DNA of 64,000 nucleotides, taken from the NCBI GenBank assembly GCA_026018925.1, contig JAKSZU010000271.1, forward strand, positions 124,001 through 188,000. Direction: 5' to 3'. Position numbers and translations under genes: made by a program. Under the pieces are notes generated by a model that was given only the letters and a program-made list of their open reading frames with translations, made no database searches and was not told the DNA's origin. Position 1 is the first letter of the stretch. Each line of letters starts with the position of its first letter. The DNA comes from Tupaia tana (Eukaryota; Chordata; Mammalia; Scandentia; Tupaiidae). Shown in pieces: positions 1 through 64,000 of the stretch.

Positions 1-1439
1 TATTAAAACATTTTATATTTGAAATCTTCTCACAACTTCCTATGAAGTTAAAAATAAATCCGTAAAGAAACTGCAAGTATCCTAATACCCAGTAAGTTCC
101 CTCTTACTTTCCAGGAGTATCTCAGGATATTCCTGCTGTCAAATAACAGACCCACCCATTTCCAACCCCCAAACTACAGACAAAGCACAACACCACATCA
201 AAAACTATGACAGGTGGTGAACACTACTGAAAGCTTAAGTGTTGAATGGAAATAACTTTCTCTTCTTATTCTCAAAGGTATTAATTGATTCTCAATAAAG
301 ACTGTGATCATATGGAGGAATCACTCATGGGCAGGTCATCTGGGACACACAGTCAGGACCAGCCAAACATACACAAGGTGATAAAGAAAACGAAGCCGTC
401 TTCCTTTCTGTATATTTTCCCCATATACGCTCAGTTATAATACCTGTCACAGCTGTCAGTCACCTCAATCAGCATCAGCAATGGTACAATCCAGTAATGA
501 AGGGTTCAGTAAAAATGCTGAGAGCATGGCCTCTCTGGTCTTTTAGACTTAGTAAAATAGATGGAAAGTTTGGAACCGGTGACCCATGAGAAATCTCTTA
601 ACTGTAACTTCCTCTAAGTTTTGATGTAATTCAAAAATTAAGAGGAAAAAGGAGGAGTCACAAACATAATGAGGAATACATCTCAATCTAGAAAACTCAT
701 TGATAATCAAATGAAGGATGCTGTCATGGTAGAATTCAGGACATTGTACCGAGACTTTCAAGTACGGTAAGCCCATTCCTAACCAGCACATCCCTCCCTC
801 CCCCAAGATACAAACACTAACAACGATGCATGCTAGCAATGTGCTTGGTGCACAGGCTGTCACACCAAGTAGACCCACAAATACTGATTCTCACCCTCAC
901 ACAACTCTACCTATCTTAGCTGCCATGATCACAAAACATGATGTTATTTCAGGCCCCTTCTTCTAGACAGCCACATTTGGGTATTAGAATACTGGTATTA
1001 ACTATGCACAGGGAGCAATGGGGATTTCTATCATAAAAACACTTAACAGAAGGTTTTGTAAAAGGTGATGGTGCAAGAAAAGCTTGGCCAGTTATCCAAC
1101 TCAAAGGACCTTGTTTGTCTGAACAATTAATGTTTCACAATAAAGGGAAAATTACTGTAAAAATTTGAACTTCCTGTCCTAAGACATTTTTCATTCTTTG
1201 TTCTTTTAAATTTTGTCTAGGGGCAATGTGCATATGGGAAATAAAGATTGAGAGCAAGGAAGAGAAATTGAGGAGGTACCCAATTAGGAACTGTCTATGC
1301 CATGAACTTTCTACTCTCTTTATTTTTTTGTTTCATTTGAATGTTCGGGCAGAAGGTGTTTTCCTTTTTTCTCACAAATTTTTTCCTAGGGCAAATGAAC
1401 TTGTTGAAACCAAAGGGAAAGAGCAGAATACCTGGGAGG

Positions 1440-1667
1440 CTAATGGACATTGTATTACACAATCAAAAGGATTCTATTCACTCCACTTGCCCTGATCTGA
1501 ATGCAACCAGCCAACAGAGATGGTTATCAAATATAGCATTTTCACAAGCATCTCAAGATCCGTGAATCAACCCCAATATATATGAGGCCAAGAATATCTG
1601 AGACACATCGTGTCTCTGAGTCAACCAGGACCAAAGAGCCTTCCATCTGCCTACCAGTAGTCCAGCA
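1440..1667 (+). promoter_or_regulatory. IL6-like promoter and 5' UTR, copy A
   Basis: This region is collinear with the human IL6 proximal promoter. A C/EBP-type ATTACACAAT sits at 1,454-1,463. The stretch equivalent to ...TTATCAAATGTGGGATTTTCCC... is present at about 1,524-1,545, but the NF-kB core reads AGCATTTTCAC (1,535-1,545) and lacks the GGG half. A TATA-like AATATATATG is at 1,575-1,584. The CRE-equivalent reads GGACATTG rather than GACGTCA. An AP-1-like TGAGTCA lies at 1,617-1,623, in the presumed 5' UTR. Transcription probably starts near 1,605, judged from the TATA position. Confidence 0.8.
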
Positions 1668-4600
1668 ATGGCCTTCTTCTCGACAAGTAAGTGAAGGAAA
1701 ACTATAGGCTTGGATACACCTCTGAGAGAGAGAGGGGTGTGTAGCCCTTGGGTGGTAGTGAAAAGGAGGGTTTAAAGTGTCCAAGAACTAGAAAGACCTC
1801 CTTGTTGTGCATATACAGCCTAAGCCCTACTGACTCTATTTCTCCTTTGGGTACAGTCACTTTAGGTCCCATCCTTCTGGGGATGCTCATAGCAATGGCT
1901 ACTTCTGAAACCACCACCACAGAACCAGAGAAAACTGAAGGACTCATTAACTCTCTTCTTGTCGAAATCGATAAGCTGAAAGAGGAGGTGAGCAGGCTTG
2001 GTGATAGGATATTAATATGGATTAATAATTAACATTTATTAGACTTGGCTGCTTTCTTGGGCACCTTACATTCACACTTTACAATGGGCAGACTAGACTT
2101 TTGTGTGTTTATCTTAACTGCTGTACTCAGGAAGCTCTTCTTTGTTGAGTAAACTATATGTAGGTTGGATGCAAGCACCTAGGGATTTCAACTGCTTACC
2201 TGGCATGATCCAAGTATCATTGCTTCACCGGGTACACCTTTCTGTAATCAAAAATAATGTCTATAAACCATCTTTATTCCATCAGACATTTGGGGGAATG
2301 GAAAAATGTGCCACCTAAAATAAGCATTTCATTTCTCAGGACAGGTTCAGACCTTATAGATACGTAAGTTCTGCAGTTAGGTCTCCCCTAAGACATTCCC
2401 CCTAATATATAGATCCTATATATTATAGAATAGATTCATATTAGAGCCCTCAAAGTGGCAAAATTACAAGTAGGTTAATGCTCGTATCAACTCAAAATTC
2501 AAGATGGATGGACACAGTTTGGTACAACTAAAAGAACACCAAGAAAGTTGATTAGATGCCAGGACTGTAGGATAGTTATTGTAAGATCACTTTCATGTTC
2601 TCTGGAATTCTGTATAGAAATATAGACTCCATCCTTAAAATTGTGGAGTTATATTAGATGATCTCGAAAATTTTTTCCAGATAGGCCCATAATGGCTACA
2701 CTATTTTCACCCCATTATTACCTAAACTGCTGTCATACATGAAATATCTACCATGTTCCAAATGATTTACACAAATATGATGTCGAAACAAAATAGAAAT
2801 TAAACAGGGGATGTGTTTCATGACTTCAATGTAAAGATAAGGGAACTGTAACTCAGAGTAAGTACCAGCCTGAAGTCACAGGTGAACCTGGGATTAAATG
2901 CAAGTACTCTATGCTCCACTCGATTCTTCTTAGATGGATGCCAATGGGTTATGACTTCATTTTCCTAAGGTCTTCTGCCTCTGCTAGACTATGAATTGAT
3001 CCTGGGGTGGGGCTTGCTTTAGGGACACTAATATGATAAGAATTCTGGTGTTCTCTTCCAGTTCGATGAGCCAACTGACATCTGCAAAAGCAAGGTGGCA
3101 CTGTCAAAAAACAATATGAATGTTCCAAAACTGACTGAGCAGGACAAATGCTTACACACTACATTTGATAAGGTATGAACTCATCCCATTCCTTTTCACT
3201 ATTCCATAGGCAAACCTTTTCCCTTGTGCATGCAATCGCTGTTACAGACATAGAGACCTAGGCAGGCAACAAAAACTGGGTACAATGATCAAAACGCATG
3301 TAAATTTGACAATGAAGCCTCCCTGAAGTTTTTGAAACGTGATTCATTCTAGAAACTCATGGCCAGAGAAGTCTCTCTCTTATTTGGGATTTTTCACAGC
3401 TGTCAAGTGCTAGCAACGCCTGCTGGTTAACCTTGTTCTTCTTGTGTGAGACTATTATGACTGTTTTCTCAATTTTGGCTCCTCTGAATAGATCAAGACA
3501 GGTCCTCATTACAGTGGTCCTTCTCTCCACCCTTCTCTGCACAGATGAACAGATGATGTGCTCACATGGTTAATTATTCCATAAAGAGAAGGGGCAGTCC
3601 AACATTGATAAGGACTGAATTATCGGATAGGCCCCAGTGAGAGTCTCAGAGAAGGATTTACTTGACATATTCTGTTATTTGTTGGGTTATTAATAATAGT
3701 GTGAAAGCGCTTTTTCTGTCAGCGCAGCTATCTAAATTAGTGCTGTCTTACATCACACAACACGATGCTGAACAGGTACGTGATGTTCCCTAGAGAGGAA
3801 GAGAAAGAAGATGCTGAAGTGTAGGAATTTCACTTTTAAATTGGATTCTATTTCCTAGTGATACCAAATTTTCTACTATCTCTCTTCTTAGGAAACTTGC
3901 CTGCGAGGAATCAGTACTGGTCTTTTGGAGTTTCAGGTGTACCTGGAATACCTCCACAAAAATTTTAATAATAAGGCAAGCTCTAATGCTCTGCCAGTAG
4001 CTACCAAATCCCTCTTTGATATCCTGCACAAAAAGGTAAATATTTCCTCATTTCATCCCTACGTATAGGGAAGACAGGCCCCAGGAAGCAGTTTCCCATC
4101 CTCCATATATCACAAGTGCAATATTGCTTCACATTGAAACTTTCATGTTCATGAAAGGGTCTGAGAAATATCTTCTGGTAGTTAAAATATTTGCTATTGG
4201 AATGGGTTTTGGATCTCTTCTGGAAAGGTCTTTTATTACTGTAATTAAAGCGACTAAGAGATGTGGATTTTAGTGTCCAATTCACAAAACCATATCCAGA
4301 GTGATTGGTCATTCACAGGAGAGGGGGCAGCCCCTATGAAAATTACTCTGCTGTAATATTTTAACACATTACTGTTTCCCATCATGATGATGGGAAATCC
4401 ACACACACTGCTGGGCTTGTTTTTGAAGCCACAGATTCAGAAATTGAACTGCATATTTAATAATGTGACTTCCAGCCACTTCAACTCCTCCACCATGGCT
4501 GGAGAGAAAATATGAATGTTTAAATTACTAGTAGTGACATTTGTTCATTAAGAGTCCTTCAACAGTTTTTGCTACTTTTTATTTTATTTCTGTATTATTG

Positions 4601-5628
4601 CTGGGTAATAGACAAAGACTACAGGGTGGTTGAGGAGGTACCAAGGGTTTTTTCCCCAAGAGCTATTCAAATAGCAGAGAGTGGAGGGTTCAGGGGCAGT
4701 GTGTTAATGAGCCAAGCAAAATGCAAGCAGAAGGGCATTGGAATGAAAAGTTCGGTGTTATTTCTACCTCTGCCATTTCTAGTGGTTTCTCCTCCACCAG
4801 GACTTCTAAGGCTTTATTATGAACAGCATTCCCAGTGGGATCTTGCTGTGATGGCCAATATGGTTGAGCAGGGCTAAAGAGGGCCTAAAATGTTCTTTTC
4901 TAAAAGGCTCCACGGTGATGCCAATGATGCAGACATACTTGGAGGCACAATGCCTTCCACAATTACTTATCCCTATACTCCTAGATCTCCAGAAAGGAGT
5001 TTCCCATTCTCTATATATCATCAGGTCAGTAGACTCCCAACAGATGCCTAATAGATGGCAAAGGTTTGTGGGAGAAAGCGTACTATTGAGGGACCTAGGA
5101 AAATCCATTAAACTGGCTAGAGCTACACCTTCTTTATTTATCTATTGAATTTCTACTATGCCAAGCACTTATTCAGACAATGGAGTAGAAAATAAGTATC
5201 ACAGTAGATTATCCTTTTTGATGCTTAGCATGTCATTTGTGACAATTGTGAGGAATGGTTAGAATTCAGTTGCTGTGAAAGGGCCCTATGCAGTGTGGGC
5301 TGGTGTAGAATGACCTCCCCTACCTGAGCCAGTGAGAACAGTAGCTTCCATCATGTCGGTCAGCACAGATTTGCACATCTCCCTACCTCCTAGAACACCT
5401 ATGCCTTACAAAGGAATTTTTTCTGTATGTGAGCAATCCTTCTGCTATCTTTCCCATCAGGTATCTTGTCCATGTGACATAACGGACCCTGCCCCAGAGG
5501 TAACTGCCAGCATGGAGGAAATGCTAAATGAGTTGACTGGATGGGAGAAGAAAACCGCCATGCGCCTCATCCTGTGTGACCTTCAGGAGTTCTTGCAGTA
5601 CACCATGAGGGTTTCTCGCATAGTTTAG
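1668..5628 (+). CDS. IL6: Interleukin-6-like cytokine, copy A (five exons, intact)
   Basis: Coding exons are 1,668-1,686, 1,857-1,987, 3,062-3,172, 3,892-4,035 and 5,461-5,628, all with GT-AG introns. They give 573 bp, or 190 residues plus stop; human IL6 has 212. Exon 1 carries exactly 19 coding bases ending in phase 1, and introns 1-3 (170, 1,074 and 719 bp) are close to the human sizes. Residues 1-23 form a short signal peptide (MAFFSTS, then a hydrophobic run). Helix A follows near 35-50 and TGLLEFQVYLEYL lies in exon 4. W163 and the C-terminal R185/R188 match known IL-6 receptor and gp130 contact positions. C80 and C90 keep the second disulfide. C58 is kept but its partner position is Asp, and C138, C140 and C174 are extra. 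Exon 2 is about 20 codons shorter than in human. It is expected to be a secreted helical cytokine signalling through IL-6R/gp130. The family assignment is secure; activity is inferred. Confidence 0.93.
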
Positions 5629-6003
5629 GGCATGCCATTCAGATTGTTGCATGTCAAGGGCACTGCTTCCTATGATCAGAAATAGACTGGATTACTTTAA
5701 AACACTATTCCTGTATTGATATTTGAATGGGAAATTTGTATTAATTTACTGACATGAGTGAGTTTTGGAAAGTGCCTCTTGAAGTATATTATGGGTAAGG
5801 TTTTAAATAATATTGAAATGTGTCAATTCAGGTCAAATGTCCTCTGTTTCAAAGATAAATTATTCTTGGAATGTGTAGCCCTACCTGAAATTAACTCCTA
5901 CCTTCTATGTATTTTTTTAAAGAAAAACAAACGTTGCTTTTTTTAAATGTTTACATCATTAATATGACAATAAATCCCATCTATTCAAAGAATCAGCAAT
6001 AAA
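5629..6003 (+). other. 3' UTR and polyadenylation signals of IL6-like copy A
   Basis: The sequence after the stop is alignable with the human IL6 3' UTR (it begins GGCATGCC..TCAGATTGTTG). AATAAA occurs at 5,969-5,974 and again at 5,998-6,003; the first is at the position expected from human IL6. I count a single ATTTA pentamer (about 5,745) between the stop and the first poly(A) signal, fewer than the cluster in human IL6. Confidence 0.75.
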
Positions 6004-6156
6004 GCTTGTGTATGAAATGTATTGTTTATTAGAAAGAAGTTGTCAGTATAATGACAACAAGAAAGAAAAAAACTATAATCACTTGAAGAAATAGTCAGAA
6101 AGGGAGTTTTCTTATAAGTCAATAGCTGCTTTCCATTTATAGTCCTTGTCCTTTTT

Positions 6157-6418
6157 TTTTTTTTTTTTGGATGCTTTTGCTATAGGGCGCGTGCACTCTC
6201 CAGGCAGAGACAGAGAGACAGAGAGACAGAAAGCGAGAAATCACCCCTCAGGAAGGATCACCAGGCTGCAATCCCTTCTCCTCCATTCTCCTCTCGGGAT
6301 CCTGGGCACGCACGAAGACACGCCTGGCGTGAGTTTAAGCCATCAGGTCCAGGACATGAACTGTGGTCGACCATGTGGAAGTCTAGCGACACAGCCATTA
6401 CACCAACTGCTGGTCCCA
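6157..6418 (-). mobile_element. tRNA-derived SINE, minus strand
   Basis: A T-run at the left end is the reversed A-tail. It is followed by the CT/GA-rich body and, at the right end, the reverse complement of the A-box-like GGTGTAATGGCTGTGTCGCT head. Flanking target-site duplications AGTCCTTGTCCTTTTT (6,141-6,156) and AGTTCTTGTCCTTTTT (6,419-6,434) differ by one base. It belongs to the same family as the SINEs at 13,769 and 18,277. Confidence 0.85.
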
Positions 6419-6434
6419 GTTCTTGTCCTTTTTA

Positions 6435-7700
6435 TGAAACAATGTAAATAAGGTAGTAAGCAGCTTCAGCCATTCAACGGATGCTATATACAGTCCGGTT
6501 TCTTGTGGCATGAAGGGCAGATCTCTGCTGTGTTTCAGGTGGTGTGCATACGAAGTCAGTGTTTTGTTCACAGCCTAACTCCAGCAGGTCAGATACAGTG
6601 CCATGCATCTTTGTTCCTTTGTACCATAACTGGGAGAATGGGGCAGTAGCAACCAGATATACTGAAAACTTTTTAAAACATATTTTTTCTCCTAACTCCC
6701 ATATGTTTTCTCTTAGTTATTTTTTAAAAAATGAAAACTGCTCATATTTGAAGATTTCATTTAGTTCACTGCAGTCACTTCTCTTTATTTTAAATTCAAA
6801 AATTTAAATCAAATTAAATTAAAATTAAGGATCCAAATTTCCATGTAGCTAGATGGTATTAAGCTGAGCAGTGCAGAAATACTTCATTTAAATCATTACA
6901 GAAATTTATATTACAGAGCCATGCTATAGAGCATAGTAAAGACAAAATTGATGCTTCAGTCATCTAATGATCACATGGAACTGACTATACTCACCAGTCT
7001 GCACTACAATGGAGTGTCAGTAAGGAAATAAAATATCATGTGATTTCAGCAACTATGTCTGGGGATATCTTTGCTACGGAAGCTTAACCTTTAACTAATG
7101 TACCTTAAATTGATTCATTTATTTTTACAATTCTGGAAGGCGAGACTACAGTGAACAATAGACAAGAATTAGAAAGCACCCTATAAAGAATAATGGTCAT
7201 GATGTAAGTTTATTTTTTACACCAATTGTTTAGCCCATTAGGATTCTGAGCACATGTGTCCATCTACTTTGCCAAGTTGCTGGGACCAGGAAACAAGCTT
7301 GATCGATCAAGTGGGATGTGGCTTCCACTGTGATACGTTTCACTGATACACTGTGGTACCTGCCAAACTTATTATTAATTAAGGTTAGAAAACATGTAGG
7401 AAGAAGAGTAATCCTGCAGGACAGGAACAGACAGCATATCAGAGCTTTGTTTGGTGCCCAGCTGTTTGGTAAGGCCACGGCCCATTATTAACAAGGTCTA
7501 TAAGAACTAGGGTCTCCCGGAATCAAAAAGTACTAATACAGTCCGTTTACAGTCAAACATTAATGGGCACCCTCTGTTTCCTAAGTATTACAATATCAAA
7601 TTCTACTGACATTTATAACCAAAGCTTGAATCATCATCCAGGAAAAACACACAATCTTTGTGGTACCTTTCATTGTGGCCATTCATTGCCCCACATTTCC
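6435..7700. other. Intergenic, nothing recognised
   Basis: AT-rich sequence with no convincing gene, repeat or RNA. The short open frames at 6,544-6,807 (+) and 7,230-7,478 (-) show no recognisable domain or codon signal. Confidence 0.5.
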
Positions 7701-8900
7701 TTCTAAGGACTGCTTTAGCTTCATCTCACAAATCTTCATAAGCTTATTTTCCTTTTCATTACACTTGATACTTTTTTCTTTATTAATTCTACCAGGACGT
7801 TCACTTTGACCGATTTATGATTGAAACGTATGTTGGTTACTTTCCCAGTGTTTACAGATTTAAGCATTATTTAAGGCCTATCCATTTCTGGTTGGATTTC
7901 ATTGTAGTCAGATAACATACTGTGTATGACAACACTCTTTCTGAACTATTTTCAGGTACACTTTATGACCCAACATGTGTCATGCGATGGTATATGATCT
8001 ATCTTGATATATGTTCTATGGGTATTTGAAAAGGATATGTATTCTACCATTGATAGGCAAAGATGTTGTTAATGTCAGTTAGAGCCAGTTGATCGAAAGG
8101 GCTGGTGTTATTCTTCATATCTTTGATTCTTTTTCACTGTGCTTGTTCCACTGAGTATTTAGAGAGACGTATTGAAGAACCCAAGTGGAATACGGGAGTT
8201 TTCTTTCTCCTTTTGTTTTTATCAGTTATTGCTTCACATATCTAACACTTCTGTTGTTTTTCCACTCACCAGGTATTGCTCAATCCTTGGCGGACTAACT
8301 CATTTATCATCGTGTAATATACCTCCCAGTCTTTAACATTTTTCCTTGCTCAAAAGTACTTTCCCATCACTTTATTTTAATTAAGTTTCACATGCTTCGT
8401 ATTTTACATTCCTTCTTATTAACCTAGAATTATGGTATTTGGAAATTTGGAAATGAGATTCTCCTGAAATATGTACTTGGGTTACTTTTCTCAACAGCAT
8501 GGTATGTGCATTTCTGCCTTTTCGGTGTGTGTTTGAATCATTTAGAGTTTGTTTCTTTGTTGGTGTCTTAACTCTTAGATATGACATTTTATTTTTCACT
8601 TTATATTTGATTTGTCTTTGTTTTTCCAATTTTTCCTTTACTGCATTCCATTTAGATATTGGAACATTTTTAGAAATCCACTTTGGTTTACATACAGTGC
8701 TTTTGAAAATTTTTCTTCATGATTCAATTCCAGTTACTTCTCTGAGTGCTGCATTTCAGATTTATAACTTTTTAGATCCCACCAGTGTTCATGCTTTACC
8801 ATTGGAAGTATTTTTTATTTTTTTATAACTATTTTGCTTTTTCATATTCATTTACATCCACTGGGAACCCTATTAATCAATTATACATTTTGTTACACAA
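7700..8900 (-). mobile_element. Ancient diverged L1-type fragment, minus strand
   Basis: On the + strand the text reads like the antisense of an old mammalian L1 ORF2 region. It contains stretches resembling 'gatctat..t..atatgttctatgggtattTGAAAAGGATATGTATTCTAC' and 'agagccagttgatcgaaagggctg'. No intact frame survives. The assignment rests on remembered L1M antisense phrasing rather than an alignment, so it is tentative. Confidence 0.35.
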
Positions 8901-9093
8901 TAAAATATAACCTGGAAAACACCAGAGAAAAAATTCTAATACTATAACTTTTATTTTTCGCTTTCTTCTTTCTTTCTACTTTCTTGATCTTTCATGAGTC
9001 CCTCTTTCAAAAATTTTTTTTTGTTACAGAACTTCCCTCCCTCACTGCCACCAGGTTTTCTTTTCCCCTTAAGGTAATATATATATGTATTTG

Positions 9094-9840
9094 CATTCAT
9101 TCCATGTCCATCATTATAGCATGCAAAATGCGATTTTCCATCCAGGGTACACTGTATATTTTCTCAATCAAACACGTCAACAAACATGTGATTGTCAGCA
9201 GATGATCTTCCATTTCCTTTTTTCTGTATCTTTAGCTTTTGTTCCCCCCATCCTTGATTTCCTATCTCTTACCCTCTGCCATCTCCCATTCTCATCCCAC
9301 ACTGTCTCTGGTATCTATGTTTGCTTTCTATACTGTTTTCCCCCCACATATTATAGAATCTCCAAAGACCCTAATCAATCTAAATACCCTCACAGAAAAC
9401 ACAGGTGACACACACATTTCCATGAACACAAGTTAACTTTACACATCCTATAAAGTAGCACCTAGATGGGGCTACATGTCCTACTGCAGTCACTGAGTAG
9501 ATATATTTTTCTTTTTCCTGAAACTTTTATTTTTGTAACTCAATTTACATCCCTTCCCTAAGCTTCATCACAGCACACAAAATACGATCTCCCATCCAGT
9601 ACACACTGCATAGTGACTCAATCATGCACATTACAAAAAATTTTCCATTTCTAGTTCCTAGAAATATTTCCACCCCTCTTTCTGACCCTCTGTTCCTTCC
9701 CACCCTCCTCTCACATCACCTCTGGTGTCCACAATTGTCCTTCACTCCCTTCCCACCCACATTGCATTGATCACACAATTTCCTACATAATCTAACTACT
9801 TTCAATGGTGTGTTCACTCATTACTACTAAGAAAACCAGT
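9094..9840. repeat. Diverged direct repeat (~450-bp spacing)
   Basis: The block beginning GCATGCAAAATGCGATTTTC (about 9,119) is echoed by GCACACAAAATACGATCTCC (about 9,574). Each is followed by CATCCAG..TACACTG..., then (..)CTCAATCA, ATTTTCCATTTC-like text and a pyrimidine-rich run ending CTCTGGT(A/G)TC. The repeats lie in what appears to be the 3' part of the minus-strand HAL1-like element. Confidence 0.6.
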
Positions 9841-10073
9841 TTTAAATTAAATCAAAGAAATGTCAAGGAACTTTGCTTAAAGCCAGGATACAGGTTAGGA
9901 TTCTGTCCAAATGGTAGGTGCATGAACCTATCAATCTCATGTATGTTTATCTTCTGTTCTGGTTCAATTTTCCTGATTAAATTCTGGCATATAATATTCG
10001 ACTCCAGACTTGTCCCTATGATTAAGTTGGCCACTTTCTTAGTTTTTGGACTCTTATTTCCGTGTGTCTGTGT

Positions 10074-11041
10074 TTAATTTTCCTGATACAGCACACCCTT
10101 TAGAACTTCTTGGAGATCTGGTCTAGTGCTGGTAAATTCTTTCAGGTTTGGTTTATCTGAGAATGTTCTTGTCTTTTCTTTTCACCTGAAAGATAATCTT
10201 GCTGGGTACAGTATTCTTGGCTGAAATTGCTTCTCTCGTAACACTTTGAATATATTTTCTCATTGTCTCCTTGCTCGCATTATTTCTGATAAGAGATCTG
10301 CTGTTAGTCCGATGGGATGTCCTTTGTAGGTAACTTTATGTTTTTCTCTTGACAATCTTAGTATCTTGTCTTTGTCTATGGTTTTGGTCAACCTGGCTAT
10401 AATGTGTCTTGGAGAAGATCTTCTTGGGTTGATTCTATTTGGGGTCCTTTGTATTTCCTGGGACTGGATCTTCGAATGCCTCTCTAGGTTTGGAAAGTTT
10501 TCTTGCAGGATTTCATGGAATAGATTATCGATGCCTTTATGGGTCTCTTCACCTTCTGGAATGCCAATTATCAGGATATTTGGACATTTGATGATATCCA
10601 GTACTTCTTGCATATCATTCTCAAATTTTTGGGCCATTTTCTCAGTCTTCGTGGTGGATTTTTCTAGGCCAGCCATTTTCTCTCGTACATCTGAGATTCT
10701 ATTTTCTGAATGATCTAGTCTGCTTTTAATACTTTCAAGGGAGATTTTGACTTCCTGTATTATAGACTTCATCTCTAGCAGTTCTGTTTGAGACTTTTGA
10801 AAGTGTGTAATTCCTCTTTTAGATCTTGCAAGAATTCCCTCATCTCCTGGAACTTGTCAACTTCTTTCTCCTCTCTCTTTAGCAGTTCATTATCTCTCTT
10901 CTCTTCCATCTCTGTTAGCTTCTATATCATGAATGCTCTAAATTCCTTATCAGACATTTCCATGATTTTCACCGAACTGCTTGTGGATGAAGAAGAGTTA
11001 CTCTTTTCCCTTGGAGGAGAGGTATTTTCTCGTTTTCCCAT
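10074..11041 (-). pseudogene. L1 ORF1 pseudogene (coiled coil, RRM and CTD), minus strand
   Basis: An open segment 10,772-10,260 encodes the coiled-coil end, then the RRM-like core with IIGIPEGEE, and NRINPRRSSPR and YKGHPIGL. These are hallmarks of the L1 RNA-binding ORF1 protein. The N-terminal part (a start-like ATG at 11,041, EMSDKEFRAF, EKRDNELL) lies in another frame and carries a stop. The C terminus (..VLYQEN, stop at 10,076-10,074) is again frame-shifted. It is a non-functional relic. It resembles the + strand ORF1 at 42,112 in order and motifs but is clearly more diverged. Confidence 0.85.
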
Positions 11042-11116
11042 ATTTCTCGTGATCCGGCGGTGATTTCTTGTCATCTGATGGATGGTGTGTTTCTTTCAAA
11101 TTTTTGAAGTTCAGTC

Positions 11117-11340
11117 GCTAGCTCGTTAGTTGAAGGCTGAATTACAAGTAGAAAATCTTCATTCCCTGAAAAATCAAGTTCGCAGGCACCATGTGGAACC
11201 TTCTCCTGAAGGCCCGGCTTTTTCTGCTGCTAGCTCATTTGTTGGAGGCTGAATTATCAGTAGAAAATCTTCATTCTCTGAAAAATCTAGTTTGCTGGTG
11301 CCATGTGTAACCTTCTCCTGAAGGCCCGGCTTCTTCTGCC
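11117..11340 (-). repeat. Two 112-bp tandem monomers at the 5' end of the minus-strand L1
   Basis: GCTAGCTC recurs at 11,117 and 11,229 (112-bp period). Each copy holds GGCTGAATTA, AGTAGAAAATCTTCATT and CCTTCTCCTGAAGGCCCGGC. The doublet sits upstream of the minus-strand ORF1, where L1 5' UTR monomers are expected. It is unrelated in sequence to the 129/226-bp monomers of the + strand L1. Confidence 0.75.
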
Positions 11341-11599
11341 AAAAATTTTTGAAGGACTATGTGTACAGAAGAAGAAGTTACACAGTCATTTTCCAATGTT
11401 CAATATATATATATATATTTTTGAAAGAGGCATAAATTGGCATGGAGGTTAATGCTCTGAATATCAAATAGCAATATCACAATTACACAGTTTAAATCTG
11501 GATCAGGAGAAAGATAATCACGTTCTATATAGGGAAGAGAATCAGGGAGAGAAAATAGAGAAGGAAGACATTTCTGGGTCACAGAAATGTTTTATTACC

Positions 11600-12230
11600 T
11601 ACTGATGAAGGCATTGTGGCATGGCCATAGTCCTTGGTTGAGGACTTCTCAGTTTCTCTCTCTCTGTGTCAGTGGCGAGCACACATGCCCTAAGGCAGAA
11701 ACGAAAAAAGAAATCAATCAAATAAAATGAAGAGTCACATACACTTAGAAGAGTTCATAGGATTTTTGTTTATGTATTTTATGTCAGATGCATATGTTTG
11801 CCAAGAGAAATAGAGACAGAGCTAGAGAGAAAGGAAGAACCCTCCCAATAGGGCCAAAAGAGGCCATAATCCCCCATCCTCTATCACGTCAAGATCCTGG
11901 TAATATCCATAACTGTATATGACATTGCTTTCAGGCTGACAATTCAGGATTCCAATCTTTTTAGCCACATGGCATGTTGCTCCTTTTACACATTACTTCA
12001 CCACTGTGCCTTTAGGCAGAACTTACTATTTTTAACTTACTTCTTTATTAACTCTGTTATCTGTGAGAAAGAAAATAAGAGAGGGAGAGAGTGATTTTTG
12101 ACATCTCAAACTGGGACTATAGAACTAAACAGTTTTAGGTTGGACCAAGATCCAAACCCATCCCATGAAGCCTCAGACAGTCAGGAACAGAGCCTTAGCA
12201 ACATTGAGTCACTGCCCCTGTCCAAGATGT
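11600..12230. mobile_element. SINE-like fragments, old and diverged
   Basis: 11,600-11,725 (+) has the CT-rich SINE tail followed by GAGCACACATGCCCTAA and an A-rich end. 11,800-12,010 (-) and 12,060-12,225 (-) carry AGAGAGA-rich starts, then text resembling the inverted SINE body. No clean ends or target-site duplications are visible. Confidence 0.4.
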
Positions 12231-12545
12231 TTCCTTTTGATACTAACTTCTCATAGAAGCAAATGTTAGCCAGGACCTACACCTCACTCGAAGTCTGCAA
12301 AGGATATAAGAAGAATCCTTATTATAAACATCTAAGTGGCAATTTAACAGTGTGTTAACAGTTTTTCTTTTTAAAATATACCATATTTTTTAGAGAAGTT
12401 GAGGTTCATGGCAAAATTGAGCACAAGGCATACATCCAACTCACATAGCCACAATCACCTACATTATCAGTATCCCACCACGAGATTGGCACATTTCTTA
12501 CAATAAAACCACCCGAAGACCATAGTTTACATTAGGGCCATCTCT

Positions 12546-12579
12546 CTCTCTCTCTCTTTTTTTTCTTTTTTTATACATT

Positions 12580-12614
<35 letters not shown>

Positions 12615-12798
12615 TGTATTTTCATTTCATTTTCTTCGATACATTCAATCACATTATTATTTGTCTCACAAATTGGATATTTCTACAGGTGAACATTTCT
12701 CCCTAGTACTGTTGATAAAACTATGAAATATCTTCATCAGATAAAATCACACCTCTTTGTGCCATTAATGCTTTGCCTCCCTGTCCCTCCCTGAAATG
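12546..12798 (-). mobile_element. 5'-truncated L1 3'-end insertion, minus strand
   Basis: This contains the reverse complement of the L1 3' UTR end seen at 47,140-47,230 (GAACATTTCTCCC matches GGGAGAAATGTTC), preceded by T-rich and (ATTT)n sequence. AGGGCCATCTCT occurs on both sides (12,534-12,545 and 12,799-12,810) as a target-site duplication. A (CT)n tract abuts the left copy. Confidence 0.8.
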
Positions 12799-13155
12799 CA
12801 GGGCCATCTCTTGATGTAACTGTATGGCTCTGGAAAAATTCATAATGGCATCTATATCCCTTATGCTATGATACACAGTAAACTCACAGCCCTAGAAATA
12901 CTTCCTTTTCCACCCATTCATCCTACCCTCCACAACCCCTGAGAAGCGCTGACCTTTTTACTTGCTCCATAGGCTTGCCTTGCCCAGAATGTCATATACT
13001 TAGCATTTCACACTATGTAGACTTTCAGGTGGCTCCTTTCACTTAGTCATGTGCATTTGGATTTTATCCATGTCATGGTTTGGCTTGCTAGCTCCTTTCT
13101 TTTTCGTGCAAAACAATACTCATTGTCTGGTTGTATCTCATTTGGTATATCCATG

Positions 13156-13330
13156 ACTGGAGCCAGCAGGTGGTAAAGTGGTTAAGGCACTGGATTCCCA
13201 CATGACAATATTGGTTTGAGTCTCTGACCTGATGGCTTGCTTCCCAACTTTTCTCCTCCGTCTCCTTATCAATATCTATCGTTTTCTCTTTACAAAACAG
13301 TTTCAAAAGAAATTTAAAGACATAGAAAGT
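13156..13330 (+). mobile_element. tRNA-derived SINE, diverged
   Basis: GGAGCCAGCAGGTGGTAAAG, then TGGTTTGAGTCTCTGACC (B-box-like) and a CT-rich segment ending near TTTACAAAACAG. It has the same architecture as the SINE at 13,769 but is older. Confidence 0.55.
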
Positions 13331-13768
13331 GTGAGGAGAAATAGTGATGACAGTTTCTATGACATTGTTCACATCTCGTACCATCAGTGAAGAACAATGG
13401 TCTACTGATATCTACCTTGAGGTCCAACCAGAGCATGGCTTTGTCTCAGAATTAGATAGAAAGCAGTCTTCTGGCAACCTGTACACTTAACTTGTTTAGA
13501 GATCACACACTGACTCCATGAATAACTGATGTGTTGTTTATTCCAGGAAATCCAGGGACTATTTTAAATGTGCCTTATCTCATTTAGACATGTATTCTTA
13601 GTGCCTTCAAAAGTGAGTGGTACATATAAGAGGAAATCGTCTGTAAACCTCCTATGATATTTGTCTTCAGAGCACTTATAGATATATCTAGAATTATTAT
13701 GTATGTCATCTCTTCACAGAATTACTCAGCATTTGATGTGTACACAGCAGTATCAAAATGAAAAGTAG

Positions 13769-14047
13769 GGGGACCAGTAGCTGGCGTAATGGCTATGTCA
13801 CTGGACTCCCATGTATTCGACAGTGGATTGAGTCTCGAACCCAGTGGCTTAAACTCTGGCCAGATGCTTGTTTGTGCATGCCCAAGATCCCGAGAGGAGA
13901 ATGGAGGAGAAGGGATTGCGGTGTGGTCATCCTCCTTGGGGGATAATTTCTTTCTTTCTGTCTCTCTGTCTCTCTCTGTCTTTCTGGCGAGTGCACGCAC
14001 CCTATAATGAAAACCTTTCCAAAAAAAGAAAAATAATAAAAATTTTT
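13769..14047 (+). mobile_element. tRNA-derived SINE in D1
   Basis: The head has A-box-like TGGCGTAATGG and B-box-like GATTGAGTCTC, then GGAGAATGGAGGAGAAG, a CT-rich tract, GAGTGCACGCACCCTATAATG and an A-rich tail. Target-site duplications AAAAGTAG (13,761-13,768) and AAAAAGTAG (14,048-14,056) flank it. Confidence 0.85.
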
Positions 14048-14528
14048 AAAAAGTAGATAAAAATCACATTCTGTGATATTTTCCTGTTTTCCATAGATGC
14101 ATACCTATCTGTATTAATAGACATTTATCTAAGTGAGAACACAGTAGACGGCTTATTGCACAGTGATAACAATGATGACGACTGTGTGATAGAATCATTT
14201 TCAAATGTCTTTCCTTTTATCCTCTATTTTCTTAACTTTTAAATACTGACTATGCATTAGGTATATAATTCCTTTTAAGGTCAAAGAGCACTTAATTTGA
14301 TGGTGATCTGTTCCTGCCTATATAAAAACTAAGAAAAGTGCCCCCACCTTCATTTACATTGTCCAGCTCCACCCACATTTATGCAAACCACCTTAGTATG
14401 TCTATGACCAAGACCCTGGGAAGGTCCTAAGGGTGTCAATGTAACCAGCTAAAATGAAGCTATTCATGAATATTTTGATAGGAACAAGGAGACAGCAGTA
14501 GATATTGGTGACTGCTTGCATGCATGTA

Positions 14529-14800
14529 ATTTTTTTTTTTTAGGTTATAATGATAGGGAAGGTGCACTCTTCATAAAGGCCCTGAGAGAGACAAAGAAAA
14601 ATAAAAGAAATTGAGAAATCATGCCACCACGGATATGTCTATAATGCCAGTTCTTCTCCATTTTCCTCTTTAGATTTTGGATAAACCAGCCCACAGCTCA
14701 GCATGTTTCATGTTTATCGAACTCCCAGGTCTGGGAATCAAACCTTGGATGAGTGGGATCCAACTGACTTAATTATTTATCAGGCCACTCAAGTGACCTG
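14529..14800 (-). mobile_element. Older SINE, minus strand, in D1
   Basis: A T-run is followed by AAGGTGCACTCTTCATAA, AGAGAGA, GAGAAATCATGCC and CTTCTCCATTTTCCTCTT, which is the inverted SINE order. The related copies at 48,335-48,600 and 55,300-55,560 confirm the unit. Confidence 0.65.
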
Positions 14801-15234
14801 ACAGTAGCTGATTTTTCACTTTTCAAAAATTATTTCACCACTTAGAGCCTCCTGTTTCTACAGAACCATGAAGAGTAGACTCTAGATTGTTTAACATGGT
14901 TAATGAAAATCAACAGACACAGAGAAATACAGAATACGTCAGCCAAGAGGAAATACAGAGAATCCCTCAAATAGTTTCCTCAGATGAAAACTACATTGCT
15001 CCAAATCTCCGGGTAGTCTTCTCAGTACTACTAGCTGCCAACAGCTATACTTTCAAATACAGGAACAGAGACTTTTGGAATGCAGTGAAAAGATAAGCCT
15101 AAATGGGTACAGCCTTAAGCTGACTGAAATTTTGGTTGCCAGTCAAAAATTAGAACCAAATTTAGAATTTTACAATCCAATTCAAGTCAAGTAAGGCAGT
15201 GGAGTGTTACAAGCATGGCCAAGACAGTGACCAC

Positions 15235-15340
15235 ATTATGAAAAAAAATTCTGTCACATTGCAAGACAAATAATGTGACTGAATGTATATAAATAAATTA
15301 TTTAATTAACTAAAAAAAAATCCTGTCAGAGACCCACAAA
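15235..15340 (+). mobile_element. L1 3'-terminal fragment in D1
   Basis: CACATTGCAAGACAAATAATGTGACTGAATGTATATAAATAAATT... parallels the L1 3' end at 47,175-47,240 (CATTGTAAGCCAAACAATATGATTGAAAGTATA), followed by an A-rich tail. The D2 counterpart is at about 49,045-49,130. Confidence 0.6.
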
Positions 15341-15899
15341 ACCTGCTACCAGGTTTGCCCCAGACTACATACCTGGAATCTACAATAGCATCACTGGGTC
15401 CAGAGTGAGCAAACTATCTTGGTAGGAGTACGCATGACAATCTGGTTTTATCCTAGAATGATAAACATATCTTAGGAAATAAATGCTATCCTGCCTTCCA
15501 GTGCTCCCCCCATTTTTTCTTCAAAATAGTCCATCAAAATTGTAACCCTCAGGAATATGCTTTGTTGTCTTGTCAAGAATTCAAAAAATTTGACAAATCT
15601 GTTTTCCAGCTAGAAGTCTTCTACACCAAACAAGGCAGACACTTTGTAAAACCAGCGAAATGGTTGTACTCAGCTACTCCTAAGAGGAGATAAACAGATC
15701 AACAGATTCTGTTCTAATTTAGGTAATTTTCACAATTCAAGGATACTCCCGAATAAGAGCAAACATAAGATAATTTTCAGGTCACTCGGGTTAAGAGTTA
15801 TTTTGGAAGACAATTTTGTGTCAATAAGCTCTTAATATTCAGAGATAAGGCACTAAGGGCTCATTCAAAGTACAAGAGTAGCCTTGGATACTTCAGTTA

Positions 15900-16720
15900 G
15901 GCTACCAAGTGGCCCTTATAATCAAGACTGGGAGGAGGAGGCAAGGGTTCCAAGAGAGGGAGAAAAGTAAAGTGAAATGGAAGCTCAATGATTGGCTGTA
16001 TTCCAAAGTTCCTCCTGTCCAGTGACTCAGGGTTCCCAGAATAACAAAGATGACAATTGCTCCATCTGTGGTCAAAGAGGGGCATTGGTTCAAGCACTGT
16101 CCAAATTGAGATACAGATACATAGCCATCAAATAGGTCATTTGGCTGTTTTTTGACCTCTGGGTCAAAGGATACAGAGGTCAAGGACAAAAAACAAAAAC
16201 AGGACTGAAGGACCCTGTTCTAGCCAGCCCCAATAGAGAAAGTTGTCATTAGCTGGCTGGAGGCCAGGGTCTTTTAAAACATGGCAGGTAAATTGAGTAT
16301 ACTTTTATGGATTTAAGTACTACCTACTCTTTCCTAATCTCCTACTCTGGATTACTCCTCCTCAAAATAACCAAGTGGTTAGAACCATCAGGGTATCCTC
16401 CAACAGTCCCTTCACAAAAACCCCTGCTTAGGCCCATAGTTTCCTTGTTATATCAGATTGTCTTTACTCACTATTCAGTTGAAATGTTCCTGTAAAAATT
16501 GACACCATGGTTATGTTGCAATAAATGCCACTCTCAGAACTCTCCATGCTATGTTTTTCATAGGTACTGCTTCTTCTGTCTCTCCTTCTGCTCCTAGGGA
16601 CATGCTACAAGATTAAATCAGATACTTCCTTCTACTTGATAGTTTACAGTTTTAGATCTTAAAGATGCCCTTTCTGCATGCCTTTAGCACCTGTGTTCCA
16701 ATCCCTGTATTTAAAAGAAA
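15900..16720 (+). pseudogene. Degraded class I endogenous retrovirus gag-pro-pol, D1 copy
   Basis: Three landmarks occur in retroviral order on the + strand. A nucleocapsid zinc knuckle of the C-X2-C-X4-H-X4-C type spans 16,058-16,099. A protease-like stretch at about 16,300-16,400 has the active-site Asp-Thr-Gly replaced by Asp-Leu-Ser. A reverse-transcriptase segment with LDLKDA followed by PLAP..FQS lies at about 16,651-16,713. Frames change and stops interrupt between them. The single CCHC knuckle and RT wording suggest a gammaretrovirus-like family. The minus-strand open frames here are shadows. The AATAAA/CT-rich stretch near 17,860-17,920 could be LTR-derived, but I cannot define an LTR. 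Confidence 0.7.
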
Positions 16721-18276
16721 AGACACAATGCAATGTACACTTAAGGTCTATATCATTCTGAAAATAAGGACATCCCTTCGGCATTTACAATAGCTTTAAA
16801 TAACACTACTCTAGCTTTAAATGTCCCAAAGCAGAAATAAAGTGATGTACAGTAAAATATTATTGGTTATTTGTTGTTATTACATCATTAATGATGTCAA
16901 AAACTTACCCATATGTGTTGTTTTTCACATCACTGACAATTATGATAAAATGAATATATACATTATCTGAGTACAGGACAAATCATTCAACTTCACTTTA
17001 GTAATTTATGAAGTTAGGAATAGACAAAGTGGCTTTCAGCCCTTTTGAGAAATGCAATGTTTGCATGTTTATCTTTTTGGACTTTGCATATTCAATTTGC
17101 TAACTGTAGTTTTTGTTTATTTGATTGTTTTTTCTCATCTACATGCTCTCAAACTTCAGGCTCTTCAAGTTTTTTTGACCTAAATGTGCTGTGCATTTTT
17201 CTCGGGCCCCTATTAGACCTCTGGTAGAAGCCCCATGACTGCTGCCACTGTCAACATCCCAAACTTAGCATGAAGCAGCTAGAGTGCATTTTGCCCCCTT
17301 TTTCTCCTAATGGCAGTTAAGGTTACATTTAGAGGGTCATATGAGATAAGAGTTACACTTCACTTACATTTAGATGGCTTAGTGGCTTGAGAGAGAGTCG
17401 CTGTTTTTTCCTTTACTTTTTAATGAATTCCCTGTTTGCCTCTATGGCCTGGATAATGTACAATACACATCCCTTTTACATGTCTCTTAAAATATCTGTG
17501 ACTTCCTACTGATAACGCAGGAGATCAAGATATTGAGTACACAGACAGTGTAAACCCTAAAATGGAATTACAGGGATTAAGTTTTCACAGCCATAATCTG
17601 GCTGCATTGAGATTCAAAACAACTGTAATTAAGAGCAACAGTTTAATTTAGTTATTACATTCTAAGAAAAAGTACAGAATGATATCGTGAGCAAGCCTCA
17701 AGAAAAATGGGTTAAAAAAAATCACTCAGTCTACCATGTAACTAATGCCCACTTCATTATCAATAACCCAGCCCATTGCTCAAACTACTAGATAAAATCT
17801 CATCACCTCCAGCTCCTCTTTAGCAATGCAAGGAGATCCCCTTCCACTACATTGAAAGCATTTTCTCCTTCCCTAATAAACTCTACTTTACTGTCCTCTC
17901 TGTTTCCACATCTCTAGTTGTTTATGAGCATACAATAAGAACCAGCCCTGGTGTTGGGTCTGTTCACTTAGCACTCTGGCATCATTTCCCCTTGCAGAAC
18001 AAGGAGGGTGAGCAGATAATGATGAAAAGACCTGGTCACACATAGCAGCCCCCACATGCATTTTCCAGGGCTTAATTAAGGGTTAGCTCTCAGATGCCTG
18101 GTCAGCTCAGTGATTAGGAAAAACAGGCATAATTATTTTATAGGCTGTCCTGGTTAATGGGGACTGCAGTCACCAATTTCTGTTTTGGGAGACCCAGTCA
18201 TGAGGCTATTGGTGGCATTCTTCATATGCTTAAGCCAGCAATTTGCATCCTGTAGAGCATCTTAAAAATTTATGTT

Positions 18277-18521
18277 GGGACCAGTAGTTAGCGTAATGGC
18301 TATGTCACTGGACTCCCACGTACTTGACCGCAGTTCGAGTCCCAGATCCAGTGACTTAAACTCACACCCGACATGTGAGTGTGCGAGCCCCAGATTGCAA
18401 GAGGAAAATGAAGGAGAAGGAATTGCGGAGTGGCCATTCTCCCTGGGGGTGATTTCTCGCTTTCTGTCTCTCTTTTTGGCAAGCAGAAGCACCTGATAGC
18501 AAAAATCCCCCCCCAAAAAAG
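18277..18521 (+). mobile_element. tRNA-derived SINE in D1
   Basis: GGGACCAGTAGTTAGCGTAATGG head, B-box-like GCAGTTCGAGTCCC, CT-rich middle and A-rich tail. AATTTATGTT target-site duplications are at 18,267-18,276 and 18,522-18,531. The D2 counterpart is at 52,085-52,329. Confidence 0.9.
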
Positions 18522-18531
18522 AATTTATGTT

Positions 18532-19950
18532 AAAATCTTTTCTTATAATGCGTAAAATCATGGCCCTGTCATTTGACAGATGTTACTTAATCACAGTAAC
18601 CAAACTCTGGAGTCAGGGCAAGTCTTGGCTCACTCAAATTCCAAGGAGCCTTGCATTCCAGTCAGGTTAGAATTACATGTCGATTTCAGCCTCAATGGAT
18701 TTTCACTGTGGAAACTTTTCATTTTTTTGTCAGCAGTAAGGGAAATTGAGGGAATGACCCTTTTTATAAGGGAAGTGAATTGATCTATACGACAAATAGC
18801 ACTCCTATCTTCTAGAGTCTTTGGACTGAATTGATTTTGCCTTAAAATGCCACCCTATTTCCTTGCACCTATTCCCTTCACACACCGCACCCCAACTACT
18901 GGAAGAGAATAAACTCAATAGTTAGGGAGCACAGGGAATAGAGGGCTTTGACAATTTTCATGGTGCAAGTATTCCTGCCTTATCTAATATTAAGTTACTA
19001 TTAACGTCATTGATCCACAGCTGGGGGACATGAGCACAATGGGGTCTCCTGAACTGAATTGCACAACTGCAGCACACCCATACTTGCGTTCCATCTGGTT
19101 CGATGCTGAGATGGTTGCCAAGGCCTCCAAGTCCTCTTCCCTGACTGCAGACCCTTAGGGTCTTATTCCTGCTTACCCTCAACATGCCACTACCATACTC
19201 AAACCATCTTTTTTGGCTCTTGACTCCTTTCAATACACCTACATTCAGCATCCCCTTCTTCCATTTTCCAAAAAATCAGTTCCTATGAGACGAGAGTAAA
19301 TATTTAACAACAAAAATTGTATTAAATCTGGGTAATTGTGAATTCCAAGGGAACAAAGAATTCTTTATTAAAATATGTTTGCAATACCTGTTGTATATTT
19401 GGACAATGAAAATATTAATTTTGTATTTGAAATTTGTCCTTGTATCTTAAGCAGCAGGGAAATCCTACGAATTCATGGAGAGGTCTCTTATCAGCAAAGT
19501 ATGAAAGACTTTAAATGATCTTTTTTTTGAATATCAGAAGAAATACATAACTTCATTAAACAGTACATGAACTTTTGGAAGTCTTGTGTTTCTTTTGGAC
19601 ATCCTCAACTGTCAGTCACAAATTTTAACTCTCATTGAAAACAGAAAGTTGTTTTTTTTGATTCCAGGAAACGTAATGATTTCAAGAAATGAGTGTTCAT
19701 CCTCAAAGTAAGGAGATTTGCTCCCCTATATAGAGTAAAATTTCAATGAATTAATATGTGTAAATTTCATCTAGGTGACTACCTGACATTGAACAGGTAC
19801 CTGATTGTTTCTCCATGTCAATCCTCTGTTATCCAAAGTACTTTAGAAGGAAAACAATACTGTGAGTATAGGATTCAAAGACCAAGATTTTAACCAGGAC
19901 TTCACTCATTACCTGCAAATTTTCCTAAGTGAGCACTACTGATTGTACAT
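18532..19950. other. Intergenic within D1, nothing recognised
   Basis: No gene or mobile element was identified. The equivalent D2 stretch has an 85-codon open frame (52,844-53,101) that is interrupted by a stop in D1, so coding is unlikely. Confidence 0.5.
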
Positions 19951-20000
19951 ATATATATATATATACATACATATATATATACACATATACAGACACACAG
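19951..20000. repeat. (TA/CA)n microsatellite
   Basis: A run of TA dinucleotides grading into ACATAC/ACACA. The D2 equivalent (53,761-53,838) is longer and of different composition. Confidence 0.9.
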
Positions 20001-20794
20001 TGATCAAGATGGAGAAATGCTGAAATCCTCTTGGGAGCCCATTCTACTACCCCAAAATCCTCAGGAGTGCCATGACTATGTACCTCTCACCCAAACAGTT
20101 TCCTTACCTACATTAGGAGATCTTTTGTCTGAGTACAGTGTTGGGTCTTACTTCAACTACCACAGGAAACACAGTTTCACTTCCAGAAGCAACACAATCA
20201 TGAGAAGTGAGATGTCTCCTGAGGGAGACATAAGCAGACCTGGAGAGAGAAAAGACAGACATGGCAAAGAGTCCCAAAGTCCTTACCAAAACACATTTTT
20301 TTCCCTTATAAAACAATCTCAAGTAACGACTTTAACGTCAGAGAAGGAAGAGAAGTGATGATGCATTGTCTATGACACTATCCAGAAATCCTGCCACCGA
20401 TAAAGAACAATGGGCTCCTGGACACCATGAGGTCCAAACACTTTGACTATGTCATAAACAGGAGGAAAGCAAGGTTCCTAAACCTGCACACTTACTGCTT
20501 TCAAGATCACACTACTAATTCCACAAACAACTGATGAGTTAACCGTCCCCCAGGAAACTGTTATTTTTGTAAATATACCTTATCTCTGTTAAACATAAAA
20601 ACTGTTTCTTAGCCCTTTAGGAAGTGAGCAGTAAATACATGAAGGAATCATCTAAATCTTATAGGATGTTACCCCTCAGAGGCTTGACAGTGTGTTAGAA
20701 TCATTATTTATGTCGCTTCTTATCAGAATTACCCAGAACATGATGCTTATACAACAGCATTTAAAAGAAAACTAGGTATAAAACATATATATTG

Positions 20795-21152
20795 CTCCTG
20801 CAAGTCCCTGGCCAGGAAGGGATACTGAGGGAGGGTCACCTCTGACCCCCACCACAATTCCAGGCCCCCAGGCCCCAGACTCCAACTTCTAGACTTTCTG
20901 TGCCTCCCAGCAGGCAATAGGCTCTCCTGAAAGCCCCTAGCCAGCAAGGGATACTGAGGGGGGGGGTTACCTCTGAACCCCACCCCACTTCCAGACCCCC
21001 AGGCCCCAGACTCCAACTTCTAGACTTTCTGTGCCTCCCAGCAGGCAATAGGCTCTCCTGCAAGCCCATCGCCAGCAAGGGATACTGAGGGAGGGTCACC
21101 TCTGACCCCCACGCCACTTCCAGACCCCCAGACCCCAGACTCCACTTTCTAG
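20795..21152 (+). repeat. Linker-free run (about 2.8 cores) at the array start
   Basis: The run begins in mid-core and ends at TTTCTAG before a 97-bp linker at 21,153-21,249. Another linker-free pair of cores follows at 21,250-21,507. Confidence 0.85.
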
Positions 21153-21603
21153 GTAGGTAGCCAGGATCTCCTTGAGGCGGTTTTGTGTTTTTTTTCTCTT
21201 GAACCCCCTGCATTCTCTTGTTAACACCTAGCTCTCCTTCTCCCCCTAGACTTTCCGTGCCTCCCAGCAGGCAATAGGCTCTCCTGCAAGCCCCTGGCCA
21301 GCAAGGGATACTAAGGGAGGGTTACCTCTGAACCCCACTCCACTTCCAGACCCCGAGGCCCCAGACTCCACCTTCTAGACTTTCCGTGCCTCCCAGCAGG
21401 CAATAGGCTCTCTTGCAAGCCCCGGGCCAGCAAGGGATACAGAGGGAGGGTCACCTCTGACCCCCACCCCACTTCCAGACCCCCAGGCCCCAGACTCCAC
21501 CTTCAAGGTAGGTAGCCAGGATCTTCTTGAGGCGGTTTTGTATTTTTTTCTCTTGAACCCCCTGCATTCTCTTGTTAACACCTAGCTCTCCTTCTCCCCC
21601 CAG

Positions 21604-22377
21604 ACTTTCCGAGCCTCCCATCAGGCAATAGGCTCTCCTGCAAGCTCCTGACCAGCAAGGGATACTGTGGGAGTGTCACCTCTGACCCCCACCCCACTTC
21701 CAGACCCCCAGGCCCCAGACTCCACCTTCTAGACTTTCCGTGCCTCCCAACAGGCAATAGGCTCTCCTGCAAGCCCCTGGCCAGCAAGGGATACTGAGGG
21801 AGGGTCACCTCTGACCCCCACCCCACTTCCAGACCCCCAGGCCCCAGACTCCACCTTCTAGACTTTCCGTGCCTCCCAGCAGGCAATAGGCTCTCCTGCA
21901 AGTCCCTGGCCAGCAAGGGATACTGAGGGAGGGTCACCTCTGACCCCCACCCCACTTCAAGACCCCCAGGCCCCAGACTCCACCTTCTAGACTTTCCGTG
22001 CCTCCCAGCAGGCAATAGGCTCTCCTGCAAGCCCCTGGCAAGCAAGGGATACTGAGGGAGGGTCACCTCTGACCCCCACCCCACTTCCAGACCCCCAGGC
22101 CCCAGAATCCACCTTCTAGACTTTCCGTGCCTCCCAGCAGGCAATAGGCTCTCCTGCAAGCCCCTGGCAAGCAAGGGATACTGAGGGAGGGTCACCTCTG
22201 ACCCCCACCCCACTTCCAGACCCCCAGGCCCCAGAATCCACCTTCTAGACTTTCCGTGCCTCCCAGCCGGAAATAGGCTCTCCTGCAAGCCCCTGGCCAG
22301 CAAGGGATACTGAGGGAGGGTCACCTCTGACGCCCACCCCACTTACAGACCCCCAGGCCCCAGACTCCACCTTCTAG
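21604..22377 (+). repeat. Linker-free run of six 129-bp cores
   Basis: The run is exactly 774 bp (6 x 129), bounded by CAG of one linker and GTAGGT of the next. Internal junctions read TTCTAG/ACTTTCC. Confidence 0.9.
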
Positions 22378-22476
22378 GTAGGTAGCCAGGATCTCCTTGA
22401 GGCGGTTTTGTGTTTTTTTTTTCTCTTGAAACCCCTGCATTCTCTTGTTAACCCCTAGCTCTCCTTCTCCCCCCAG

Positions 22477-23510
22477 ATTTTCTGTGCCTCCCAGAAGGCA
22501 ATAGGCTCTCCTGCAAGCCCCTGGCCAGCAAGGGATACTGACGGAGGGTCACCTCTGACCCCCACCCCACTTCCAGACCCCCAGGCCCCATACTCCACCT
22601 TCTAGACTTTCCCTGCCTCCCTGCAGGCAATAGGCTCTCCTGCAAGCCCCTGGCCAGCCAGGGATACTGAGGGAGGGTCACCTCTGACCCCCACCCCACT
22701 TCCAGACCCCCAGGCCCCAGACTCCACTTTCTAGACTTTCCTTGCCTCCCAGCAGGCAATAGGCTCTCCTGCAAGCCCTTGGCCAGCAAGGGATACTGAG
22801 GGAGGGTCACCTCTGACCCCCACTCCACTTCCAGGCCCCCAGGCCGCAGACTCCACCTTCTAGACTTTCCGTGCCTCCCAGCAGGCAATAGGCTCTCCTG
22901 CAAGCCCCTGGCCAGCAAGGGATACTGAGGGGGGGAGTCACCTCTGACCCCCACCCCACTTCCAGACCCCCAGGCCCCAGACTCCACCTTCTAGACTTTC
23001 CGTGCCTCCGAGCATGCAATAGGATCTCCTGCAAGCACCTGGCCAGCAAGGGATACTGATTGAGGGTCACCTCTGACCCCCACCCCACTTCCAGAACCCC
23101 AGGCCACAGACTCCACCTTCTAGACTTTCCGTGCCTCCCAGCAGGAAATAGGCTCTCGTGCAAGTCCCTGGCCAGCAGGGAATACTGAGGAAGGGTCACC
23201 TCTGACCCCCACCCCACTTCCAGACCCCCAAGCCCCAGACTCCACCTTGTAGACTTTCCGTGCCTCCCAGCAGGCAGTAGGCTCTCCTGCAAGCCCCTGG
23301 CCAGCAATGGATACTGACGGAGGGTCACCTCTGACCCCCACCCCACTTCCAGAACCCCAGGCCCCAGACTCCAACTTCTAGACTTTCCATGCCTCCCAGC
23401 ACGCAATAGGCTCTCCTGCAAGCCCTTGGCCAGCAAGGGATACTGAGGGAGGGTCACCTCTGACCCCCACACCACTTCCAGACCCCCAGGCCCAAGACTC
23501 CACCATCTAG
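22477..23510 (+). repeat. Linker-free run of eight cores
   Basis: 1,034 bp (8 x 129 + 2). It shares diagnostic variants with the run at 28,485-29,517, about 6.0 kb downstream, indicating duplication within the array. Confidence 0.9.
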
Positions 23511-25646
23511 GTAGGTAGCCAGGATCTCCTTGAGGCGGTTTGGTGTTCTTTTTCTCTTGAACCCCCTGCATTCTCTTGTTAACACCTAGCTATCCTTCTC
23601 CCCCCAGAATTTCCGTGCCTCCCAGCAGGCAATAGGCTTTCCTGCAAGCCCATGGCCAGCAAGGAATACTGAGGGAGGGTCCCCTTGACCCACACCCCAC
23701 TTCAAGACCTCCAGGCCCCAGACTCCACCTTCTAGGTAGGTACCCAGGATCTCCTTGAGGCGGTTTTGTGTTTTTTTTTTCTCTTGAACCCCCAGCATTC
23801 CCTTGTTAACACCTAGCTCTCCTTCTCCCCCCAGACTTTCCGTGCCTCCCAGCAGGCAATAGGCTCTCCTGCAAGCCCCTGGCCAGCAAGGGATACTGAG
23901 GGCGGGTCACCTCTGAGCCCCACCCCACTTCCAGACCCCCAGGCCCCATACTCCACCTTCTAGGTAGGTAGCCAGGATCTCCTTGAGGGAGTTTTGTGTT
24001 TTTTTTCTCTTGAACCCCCTGCATTCTCTTGTTAACACCTAGCCCTCCTTCTCCCCCCAGACTTTCCGTGCCTCCCAGCTGGCAAAAGGCTCCCCTGCAA
24101 GCCCCTGGCCAGCAAGGGATACTGAGGGAGGGTCACCTCTGACGCCCACCCCACTTCCAGACCTCCAGGACCCAGACTCCACCTTCTAGGTAGGTAGCCA
24201 GGATCTCCTTGAGGCGGTTTTGTGTTTTTTTTTCTCTTGAACCCCCTGCATTCTCCTGTTAACACCTAGCTCTCCTTATCCCCCCAGACTTTCCGTGCCT
24301 CCCAGCAGGCAATAGGCTCTCCTGCAAGCCCCTGGCCAGCAAGGGATACTTAGGGCGGGTCACCTCTGACTCCCACCCCACTTCCAGACCCCCAGGCCCC
24401 AGACTCCACCTTCTAGGTAGGTAGCCAGGATCTCCTTGAGGCGGTTTGGTGTTTTTTTTCTCTTGAACCCCCTGCATTCTCTTGTTAACACCTAGCTCTC
24501 CTTCTCCCCCCAGACTTTCCGTGCCTCCCAGCAGGCAATAGGCTCTCCTGCAAGCCCCTGGCCAGCGAGGGATACTGACGGAGGGTCACCTCTGACCCCC
24601 ACCCCACTTCCAGACCCCCAGGCCCCAGACTCCACCTTCTAGGTAGGTACCCAGGATCTCCTTGAGGCGGTTTTGTGTTTTTTTTTCTCTTGTACCCCCT
24701 GCATTCTTTTGTTAACACCTAGCTCTCCTTCTCCCCCAGACTTTCCGTGCCTCCCAGCAGGCAATAGGCTCTCCTGCAAGGCCCTGGCCAGCAAGGTATA
24801 CTGAAGGAGGGTCACCTCTGACCCCCACCCCACTTCCAGACCCCCAGGCCCCAGACTCCACCTTCTAGGTAGGTAGCCAGGATCTCCTTGAGGCGGTTTT
24901 GTGTTTTTTTTTTCTCTTGAACCCCCTGCGTTCTCTTGTTAACACCTAGCCCTCCTTCTCCCCCCCAGACTTTCCTTGCCTCCCAGCAGGCAATAGGCTC
25001 TCCTGCAAGCCCCTGGCCAGCAAGGGATACTGACGGAGGGTAACCTCTGACCCCCACACCACATCCATACCCCCAGGACCCAGACTCCACCTTCTAGGCA
25101 GGTAGCCAGGATCTATTTGAGGCGGTTTTGTGTTTTTTTTTCTCTTGAACCCCCTGCATTCTCTCGTTAACACCTAGCTCTCCTTCTCCCCCCAGACTTT
25201 CCGTGCCTCCCAGCAGGCAATAGGCTCTCCTGCAAGCCCCTGGCCAGCAAGGGATACTGAGGGAGGGTCACCCCTGACCCCCACCCCACTTCCAGACCCC
25301 CAGGCCCCAGACTCCACCTTCTAGGTAGGTAGCCAGGATCTCCTTGAGGCGGTTTTGTGTTTTTTTTTCTTGAACCCCCTGCGTTCTCTTGTTAACACCT
25401 AGCTGTCCTTCTCCCCCCAGACTTTCCGTGCCTCCCAGCAGGTAATAGGCTCTCCTGCAAGCCCCTGGCCAGCAAGGGATACTGAGGGAGGGTCACCTCT
25501 GACCCCCACACCACATCCATACCCCCAGGCCCCAGACTCCACCTTCTAGGTAGGTAGCCAGGATCTATTTGAGGCGGTTTTGTGTTTTTTTTCTCTTGAA
25601 CCCCTTGCATTCTCTCGTTAACACCTAGCTCTCCTTCTCCCCCTAG

Positions 25647-26033
25647 ACTTTCCGTGCCTCCCAGCAGGCAATAGGCTCTCCTGCAAGCCCCTGGCCAGCA
25701 AGGGATACTGAGGGAGTGTCACCTCTGACCCCCACCCCACTTCCAGACCCCTAGTCCCCAGACTCCACCTTCTAGATTTTCCGTGCCTCCGAGCATGCAA
25801 TAGGATCTCCTGCAAGCCCCTGGCCAGCAAGGGATACTGAGGGAGTGTCACCTCTGACCCCCACCCCACTTCCAGACCCCTAGTCCCCAGACTCCACCTT
25901 CTAGACTTTCCGTGCCTCCCAGCAGGCAATAGGCTCTCTTGCAAGCCCCGGGCCAGCAAGGGATACAGAGGGAGGGTCACCTCTGACCCCCACCCCACTT
26001 CCAGATCCCCAGGCCCCAGATTCCACCTTCAAG
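25647..26033 (+). repeat. Linker-free run of three cores
   Basis: 387 bp (3 x 129). It follows a linker ending CTAG and ends with the unusual donor context TTCAAG also seen at 21,507. Confidence 0.88.
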
Positions 26034-26355
26034 GTAGGTAGCCAGGATCTTCTTGAGGCGGTTTTGTATTTTTTTCTCTTGAACCCCCTGCATTCTCTTG
26101 TTAACACCTAGCTCACCTTCTCCCCCCAGACTTTCCTTGCCTCCCAGCAGGCTATAGGCTCTCCTGCAAGCCCCTGGCCAGCAAGGGATACTGAGGGAGG
26201 GTCACCTCTGATCCCCAGCCCACTTCCAGACCCCCAGGCCCCAGACTCCACCTTCTAGGTAGGTAGCCAGGATCTCCTTGAGGCGGTTTTTTGTTTTTAT
26301 TCTCTTGAACCCCCTGCATTCTCTTGTTAACACCTAGCTCTCCTTCTCCCCCCAG

Positions 26356-26742
26356 ACTTTCCGAGCCTCCCAGCAGGCAATAGGCTCTCCTGCAAGCTCC
26401 TGGCCAGCAAGGGATACTGTGGGAGTGTCACCTCTGACCCCCACCCCACTTCCAGACCCCCAGGCCCCAGACTCCACCTTCTAGACTTTCCGTGCCTCCC
26501 AACAGGCAATAGGCTCTCCTGCAAGCCCCTGGCCAGCAAGGGATACTGAGGGAGGGTCACCTCTGACCCCCACCCCACTTCCAGACCCCCAGGCCCCAGA
26601 CTCCACCTTCTAGACTTTCCGTGCCTCCCAGCAGGCAATAGGCTCTCCTGCAAGTCCCTGGCCAGCAAGGGATACTGAGGGAGGGTCACCTCTGACCCCC
26701 ACCCCACTTCCAGACCCCCAGGACCCAGACTCCACCTTCTAG
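26356..26742 (+). repeat. Linker-free run of three cores
   Basis: 387 bp (3 x 129). The following linker starts ATAGTTAG instead of GTAGGTAG. Confidence 0.88.
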
Positions 26743-27066
26743 ATAGTTAGCCAGGATCCCCTTGAGGGGGTTTTGTGTTTTTTTTCTCTTGAACCGCCTG
26801 CATTCTCTTGTTAACATCTAGCTCTCCTTCTCCCCCCAGACTTTCCATGCCTCCCAGCAGGCAATAGGCTCTCCTGCAAGCCCCTGGCCAGCAAGGGATA
26901 CTGAGGGAGGGTCACCTCTGACCCCAACCCCACTTCCAGACCCCCAAGCCCCAGACTCCACCTTCTAGGTAGGTAGCCAGGATCTCCTTGAGGCGGTTTT
27001 GTGTTTTTTTTTCTCTTGAACCCCCTGAATTTTCTTGTTAACACCTAGCTCTCCTTCTCCCCCCAG

Positions 27067-27711
27067 AATTTCCATGCCTCCCCGCAGGCAATAGGCTCTC
27101 CTGCAAGCCCCTGGCCAGCAAGGGATACTGAGGGAGTGTCACCTCTGACCCCCACCCCACTTCCAGACCCCTAGGCCCCAGACTCCACCTTCTAGACTTT
27201 CCGTGCCTCTCAGCATGCAATAGGCTCTCCTGCAAGCCCCTGGCCAGCAAGGGATACTGATTGAGGGTCACCTCTGACCCCCACCCCACTTCCAGAACCC
27301 CAGGCCCCAGGCTCCACCTTCTAGATTTTCCGTGCCTCCCAGCAGGCAATAGACTCTCCTGCTAGCCCCTGGCCAGCAGGGAATACTGAGGGAGGGTCAC
27401 CTCTGACCCCCACCCCACTTCCAAACCCCCAGGCCCCAGATTCCAAATTGTAGATATTCCGTGCCTCCCATTAGGCAGGAGGCTCTCCTGCAAGCCCCTG
27501 GCCAGCAAGGGATACTGATGGAGGGTCACCTCTGACCCCCACCCCACTTCCAGACCCCCAGGCCCCAGACTCCACCTTCTAGACTTTCCGTGCCACCCAG
27601 CAGGCAATAGGCTCTCTTGCAAGCCCTTGGCCAGCAAGGGATACTGAGGGAGGGTCACCTCTGACTCCCACCCCACTTCCAGACCCCCAGGCCCAAGACT
27701 CCACCACCTAG
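27067..27711 (+). repeat. Linker-free run of five cores
   Basis: 645 bp (5 x 129). It is duplicated at 32,331-32,974, about 5.26 kb away, with shared variants such as TGTAGATATTCC and CATTAGGCAGGAGG. Confidence 0.9.
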
Positions 27712-28484
27712 GTAGGTAGCCAGGATCTCCTTGAGGCGGTTTGGTGTTCTTTTTCTCTTTAACCCCCTGCATTCTCTTGTTAACACCTAGCTCTCCTTCT
27801 CCCCCCAGTCTTTCCATGCCTCCCAGCAGGCAATAGGGTCTCCTGCAAGCTCCTGGCCAGCAAGGGATACTGAGGGAGGGTCACCTCTGACACCCACCAC
27901 ACTTCCAGACCCTCAGGCCCCAGACTCCACCTTCTAGGTAGGTAGCCAGGATCTCCTTGAGGCGGTTTGGTGTTCTTTTTCTCTTGAACCCCCTGCATTC
28001 TCTTGTTAACACCTAGCTCTCCTTCTCCCCACAGACTTTCCGTGCCTCCCAGCAGGCAATAGGCTCTCCTGCAAGCCCCTGGCCAGCAAGGGATACTGAG
28101 GGAGGGTCACCTCTGACCCCCACCACACTTCCAGACCACCAGGCCCCAGACTCCACCTTCTAGGTTGGTAGCCAGGATCTCCTTGAGGCGGTTTTGCGTT
28201 TTTTTTCTCTTGAACCCCCTGCATTCTCTTGTTAACACTTAGCTCTCCTTCTCCCCCCAGACTTTCCATGCCTCCCAGCACGCAATAGGCTCTCCTGCAA
28301 GCCCTGGCCAGCAAGGGATACTGAGGAAGGGTCACCTCTGACCCCCACACCACTTCCAGACCCCCAGGCCTCAGACTCCACCTTCTAGATAGGTAGCCAG
28401 GATCTCCTTGAGGCGGTTTTGTGTTTTTTTTCTCATGAACCCCCTGCATTCTCTTGTTAACCCCTAGCTCTCCTTCTCCCCCAG

Positions 28485-29517
28485 ATTTTCTGTGCCTCCC
28501 AGAAGGCAATAGGCTCTCCTGCAAGCCCCTGGCCAGCAAGGGATACTGACGGAGGGTCACCTCTGACCCCCACCCCACTTCCAGACCCCCAGGCCCCAGA
28601 CTCCACCTTCTAGACTTTCCCTGCCTCCCTGCAGGCAATAGGCTCTCCTGCAAGCCCCTGGCCAGCCAGGGATACTGAGGGAGGGTCACCTCTGACCCCC
28701 ACCCCACTTCCAGACCCCCAGGCCCCAGACTCCACTTTCTAGACTTTCCTTGCCTCCCAGCAGGCAATAGGCTCTCCTGCAAGCCCTTGGCCAGCAAGGG
28801 ATACTGAGGGAGGGTCACCTCTGACCCCCACTCCACTTCCAGGCCCCCAGGCCGCAGACTCCACCTTCTAGACTTTCCGTGCCTCCCAGCAGGCAATAGG
28901 CTCTCGTGCAAGCCCCTGGCCAGCAAGGGATACTGAGGGGGGGGTCACCTCTGACCCCCACCCCACTTCCAGACCCTAAGGCCCCAGACTCCACCTTCTA
29001 GACTTTCCGTGCCTCCGAGCATGCAATAGGATCTCCTGCAAGCACCTGGCCAGCAAGGGATACTGATTGAGGGTCACCTCTGACCCCCACCCCACTTCCA
29101 GAACCCCAGGCCACAGACTCCACCTTCTAGACTTTCCGTGCCTCCCAGCAGGAAATAGGCTCTCGTGCAAGTCCCTGGCCAGCAGGGAATACTGAGGAAG
29201 GGTCACCTCTGACCCCCACCCCATTTCCAGACCCCCAGGCCCCAGACTCCACCTTGTAGACTTTCCGTGCCTCCCAGCAGGCAGTAGGCTCTCCTGCAAG
29301 CCCCTGGTCAGCAAGGGATACTGACGGAGGGTCACCTCTGACCCCCACCCCACTTCCAGAACCCCAGGCCCCAGACTCCACCTTCTAGACTTTCCATGCC
29401 TCCCAGCACGCAATAGGCTCTCCTGCAAGCCCTTGGCCAGCAAGGGATACTGAGGGAGGGTCACCTCTGACCCCCACACCACTTCCAGACCCCCAGGCCC
29501 AAGACTCCACCATCTAG
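28485..29517 (+). repeat. Linker-free run of eight cores
   Basis: 1,033 bp (8 x 129 + 1). It is a near copy of 22,477-23,510. Confidence 0.9.
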
Positions 29518-32330
29518 GTAGGTAGCCAGGATCTCCTTGAGGCGGTTTGGTGTTCTTTTTCTCTTGAACCCCCTGCATTCTCTTGTTAACACCTAGCTAT
29601 CCTTCTCCCCCCAGAATTTCCGTGCCTCCCAGCAGGCAATAGGCTCTCCTGCAAGCCCATGGCCAGCAATGAATACTGAGGGAGGGTCCCCTTGACCCAC
29701 ACCCCACTTCCAGACCTCCAGGCCTCAGACTCCACCTTCTAGGTAGGTACCCAGGATCTCCTTGAGGTGGTTTGGTGTTCTTTTTCTCTTGAACCCCCTG
29801 CATTCTCTTGTTAACACCTAGCTCTCCTTCTCCCCCCAGACTTTCCGTGCCTCCCAGCAGGCAATAGACTCTCCTGCAAGCCCCTGGCCAGCAAGGGATA
29901 CTGAGGGAGGGTCACCTCTGAGCCCCACCCCACTTCCAGACCCCCAGGCCCCAGACTCCACCTTCTAGGTAGGTAGCCAGGATCTCCTTGAGGGAGTTTT
30001 GTGTTTTTTTTCTCTTGAACCCCCTGCATTCTCTTGTTAACACCTAGCCCTCCTTCTCCCCCCAGACTTTCCTTGCCTCCCAGCAGGCAAAAGGCTCTCC
30101 TGCAAGCCCCTGGCCAGCAAGGGATACTGAGGGAGGGTCACCTCTGACCCCCACCCCACTTCCAGACCCCCAGGCCCCAGACTCCACCTTCTAGGTAGGT
30201 AGCCAGGATCTCCTTGAGGTGGTTTTGTGTTTTTTTTTTTCTGTTGAACCCCCTGCATTCTCTTGTTAACACCTAGCTCTCCTTAACCCCCCAGACTTTC
30301 CGTGCCTCCCAGCAGGCAATAGGCTCTCCTGCAAGCCCCTGGCCAGCAAGGGATACTGAGGGCGGGTCACCTCTGACTCCCACCCCACTTCCAGACCCCC
30401 AGGCCCCAGACTCCACCTTCTAGGTAGGTAGCCAGGATCTCCTTGAGGCGGTTTTGTGTTTTTTTTTCTCTTGAACCCCCTGCATTCTTTTGTTAACACC
30501 TAGCTCTCCTTCTCCCCCCAGACTTTCCGTGCCTCCCAGCAGGCAATAGGCTCTCCTGCAAGCCCCTGGCCAGCAAGGGATACGGAGAGAGGGTCACCTC
30601 TGACGCCCACCCCACTTCCAGACCTCCAGGACCCAGACTCCACCTTCTAGGTAGGTAGCCAGGATCTCCTTGAGGCGGTTTTGTGTTTTTTTTCTCTTGA
30701 ACCCCCTGCATTCTCTTGTTAACACCTAGCTCTCCTTCTCCCCCCAGACTTTCCGTGCCTCCCAGCAGGCAATAGGCTCTCCTGGAAGCCCCTGGCCAGC
30801 AAGGGATACTAAGGGAGGGTCACGTCTGACCCCCACCCCACTTCCAGACCCCCAGGCCCCAGACTCCACCTTGTAGGTAGGTAGCCAGGATCTCCTTGAG
30901 GCGGTTTTGTGTTTTTTTTCTCTTGAACCCCCTGCATTCTCTTGTTAACACCTAGCTCTCCTTCTCCCCCCAGACTTTCCGTGCCTCCCAGCAGGCAATA
31001 GGCTCTCCTGCAAGGCCCTGGCCAGCAAGGGATACTGAGGGAGGGTCACCTCTGACCCCCACCCCACTTTCAGACCCCCAGGCCCCAGACTCCACCTTCT
31101 AGGTAGGTAGCCAGGATCTCCTTGAGGCGGTTTTGTGTTTTTTTTCTCTTGAACCCTCTGCATTCTCTTGTTAACACCTAGCTCTCCTTCTCCCCCCAGA
31201 CTTTCCGTGCCTCCCAGCAGGCAATAGGCTCTCCTGCAAGCCCCTGGGCAGCAAGGGATACTGACGGAGGGTCACCTCTGACCCCACCGCACTTCCAGAC
31301 CCCCAGGCCCCAGACTCCACCTTCTAGGTAGGTACCCAGGATCTCCTTGAGGCGGTTTTGTGTTTTTTTTTCTCTTGAACCCCCTGCATTCTCTTGTTAA
31401 CACCTAGCTCTCCTTCTCCCCCAGACTTTCCATGCCTCCCAGCAGGCAATAGGCTCTCCTGCAAGCCCCTGGCCAGCAAGGTATACTGAAGGAGGGTCAC
31501 CTCTGACCCCCACCCCACTTCCAGACCCCCAGGCCCCAGACTCCACCTTCTAGGTAGGTAGCCAGGATCTCCTTGAGGCGGTTTTGTGTTTTTTTTTTCT
31601 TGAACCCCCTGCGTTCTCTTGTTAACACCTAGCTCTCCTTCTCCCCCCAGACTTTCCGTGCCTCCCAGCAGGTAATAGGCTCTCCTGCAAGCCCCTGGGC
31701 AGCAAGGGATACTGAGGGAGGGTCACCTCTGACCCCCACACCACATCCATACCCCCAGGCCCCAGACTCCACCTTCTAGGTAGGTAGCCAGGATCTATTT
31801 GAGGCGGTTTTGTGTTTTTTTTCTCTTGAACCCCTTGCATTCTCTCGTTAACACCTAGCTCTCCTTCTCCCCCTAGACTTTCCGTGCCTCTCAGCAGGCA
31901 ATAGGCTCTCCTGCAAGCCCCTGGCCAGCAAGGGATACTGAGGGAGGGTCACCTCTGACCCCCACCCCACTTCCAGACCCCCAGGCCCCAGACTCCACCT
32001 TCTAGATAGGTAGCCAGGATCCCCTTGAGGGGGTTTTGTGTTTTTTTTCTCTTGAACCCCCTGCATTCTCTTGTTAACATCTAGCTCTCCTTCTCCCCCC
32101 AGACTTTCCATGCCTCCCAGCAGGCAATAGGCTCTCCTGCAAGCCCCTGGCCAGCAAGGGATACTGAGGGAGGGTCACCTCTGACCCCAACCCCACTTCC
32201 AGACCCCCAGGCCCCAGACTCCACCTTCTAGGTAGGTAGCCAGGATCTCCTTGAGGCGGTTTTGTGTTTTTTTTTTCTCTTGAACCCCCTGAATTTTCTT
32301 GTTAACACCTAGCTCTCCTTCTCCCCCCAG

Positions 32331-32974
32331 AATTTTCATGCTTCCCAGCAGTCAATAGGCTCTCCTGCAAGCCCCTGGCCAGCAATGGATACTGAGGGAG
32401 TGTCACCTCTGACCCCCACCCCACTTCCAGACCCCTAGGCCCCAGACTCCACCTTCTAGACTTTCCGTGCCTCCCAGCATGCAATAGGCTCTCCTGCAAG
32501 CCCCTGGCCAGCAAGGGATACTGATTGAGGGTCACCTCTGACCCCCACCCCACTTCCAGAACCCCAGGCCCCAGGCTCCACCTTCTAGATTTTCCGTGCC
32601 TCCCAGCAGGCAATAGACTCTCCTGCAAGCCCCTGGCCAGCAGGGAATACTGAGGGAGGGTCACCTCTGACCCCCACCACACTTCCAAACCCCCAGGCCC
32701 CAGATTCCAACTTGTAGATATTCCGTGCCTCCCATTAGGCAGGAGGCTCTCCTGCAAGCCGCTGGCCAGCAAGGGATACTGATGGAGGGTCACCTCTGAC
32801 TCCCACCCCACTTCCAGACCCCCAGGCCCCAGACTCCACCTTCTAGACTTTCCGTGCCACCCAGCAGGCAATAGGCTCTCTTGCAAGCCCTTGGCCAGCA
32901 AGGGATACTGAGGGAGGGTCACCTCTGACTCCCACCCCACTTCCAGACCCCCAGGCCCAAGACTCCACCACCTA
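32331..32974 (+). repeat. Linker-free run of five cores
   Basis: 644 bp (5 x 129 - 1). It is a near copy of 27,067-27,711. Confidence 0.9.
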
Positions 32975-34200
32975 GGTAGGTAGCCAGGATCTCCTTGAGG
33001 CGGTTTGGTGTTCTTTTTCTCTTTAACCCCCTGCATTCTCTAGTTAACACCTAGCTCTCCTTCTCCCCCCAGTCTTTCCATGCCTCCCAGCAGGCAATAG
33101 GGTCTCCTGCAAGGCCCTGGCCAGCAAGGGATACTGAGGGAGGGTCACCTCTGACACCCACCACACTTCCAGACCCTCAGGCCCCAGACTCCACCTTCTA
33201 GGTAGGTAGCCAGGATCTCCTTGAGGCGGTTTGGTGTTCTTTTTCTCTTGAACCCCCTGCATTCTCTTGTTAACACCTAGCTCTCCTTCTCCCCACAGAC
33301 TTTCCGTGCCTCCCAGCAGGCAATAGGCTCTCCTGCAAGCCCCTGGCCAGCAAGGGATACTGAGGGAGGGTCACCTCTGACCCCCACCACACTTCCAGAC
33401 CACCAGGCCCCAGACTCCACCTTCTAGGTTGGTAGCCAGGATCTCCTTGAGGCGGTTTTGTGTTTTTTTTCTCTTGAACCCCCTGCATTCTCTTGTTAAC
33501 ACTTAGCTCTCCTTCTCCCCCCAGACTTTCCATGCCTCCCAGCACGCAATAGGCTCTCCTGCAAGCCCTGGCCAGCAAGGGATACTGAGGGAGGGTCACC
33601 TCTGACCCCCACACCACTTCCAGACCCCCAGGCCTCAGACTCCACCTTCTAGATAGGTAGCCAGGATCTCCTTGAGGCGGTTTTGTGTTTTTTTTCTCAT
33701 GAACCCCCTGCATTCTCTTGTTAACACCTAGCTCTCCTTCTACCCCCAGAATTTCCGTGCCTCCCACCAGGCAATAGGCTCTCCTGCAAGCCCCTGGCCA
33801 GCAAGGGTTACTGTGGGAGGGTCACCTCTGACCCCCACCCCACTTCCAGACCCCCAGGCCCCAACTCCACCTTCTAGGTAGGTAGCCAGGATCTCCTTGA
33901 GGCGGTTTTGTGTTTTTTTTCTCTTGAAGCCCCTGCATTCTCTCGTTAACACCTAGCTCTCCTTCTCCCCCAGACTTTCCGTGCCTCCCAGCAGGCAATA
34001 GGCTCTCCTGCAAGCCCCTGGCCAGCAAGGGATACTGAGGGAGGGTCACCTCTGACCCCCACCCCACTTCCAGACCCCCAGGCCCCATACTCCACCTTCT
34101 AGGTAGGTAGCCAGGATCTCCTTGAGGCGGTTTTGTGTTTTTTTTTCTCTTGAACCCCCTGCATTCTTTTGTTAACACCTAGCTCTCCTTCTACCCCTAG

Positions 34201-34458
34201 ACTTTCCGTGCCTCCTAGCAGGCAATAGGCTCTCCTGCAAGCCCCTGGCCAGCAAGGGTTACTGAGAGAGGGTCACCTCTGACGCCCACCCCACTTCCAG
34301 ACCCCCAGGCCCCAGACTCCACCTTCTAGACTTTCCGTGCCTCCCAGCAGGCAATAGGTTCTCCTACAAGCCCCTGGCCAGCAAGGGATACTGAGGTAGG
34401 GTCACCTCTTACCCCCACCCCACTTCCAGACCCCCTGGCACCCGACTCCACCTTCTAG
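34201..34458 (+). repeat. Linker-free pair of cores
   Basis: 258 bp (2 x 129). It is duplicated at 37,943-38,200, about 3.74 kb away, within a larger repeated block that also covers 34,939-35,136 and 38,682-38,879. Confidence 0.88.
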
Positions 34459-37400
34459 GTAGGTAGCCAAGATCTCCTTGAGGTGGTTTTGTGTTTTATT
34501 TCTCTTGAACCCCCTGCATTCTCTTGTTAACACCTAGCTCTCCTTATCCCCCCAGACTTTCCGTGCCTCCCAGCAGGCAATAGGCTCTCCTGCAAGCCCC
34601 TGGCCAGCAAGGGATACTGAGGGAGGGTCACCTCTGACCCCACCCCACTTCCAGACCCCCAGGCCCCAGACTCCACCTTCTAGGTAGGTAGCCAGGATCT
34701 CCTTGAGGCGGATTTGTGTTTCTTTTTCTCTTGAACCCCCTGCATTCTCTTGTTAACACCTAGCTCTCCTTCTCCCCCAGACTTTCCATGCCTCCCAGCA
34801 GGCAATAGGCTCTCCTGCAAGCCCCTGGCCAGCTAGGGATACTGAGGGAGGATCACCTCTGACCCCACCCCACTTCCAGACCCCCAGGCCCCAGACTCCA
34901 CCTTCTAGGTAGGTAGCCCGTATCGCCTTGAGGCGGTTTTGTGTTTTTTTCTCTTGAACCCCCTGCGTTCTCTTGTTAACACCTTGCTCTCCTTCTCCCC
35001 CCAGACTTTCCGTTCCTCCCAGCAGGCAATAGGCTCTCCTGCAAGCCCCTGGGCAGCAAGGGATACTGACGGAGGGTCACCTCTGACCCTCACTCACTTC
35101 CAGACCCCCAGGCCCCAGACTCCACCTTCTAGGTAGGTAGCCAGGATCTCCTTGAGGCGGTTTTCTGTTTTTTTTTCTCTTGAACCCCCTGCATTCTCTT
35201 GTTAACACCTAGCTCTCCTTCTACCCCAGGCTTTCCGTGTCTTCCAGCAGGCAATAGGCTCTCCTGCAAGCCCCTGGCCAGCAAGGGATACTGAGGGAGG
35301 GTCACCTCTGACCCCCACCCCATTTCCAGACCCCCAGGGCCCAGAGTCCACCTTCTAGGTAGGTAGCCAGTATCTCCTTGAGGCGGTTTTGTGTTTTTTT
35401 TTTCTCTTGAACCCCTTGCATTCTCTTGTTAACACCTAGCTCTCCTTCTCCCCCCAGACTTTCCGTGCCTCCCAGCAGGCAATAGGCTCTCCTGCAAGCC
35501 CCTCGCTAGCAAGGGATACTGAGGGAGGGTCACCTCTGACCCCCACCCCACTTCCAGACCCCAGGCCCCAGAGTCCACCTTCTAGGTATGTAGCCGGGAT
35601 CTCCTTGAGGCGGTTTTGGGTATTTTTTCTCTTGAACCCCCTGCGTTCTCTTGTTAACACCTAGCTCTCCTTCTCCCCCCAGACTTTCCGTGCCTCCCAG
35701 CAGGCAATAGGGTCTCCTGCAAGCCCCTGGCCAGCGAGGGATACTGAGGGAGGGTCACCTCTGACCCCCACCCCACTTCCAGACCCCCAGGCCCCAGACT
35801 CCACCTTCTATGTAGGTAGCCAGGATCTCCTTTAGGCGGTTTTGTGTTTTATTTCTCTTGAACCCTCTGCATTCTCTTGTTATCACCTAGCTCTCCTTCT
35901 CCCCACAGACTTTACGTGCCTCCCAGCAGGCAATAGGCTCTCCTGCAAGCCCCTCGCTAGCAACGGATACTGAGGGAGGGTCACCTCTGACCCCCACCCC
36001 ACTTCCAGATCCCCAGGCCCCAGACTCCACCTTCTAGTTAGGTAGCCACGATCTCCTTGAGCCGGTTTTGTGTTTTTTTTCTCTTGAACCCCCTGCATTC
36101 TCTTGTTAACACCTAGCTCTCCTTGTCCCCCCAGACTTTCCGTGCCTCCCAGCAGGCAATAGGCTCTCCTGCAAGCCCCTGTCCAGCAAGGGATACTGAG
36201 GGAGGGTCACCTCTGACCCCAACCCCACTTCCAGACCCCCAGGCCCCAGACTCCACCTTCTAGGTAGGTAGCCAGGATCTCTGTGATGCGGTTTTGGGTT
36301 TTTTTTCTCTTGAACCCCCTGCATTCTCTTGTTAACACCTAGCTATCCTTCTCCCCCCAGACTTTCCGTGCTTCCCAGCAGGCAATAGGCTCTCCTGCAA
36401 GCCCCTGGCCGGCAAGGGATACAGACGGAGGGTCACCTCTGACCCCACCCCACTTCCAGACCCCCAGGGCCCAGACTCCACCTTCTAGGTAGGTAGCCAG
36501 GATCTCCTTGAGGCGGTTTTGTGTTTTTTTTTTTTCTCTTGAACCCCCTGCATTTTCTTGTTAACACCTAGCTCTCCTTCTCCCCCAGACTTTCCGTGCC
36601 TCCCAGCAGGCAATAGGCTCTCCTGCAAGCCCCTGGCCAGCAAGGGATACTGAGGGAGGGTAACCTCTGAGACCCACCCCACTTCCAGACCCCCAGGCCC
36701 CAGACTCCACCTTCTAGTTAGGTAGCCCGGATCTCCTTGAGGCGGTTTTGTGTTTTTTTCTCTTGAACCCCCTGCGTTCTCTTGTTAACACCTAGCTCTC
36801 CTTCTCCCCCCAGACTTTCCGTGCCTCCCAGCAGGCAATAGGCTCTCCTGCAAGCCCCTGGCCAGCAAGGGATACTGAGGGAGGGTCACCTCTGACCCCC
36901 ACCCCACTTTCAGACCCACAGGCCACAGACTCCACCTTCTAGGTAGGTAGCCAGGATCTCCTTGAGGCGGTTTTGTGTTTTTTTTCTCTTGAACCCCCTG
37001 CGTTCTCTTCTTAACACCTAGCTCTCCTTCTCCCCCCAGACTTTCCGTGCCTCCCAGCAGGCAATAGGCTCTCCTGCAAGCCCCTGGCCAGCAAGGGATA
37101 CTGACGGAGTGTCACCTCTGACCCCACCCCACTTCCAGACCCACAGGCCCCAGACTCCACCTTCTAGTTAGGTAGCCAGGATCTCCATGAGGCGGTTTTG
37201 TGTTTTTTTTTCTCTTGAACCACCTGCATTCTCTTGTTAACACCTAGCTCTCCTTCTCCCCCAGACTTTCCATGCCTCCCAGCAGGCAATAGGCTCTCCT
37301 GCAAGCCCCTGGCCAGCAAGGGATACTGAGGGAGGGTCACCTCTGACCCCCACCCCACTTCCAGACACCTAGGCCCCAGACTCCACCTTCTAGGTAGGTA

Positions 37401-37942
37401 GCCCGGATCTCCTTGAGGCGGTTTTGTGTTTTTTTCTCTTGAACCCCCTGCGTTCTCTTCTTAATACCTAGCTCTCCTTCTCCGCCCAGACTTTCCGTGC
37501 CTCCCAGCAGGCAATAGGCTCTCCTGCAAGCCCCTGGCCAGCAAGAGATACTGACGAAGGGTCACCTCTGATCCCCACTCACTTCCAGACCCCCAGGCCC
37601 CAGACTCCACCTTCTAGGTAGGTAGCCAGGATCTCCTTGAGGCGGTTTTGTGTTTTTTTTTCTCTTGAACCCCCTGCATTCTCTTGTTAACACCTAGCTC
37701 TCCTTCTCCCCCCAGACTTTCCATGCCTCCCAGCAGGCAATAGGCTCTCCTGCAAGCCCCTGGCCAGCAAGGGATACTGAGGGAGGGTCACCTCTGACCC
37801 CCACCCCACTTCCAGACCCCCAGGCCCCATACTCCACCTTCTAGGTAGGTAGCCAGGATCTCCTTGAGGCGGTTTTGTGTTTTTTTTTCTCTTGAACCCC
37901 CTGCATTCTTTTGTTAACACCTAGCTCTCCTTCTCCCCCCAG

Positions 37943-38200
37943 ACTTTCCGTGCCTCCTAGCAGGCAATAGGCTCTCCTGCAAGCCCCTGGCCAGCAAGGG
38001 TTACTGAGAGAGGGTCACCTCTGACGCCCACCCCACTTCCAGACCCCCAGGCCCCAGACTCCACCTTCTAGAGTTTCCGTGCCTCCCAGCAGGCAATAGG
38101 CTCTCCTGCAAGCCCCTGGCCAGCAAGGGATACGGAGGGAGGGTCACCTCTGACCCCCACCCCACTTCCAGACCCCCTGGCACCAGACTCCACCTTCTAG
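37943..38200 (+). repeat. Linker-free pair of cores
   Basis: 258 bp (2 x 129), a near copy of 34,201-34,458. From here to the array end every unit carries the linker. Confidence 0.88.
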
Positions 38201-41200
38201 GTAGGTAGCCAGGATCTCCTTGAGGCGGTTTTGTGTTTTATTTCTCTTGAACCCCCTGCATTCTCTTGTTAACACCTAGCTCTCCTTCTCCCCCCAGACT
38301 TTCCGTGCCTCCCAGCAGGCAATAGGCTCTCCTGCAAGCCCCTGGCCAGCAAGGGATACTGAGGGAGGGTCACCTTTGACCCCACCCCACTTCCAGACCC
38401 CCAGGCCCCAGACTCCACCTTCTAGGTAGGTAGCCAGGATCTCCTTGAGGCCGTTTTGTGTTTCTTTTTTTCTTGAACCCCCTGCATTCTCTTGTTAACA
38501 CCTAGCTCTTCTTCTCCACCAGACTTTCCGTGCCTCCCAGCAGGCAATAGGCTCTCCTGCAAGCCCCTGGCCAGCTAGGGATACTGAGGGAGGGTCACCT
38601 CTGACCCCCACCCCACTTCCAGACCCCCAGGCCCCAGACTCCACCTTCTAGGTAGGTAGCCCGGATCGCCTTGAGGCGGTTTTGTGTTTTTTTCTCTTGA
38701 ACCCCCTGCGTTCTCTTGTTAACACCTTGCTCTCCTTCTCCCCCCAGACTTTCCGTTCCTCCCAGCAGGCAATAGGCTCTCCTGCAAGCCCCTGGGCAGC
38801 AAGGGATACTGACGGAGGGTCACCTCTGACCCTCACCCACTTCCAGACCCCCAGGCCCCAGACTCCACCTTCTAGGTAGGTAGCCAGGATCTCCTTGAGG
38901 CGGTTTTCTGTTTTTTTTCTCTTGAACCCCCTGCATTCTCTTGTTAACACCTAGCTCTCCTTCTACCCCAGGCTTTCCGTGTCTTCCAGCAGGCAATAGG
39001 CTCTCCTGCAAGCCCTTGGCCAGCAAGGGATACTGAGGGAGGGTCACCTCTGACCCCCACCCCACTTCCAGACCCCAAGGCCCCAGACTCCACCTTCTAG
39101 GTAGGTAGCCAGGATCTCCTTGAGGCGGTTTTGTGTTTTTTTTTTCTCTTGAACCCCTTGCATTCTCTTTTTAACACCTAGCTCTCCTTCTCCCCCCAGA
39201 CTTTCCGTTCCTCCCAGCAGGCAATAGGCTCTCCTGCAAGCCCCTCGCTAGCAAGGGATACTGAGGGAGGGTCACCTCTGACCCCCACCCCACTTCCAGA
39301 CCCCAGGCCCCAGAGTCCACCTTCTAGGTATGTAGCCAGGATCTCCTTGAGGCGGTTTTGTGTATTTTTTCTCTTGAACCCCCTGCGTTCTCTTGTTAAC
39401 ACCTAGCTCTCCTTCTCCCCCCAGACTTTCCGTGCCTCCCAGCAGGCAATAGGGTCTCCTGCAAGCCCCTGGCCAGCGAGGGATACTGAGGGAGGGTCAC
39501 CTCTGACCCCCACCCCACTTCCTGACCCCCAGGCCCCAGACTCCACCTTCTATGTAGGTAGCCAGGATCTCCTTTAGGCGGTTTTGTGTTTTATTTCTCT
39601 TGAACCCCCTGCATTCTCTTGTTATCACCTAGCTCTCCTTCTCCCCCTAGACTTTCCGTGCCTCCCAGCAGGAAATAGGCTCTCCTGCAAGCCCCTGGCC
39701 AGCAAGGGATACTGAGGGAGGGTCACCTCTGAGCCCCACCCCACTTCCAGACCCCCAGGCCCCAGACTCCACCTTCTAGGTAGGTAGCCAAGATCTCCTT
39801 GAGGCAGTTTTGTGTTTTATTTCTCTTGAACCCCCTGCATTCTCTTGTTAACACCTAGCTCTCCTTCTCCCCCCAGACTTTCCGTGCCTCCCAGCAGGCA
39901 ATAGGCTCTCCTGCAATCCCCTGGCCAGCAAGGGATACTGGGGGTGGGTCACCTCTGACCCCCACCCCACTTCCAGACCCCCAGGACCCAGACTCCACCT
40001 TCTAGGTAGGTAGCCAGGATCTTCTTGAGGCGGTTTTGTGTTTTTTTTTCTCTTGAACCCCTTGCATTCTCTTGTTAACACCTAGCTCTCCTTCTCCCCC
40101 CAGACTTTCCGTGCCTCCCAGCAGGCAATAGGCTCTCCTGCAAGCCCCTGGCCAGCAAGGGATACTGAGGGAGGGTCACCTCTGACCCCAACCCCACTTC
40201 CAGACCCCCAATCCGTAGACTCCACCCTCTAGGTAGGTAGCAAGGTTCTGCATGAGGCGGTTTTGTGTTTTTTTTCTCTTGAACCCCCTGTATTCTCTTG
40301 TTAACACCTAGCTCTCCTTCTCCCCCCAGAATTTCCGTGCCTCCCAGCATGCAATAGGCTCTCCTGCAAGCTTCTGGCTGGCAAGGAATACTGAGGGAGT
40401 GTCACCTCTGACCCCCACCCCACTTCCAGACCCCCAGGCCCCAGACTCCACCTTCTAGGTAGGTAGCCAGGATCTCCTTGAGGCGGTTTTGTGTTTTATT
40501 TCTCTTGAACCCCCTGCATTCTCTTGTTAACACCTAGCTCTCCTTCTCCCCCCAGACTTTCCGTGCCTCCCAGCAGGCAATAGGTCTCCTGCAAGCCCCT
40601 GGCCAGCAAGGGATACTGAGGGAGGGTCACCTCTGACCCCCACCCCAGTTCCAGACCCCCAGGCCCCAGACTCCACCTTCTAGGTAGGTAGCCAGTATCT
40701 CCTTGAGGCGGTTTTGTGTTTTATTTCTCTTGAACCCCCTGCATTCTCTTGTTAACACCTAGCTCTCCTTCTTCCCCCAGACTTTCCGTGCCTCCCAGCA
40801 GGCAATAGGCTCTCCTGCAAGCCCCTGGCCAGCAAGCGATACTGAGGGAGGGTCACCTCTGACCCCCACCCCACTTCCAGATCCCCAGGCCCCAGAGTCC
40901 ACCTTCTAGGTAGGTAGCCAAGATCTCCTTGAGGCGGTTTTGTGTTTTTTTTCTCTTGAACCCCCTGCATTCTCTTGTTAACACCTAGCTCTCCTTTTCC
41001 TCCTAGACTTTCCGTGCCTCCCGGCAGGCAATAGGCTCTCCTGCAAGCCCCTGGCCAGCAAGGGATACTGAGGGAGGGTCACCTCTGAGCCCCACCCCAC
41101 TTCCAGACCCCCAGGCCCCAGACTCCACCTTCTAGGTAGGTAGCCAAGATCTCCTTGAGGCGGTTTTGTGTTTTATTTCTCTTGAACCCCCTGCATTCTC

Positions 41201-41589
41201 TTGTTAACACCTAGCTCTCCTTCTCCCCCCAGACTTTCCATGCCTCCCAGCAGGCAATAGGCTCTCCTGCAATCCCCTGGCCAGCAAGGGATACTGGGGG
41301 TGGGTCACCTCTGACCCCCACCCCACTTCCAGACCCCCAGGCCCCAGACTCCACCTTCTAGGTAGGTAGCCAGGATCTCCTTGAGGCGGTTTTGTGTTTT
41401 TTTTTTCTCTTGAACCCCTTGCATTCTCTTGTTAACACCTAGCTCTCCTTCTCCCCCCAGACTTTCCGTGCCTGCCAGCAGGCAATAGGCTCTCCTGTAA
41501 GCCCCTGGCCAGCAAGCGATACTGAGGGAGGGTCACCTCTGACCCCCACCCCACTTCCAGACCCCCAATCCGTAGACTCCACCCTCTAG

Positions 41590-41686
41590 GTAGGTAGCCA
41601 GGTTCTGCATGAGGCGGTTTTGTGTTTTTTTTCTCTTGAACCCCCTGTATTCTCTTGTTAACACCTAGCTCTCCTTCTCCCCCCAG
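41590..41686 (+). other. Intron-like 97-bp linker (last of about 72)
   Basis: It starts GTAGGTAGCC after CTAG and contains TTGTTAAC (branch-point-like TTAAC about 26 nt before the end). It has a CTCTCCTTCTCCCCCC pyrimidine tract and ends in AG before ACTTTCC. Deleting it leaves CTAG/ACTTTCC, the junction seen in the short units. The splice interpretation is inference from sequence. Confidence 0.7.
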
Positions 41687-41733
41687 ACTTTCCGTGCCTC
41701 CCAGCAGGCAATAGGTTCTCTTGCAAGCCTCTG

Positions 41734-42111
41734 GCGAAATTGCGTGCCATGCTAATGCGCGACGCGCAACTTTTTCTTTATTTTTCTGTCTTGTCTTTCC
41801 TTTCGTTCCATATTGTCCTCTCCTCCTTATTTTTTACCATGCCAGAGAGACTAGACAGGTCTAGAATCATATATCTGAAATTTCCTTGGAAGGTAAGTTT
41901 CTCTGGGATCCTCCCTAGTACTGATCCCCTTTGAAAAAGGAGATACTGCTTGTTAGACTCTTCTGTAGAGTTCCCCTCCTGAAAACACATTGGTAGAAAC
42001 AACAGAAGGGAGACTTCAACAAACAGCTATTCCCATCAAAAAGGAAAGACTCTTACTTCTCGTGGGACAACAGTTCTCCCTAGAGGTCTTTAAAAGGGAA
42101 GTAATCTTCCA
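41734..42111 (+). promoter_or_regulatory. Unique L1 5' UTR between array and ORF1
   Basis: The region opens with a CpG-dense patch containing the near-perfect palindrome TGCGCGACGCGCA (41,756-41,768) next to ATGCTAAT. A strong 5' splice site, GAAG/GTAAGT, lies at 41,892/41,893. With the last linker's acceptor it would define a 206-nt exon (41,687-41,892). The ORF1 start is at 42,112. Confidence 0.7.
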
Positions 42112-43069
42112 ATGGCTAAAAGTAGAAAAAGAGCCTCAGGTCTGAATAAACAAGAAAATATGTCTCCAACAAAGGAAAATGCCCCTCCATGTCTCGTAAA
42201 TATTGAGGACGTTACCAAAATGACAGACACAGAATTTCGAACATTCATGGTGACCAAATTCTGTGAATTGGAAAAAAAAAGAGACAATGAACTACAGGAA
42301 ATTAGGAAGTCCTTCCAGTATATGAAAGAAGAAATGGATACTCTGAGAAAGAATCAGGTGGAACTATTAGAGATAAAGTCTATACTACAAGAAATAAAAA
42401 ACTTTCTGGAAAGTATTAAGAGCCGATTAGACCATGCTGAAGATCGAATCTCTGATGTAGAAGATAAAACCTCTGATCTAGAAAAAAACTACAAAAAGAT
42501 CGAGAAAATAACTAAAAAACATGAGGATAATATACGAGAAATACTAGACTCTATTAGACGCCCAAACATCAGAATAATCGGCATCCCAGAAGGTGAAGAA
42601 ACTAATAGCGGAATGGAAAATCTATTCCATGACATCTTGGAAGAAAATTTCCCAAGCCTAGAGGCACCGAACCATCCGGACCCAAGAAATACAAAGGACC
42701 CCAAATAGAATCAACCCCAGAAGATCTTCCCCAAGGCAGATCTTAGCCAGGCTGTCTAACGTCACAGAAAAAGACATGATACTAAAACTGGCAAGAGAGA
42801 AACGAGAAATAACTTACAAAGGCCATCCCATAAGACTAACACCAGACCTCTCATCAGAAACAATGCAAGCAAGAAAAGAATGGGAAGACATACTGAAAGT
42901 GTTAAGAGAGAAACAATTTCAGTCAAGACTATTATACCCTGCAAGATTATCCTTCAGTTGGGAAAAAAAGATTAAAATCTTCTCAGACAAACAAAACCTG
43001 AAAGAATTTGCCAACACCAGACCAGCTCTTCAAGAAATCCTGAGGAAAGTACTGTTCCAGGAAAACTAA
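42112..43069 (+). pseudogene. L1 ORF1 (RNA-binding chaperone), one frameshift
   Basis: The open frame runs 42,112-42,708: a basic N terminus (MAKSRKRASG), a coiled coil (about residues 55-140) and RRM-like RRPNIRIIGIPEGEE. The frame then shifts near 42,665-42,680. The C-terminal domain continues in the +1-related frame (NRINPRRSSPR, YKGHPIRL, LYPARLSFSW) to the stop after VLFQEN at 43,067-43,069. L1 ORF1p is a trimeric nucleic-acid chaperone that binds its own RNA. With the shift, the product would lose the C-terminal domain. It lies 44 bp upstream of ORF2, the usual L1 spacing. Confidence 0.93.
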
Positions 43070-43113
43070 AGCCGCAACAGCCAGAAACAAAGAAATAACA
43101 GGCAACTAAGACA

Positions 43114-46100
43114 ATGGCTAACTTAAATGTCGGTACAGATCCTGTAACATCGATAATAACATTGAATGTTAATGGGTTAAATTCTCCAATCAAGAGACAC
43201 AGACTGGCTGAATGGATAAAAAAACAGAAACCCTCTATCTGTTGCCTACAAGAAACCCACCTCATGGAAAAAGACATACATAGACTGAAAGTGAAGGGTT
43301 GGAAAAAGGTTTTCCATGCAGTTGGGAACCAAAAAAGAGCTGGAGTTGCGATACTAATTTCTGACAAAATAGGCTTTAAAACAAAAAGTGTCCGAAGAGA
43401 CAAAGAAGGGCACTATATCATAGTAAAAGGCTCTATAGATCGAGAAGATATAACGCTTATTAATATCTATGCTCCTAACACAGGAGCACCCAAATATGTG
43501 AAGGAAAGATTGTTAGATCTGAAAGGGGAGATAGACTGCAACACACTAATTGTTGGAGATCTCAACACCGCATTATCCCCTCTGGACAGATCATCTAGGC
43601 AAAAAATAGGTAGAGAGATCAAGGATCTAAATGATACCATCAATCAATTGGACTTAACAGACATCTATAGAACTTTCCACCCAAAAACCACAAGATATAG
43701 TTTTTTCTCACCCCGACATGGAACTTTCTCGAAGATTGACCACATCACAGGACACAAAGCAAGCCTCTGCAGATTCAGAGGCATAGAAACTATTTCCAGC
43801 ATCTTCTCTGACCATGATGGAATTAAACTTGAGTTTAATTTCAAGAGAAATCCTCAAAAATACCTAAAAACATGGAAACTAAATAACCTACTCCTGAATG
43901 ACTCCACTATTACCGAAGAATTAAAGTCCGAAATCAAAAGATTCATGGAAGCCAATGACAATGAAGATACAAGTTTCCATAATCTTTGGGACACTGCCAA
44001 AGCAGTCATAAGAGGGAAGTTCATAGCAATTAGTGCACATAAGAGGAAGACAGAGAAAAGGCTAATGGATCACCTAACATCAAGCCTTAGAGAATTGGAA
44101 AAGTAACAGCAAAAAAATCCAAAAAATTACAGGAGAAAGGAAATAATAAAGATCCGAGCAGAAATAAATGAAATAGAAAATAAACGTACTATACAGAAAG
44201 TAAGTGAAAGCAAAAGCTGGTTCTTTGAAAGGATAAACAAAATTGATACCCCACTAGCGAGACTTATTAAGAAGAAGAGAGAAAGGAACCAGGTGAATCA
44301 AATCTGCAATGAGGCTGGTAACATAACAACAGACATAGTAGAAATTCAAAACATCATTAGAGGATACTTTGAACATCTATACGCTAAGAAACAAGATAAT
44401 CTGGATGAGATGGACAAATTCCTGGACAAATATAATCTACCAAGAATAAGCCAGGAAGAAATAGAAAGTCTGAATAGGCCCATAACAAGCCAGGAGATTG
44501 AATCAGTAATAAGTAACCTCCCAACAAAGAAAAGCCCTGGCCCCGATGGATTCACCTCTGAATTCTACAAAACTTTCAAAGAAGAGTTAACTCCCATTCT
44601 GCTCAAATTATTTCTAAAGATCCAAAAGGGTGAATCTCTCCCTAATTCATTCTATGAAGCCTCTGTCACCCTCATCCTCAAAACAGATAAGGACAGGACA
44701 AGGAAGGAAAACTATAGACCAATATCACTGATGAACATAGACTCAAAGATTCTCAACAAGATACTAGCAAATCGTATTCAACAACTTATACAGAAGATCA
44801 TACACCATGATCAGGTAGGCTTTATTCCAGGAATGCAAGGTTGGTTCAACATACGCAAAACCATAAATGTAATACACCATATTAATAGGAAGAAAGACAA
44901 AAACCATATGGTCATATCGATTGACACAGAAAAAGCATTTGATAAGATACAACATCCCTTCATGATCAAGACTCTTAGCAAAATTGGCATAGAAGGGCCA
45001 TTTCTCAATACAATAAAAGCCATCTATGAAAAACCCATAGCGAACATCATCCTGAATGGAGAAAAGCTGAAAGCTTTCCCACTAAACACAGGAACAAGAC
45101 AAGGATGCCCACTTTCTCCTCTCCTTTTCAATATAGTACTGGAAGTCCTCGCCAACGCAATCAGAAAAGAGGAAAAAATAAAGGGCATTCGAGTAGGAAA
45201 AGAAGAGTGAAACTCTCTCTATTTGCAGATGACATGATTGTATACATAGAAGACCCAATGGTCTCCATGGAAAAACTACTGGAAGTAATACATGAATTCA
45301 GTACATTTGCAGGATATAAAATCAATATAGAGAAATCGATAGCATTTCTATATACGAATAACAGGCAGACTGAGATAGAACTGAAAAAACTTATTCCGTT
45401 TACCATAGCCACTAAAAGTATAAGATATTTAGGAATAAATCTAACCAAAGGAGTTAAAGACCTCCACTAGGAAAACTATGAGAAGGTAAAAAAAGAAATT
45501 GAAAATGACACAAAAAAATGGAAGGACATCCCATGTTCATGGATTGGAAGAGTTAATATAATCAAAATGGCAATTCTACCCAAATTAATCTACCTATTTA
45601 ATGCAATGCCAATCAAAGTACCAGACACATTCTTCACAGATCTAGAAAAGACAATCTTAAAATTTGTCTGGAATCATAAAAGACTCCGTATTGCCAAAGC
45701 ACTTCTACACAAGAAGAATGGAGTGGGTGGCATCTCAATCCCCGATCCAAAAATATATTTCAAAGCTGTGGTAATAAAGACAGCATGGTATTGGCACAGA
45801 AACAGACATGTGGACCAATGGAACAGAATAGAGTCCCCAGAAATAAGTGCCCAAACATACAGTCAACTGATCTTTGACAAGGGGTACCAGTCAATCCAGT
45901 GGGAAAATGAAAGCCTCTTCAGCAAGTGGTGCTGGAGAAACTGGACTTCCACTTGCAGAAAGATGAATCTGAACCCCTACCTCTCTCCTTTGACAAGAAT
46001 CAAGTCAAGGTGGATCAAGGATCTAAATCTAAGACCTCAAACTATAAAGCTGCTCCTGGAGAATGCTGGGGAAACTCTGGGAGACATTGGTGTAGGGAAA

Positions 46101-46969
46101 GACTTCCTAAAGAAGACACTCAAAGCAGAGTCCATCGTCCACAAAATAGACAAGTGGGATTACATCAGACTAAGAAGTTTCTGCATGGCCAAAGACACAG
46201 TAGTTAGTGTGAATCGACAGCCCTCAGAATGGGAAAATATTTTTGTAAATGTTGCATCAGATAAGGGACTGATAACCAGGATACACAAGGAACTAAAAAA
46301 GGTGTTTGGAAAAAAGATGATCAACCCTATTAAAAGATGGGAGAAGGAGATGAAGAAAACACTCTCTAAAGATGACATACGAATGGCCAAAAGGCATATG
46401 AAAAAATGTTCAACCTCCCTCATCGTAAGGGAAATGCAGATAAAAACAACAATGAGGTACCACCTAACCCCAGTCAGATTGTCTAATATTAAAAAAACAA
46501 AAAATGATAAGTGTTGGCGGGGGTGTGGTGAAAGGGGAACTCTTTTACACTGCTGGTGGGAATGTAGATTGGTCCAACCACTGTGGAGAATAATTTGGAG
46601 ATTCCTCAAAAATCTACAGATAGATCTGCCATATGATCCAGAGATCCCACTCCTCGGTATCTACCCAAAGGACAGAGAATTCTTCATTGGAAAAGTGCTT
46701 GCACATCGATGTTTATTGCGGCACTATTCACAATTGCTAAGTCATGGAACCAACCCAGATGTCCCCGTATGGAGGAATGGATTGAAAAACTGTGGCACAT
46801 ATACTCTATGGAATACTACTCAGCCATAAAAACCAACAGAGCCCTGGCTTTTGACAGAAAGTGGAAGAATATGGAAGATGTACTGCTGAGTGAGGCAAGC
46901 CAGACTATGAAGGAGAGACATTGTATGTCCCCACTTAACATATACCGTTTGTCTGCTTTCTATGTCTGA
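43114..46969 (+). pseudogene. L1 ORF2 (endonuclease-reverse transcriptase), disrupted
   Basis: The N-terminal apurinic-type endonuclease is open (43,114-44,106), with [24 protein letters not shown] and a SDHDGIK-type end; an in-frame TAA sits at 44,104-44,106. RT follows in the same frame: [39 protein letters not shown] and [15 protein letters not shown] frameshift near 45,195-45,210 moves FADDMIVY to another frame. TAG at 45,468-45,470 interrupts that frame, which then reopens through 46,829 and includes the Cys-rich C-terminal region. A last shift near 46,660-46,710 leads to the ending [13 protein letters not shown] and the stop at 46,967-46,969. It cannot make full-length protein. Confidence 0.94.
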
Positions 46970-47247
46970 AACTGATTGACTAACAGTTGAACAAACACAA
47001 GAGATGGGTGTGAATGTCAGATGAGGTGTATGTGGAGGAGTGGGGCCCAACGAAAGACATTTAGAGAAGGGATACAGAGGTAGAGCATTGACGGGATGGG
47101 GAGGTGTGGTGTTATCTGTTGAAGATATTTCGATCGGCGGGTCTGGGGAGAAATGTTCACATATCGAAATGGTCTCATTGTAAGCCAAACAATATGATTG
47201 AAAGTATATACAAAAATAAATAAATAAATAAATTAAAAAAAAAAAAA
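46970..47247 (+). other. L1 3' UTR and first A-rich tail
   Basis: A GA-rich 3' UTR (GGGGCCCAACGAAAGACATT, GATGGGGAGGTG) ends with GTAAGCCAAACAATATGATT, (AATA)n and an A-run at about 47,233-47,247. Its reverse complement explains the 12,546-12,798 insertion. Confidence 0.85.
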
Positions 47248-47419
47248 GATATAGCAAACAAGAAATGGTTAATTATTTTTTGACAATAACACATTTGGTA
47301 ATCTCCATGATCAAGCCAATCAATATACAGTGTATTCTGGATGAAAAATCTCATTTTGTATACTGTAATGATGTACAGTGAATTAATATAAATAAATAAA
47401 TTAAAAAAATAATAAAAAA
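47248..47419 (+). other. Probable L1 3' transduction with second A-tail
   Basis: About 170 bp of non-L1-like sequence lies between the first A-tail and a second A-rich end (AATAAATAAATTAAAAAAATAATAAAAA...). D2 begins immediately afterwards. This is the signature of read-through past the L1 poly(A) signal. A nested insertion of another short element is the alternative, because GTACAGTGAATTAATATAAATAAAT resembles an L1-tail variant. Confidence 0.6.
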
Positions 47420-47579
47420 AAAAGTGAGTGGTACATATATGAAGAAATCGTCTGTAAACCTCCTGTGATACTTGTCTTCAGAGCTCTTATATGCATATCT
47501 AGAATTATTATTTATGTTATCACTTCACAGAGTTACTCAGCATTTGATGTGTACACAGCACTATCAAAATAAAAAGTAG

Positions 47580-47847
47580 GGGGGCCAGAAGCTGGCGTAA
47601 TGGCTATGTCACTGGACTCCCACGTAGTCGACAGCAGTTTGAGTCTCGGACCCAGTGGCTTAAATTCAGGCCAGGTGCATGTGTGTACATGGCCAAAAAC
47701 CTGAGAGGAGAATGGAGGAGAAGCGATTGTGGTGTGGTCTTCCTCCCTGGGGGATAATTTCTTTCTTTTTGTCTCTCTGTCTTTCTGGTGAGTGCACGCA
47801 CCCTATAATGAAAACCTCTCCCAAAAAAGAAAAATAATAAAAATTTT
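47580..47847 (+). mobile_element. tRNA-derived SINE in D2
   Basis: Counterpart of the D1 SINE at 13,769. TGGCGTAATGG and GTTTGAGTCTC mark the internal promoter boxes. AAAAAGTAG duplications flank it (47,571-47,579 and about 47,849-47,857). Confidence 0.85.
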
Positions 47848-48334
47848 AAAAAAGTAGATAAAAATCACATTCTGTGATATTTTCCTGTTTTCCATAGATG
47901 AATACCTATCTGTATTAATAGACATTTATCTAAGTGAAAACACAGTAGACGGCTTATTGCACAGTGATAACAATGATGATGACTGTGTGATAGAATCATT
48001 TTCAAATGTCTTTCCTTTTATCCTCTATTTTCTTAACTTTTAAACACTGACTATGCATTAGGTACATAATTCTTTTTAAGGTCAAAGAGCACTTACTTTG
48101 ATGGTGATCTGTTCCTGCTTATATAAAAACTAAGAAAAGTGCCACCACCTTCATTTACATTGTTCAGCTCCATCCACATTTATGCAAACCACCTTAATCT
48201 GTCTATGACCACCAAGACCCTGGGAAGGTCCTAAGGGTGTCAATGTTACCAGCTAAAATGAATGTATTCACTAATCTTTTCATAGGAACAAGTAGACAGC
48301 AGTAGATATTTGTGACTGCCTTTGTGCATGTAAT

Positions 48335-48600
48335 TTTTTTTTAGGTAATACTGATAGGGAAAGTGCACTCTTCATAAAGGCACTGAGAGAGACCAAGAAA
48401 AATGAAAGAAATTGAGAAATCATGCCACCACTGATATGTCTATAATGCCAGTTCTTCTCCATTTTCCTCTTTAGATTTTGGATAAACCAGCCCACAGCTC
48501 AGCATGTTTCATGTTTATCAAACTCCCAGGTCTGGGAATCAAACCTTGGATGAGTGGGATCCAACTGACTTAATTATTTATCAGGCCACTCAAGTGACCT
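48335..48600 (-). mobile_element. Older SINE, minus strand, in D2
   Basis: Same element as 14,529-14,800 in D1: T-run, then AAAGTGCACTCTTCATAAAGG and the inverted SINE body. Confidence 0.65.
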
Positions 48601-49044
48601 GACAGTAGCTGATTTTTCACTTTTCAAAAATTATTTCACCACTTAGAGCCTCCTGTTTCTACAGAACCATGAAGAGTAGACTCTAGATTGTTTAACATGG
48701 CTAATGAAAATCCACAGACTCTGAGAAACACAGAATACGTCAGCCAAGAGGAAATACAGAGAATCTCTCAAATAGTTTCCTGAGATGAAAACTACACTGC
48801 TCCAAATCTCCAGGTAGTCTTCTCAGTACTGCTAGCTGCCAACAGCTATACTATGAAACACAGGAACGGAGACTATGGGAACGCAGTGAATAGATAAGCC
48901 TAAATAGGTACAATCTTATGGTCAGACTGAAATTTTGGTTGCCAGTCAAAAATTAGAACCACATTTGGAATTTTACAATCCAATTCAAGTCAAGTAAGGC
49001 AATGGAGTGTTACAAGCATGGCCAAGACAGTGAGCGCACTATAA

Positions 49045-49130
49045 AAAAAAATTCTGTCACATTGTAAGCCAGATAATATGACTGAATATATATAAATAAA
49101 TTAATTAATTAACTAAAAAAAAGAAATCCT
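49045..49130 (+). mobile_element. L1 3'-terminal fragment in D2
   Basis: CACATTGTAAGCCAGATAATATGACTGAATATATATAAATAAATT... with an A-rich tail. Counterpart of 15,235-15,340. Confidence 0.6.
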
Positions 49131-49705
49131 GTCAGAGACCAACAAAACCTGCTACCAGGCCTGCCCCAGACTACATATCTAGAATCTACAATAGCATCAC
49201 TGGGTCCAGAATGAGCAAACTATCTTGGTAGGAGTATACATGACAATCTAGTTTTATCCTAGAATGATAAACATATCTTAGGAAATAAATGCTATCCTGC
49301 CTTCCCATGCTCCCCCCATTTTTTCTTCAAAATAGTCCATCAAAATTGTACCCCTCAGGAATATCCTTTGCTGTCTTGTCAAAAACCCAGAAAATTTGAC
49401 TAATTTGTTTTTCAGCTAGAAGTCTTCTACACCAAACAAGACAGACACTTTGTAAAACCAGCGAAATGGCTGTACTCAGCTACTCCTTAGGGGAGATAAA
49501 CAGATCAACAGATTCTTTTCTAATTTAGGTAATTTTCACAATTCAAGGATACTGCTGAATAAGAGCAAATGTAAGATAATTTTCAGGTCACTGGGGTTAA
49601 GAGTTATTTTGGAAGACAATTTTGTGTCAATAGGCTCTTAATATTCGGAGATAAGGCACTAAGGGCTCATTCAAAGTACAAGATTAGCCTTGGATACTTC
49701 CATTA

Positions 49706-50525
49706 GGCTACCAACAGCCCCTTATAATCAAGACTGGGAGGAGGAGACAAGAGTTCCAAGAGAGGGAGAAAAGTAAAGTGAAATGTAAGGTCAATGATTG
49801 GCTGTTTTCCAAAGTTCCTCCTGTCCATGGACTCAGGGTTCCCAGAATAATAAAGATGACAATTGCTCCATCTGTGGTCAAAGAGGGGCATTGGTTCAAG
49901 CACTGCCCAAATTGAGATACAGATACATAGCCATCAAATAGGTCATTTGGCTGCTTTTTGACCTCTGGGCCAAAGGATACAGAGGTCAAGGACAAACAAC
50001 AAAAACAGGACTGAAGGACCCTGTTCTAGCCAGCCCCAATAAAGAAAGTTCTTATCACCTGACTGGAGGCCAGGGTCTTTTAAAACATGGCAGGTAAATC
50101 GAGTATACTTTTTTGGATTTAGGGACTACCTACTCTTTCCTAATCTCCTACTCTGGTTTACTCCTCCTCAAAATAACCAAGTGGTTAGAACCATCAGGGT
50201 ATCCTCCAACAGTCCCTTCACAAAAACCCCTGCTTAGCCTCATAGTTTCTTTGCTACATCAGATTGTCTTTACTCGCTATTCAGTTGAAATGTTCCTATA
50301 AAAATTGACACCATGGTTATGTTGCAATAAATGCCACTTTCAGAACTCTCCATGCTATGTTTTTCATAGGTACTGCTTCTTCTGTCTCTTTTTCTGCTCC
50401 TAGAGACATGCTACAAGATTCAGATACTTCCTTCTACTTGATAGTTTACAGTTTTAGATCTTAAAGATGCCCTTTCTGCATGCCTTTAGCACCTGTGTTC
50501 CAATCCCTGTATGTAAAAGAAAAAA
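49706..50525 (+). pseudogene. Degraded class I endogenous retrovirus gag-pro-pol, D2 copy
   Basis: The same three landmarks occur as in D1: CCHC zinc knuckle (49,864-49,905), protease remnant (Asp-Leu-Gly at the active-site position, about 50,110-50,200) and RT LDLKDA (about 50,455). Stops and frame changes remain, so this copy is equally dead. It duplicated with D; it is not an independent insertion. Confidence 0.7.
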
Positions 50526-52084
50526 CACAATGCAGTGTACACTTAAGGTCTATATCATTCTGAAAATAAGGACATCCCTTGGGCATTTACAATAGCTTTA
50601 AATAACACTACTCTAGGTTTAAATGTCCTAAAGCTAAAATAAAGTGATGTACAGTCAAATGTTATTGGTTCTTTGTTGTTATTACATCATTAATAAAGTC
50701 AAAATCTTACCCATATGTGTTGTTTTTCACATCACTCACAATTATGAAAAAATGAATATATACATTATATAAATACAGGACAAATCATTCAACATCACTT
50801 TAAAAATTAATGAAGTTAGGAATAGACAAAGTGGCTTTCAGCCCTTTTGAGAAATGCAATGTTCGCATGTTTGTCTATTTTGACTTTGCATATTCAATTT
50901 GCTAACTGTAGTTTTTGTTTATTTGTTTGTTTTTTCTCATCTACATGCTCTCAAACTTCAGGCTCTTCAAGTTTTTTTGACCTAGATGTGCTGTGCATTT
51001 TTATCGGGGCCCCTAATAGACCTCTGGTAGAAGCCCCATGACTGCTGCCACTGTCAACATCCCAAACTTAGCATGAAGCAGCTACAGTGCTTTTTGTCCT
51101 CTTTTTCTCCTAATGGCAGTTTATGTTACATTTAGAGGGTCATATGAGATAAGAGTTACACTTCACTTACATTTAGATGAGTTAGTGGCTTGAGAGAGAG
51201 TCACTGTTTTTTTCTCCTACTTTTTAATGAATTCCCTGTTTGCCTCTATGGCCTGGTTAATGTACAATACACATCTCTTTTACATGTCTCCGAAAAATCT
51301 ATGACTTCCTACTGATAACACAGGAGATCAAGATATTGAGTACACAGACAGTGTATACTCTAAAATGAAATTACAGGGATTAAGTTTTCACAGCCATAAT
51401 CTGGCTGCATTGAGATTCAAAACAACTGTAACTAAGAGCAACAGTTTAATGTAGTTATTACATTCTAATAAAAAGTACGGAATGATATCGTGAGCAAGCC
51501 ACAAAAAAAAAAAGGGTTAAAAAAAAATCACTCAGGCTACCATGTAACTAATGCCCACTTCATTATCAATAACCCAGCCCATTGCTCAAACTACTAGATA
51601 AAATCTCATCACCTCCAGCTCCTCTTTAGCAATGCAAGGAGATCCCCTTCTACTACATTGAAAGCATTTTCTCCTTCCCTAATAAACTCTACTTTACTGT
51701 CCTCTCTGTTTCCACATCTCTAGTTGTTTATGAGCATACAATAAGAACCAGCCCTGGTGTTGGGTCTGTTCACTTAGCACTCTGGCATCATTTCCCCTTG
51801 CAGAACAAGGAGGGAGAGCAGATAATGATGAAAAGACCTGGTCACACATAGCAGCCCCCACATGCATTTTCCAAGGCTTAACTAAGGGTCAGCTCTCAGA
51901 TGCCTGATCATCTCAATGATTAGGAAAAACAGGCATAATTATTTTATAGGCTGTCCTGGTTAATGGGGACTGCAGTCACCAATTTCTGTTTTGGGAGACC
52001 CAGTCATGAGGTTATTGGTGGCATTCTTCATATGCTCAAGCCAGCAATTTGCATCCTGTAGAACATCTTAAAAATTTATGTTGT

Positions 52085-52329
52085 GACCAGTAGTTAGTGT
52101 AATGGCTATGTCACTGGACTCCCATGTAGTTGACTGCAGTTCGAGTCCCAGATCCTGAGGCTTAAACTCACACCGGGCATGTGTGCGTGCGTGCCACAGA
52201 TTGCAAGAGGAAAATGAAGAAGGGATTGTGGAGTAGCCATTACTTTTGGGGGGTGATTTCTCGCTTTCTCTATCTCTGTCATTCTGGCAGGCACAAGCAC
52301 CTGATAGCAAAAATCCCCCCCCCAAAAAA
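52085..52329 (+). mobile_element. tRNA-derived SINE in D2
   Basis: Counterpart of 18,277-18,521: TTAGTGTAATGG and GCAGTTCGAGTCCC boxes, CT-rich middle, C-run/A-run tail, and AATTTATGTT duplications on both sides. Confidence 0.9.
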
Positions 52330-53760
52330 AATTTATGTTAAAATTTTATCTCTTCTTATATTGGGTGCAATCATGGCCCTGTCATTTGACTGATGTTACT
52401 TAATCACAGTAACCAAACTCTGGAGTCTGGGCAAGTCTTGGCTCACTCAAATTCCAATGAGTCTTACATTCCAATGAGGTTGGAATTACATGTCAACTTC
52501 AGCCTCAATGGATTTTCACTATGGAAACTTTTCATTTTTTGTCAGCAGTAAGGGAAACTGAGGGAATGACCCTTTTTATAAAGGAAGTGAATTGATCCAT
52601 ATCACAAATAGCACTCCTATCTTAATGAGTCTTTGGACTGAATTGATTTTGCCTTCAAAATGCCTCCCTATTTTCCTGCACCCATTCCCTCCACACACCG
52701 CACCCCAACTACTGGAAGAGAATTAACTCAATAGTTAGGGAGCACAGGGAAGAGAGGGCTTTGACAATTTTCATGGTGTAAGTATTCCTGCCTTGTCTAA
52801 TATCAAGGTACTATTAACGTCATTGATCCACAGCTAGGGGGGCATGAGCACATTGGGGTCTCCTGAACTGAATTGCACAACTCCAGCACACCCATGCTTG
52901 CGTTCCATCCGGTTTGATGCTAAGATGGTTGCCAAGGCCTCCAAGTCCTTTTCCCTGACTGCAGACCCTTTCGGTCTTATTCCTGCTTACCATCAACATG
53001 CCACTACCATACTCAAACTATTTTTTTGGCTCTTGACTCCTTTCAATACACCTACATTCAGCATCCCATTCTTCCATTTTCCAAAAAGTCAGTTCCTATG
53101 AGACGAGAGTAAATATTTAACAACAAAAACTGTAGTAAATCTGGGTAATTGTGAATTCCAAGGGAAAAAAGAATTCTTTTTAACAATAAGTATGCAATAC
53201 CTTTTGTATATTTGGGCAATGAAAATATTAGTTTTGTATTTGAAATTTGTCCTTGTACCTTAGGCAGCAGGGTAATCCTAAGAATTCATGGAGAGGGCTC
53301 TTATCAGTAAAGTATGAAAGACTTTAAATGATTTTTTTTTTAATATCAGAAGAAACACATAACTTCATTAAACAGTACATGAACTTTTTGAAGTCTTGTG
53401 TTTCTTTTGGACATCCTCAACTGTCAGTCACAAATTTTAACTCTCATTGAAAACAAAAGTAGTTTCTTTTTGATTCCGGGAAGCATAATGATTTCAAGAA
53501 ATGAGTGCTCATCCTCAAAGTAAGGAGATTAGCTCCCCTATATATAGTAAAATTTCAATGAATTAATATGTATAAAATTCATCTAGGTGACTACCTGACA
53601 TTGAACAGGTACCTGATTGGTTCTACATGTCAATCCTCTGTTATCCAAAGTACTTTAGAAGGAAAACAATACTGTGAGTATAGGATTCAAAGACCAAGAT
53701 TTTAACCAGGACTTCACTCATTACATGCAAATTTTCCTAAATAAGCACTTCAGACGATAT

Positions 53761-53761
53761 A

Positions 53762-53809
<48 letters not shown>

Positions 53810-53838
53810 CACACATACTCATATATACACACACAGTG
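53761..53838. repeat. (GT)n(AT)n(CA)n microsatellite
   Basis: GT repeats, then TA repeats, then ACAC/GCACACA. Expanded relative to the D1 counterpart. Confidence 0.92.
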
Positions 53839-55048
53839 TTCAAGATGGAGAAATGTTGAAATCCTCTTGGGAGCCCATTCTACTACCCCAAAATCCTCAG
53901 GAGAGCCATGACTATGTACCTCTAACCCAAACAGTTTCCTTACCTACATTAGGAGATCTTATGTCTGAGTACAGTGTTGGGTCTTACTTCAACTACCACA
54001 GGAGACACAGTTTCACTTCCAGAAGCAACACAATCATGAGAAGTGAGAAGTCTCCTGAGGGAGACATAAGCAGACCTGGAGAGAGAAAAGACAGACATGG
54101 CAAAGAGTCCCAAAGTCCTTACCAAAACACGTTTTTTCCCTTATAAATCAGTCTCAAGCAACGACTTTAATGTCATAGAAGTAAGAGAAATGATGATGCC
54201 TTGTCTATGACACTATCCAGAAATCCTGCAACTGACAAAGAACAATGGGCTCCTGGCCACCGTGAGTTCCAGTTTGGCTATATCATAACCAGGTGGAAAG
54301 CAAGGTTCCTAAAACTGCACACTTACTGCTTTCAAGATCACACTACTAATTCCACAAACAACTGATGAGTTAACTGTCCCCCAGGAAACGCAGTTATTTT
54401 TGTAAATATACCTTATCTCTGTTAAACATAGAAACTGTTTCTTAGCTCTTTAGGAAGTGAGCAGTAAATACATGAGGAATCATCTAAATCTTATAGGATG
54501 TTACCCCTCAGAGGCTTGACAGTGTATTAGAATCATTATTTATGTTGCCTCTTATCAAAATTATCCAGAACATGATGCTTATACAACAGCATTTAAAAGA
54601 AAAACAGGTATAAAACATATATATTTTCTTATTTCATGTAGATATACCCCTAACTGCATAGAATAGACATATATTTAAGAGAAAATTAACTAGACGGCTT
54701 GTAGCACAATGAAAACAATGCTGACAACTGGTTATGGCATCATTTTCCAAATTTCTTTCCTTCTGTCATCGGCTTATTATTTTAACTTTTAAAGAATGAT
54801 TATGCATTAAGTATGTAATTATTTTTTGAGATCAGAAAGCACTGTTATGGGTAATCTATAAAAACTGATATCAACTGGCATTGACATTTTTGGTCTCCAT
54901 TTGGCATTACCCAAATCAATTTAGTCAGCCTGTGGCCAAAAATATTCTGGGCATGTCAAAATGGGTGGCACAATAAGCAGTAAAATCTGACATACTCATT
55001 GATCTCGATAGGAACAAGGAGACAGAATTAGATATTTGCATGTAAGTT

Positions 55049-55065
55049 TGTGTGTGTATGTGTGG

Positions 55066-55098
<33 letters not shown>
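55049..55098. repeat. (TG)n microsatellite
   Basis: Near-perfect TG repeat with ATG and GGATG interruptions. Confidence 0.93.
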
Positions 55099-55099
<1 letters not shown>

Positions 55100-55299
55100 T
55101 TAGTTGTCAGAAAAGTCATGATGCATTTTTCCATAAAAGAACAGAAAAATATATGACATTTATGAGGAAAAATATACTTACATATAGATATATACGCACA
55201 CACACATATATGTATTTTGAAATTGATATATTTTGAAAAATATATTTATTTTATATATATATTAAGAAAAAAATGTATGTATATTTTGTATTTTGTCTG

Positions 55300-55560
55300 A
55301 ATGTATATTTTGTATTTTGCCATCGGACAAGTGCACTAGGCATAATGAGACTGAGAGGGACAGACAAAAGGAAATTGAAATAGCACGCCCAGCAAGGATG
55401 TTGATGTTATCAGACCTTCTCCATTATCCTCTTGGGATTTTGTGAACACTAGCACACAGACAAGCATGTTTCATGATTATCAAATCATCGCGTTGGGACT
55501 CAACCTTGAAGTCACTGCGTTTCAGCTGATTTAACCACAGACCACCTAACTGGCTCAAGA
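55300..55560 (-). mobile_element. Older SINE, minus strand
   Basis: AAGTGCACTAGGCATAATG, GAGAGGGACAGACA, CCTTCTCCATTATCCTCTTGG and a terminal CCACCTAACTGGCTCAAG. Diverged orthologue-within-duplication of 14,529-14,800. Confidence 0.6.
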
Positions 55561-55984
55561 GTAGCAGATTTTTCACTTTTGAAGAATTATTTCACAACTT
55601 AGATCCTCCTGTTTGTACAGAATCATAAAGAGTAGGCTCTGGATTATTGGGAATGGATACATAAAATCCACAGACTCACAGAAACACAGAATACTCTGGT
55701 CAGAAAGGAATTTAGAGAATCTCTCACAAAGCATCCTGAGATGAGAGAGTACATTGCGAAAACCCTCCAAGTCGTCTTCTCAACACTGCCAGCTGGCATT
55801 AGCTACACTCCTAAAAACAGGAAATGAAAATATGGAAATGCAGTGAAAAGATAAGCTTAATTTACACAACCCTTACACTCAGACAGAAAGAAGTCTAAGT
55901 CAAGTCAAAAAAAGGCAGTAGGGCCTTTATAAGCCTGACTAAGACAGTGTCCACACAATAGTAAAAAGAAACTGCCAGGGACCA

Positions 55985-56225
55985 GAGAAATAGTGATGTT
56001 GATGCATTCCCACATAGCCGACCTGGTTAGAGTCCAAGACCCAGTGGCTTAAAACTGAAGCTGGGCACATGTGTGTGTGTTTCCAAGTTCAAAAGAGGAC
56101 AATGAAGGAGAATGCATTACGGCATGGGGAGCACACCTGGTGGATGACTTTTCACTTTCTGTCTCTCTGACTCCAGAGAATGCAATCTCCCAAAGCAGAA
56201 ATTACTCTCTTAAAAAAAAAAAAGG
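55985..56225 (+). mobile_element. tRNA-derived SINE, diverged
   Basis: CTGGTTAGAGTCCAAGACCCAGTGGCTTAAA, then CAAAAGAGGACAATGAAGGAGAA, CT-rich TTTCTGTCTCTCTGACTC and a terminal A-run (about 56,213-56,224). Confidence 0.6.
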
Positions 56226-56400
56226 AAGAAATGAAACCATCAGAGACCCACATCTCCTTCTGCCACCAGGCCTTCCCCTAGGCTACCTACCTGGGATCTT
56301 TAGTAGCATTACTAGGCCCAGAGGGAGTAAAATTATCTCAGAAGGAGTATACTTGACAATGTAGCTTTATCCTAGATGATAAGAGTATATGAAAAAATAA

Positions 56401-57990
56401 ATAGTAAAAGCTAGGGCATAAGGTGCCCAAAATACCTTTGAGAATAGGGAATGTGAGCTATATTTTTGCTCACAGGTTGAGCTATCTAGAAAAGCAGGTC
56501 ATGCCCTCCCTGTAGTCAATAAACTTCAACCATACTGCATCTCGCAAATAGGCACCATGGCATCCAGGGTAGACTATATAGGACAATCTTCTCAAAGAGC
56601 CCTTGTAGGATTTAATACCAAAAAACGGCATGGAGTCCAAGAAATAGGGGGATAGCTACACGGGAGCCAGAGAAATGACAGCAGTTGTGATCTGATGCTT
56701 CCTTGGAACCTGATCTCTAAGGTCACCATGGCACAGATTGTACTGAACACCTTGGAGGAGTGTCTATAGTGGTTATGCAGACAAGGACTCTAAAGTCTAA
56801 GGCACACAGCCATTCACACATGGGTACAGATGACATGGAATACAATAGTTTTAGGAATTCACCTCTGAATCTTTGTCCTGCTTACCTGGACCTCAAGTCT
56901 TCCGTAAAATTTCAATCAAACCACATTGATCCCTTTAAAAAAAAATGATAAAAAACCCCCCAAATTACAGAGTGCTCAGTTTGTTCAACATATTTTATAA
57001 AAATCTGTCCACCATGAAGACTAGAAAGACTCTATCTACCTTGAAGAATTTGACTTGCCTTGAGAAACATATATGAGGCTCAGTTCTAAGGGACCTGGAC
57101 ACTCTTCCTTTAACAAATGTTTGACCAAAATATAAGAAGTAAAGTGAAATACAGGATGGTCACCCAGCAAAATCCCCTGGTCTTTTATTACATATGGTAA
57201 TCTAATAGAATTTCTTCCTACTACTTTCATTTTGAGTGAAAAGGGTGTGGGATAAAGCAAATACTTTGTATGCTTAGTTTCTACCTATGACTGGGAATTC
57301 AGAGACTTGTGATCTTTAGAGAAATAAGATGCTTCCATCAGTTCCTATGAATAAACAATCTATTGTTCCTGGTGGATGTATTGATGTTTCCAAATTATAA
57401 AGAGGATCCAGTGGCTATTAAAAGACAAGTCCGCCATCAGCTAGCCTGGAGAAAATGTGAAGAGGAGTGAAGATGTGTGTATAAAAAGAGGGACACTCTA
57501 ACTCACTCCCCCAAGAGAGCCTACTTTCTTCAAATTTTACCTGCAATATTCCACTACAGAAGGGGCAAGGTAACTCATCACACAATGAAGCAAAGAGAGC
57601 CTAGCCCAGATGGCTTCCCACACAGTTTTCCTCAGAAACACAACAGGGAATTTGTGGTCCTCCATGATAAGGAGGTGATATGTCAGACTCACATGCACCA
57701 AACTCCCTTCAGAGAGGGAGCAAAGTCACAACAAGAAGACATCAGGAAATACTGGGTTGTGAGAAAATTCATGACATATTTTTTTTTTGTTTTTCTCTGC
57801 AAAAATGTGTCCTGGCTTTTGGACATCCTAAAACATTAGAAAATTAAAGCTGAGTGTGTGGAAACAAGATTTAGGCTACAGAACATAACAAATGTTGAGC
57901 TTCAGTAACCAGTCCTGGGTGTCCTGCAAGGTGAGCTGGTTCTTTAGAAAGAGACATAGAGAGTCATCAGGTTGAACGTTGACTAGGTAC
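56401..57990. other. Intergenic, nothing recognised
   Basis: No confident gene or repeat. A 120-codon open frame at 57,477-57,839 (+) lacks recognisable domains. I treat it as chance, though it cannot be excluded without homology data. Confidence 0.5.
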
Positions 57991-57994
57991 CCAG

Positions 57995-58215
57995 ATCACC
58001 CATGGCTGACTACAGTTTGCAATCCATCGTTGTCTTCAAAATCAAACAAGTTGTATGTGTGTGCATGTCCATATTCACAAGATTAGTGAGAAAAGGATGC
58101 AACAATGCAACATGACCATCACCCCTGAGAGGTGCTTTCACATCTTCCCTGTATCTCCTTCTCTCTCTCTGTCTCAGTTGAGCACACGTGCCCAAAGCAA
58201 AATGAAAAATAACAA
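57995..58215 (+). mobile_element. tRNA-derived SINE, old
   Basis: TGGCTGACTACAGTTTGCAATCC, then a diverged body, CTCCTTCTCTCTCTCTGTCTCAGTTGAGCACACGTGCCCAAAG and an A-rich end. Confidence 0.5.
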
Positions 58216-59795
58216 TAACAGTGATTCCATAATTTAATTGATTGAAATACCGTATGTCCCTAATTCAATTTCTCAAAGCGGAACATATCCTATAACCATC
58301 ACCTTTGGTATCAACACAATGGGACTCAGTCCTAGAATATATTAAAACATTTTATATTTGAAAACTTCTCACGACTTCATGTGAAGTTAAAAATAAATCC
58401 CTAAAGAAATTGCAAGAACCCTAATACTCAGTAAGTTCCCTCTTACTTTCCAGGAGTATCTCAGGATAATCCTGCTGTCAAATAACAGACCCACATATTC
58501 CCAACCCCCAAACTACAGACAAAGCACAACACCACATCAGAAACTATGACAAGTGGAGAACACTACTGAAAGCTTAAGTGTTGAATGGAAATAACCTTCT
58601 CTTCTTATTCTCAAAGGTATTAATTGATTCTCAATAAAGACTGTGATCATATGGAGGAAGCAGTCATGGGCAGGTCATCTGGGACACACAGTCAGGACCA
58701 GCCAAACATACACAAGGTGATAAAGAATACCAAGCCGTCTTCCTTTCTGTATATTTTCCCCATATACGCTCAGTTATAATACCTGTCACAGCTGTCAGTC
58801 ACCTCAATCAGCATCAGCAATGGTACAATGCAGTAATGAAGGGTTCAGTAAAAATGCTGAGAGCATGGCCTCTCTGGTCTTTTAGACTTAGTAAAACAGA
58901 TGGAAAGTCTGGAAGCGGAGACCCATGAGAAATCTCTAAACTGTAACTTCCTCTAAGTTTTGATGTAATCCTAAAATTAAGAGGAAAAAAAAGAGGAGTC
59001 ACAAACATAATGAGGAATACGTCTCAATCTAGAAAACTCATTGATATTCAAATGAAGGATGCTGTCATGGTAGAATTCAGGACATTGCACTGAGACTTTC
59101 AAGTAAGGTAAGCCCATTCCTAACCAGCACATCCCTCCCTCCCCCAAAATACAAACACTAACAATGATGCATGCTAGCAATGTGCTCAGTGCACAGGCTG
59201 TCACATGAAGAAGACCCACAAATACTGATTCCCACCCTCACACAACTCTACCTATCCTAGGTGCCATGGTCACAAAACATGATGTTATTTCAGGCCCCTT
59301 CTTCTCGACAGCCACATTTGGGTATTAGAATAATGGTAATAACTATGCACAGGGAGCAATGGGGATTTCTATCATAAAAACACTTAACAGAAGGTTTTGT
59401 AAAAGGTGATGGTGCAAGAGAAGCTTGGCCAGTTATCCAACTCAAAGGACCTTGTTTGTCTGAACAATTCATGTTTCACAATAAAGGGAAAATTACTGTA
59501 AAAATTTGAGCTTCCTGCCGTAAGACATTTTTACTTCTTTGTTCTTTTAAATTTTGTTCTTTAAATTGTTAGGGGCAATGTGCATATGGGAAATAAAGAT
59601 TGAGAGAAAGGAAGAGATATGGAGGAGGTACCCCACGAGGAACTGTCTATGCCATGAACTTTCTACTCTCTTTATTTTTTTGTCTCATTTGAATGTTCCG
59701 GCAGAAGATGTTTTCCTTTTTTCTCACAAATTTCTTTTCCTAGGGCACATGAATGTGTTGAAACCAAAGGGAAAGAGCAGAATACCTGGGAGGCT

Positions 59796-60021
59796 AATGG
59801 ACATTGTATTACACAATCAAAAGGATTCTACTCACTCCACTGGCCCTGATCTGAATGCAACCAGCCAACAAAGATGGTTATCAAATATAGAATTTTCACA
59901 AGCATCTCAAGATCCGTGATTCAACCCCAATATATATGAGGCCAAGAATATCTGAGACACATCGAGTCTCTGAGTAAACCAGGACCAAAGAGCCTTCCAT
60001 CTGCCTACCAGGAGCCCAGCA
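59796..60021 (+). promoter_or_regulatory. IL6-like promoter and 5' UTR, copy B
   Basis: C/EBP-type ATTACACAAT at 59,808-59,817. The NF-kB-equivalent position reads GAATTTTCAC (59,890-59,899), again without the GGG half. TATA-like AATATATATG is at 59,929-59,938. The AP-1-like TGAGTCA of copy A reads TGAGTAA here. Confidence 0.8.
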
Positions 60022-63000
60022 ATGACCTTCTTCTCAACAAGTAAGTGAAGGAAAACTATAGGCTTGGATACACCTGTGAGAGAGAGAGGGGTGTGTAGCC
60101 CTTGGGTGGTAGTGAAAAGGAGGGTTCGAAGTGTCCAAGAACTAGAAAGACCTCCTTGTTGTGCATATACAGCCTAAGCCCTACTGACTCTATTTCTCCT
60201 TTGGGTACAGTCACTTTAGGTCCCATCCTTCTGGGGATGCTCATAGCGATGGCTACTTCTGAAACCACCACCACAGAACCAGAGAAAACTGAAGGACTCA
60301 TTAACTCTCTTCTTGTCGAAATCGATAAGCTGAAAGAGGAGGTGAGCAGGCTTGTTGATAGGATATTAATATAGATTAATAATTAACATTTATTAGACTT
60401 GGCTGCTTTCTTGGGCACCTTACATTCACACTTTACAATGGGCAGACTAGACTTTTGTGTGTTTATCTTAACTGCTGTCCTCAGGAAGCTCTTCTTTGTT
60501 GAATAAACTATATGGAGGTTGGATGCAAGCACCTGGGGATTTCAGCTGCTTATCTGCCATGATCCAAGTATCATTACTTCACCAGGTACACCTTTCTGTA
60601 ATCAAAAATAATGTCTATAAACCATCTTTATCCCATCAGACATTTGGGGAAATGGAAAAAAGTGCCACCTAAAATAAACATTTCATTACTCTGGACAGGT
60701 TTAGACCTTACAGATACGTAAGTTCTGCAGTTAGGTCTCCCCTAAGACATCCCTCCTAATATATAGATTCTACATATTATAGAATAGATTCATATTGGAG
60801 CCCTCAAAGTGGCAAAATCACAAGTAGGTTAATGCTCATACCAACTCAAAATTCAAGATGGATGGACACAGTTTGGCACAAGTAAAAGAACACCAAGCAA
60901 GGTGATTAGGTGCCAGGACTGTAGGACAGTTACTGAAAGATCACTTCATGTTCTCTGGAATTCTTTATAGAACTATAGAATCCATCCTTAAATGTGTGGA
61001 GTTATATTAGATGATCTCGAAAATTCCTTCCAGATAGGCCCAGAATGGCTACACTATTTTCACCACATTATTACCTAAACTGCTGTCATACATGAAATAT
61101 CTACCATGTTCCAAATGATTTACACAAATATGAGGTCGAATCAAAATAGAAATTACACAAGGGATGTGTTTCATGACTTCAATTTAAAGATAAGGGAACT
61201 GTTACTCAGAGTAAGTACCAGCCTGAAGTCACAGGTGAACCTGGGATTAACCTATTCTCCAGTCGATTCTTCTTAGATGGATGCCAATGGGTTATGACTT
61301 CATTTTCCTAAGCTTTTCTGCCTCTGCTAGAACATGAATTGATCCTGGGTGGGGCTTGCTTTAGGGACATTAATATGATAAGAATTCTGGTGTTCTCTTT
61401 CAGTTCGGTGAGCCAACTGACATCTGCAAAAGCAAGGTGGCACTGTCAAAAAACAATATGAATGTTCCAAAACTGACTGAGCAGGACAAATGCTTGCACA
61501 CTACATTTGATAAGGTATGAACTCATCCCATTCCTTTTCACTATTCCATAGGCAAACCTTTTCCTTTGTGCATGCAATCGCTGTTACAGACATAGAGACC
61601 TCGGCTGGCAACCAAAACTGGATACAATGATCAAAACGCATGTAAATTTGACAATGAAGCCTCCCTGAAGTTTTTGAAACGTGATTCATTCTAGGAAACT
61701 CATGGCCAGAGAAGTCTCTCTTAGTTGGGATTTTTCACAGCTGTCAAATGCTAGCAACGCCTGCTGGTTAACCTTGTTCTTCCTGTGTGAGACTATTATG
61801 ACTGTTTTCTCAATTTTGGCTCCTCTGAATAGATCAAGACAGGTCCTCATTACAGTGGTCCATCTCTCCACCCTTCTCTGCACAGATGAACAGATGATCT
61901 GCTCACATGGTTAATTATTCCATAAATTGAAGGGTCAGTCCAACATTGATAAGGACTGAATTATCGGAAAGGTCCCAGTGAGAGTCTCAGAGAAGGATTT
62001 ACTTGACGTATTCTGTTATTTGTTGGTTAATTAATAATATTGTGAAAGTGCTTTCTCTGTCAGTGCAGCTATCTAAATTAGTGCTGTCTTACATCACACA
62101 ACACGAGGCTGAACAGGTACGTGATGTTCCTAGAGAGGAAGAGAAAGAAGATGCTGAAATATAGAATTTCACTTTTAAATTGGATTCTATTTCCTAGTGA
62201 TACCCAATTTTCTACTATCTTTCTTCTTAGGAGACTTGCCTGCGAAGAATCAGTACTGGTCTTTTGGAGTTTCAGGTGTACCTGGAATACCTCCACAAAA
62301 ATTTTAATAATAAGGCAAGCTCTAATGCTCTGCCAGTAGCTACCAAATCCCTCTTTGATATCCTGCACAAAAAGGTAAGTATTTCCTCATTTCATCCCTA
62401 CGTATAGGGAAGACAGGCCCCAGGAAGCAGTTTCCCATCCTCCATATATCACAAGTGCAATATTGCTTCACATTGAAACTTTCATGTTCATGAAAGGGTC
62501 TGAGAAATATCTTCTTGTAGTTAAAATATTTGTTATTGAAATGGGTTATGGATCTCTTCTGCAAAGTCCGTTTATTACTGTAATTAAAGCGATTAAGAGA
62601 TATGGATTTTAGTGTCCAATTCGCAAAACCATATCCAGAGTGATTGCTCATTCACAGAAGAAGAGGTAGCCCCTATGAAAATTACTCTGCTGTAATATTT
62701 TAAAACATTACTGTTTCCCATCATGATGATGGGAAATCCACACACACTTCTTGGCTTGTTTTTGAAGCTGCAGGTTCAGCGATGTAACTTCAGATTTAAT
62801 AATGTGGCTTCCAGCCACTTTAACTCCTCCACCATGGCTGGAGAGAAAATATGAATATTTAAATTACTACTAGTGACATTTGTTCATTAAGATTGCTTCA
62901 TCAGTTTTTGCTACTTTTTCTTTTATTTCCGTATTATTGCTGGGTTATAGGCAAAGACTACAGGCTGGCTGAGGAGGTACCAAGGGTTTTGTCCCCAAGA

Positions 63001-63963
63001 GCTATTCAAATAGCAGAGAATGGAGGGTTGAGGGGCAGTGTGTGAATGAGCTAAGCAAAGTGCAAGCAGAAGGGCATTGGAATGAAAAGTTCATTGTTAT
63101 TTCTACCTCTGCCATTTCTAGTGGTTTCTCCTCCACCAGGACTTCTAAGGCTTTATTATGAACAGCATCCCCAGTGGGATCTTGCTGTGATGGCCAATAT
63201 GGTTGAGCAGGGTTAAAGAGGGCCTAAAATGTTCTTTTCTAAAAGGCTCCACGGTGATGCCAATGATGCAGACATACTTGGAGGCACAATGCCTTCCACA
63301 ATTACTTATCCTTATACTCCTAGATCTCCAGAAAGGAGTTTCCCATCCTCTGTATATCATCAGGTTAGTAGACTCCCACGAGATGCCTAATAGATGGCAA
63401 AGGTTTGTGGGAGAAAGCGTACTATTGAGAGACTTAGGAAAATACATTAAACTGACTAGAGCTACACCTTCTTTATCTATTGAATTTCTACTATGTCAAG
63501 CACTTATTCAGAAAATGGAGTAGAAAATAAGTATCACAGTAGATTATCCCTTTTGATGCTTAGCATGTCATTTGTGACAATTGTTAGGAATGGTCAGAAT
63601 TCAGTTGCTGTGAAAGGGCCCGATGCAGTGTGGGCTGGTGTAGAATGACATCCCCTACCCGAGCCAGTGAGAACAGTAGCTTCCATCATGTCGGTCAGCA
63701 CAGATTTGCACATCTCCCTACCTCCTAGAACACCTATGCCTTACAAAGGAATTTTTTCTGTATGTGAGCAATCCTTCTGCTATCTTTCCCATCAGGTATC
63801 TTGTCCATGTGACATAACGGGCCCTGCCCCAGAGGTAACTGCCAGCATGGAGGAAATGCTAAATGAGTTGACTGGATGGGAGAAGAAAACCGCCATGCGC
63901 CTCATCCTGTGTGACCTTCAGGAGTTCCTGCAGTACACCATGAGGGTTTCTCGCATAGTTTAG
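60022..63963 (+). CDS. IL6: Interleukin-6-like cytokine, copy B (five exons, intact)
   Basis: Coding exons are 60,022-60,040, 60,211-60,341, 61,404-61,514, 62,231-62,374 and 63,796-63,963, with the same lengths as copy A (19, 131, 111, 144, 168 bp) and GT-AG introns. I count nine coding differences from copy A: four amino-acid changes (A2T, D52G, G93R, D144G) and five silent. All six cysteines, W163, R185 and R188 are retained. Both copies lack the first canonical IL-6 cysteine. The exon 4 donor is GTAAGT here versus GTAAAT in copy A. No stop, frameshift or splice loss is visible, so this looks like a second functional locus, not a pseudogene. The presence of introns rules out a retrocopy. 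Confidence 0.93.
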
Positions 63964-64000
63964 GGCATGCCACTCAGATTGTTGCATGTCAAGGGCACTG
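63964..64000 (+). other. Start of 3' UTR of IL6-like copy B (cut by window end)
   Basis: GGCATGCCACTCAGATTGTTG matches 5,629 onward. Poly(A) signals lie beyond the window. Confidence 0.85.

Follow-up and report, generated by a model that had tools for sequence, protein, structure and literature searches.

Promoter monomers of an L1 retrotransposon carry a putative intron whose exact absence from many units points to splicing followed by retrotransposition

In the window, the 64,000-nucleotide stretch of DNA that was analysed, an L1 element carries a tandem promoter array whose long units (L, block present) and short units (S, block absent; the same letters denote joins) differ by a single block. 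The joins are exact and all-or-none in several monomer subfamilies, S lies on the 5' side, 5' leaders derive from the intron-like block, and target-site duplications flank some small S..L insertions. The best account, which is probably correct, is recurrent splicing of cap-proximal promoter introns followed by retrotransposition, with the role of the spliceosome, the splicing order, the start sites and the intron-rich sources all read from DNA. Each promoter monomer would then be a 129-nt exon plus a small GT-AG intron, and the sources would be long arrays with introns kept. Transcripts would begin within a unit, often no further downstream than the acceptor AG of a unit with an intron, or else at core positions of about 21-32; the spliceosome would take out introns from the 5' (cap-proximal) side, usually leaving the 3'-most; and the partly or fully spliced RNA would be reverse-transcribed at a new site to give S...S-L insertions, repeatedly and in several subfamilies. 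The original prediction of a monomer intron, partial splicing and reverse transcription is therefore supported, as far as splicing can be judged from DNA.

Parsing from anchor to anchor placed 107 full units within 20893-41686, plus one partial unit at either end, the first of which begins at core position 32 (Table 1). The 72 long units measure 224-229 bp and the 35 short units 129 bp (32 units), 130 bp (one) or 131 bp (two), whilst a looser parser, which overlooked some diverged short units, found 74 L units and 31 S units, 105 in all. These counts bear out the prediction that the two unit types differ by one 97-bp block and that the array holds about 72 such intron-like blocks. The block has a consensus length of 97 bp, with shifts of a few bases chiefly in its T-run and C-run, and the join is identical in 35/35 short units (...TAG to A(C/T/A/G)TTTCC), none having ragged ends. 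No other indel above 4 bp is present in the window units, as listed by unit length and alignment. Outside the array, the window has only short weak matches to the block or monomer (E 0.08 or worse), and an exact scan for one 24-base monomer pattern gave none in viral and none in prokaryote contigs, as expected for a mammal. The element is a LINE-1, with an ORF1p RNA-binding domain upstream of an ORF2 that has an APE-type endonuclease and a reverse transcriptase: Pfam PF02994, PF03372 and PF00078 exceed their cut-offs, and the PDB matches are to LINE-1 ORF1p and ORF2p (E 2.1e-148 for the reverse transcriptase piece). Among 120 listed of the 5,077 matches to the endonuclease piece, identity is 54-66%, and those with a name include Rhinolophus, Manis and Sciurus. 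The ~170 bp after its poly(A) are likely a 3' transduction, and the 7.2-kb repeat around it, with 427 substitutions over 7,155 sites between copies, is a candidate for a very long target-site duplication.

Table 1. Features of the L1 promoter array, its units, the L1 body and the flanks (positions in the window)
Feature	Position	Strand	Remarks
Left copy B of 7.2-kb direct repeat	13609..20793	+	brackets L1
Tandem L1 promoter array	20795..41733	+	107 full units (72 long, 35 short), partial first unit, partial last core; anchor-to-anchor unit parsing
Short unit u1	20893..21023	+	131 bp
Core ('exon') of long unit u2	21024..21152	+	example, 129 bp
Block, putative intron	21153..21249	+	example, 97 bp; GTAGGTAG donor, TTAAC branch-like site, pyrimidine tract, AG
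Short unit u3	21250..21378	+	
Short run u5-u9	21604..22248	+	five units
Short run u11-u17	22477..23381	+	seven units
Short units u28-u29	25647..25904	+	
Short units u32-u33	26356..26613	+	u32 duplicate of u5
Short units u36-u39	27067..27582	+	rare variants of u37, u38 common to u15, u16
Short units u44-u50	28485..29388	+	duplicate of u11-u17, lag 33
Short units u64-u67	32331..32846	+	duplicate of u36-u39, lag 28
Short unit u74	34201..34329	+	
Short unit u91	37943..38071	+	duplicate of u74, lag 17
3'-most block of array	41590..41686	+	adjoins L1 body
Partial last core	41687..41733	+	between array and linker
Non-repeated 5'UTR linker	41734..42111	+	query for other L1 copies
L1 ORF1 region, frame broken	42112..43069	+	end read by eye; first open piece 42112-42708 with RNA-binding domain PF02994
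L1 ORF2 region, frame broken	43114..46829	+	endonuclease piece 43114-44106, reverse transcriptase piece 44293-45210, C-terminal piece 45567-46829
L1 poly(A), then ~170 bp	47235..47423	+	closes in second A-run directly before right flank repeat
Right copy B' of 7.2-kb direct repeat	47420..54625	+	

A U2-type intron has GT-AG ends, a branch-like YTNAY 18-44 nt upstream of its AG, a pyrimidine tract and a workable length. By these rules the block fits the consensus: its ends are GT and AG, a branch-like TTAAC has its A ~26 nt upstream of the exon (counted on the consensus), a C/T tract is present and the length is 87-119 nt. The splice sites of the unit were scored by a home-made scheme based on splice-site frequency tables, with flank sites as controls, and the block, for which intron-like signals had been claimed, starts and ends at the unit's best sites. 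Its donor is the top-scoring GT of the unit on either strand, within the top 1% of 3,911 flank GTs, and its acceptor is the top-scoring AG, within the top 0.4% of 5,113 flank AGs. Both ends are equally good in 3 of 17,020,460 flank segments of 70-299 bp, the flank being less C-rich than the array and so a rough control, and a random deletion within the unit would match both sites with a chance of ~6e-5 at free length or ~1e-2 at a fixed 97. Among the 72 window blocks the 3' AG is changed in none, yet the donor G is changed in seven, so no constraint is seen after insertion.

The original prediction had called for a survey of other L1s and had named ragged short-unit ends as evidence against splicing. 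Part of the L1 copies in the window's own genome (2.95 Gb) were sampled, the linker having 2,265 candidate matches there at first look, and in many independent copies tandem units in variable number lie directly 5' of the linker, the layout of a monomer-type promoter. All three array classes looked for were found: all-long (L037, at least 28 blocks), all-short (L054 and L056, at least 43 short joins) and mixed (the window, L028 and L034). The 718 junctions parsed come from 53 sources not chosen at random: 398 have the exact short join, 18 are off by one base, one is off by two and 301 hold the whole block, and no intermediate deletion occurs among them. Thirty-three aligned blocks (30 distinct) are 87-119 bp long; 32 start with GTAGGTAG, all 33 end in YAG and 32 match a branch-like TTnTTA motif, so that length and middle vary by subfamily and the ends are constant. 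Recurrent deletion of the block at the DNA or cDNA level, through slippage, recombination or jumps of the template from unit to unit, is one alternative, as tandem repeats like those that hold the block are frequent sites of events of this kind. However, this is highly improbable for four reasons: first, the 718 junctions include no intermediates, and just 19 joins deviate by one or two bases; second, blocks of differing length leave the same join; third, AG, present at both block ends, is the sole direct repeat at the joins; and fourth, strongly linked unit pairs in the window share their S/L state in 50/50 cases, which indicates no flipping between S and L at the DNA level at a visible rate.

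A second alternative is that one old deletion, or block insertion, produced two monomer types that have spread by unequal exchange, gene conversion and inheritance, with no splicing now. The AG at both ends would supply 2-bp microhomology for a deletion, and segmental duplication does share S/L states across the window; it spreads the S/L pattern there, and the 35 short units therefore stand for fewer events than their number, and since many of them are mutual duplicates the events cannot be counted from the window alone. The C1 array, moreover, consists of regular SSSL/SL repeats, with one variant found in 18 S and 0 L units. A single indel is nevertheless quite unlikely, since it requires homogenisation of the core 8-16 nt from the join across the S and L units of 20 haplotypes, with the join itself left unconverted: core haplotypes read over that distance include both S and L in 20/60 cases, with at least two of each in 10. 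Nor does it predict the match to the best splice sites, the S^mL^n polarity or the block-type leaders followed by S that are described below. Shared haplotypes, polarity and leaders disfavour a single-indel origin with spread by recombination, which is kept as a rival. S and L units have one and the same consensus core in the window and do so again, with another sequence, in C1 and C4, which belong to a different subfamily; short units as a separate basal lineage, the other outcome named beforehand as contrary to splicing, therefore fit poorly. Core divergence in the window is 5.1 substitutions per 129 for S vs 3.9 for L, a difference from which no inference is drawn because the S units are not independent.

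Small insertions found via the linker read SL, SSL and SSSL. S lies 5' of L: reversed ordered pairs number 1/149 in 20 loci, a value as low as this arising in 0/20,000 shuffles, and 1/105 when the last unit is set aside. Target-site duplications (13-19 bp, one mismatch allowed, partly overlapping the A-tail; 12 pairs tried) were called in 6/12 sampled copies, five of them with S joins (L017 SSSLL, L022 SL, L025 SSSL, L036 SL and L045 SSSL) and one, L038, with one block and no S; of the other six pairs, five lacked a poly(A) signature within the fetched 2 kb and the match in L020 was too weak. In the 40 linker loci, the 5' leaders that are informative and run into a join end in block sequence (block-type) in 10 cases, eight with an S join directly after, and in core sequence (core-type) in two (L084 and L085, as if begun in an S unit); L080, whose fetched piece ends within its block, was left out of this tally. 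A block-type leader implies a block immediately 5' of the start site in the source element, and the preferred unit positions of the 5' ends suggest candidate start sites. L035 begins in the last block and may be the descendant type expected of an S..SL parent.

The 3'-most block is retained in 39/39 linker-searched loci with a unit, the window locus included, and the 3'-most unit is L in 143/154 exact genome-wide matches. This raises the possibility that S^mL^1 is a fixed layout of active sources (compare mouse monomer 1 vs monomer 2), inherited by daughters after one past splicing event per subfamily, and the core-type leaders would be expected if RNA began in an S unit. Such a layout is unlikely, given that the ACTATCCAGGACTGCC haplotype includes the all-long L037 alongside the S^3L and SL insertions L039 and L044, that leaders are block-type in 10 cases and core-type in two, and that more than one block is kept in L017, L027, L032 and L043.

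Several observations count against the splicing reading. S/L order is mixed in the window, L028 and L034, as well as in L043 (one inversion of S-then-L), L078 (LSSL, in an array that extends past the fetched piece), L049 (LLLLLLS), L051 (SLSLSLSS) and L053 (a single L inside S). S-only variants occur in C1 (one) and in the window (several), where S/L states also clump (13 state changes on the core tree vs a shuffle mean of 29) and weaker-linked unit pairs are discordant in 3/27 and then 7/36; the core-type leaders belong here too. The very long all-S arrays and the regular repeats of C1 look more like DNA-level amplification. Finally, the near-constant retention of the last intron sits badly with exon definition, as the strong donor-like AAG/GTAAGT of the linker, at 41893, should favour its splicing.

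Precise intron removal copied back into DNA is familiar from processed pseudogenes and from intron loss via reverse transcription; unlike in those, the introns here would lie in the promoter of the retrotransposon itself, and their removal would be partial and polar. Human SpIREs arise, in the available part of their description, when L1 5'UTR RNA is spliced at GT-AG and retrotransposed by TPRT with loss of promoter sequence; one large stretch is lost, for example nt 97-622, and they form a small class of generally dead-end copies, 131/6,609 full-length L1PA1-6 elements or about 2% (PMC5860796). The predicted likeness to SpIREs holds, in that sampled copies lack a GT/AG-bounded 5'UTR stretch relative to full copies and five S-join copies (L017, L022, L025, L036, L045) bear target-site duplications as hallmarks of TPRT; its restriction to the monomer scale was too narrow, as whole small insertions resemble spliced RNAs. 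Compared with that portion of the human account, the putative intron is repeated per monomer, several may be lost together, the loss follows a gradient along the RNA, and spliced-looking forms are common among the sampled elements. Mouse L1 promoters, in the accessible portions of three accounts, likewise have tandem ~200-bp units in variable number, a linker (tether) to ORF1 and 5' ends within a unit; L1spa has two predicted donors (M8, M7) and two acceptors (M1, tether), and the longest promoter named has 28 monomers (PMC9022269, PMC6454616, PMC2176070). Those portions describe no intron per monomer, and the window array is larger, with 107 full units. No intron in L1 monomers is described in the titles or abstract openings listed by the literature searches, which covered few subscription journals.

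If the splicing reading is true, splicing is built into the promoter itself and shapes many small copies of an L1 family, and the genome archives partial splicing in DNA, where its order along the transcript can be read statistically without RNA. It is possible, although on balance somewhat doubtful, that an L1 lineage runs on dozens of intron-exon promoter units and that its genome is a frozen record of splicing order, in which cap-proximal introns go first and the terminal one is left in place. In that case splicing would limit the number of generations, with intron-rich arrays as the lasting sources and spliced daughters founding only promoterless copies. Since a spliced daughter would retain one last promoter block and found such copies only, array expansion would constantly oppose splicing. 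How the last intron escapes splicing is a testable question raised by the array, and the conflict between promoter gain through array growth and promoter loss through splicing would become measurable.

The window L1, in which ORF1 and ORF2 are both broken, carries 5' of its linker (the non-repeated 5'UTR before ORF1) a tandem array that starts at core position 32 and parses into 107 full units, 72 long (L) and 35 short (S). The consensus long unit is a 129-bp core followed by a 97-bp block and the short unit is the core without the block; the consensus cores of the two agree at 129/129 positions and the short join is identical in 35/35 cases, which bears out the original observation of two monomer classes differing by one block. 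The order is mixed overall, with 14 short units among the first 17. No monomer-like sequence was found in the window beyond the array; older L1 pieces to its left show about 75% identity over the ORF1 region and 70% at the 3' end. Segmental duplications, at lags of 33, 28, 17, 22, 26-27, 34-36 and 6 units, have enlarged the array. Among unit pairs that have rare variants in common, the state agrees in 50/50 strongly linked, 24/27 moderately linked and 29/36 weakly linked pairs, where 0.56 is expected by chance, and the core tree holds 13 state changes against a shuffle mean of 29. Unit 7 (short) and unit 34 (long) are discordant though only two core bases apart, and lie at the margin of a duplicated segment. 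Given the concordant states of duplicated units, and core variants confined to short units, the short units of the window are largely duplicates. The state shows no DNA-level change at a visible rate in the window, and from the window alone one event is indistinguishable from many.

Features of the window L1 and its surroundings
Feature	Position	Strand	Remark
Second repeat pair, left copy	1-5665		95%
Older L1 piece	10022-10849	minus	
Older L1 piece	12596-12788	minus	
Repeat copy B	13609-20793		left of L1
Tandem array	20795-41733		5' of window L1
Linker	41734-42111		between array and ORF1
Linker donor-like site	41893		AAG/GTAAGT
L1 3' end segment	47248-47423		
Repeat copy B'	47420-54625		right of L1
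Second repeat pair, right copy	58340-64000		95%

When both strands of the unit were scored, with splice-site frequency tables, the block start was the best donor and the block end the best acceptor; both ends were as good in 3 of 17,020,460 flank segments of 70-299 bp, flank composition being a rough control. The A of a TTAAC motif lies about 26 nt upstream of the exon (counted on the consensus), a C/T tract follows 3' of it, and the inner AG that had been noted soon after this branch-like motif is seen close behind it. The donor-like site of the linker is very strong and recurs in other L1 copies; no acceptor scoring above 5 was found downstream of it up to 43200.

A 7.2-kb direct repeat flanks the window L1 exactly on both sides: B ends where the array starts, and B' begins after an A-run at what in the paralogue is CTTC/AAAAG, which we take to resemble an L1 endonuclease site. 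We read the pair as what would be a very long target-site duplication. L1 insertion producing tandem duplication is described in tumours (PMC7058536). B and B' differ at 427 of 7,155 sites (5.97%); with duplicates counted, divergence is 6.1% for long-long, 6.9% for long-short and 7.4% for short-short core pairs. On these figures the array probably was already a mixture, and close to uniform, at insertion or soon after. A second repeat pair lies outside B and B'. The 3' end of the L1 holds about 170 bp between two A-runs, with an older L1-like tail at the end, a probable 3' transduction.

Across the window's own 2.95-Gb genome, exact patterns matched 57,727 long donors (reversed control 16) and 11,479 short joins (reversed control 56), a ratio that is only rough since an exon start is fixed in the short pattern but left free in the donor pattern. 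Exact unit joins number about 69,000, and L1 promoter arrays occupy, by rough estimate, at least 10 Mb. Two contigs elsewhere in the genome, C1 (all 24,312 bases) and C4 (first 20,000 of 24,233), are array throughout the portion covered and represent a satellite-like expansion of the promoter unit. Their subfamily is a different one, marked by core differences of its own and by blocks of 111-130 bp; their short and long consensus cores are identical to each other, and units carry 0.6-0.8 substitutions per core. One C1 variant occurs in 18 short units and no long one, a sign of amplification. The pieces read from these contigs (L009-L013) are array-only with under 1% unit divergence, and C1 has higher-order SSSL and SL patterns.

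With the linker as query, 40 L1 copies (the window's included) of 2,265 first-look candidates were listed and read, 30 of them including 1.5 kb of flank and the other 10 over 701 bases apiece. The usual strings are SL, SSL and SSSL; the 3'-most unit is long in 39/39 loci having a full unit (L035 has none and begins in the last block). Among the first 30, 26 loci have a join ahead of that unit, a short one in 17. All classes of the proposed array survey were found. Locus L037 is all-long, with at least 28 blocks, and L034 nearly so; L054 and L056 are all-short, with at least 43 short joins (with L070 and L071), and either every intron was removed from the RNA or, as is probable, they grew later as DNA. 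Genome-wide, exact patterns gave 143 long last joins against 11 short, the long pattern also counting elements that merely begin in the last block; 8 of the 11 last-short loci are all-short within 1.5 kb, two are mixed (L049, L051) and in L052 the core is unparsed.

The predicted exactness of the short-unit ends holds: a non-random sample of 718 junctions comprises 398 exact short, 301 long, 18 off by one base and 1 off by two, and none lies between short and long. They come from 53 sources (the window, C1, C4, the 11 last-short loci and 39 further copies found with the linker) plus 7 upstream extensions, a few joins possibly being counted twice where pieces overlap by 13-64 bases. Of 60 nine-base haplotypes taken immediately after the join, 20 are shared by both states, 10 of them with at least two short and two long, and block length varies between haplotypes. 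In the 20 of the first 30 loci that show their 5' end and contain both states, a long unit precedes a short one in 1 of 149 ordered pairs (1 of 105 with the last unit excluded), and 0 of 20,000 shuffles matched this polarity; the test excludes L028 and L034 (running past the piece read), the window, the pattern-selected L046-L056 and the ten 701-base loci, among which L078 reads LSSL.

Target-site duplications were found for 6 of 12 pairs tried (L017, L022, L025, L036, L038, L045) and adjoin either the start of the array or a leader of a few bases; the small arrays concerned thus inserted already in their present form. Of the first 30 loci, 18 have their 5' end at the start of the core or within the block immediately before it (L032 through an extension), 6 have it at core position 21-32 and 2 at other places in the core; 4 run past the piece read. 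Informative leaders (at least 4 nt with a join behind) among the 40 copies, L037 and L080 being left out, are block-type in 10 (L017, L023, L024, L032, L033, L036, L041, L042, L043, L083) and core-type in two (L084, L085); the leader of L024 is just 4 nt, that of L032 was judged by eye, and for L083 and L085 only 24 upstream bases were seen. A 4-nt core-like match in L077 we take as chance. A short join comes directly next in 8 of the 10 block-type cases; in the window array, 10 of 71 units that follow a long one are short. Because block-type leaders mostly precede a short join, the RNAs seem to have started just below an intact block with the next intron already missing, a test that a C1-like source, where short nearly always follows long, would weaken. 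Judged from such sequence patterns, the best reading is cap-proximal splicing of L1 RNA followed by retrotransposition. However, the order is mixed in some arrays, and the terminal intron would usually be kept despite the linker donor, which is expected to aid its splicing. The strongest rival, a fixed S..SL layout of the source element, is met in part by the leaders and in part by one haplotype in which L037 is all-long while L039 and L044 read SSSL and SL.

The nearest known process is that of the spliced integrated L1s, or SpIREs (PMC5860796), and the nearest anatomy that of mouse monomers (PMC9022269, PMC6454616 and PMC2176070); the first of these mouse sources gives predicted splice sites in L1spa and, citing Belancio 2006, 22 mouse copies that are possibly spliced. 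No account of an intron per L1 monomer was found among the titles and abstract openings listed. In the splicing reading, L1 RNA would be made from intron-bearing arrays, spliced from the cap-proximal side with the terminal intron usually retained, and then retrotransposed, such that an S..SL daughter would keep a single block, and L035, beginning in its last block, looks like the next step.
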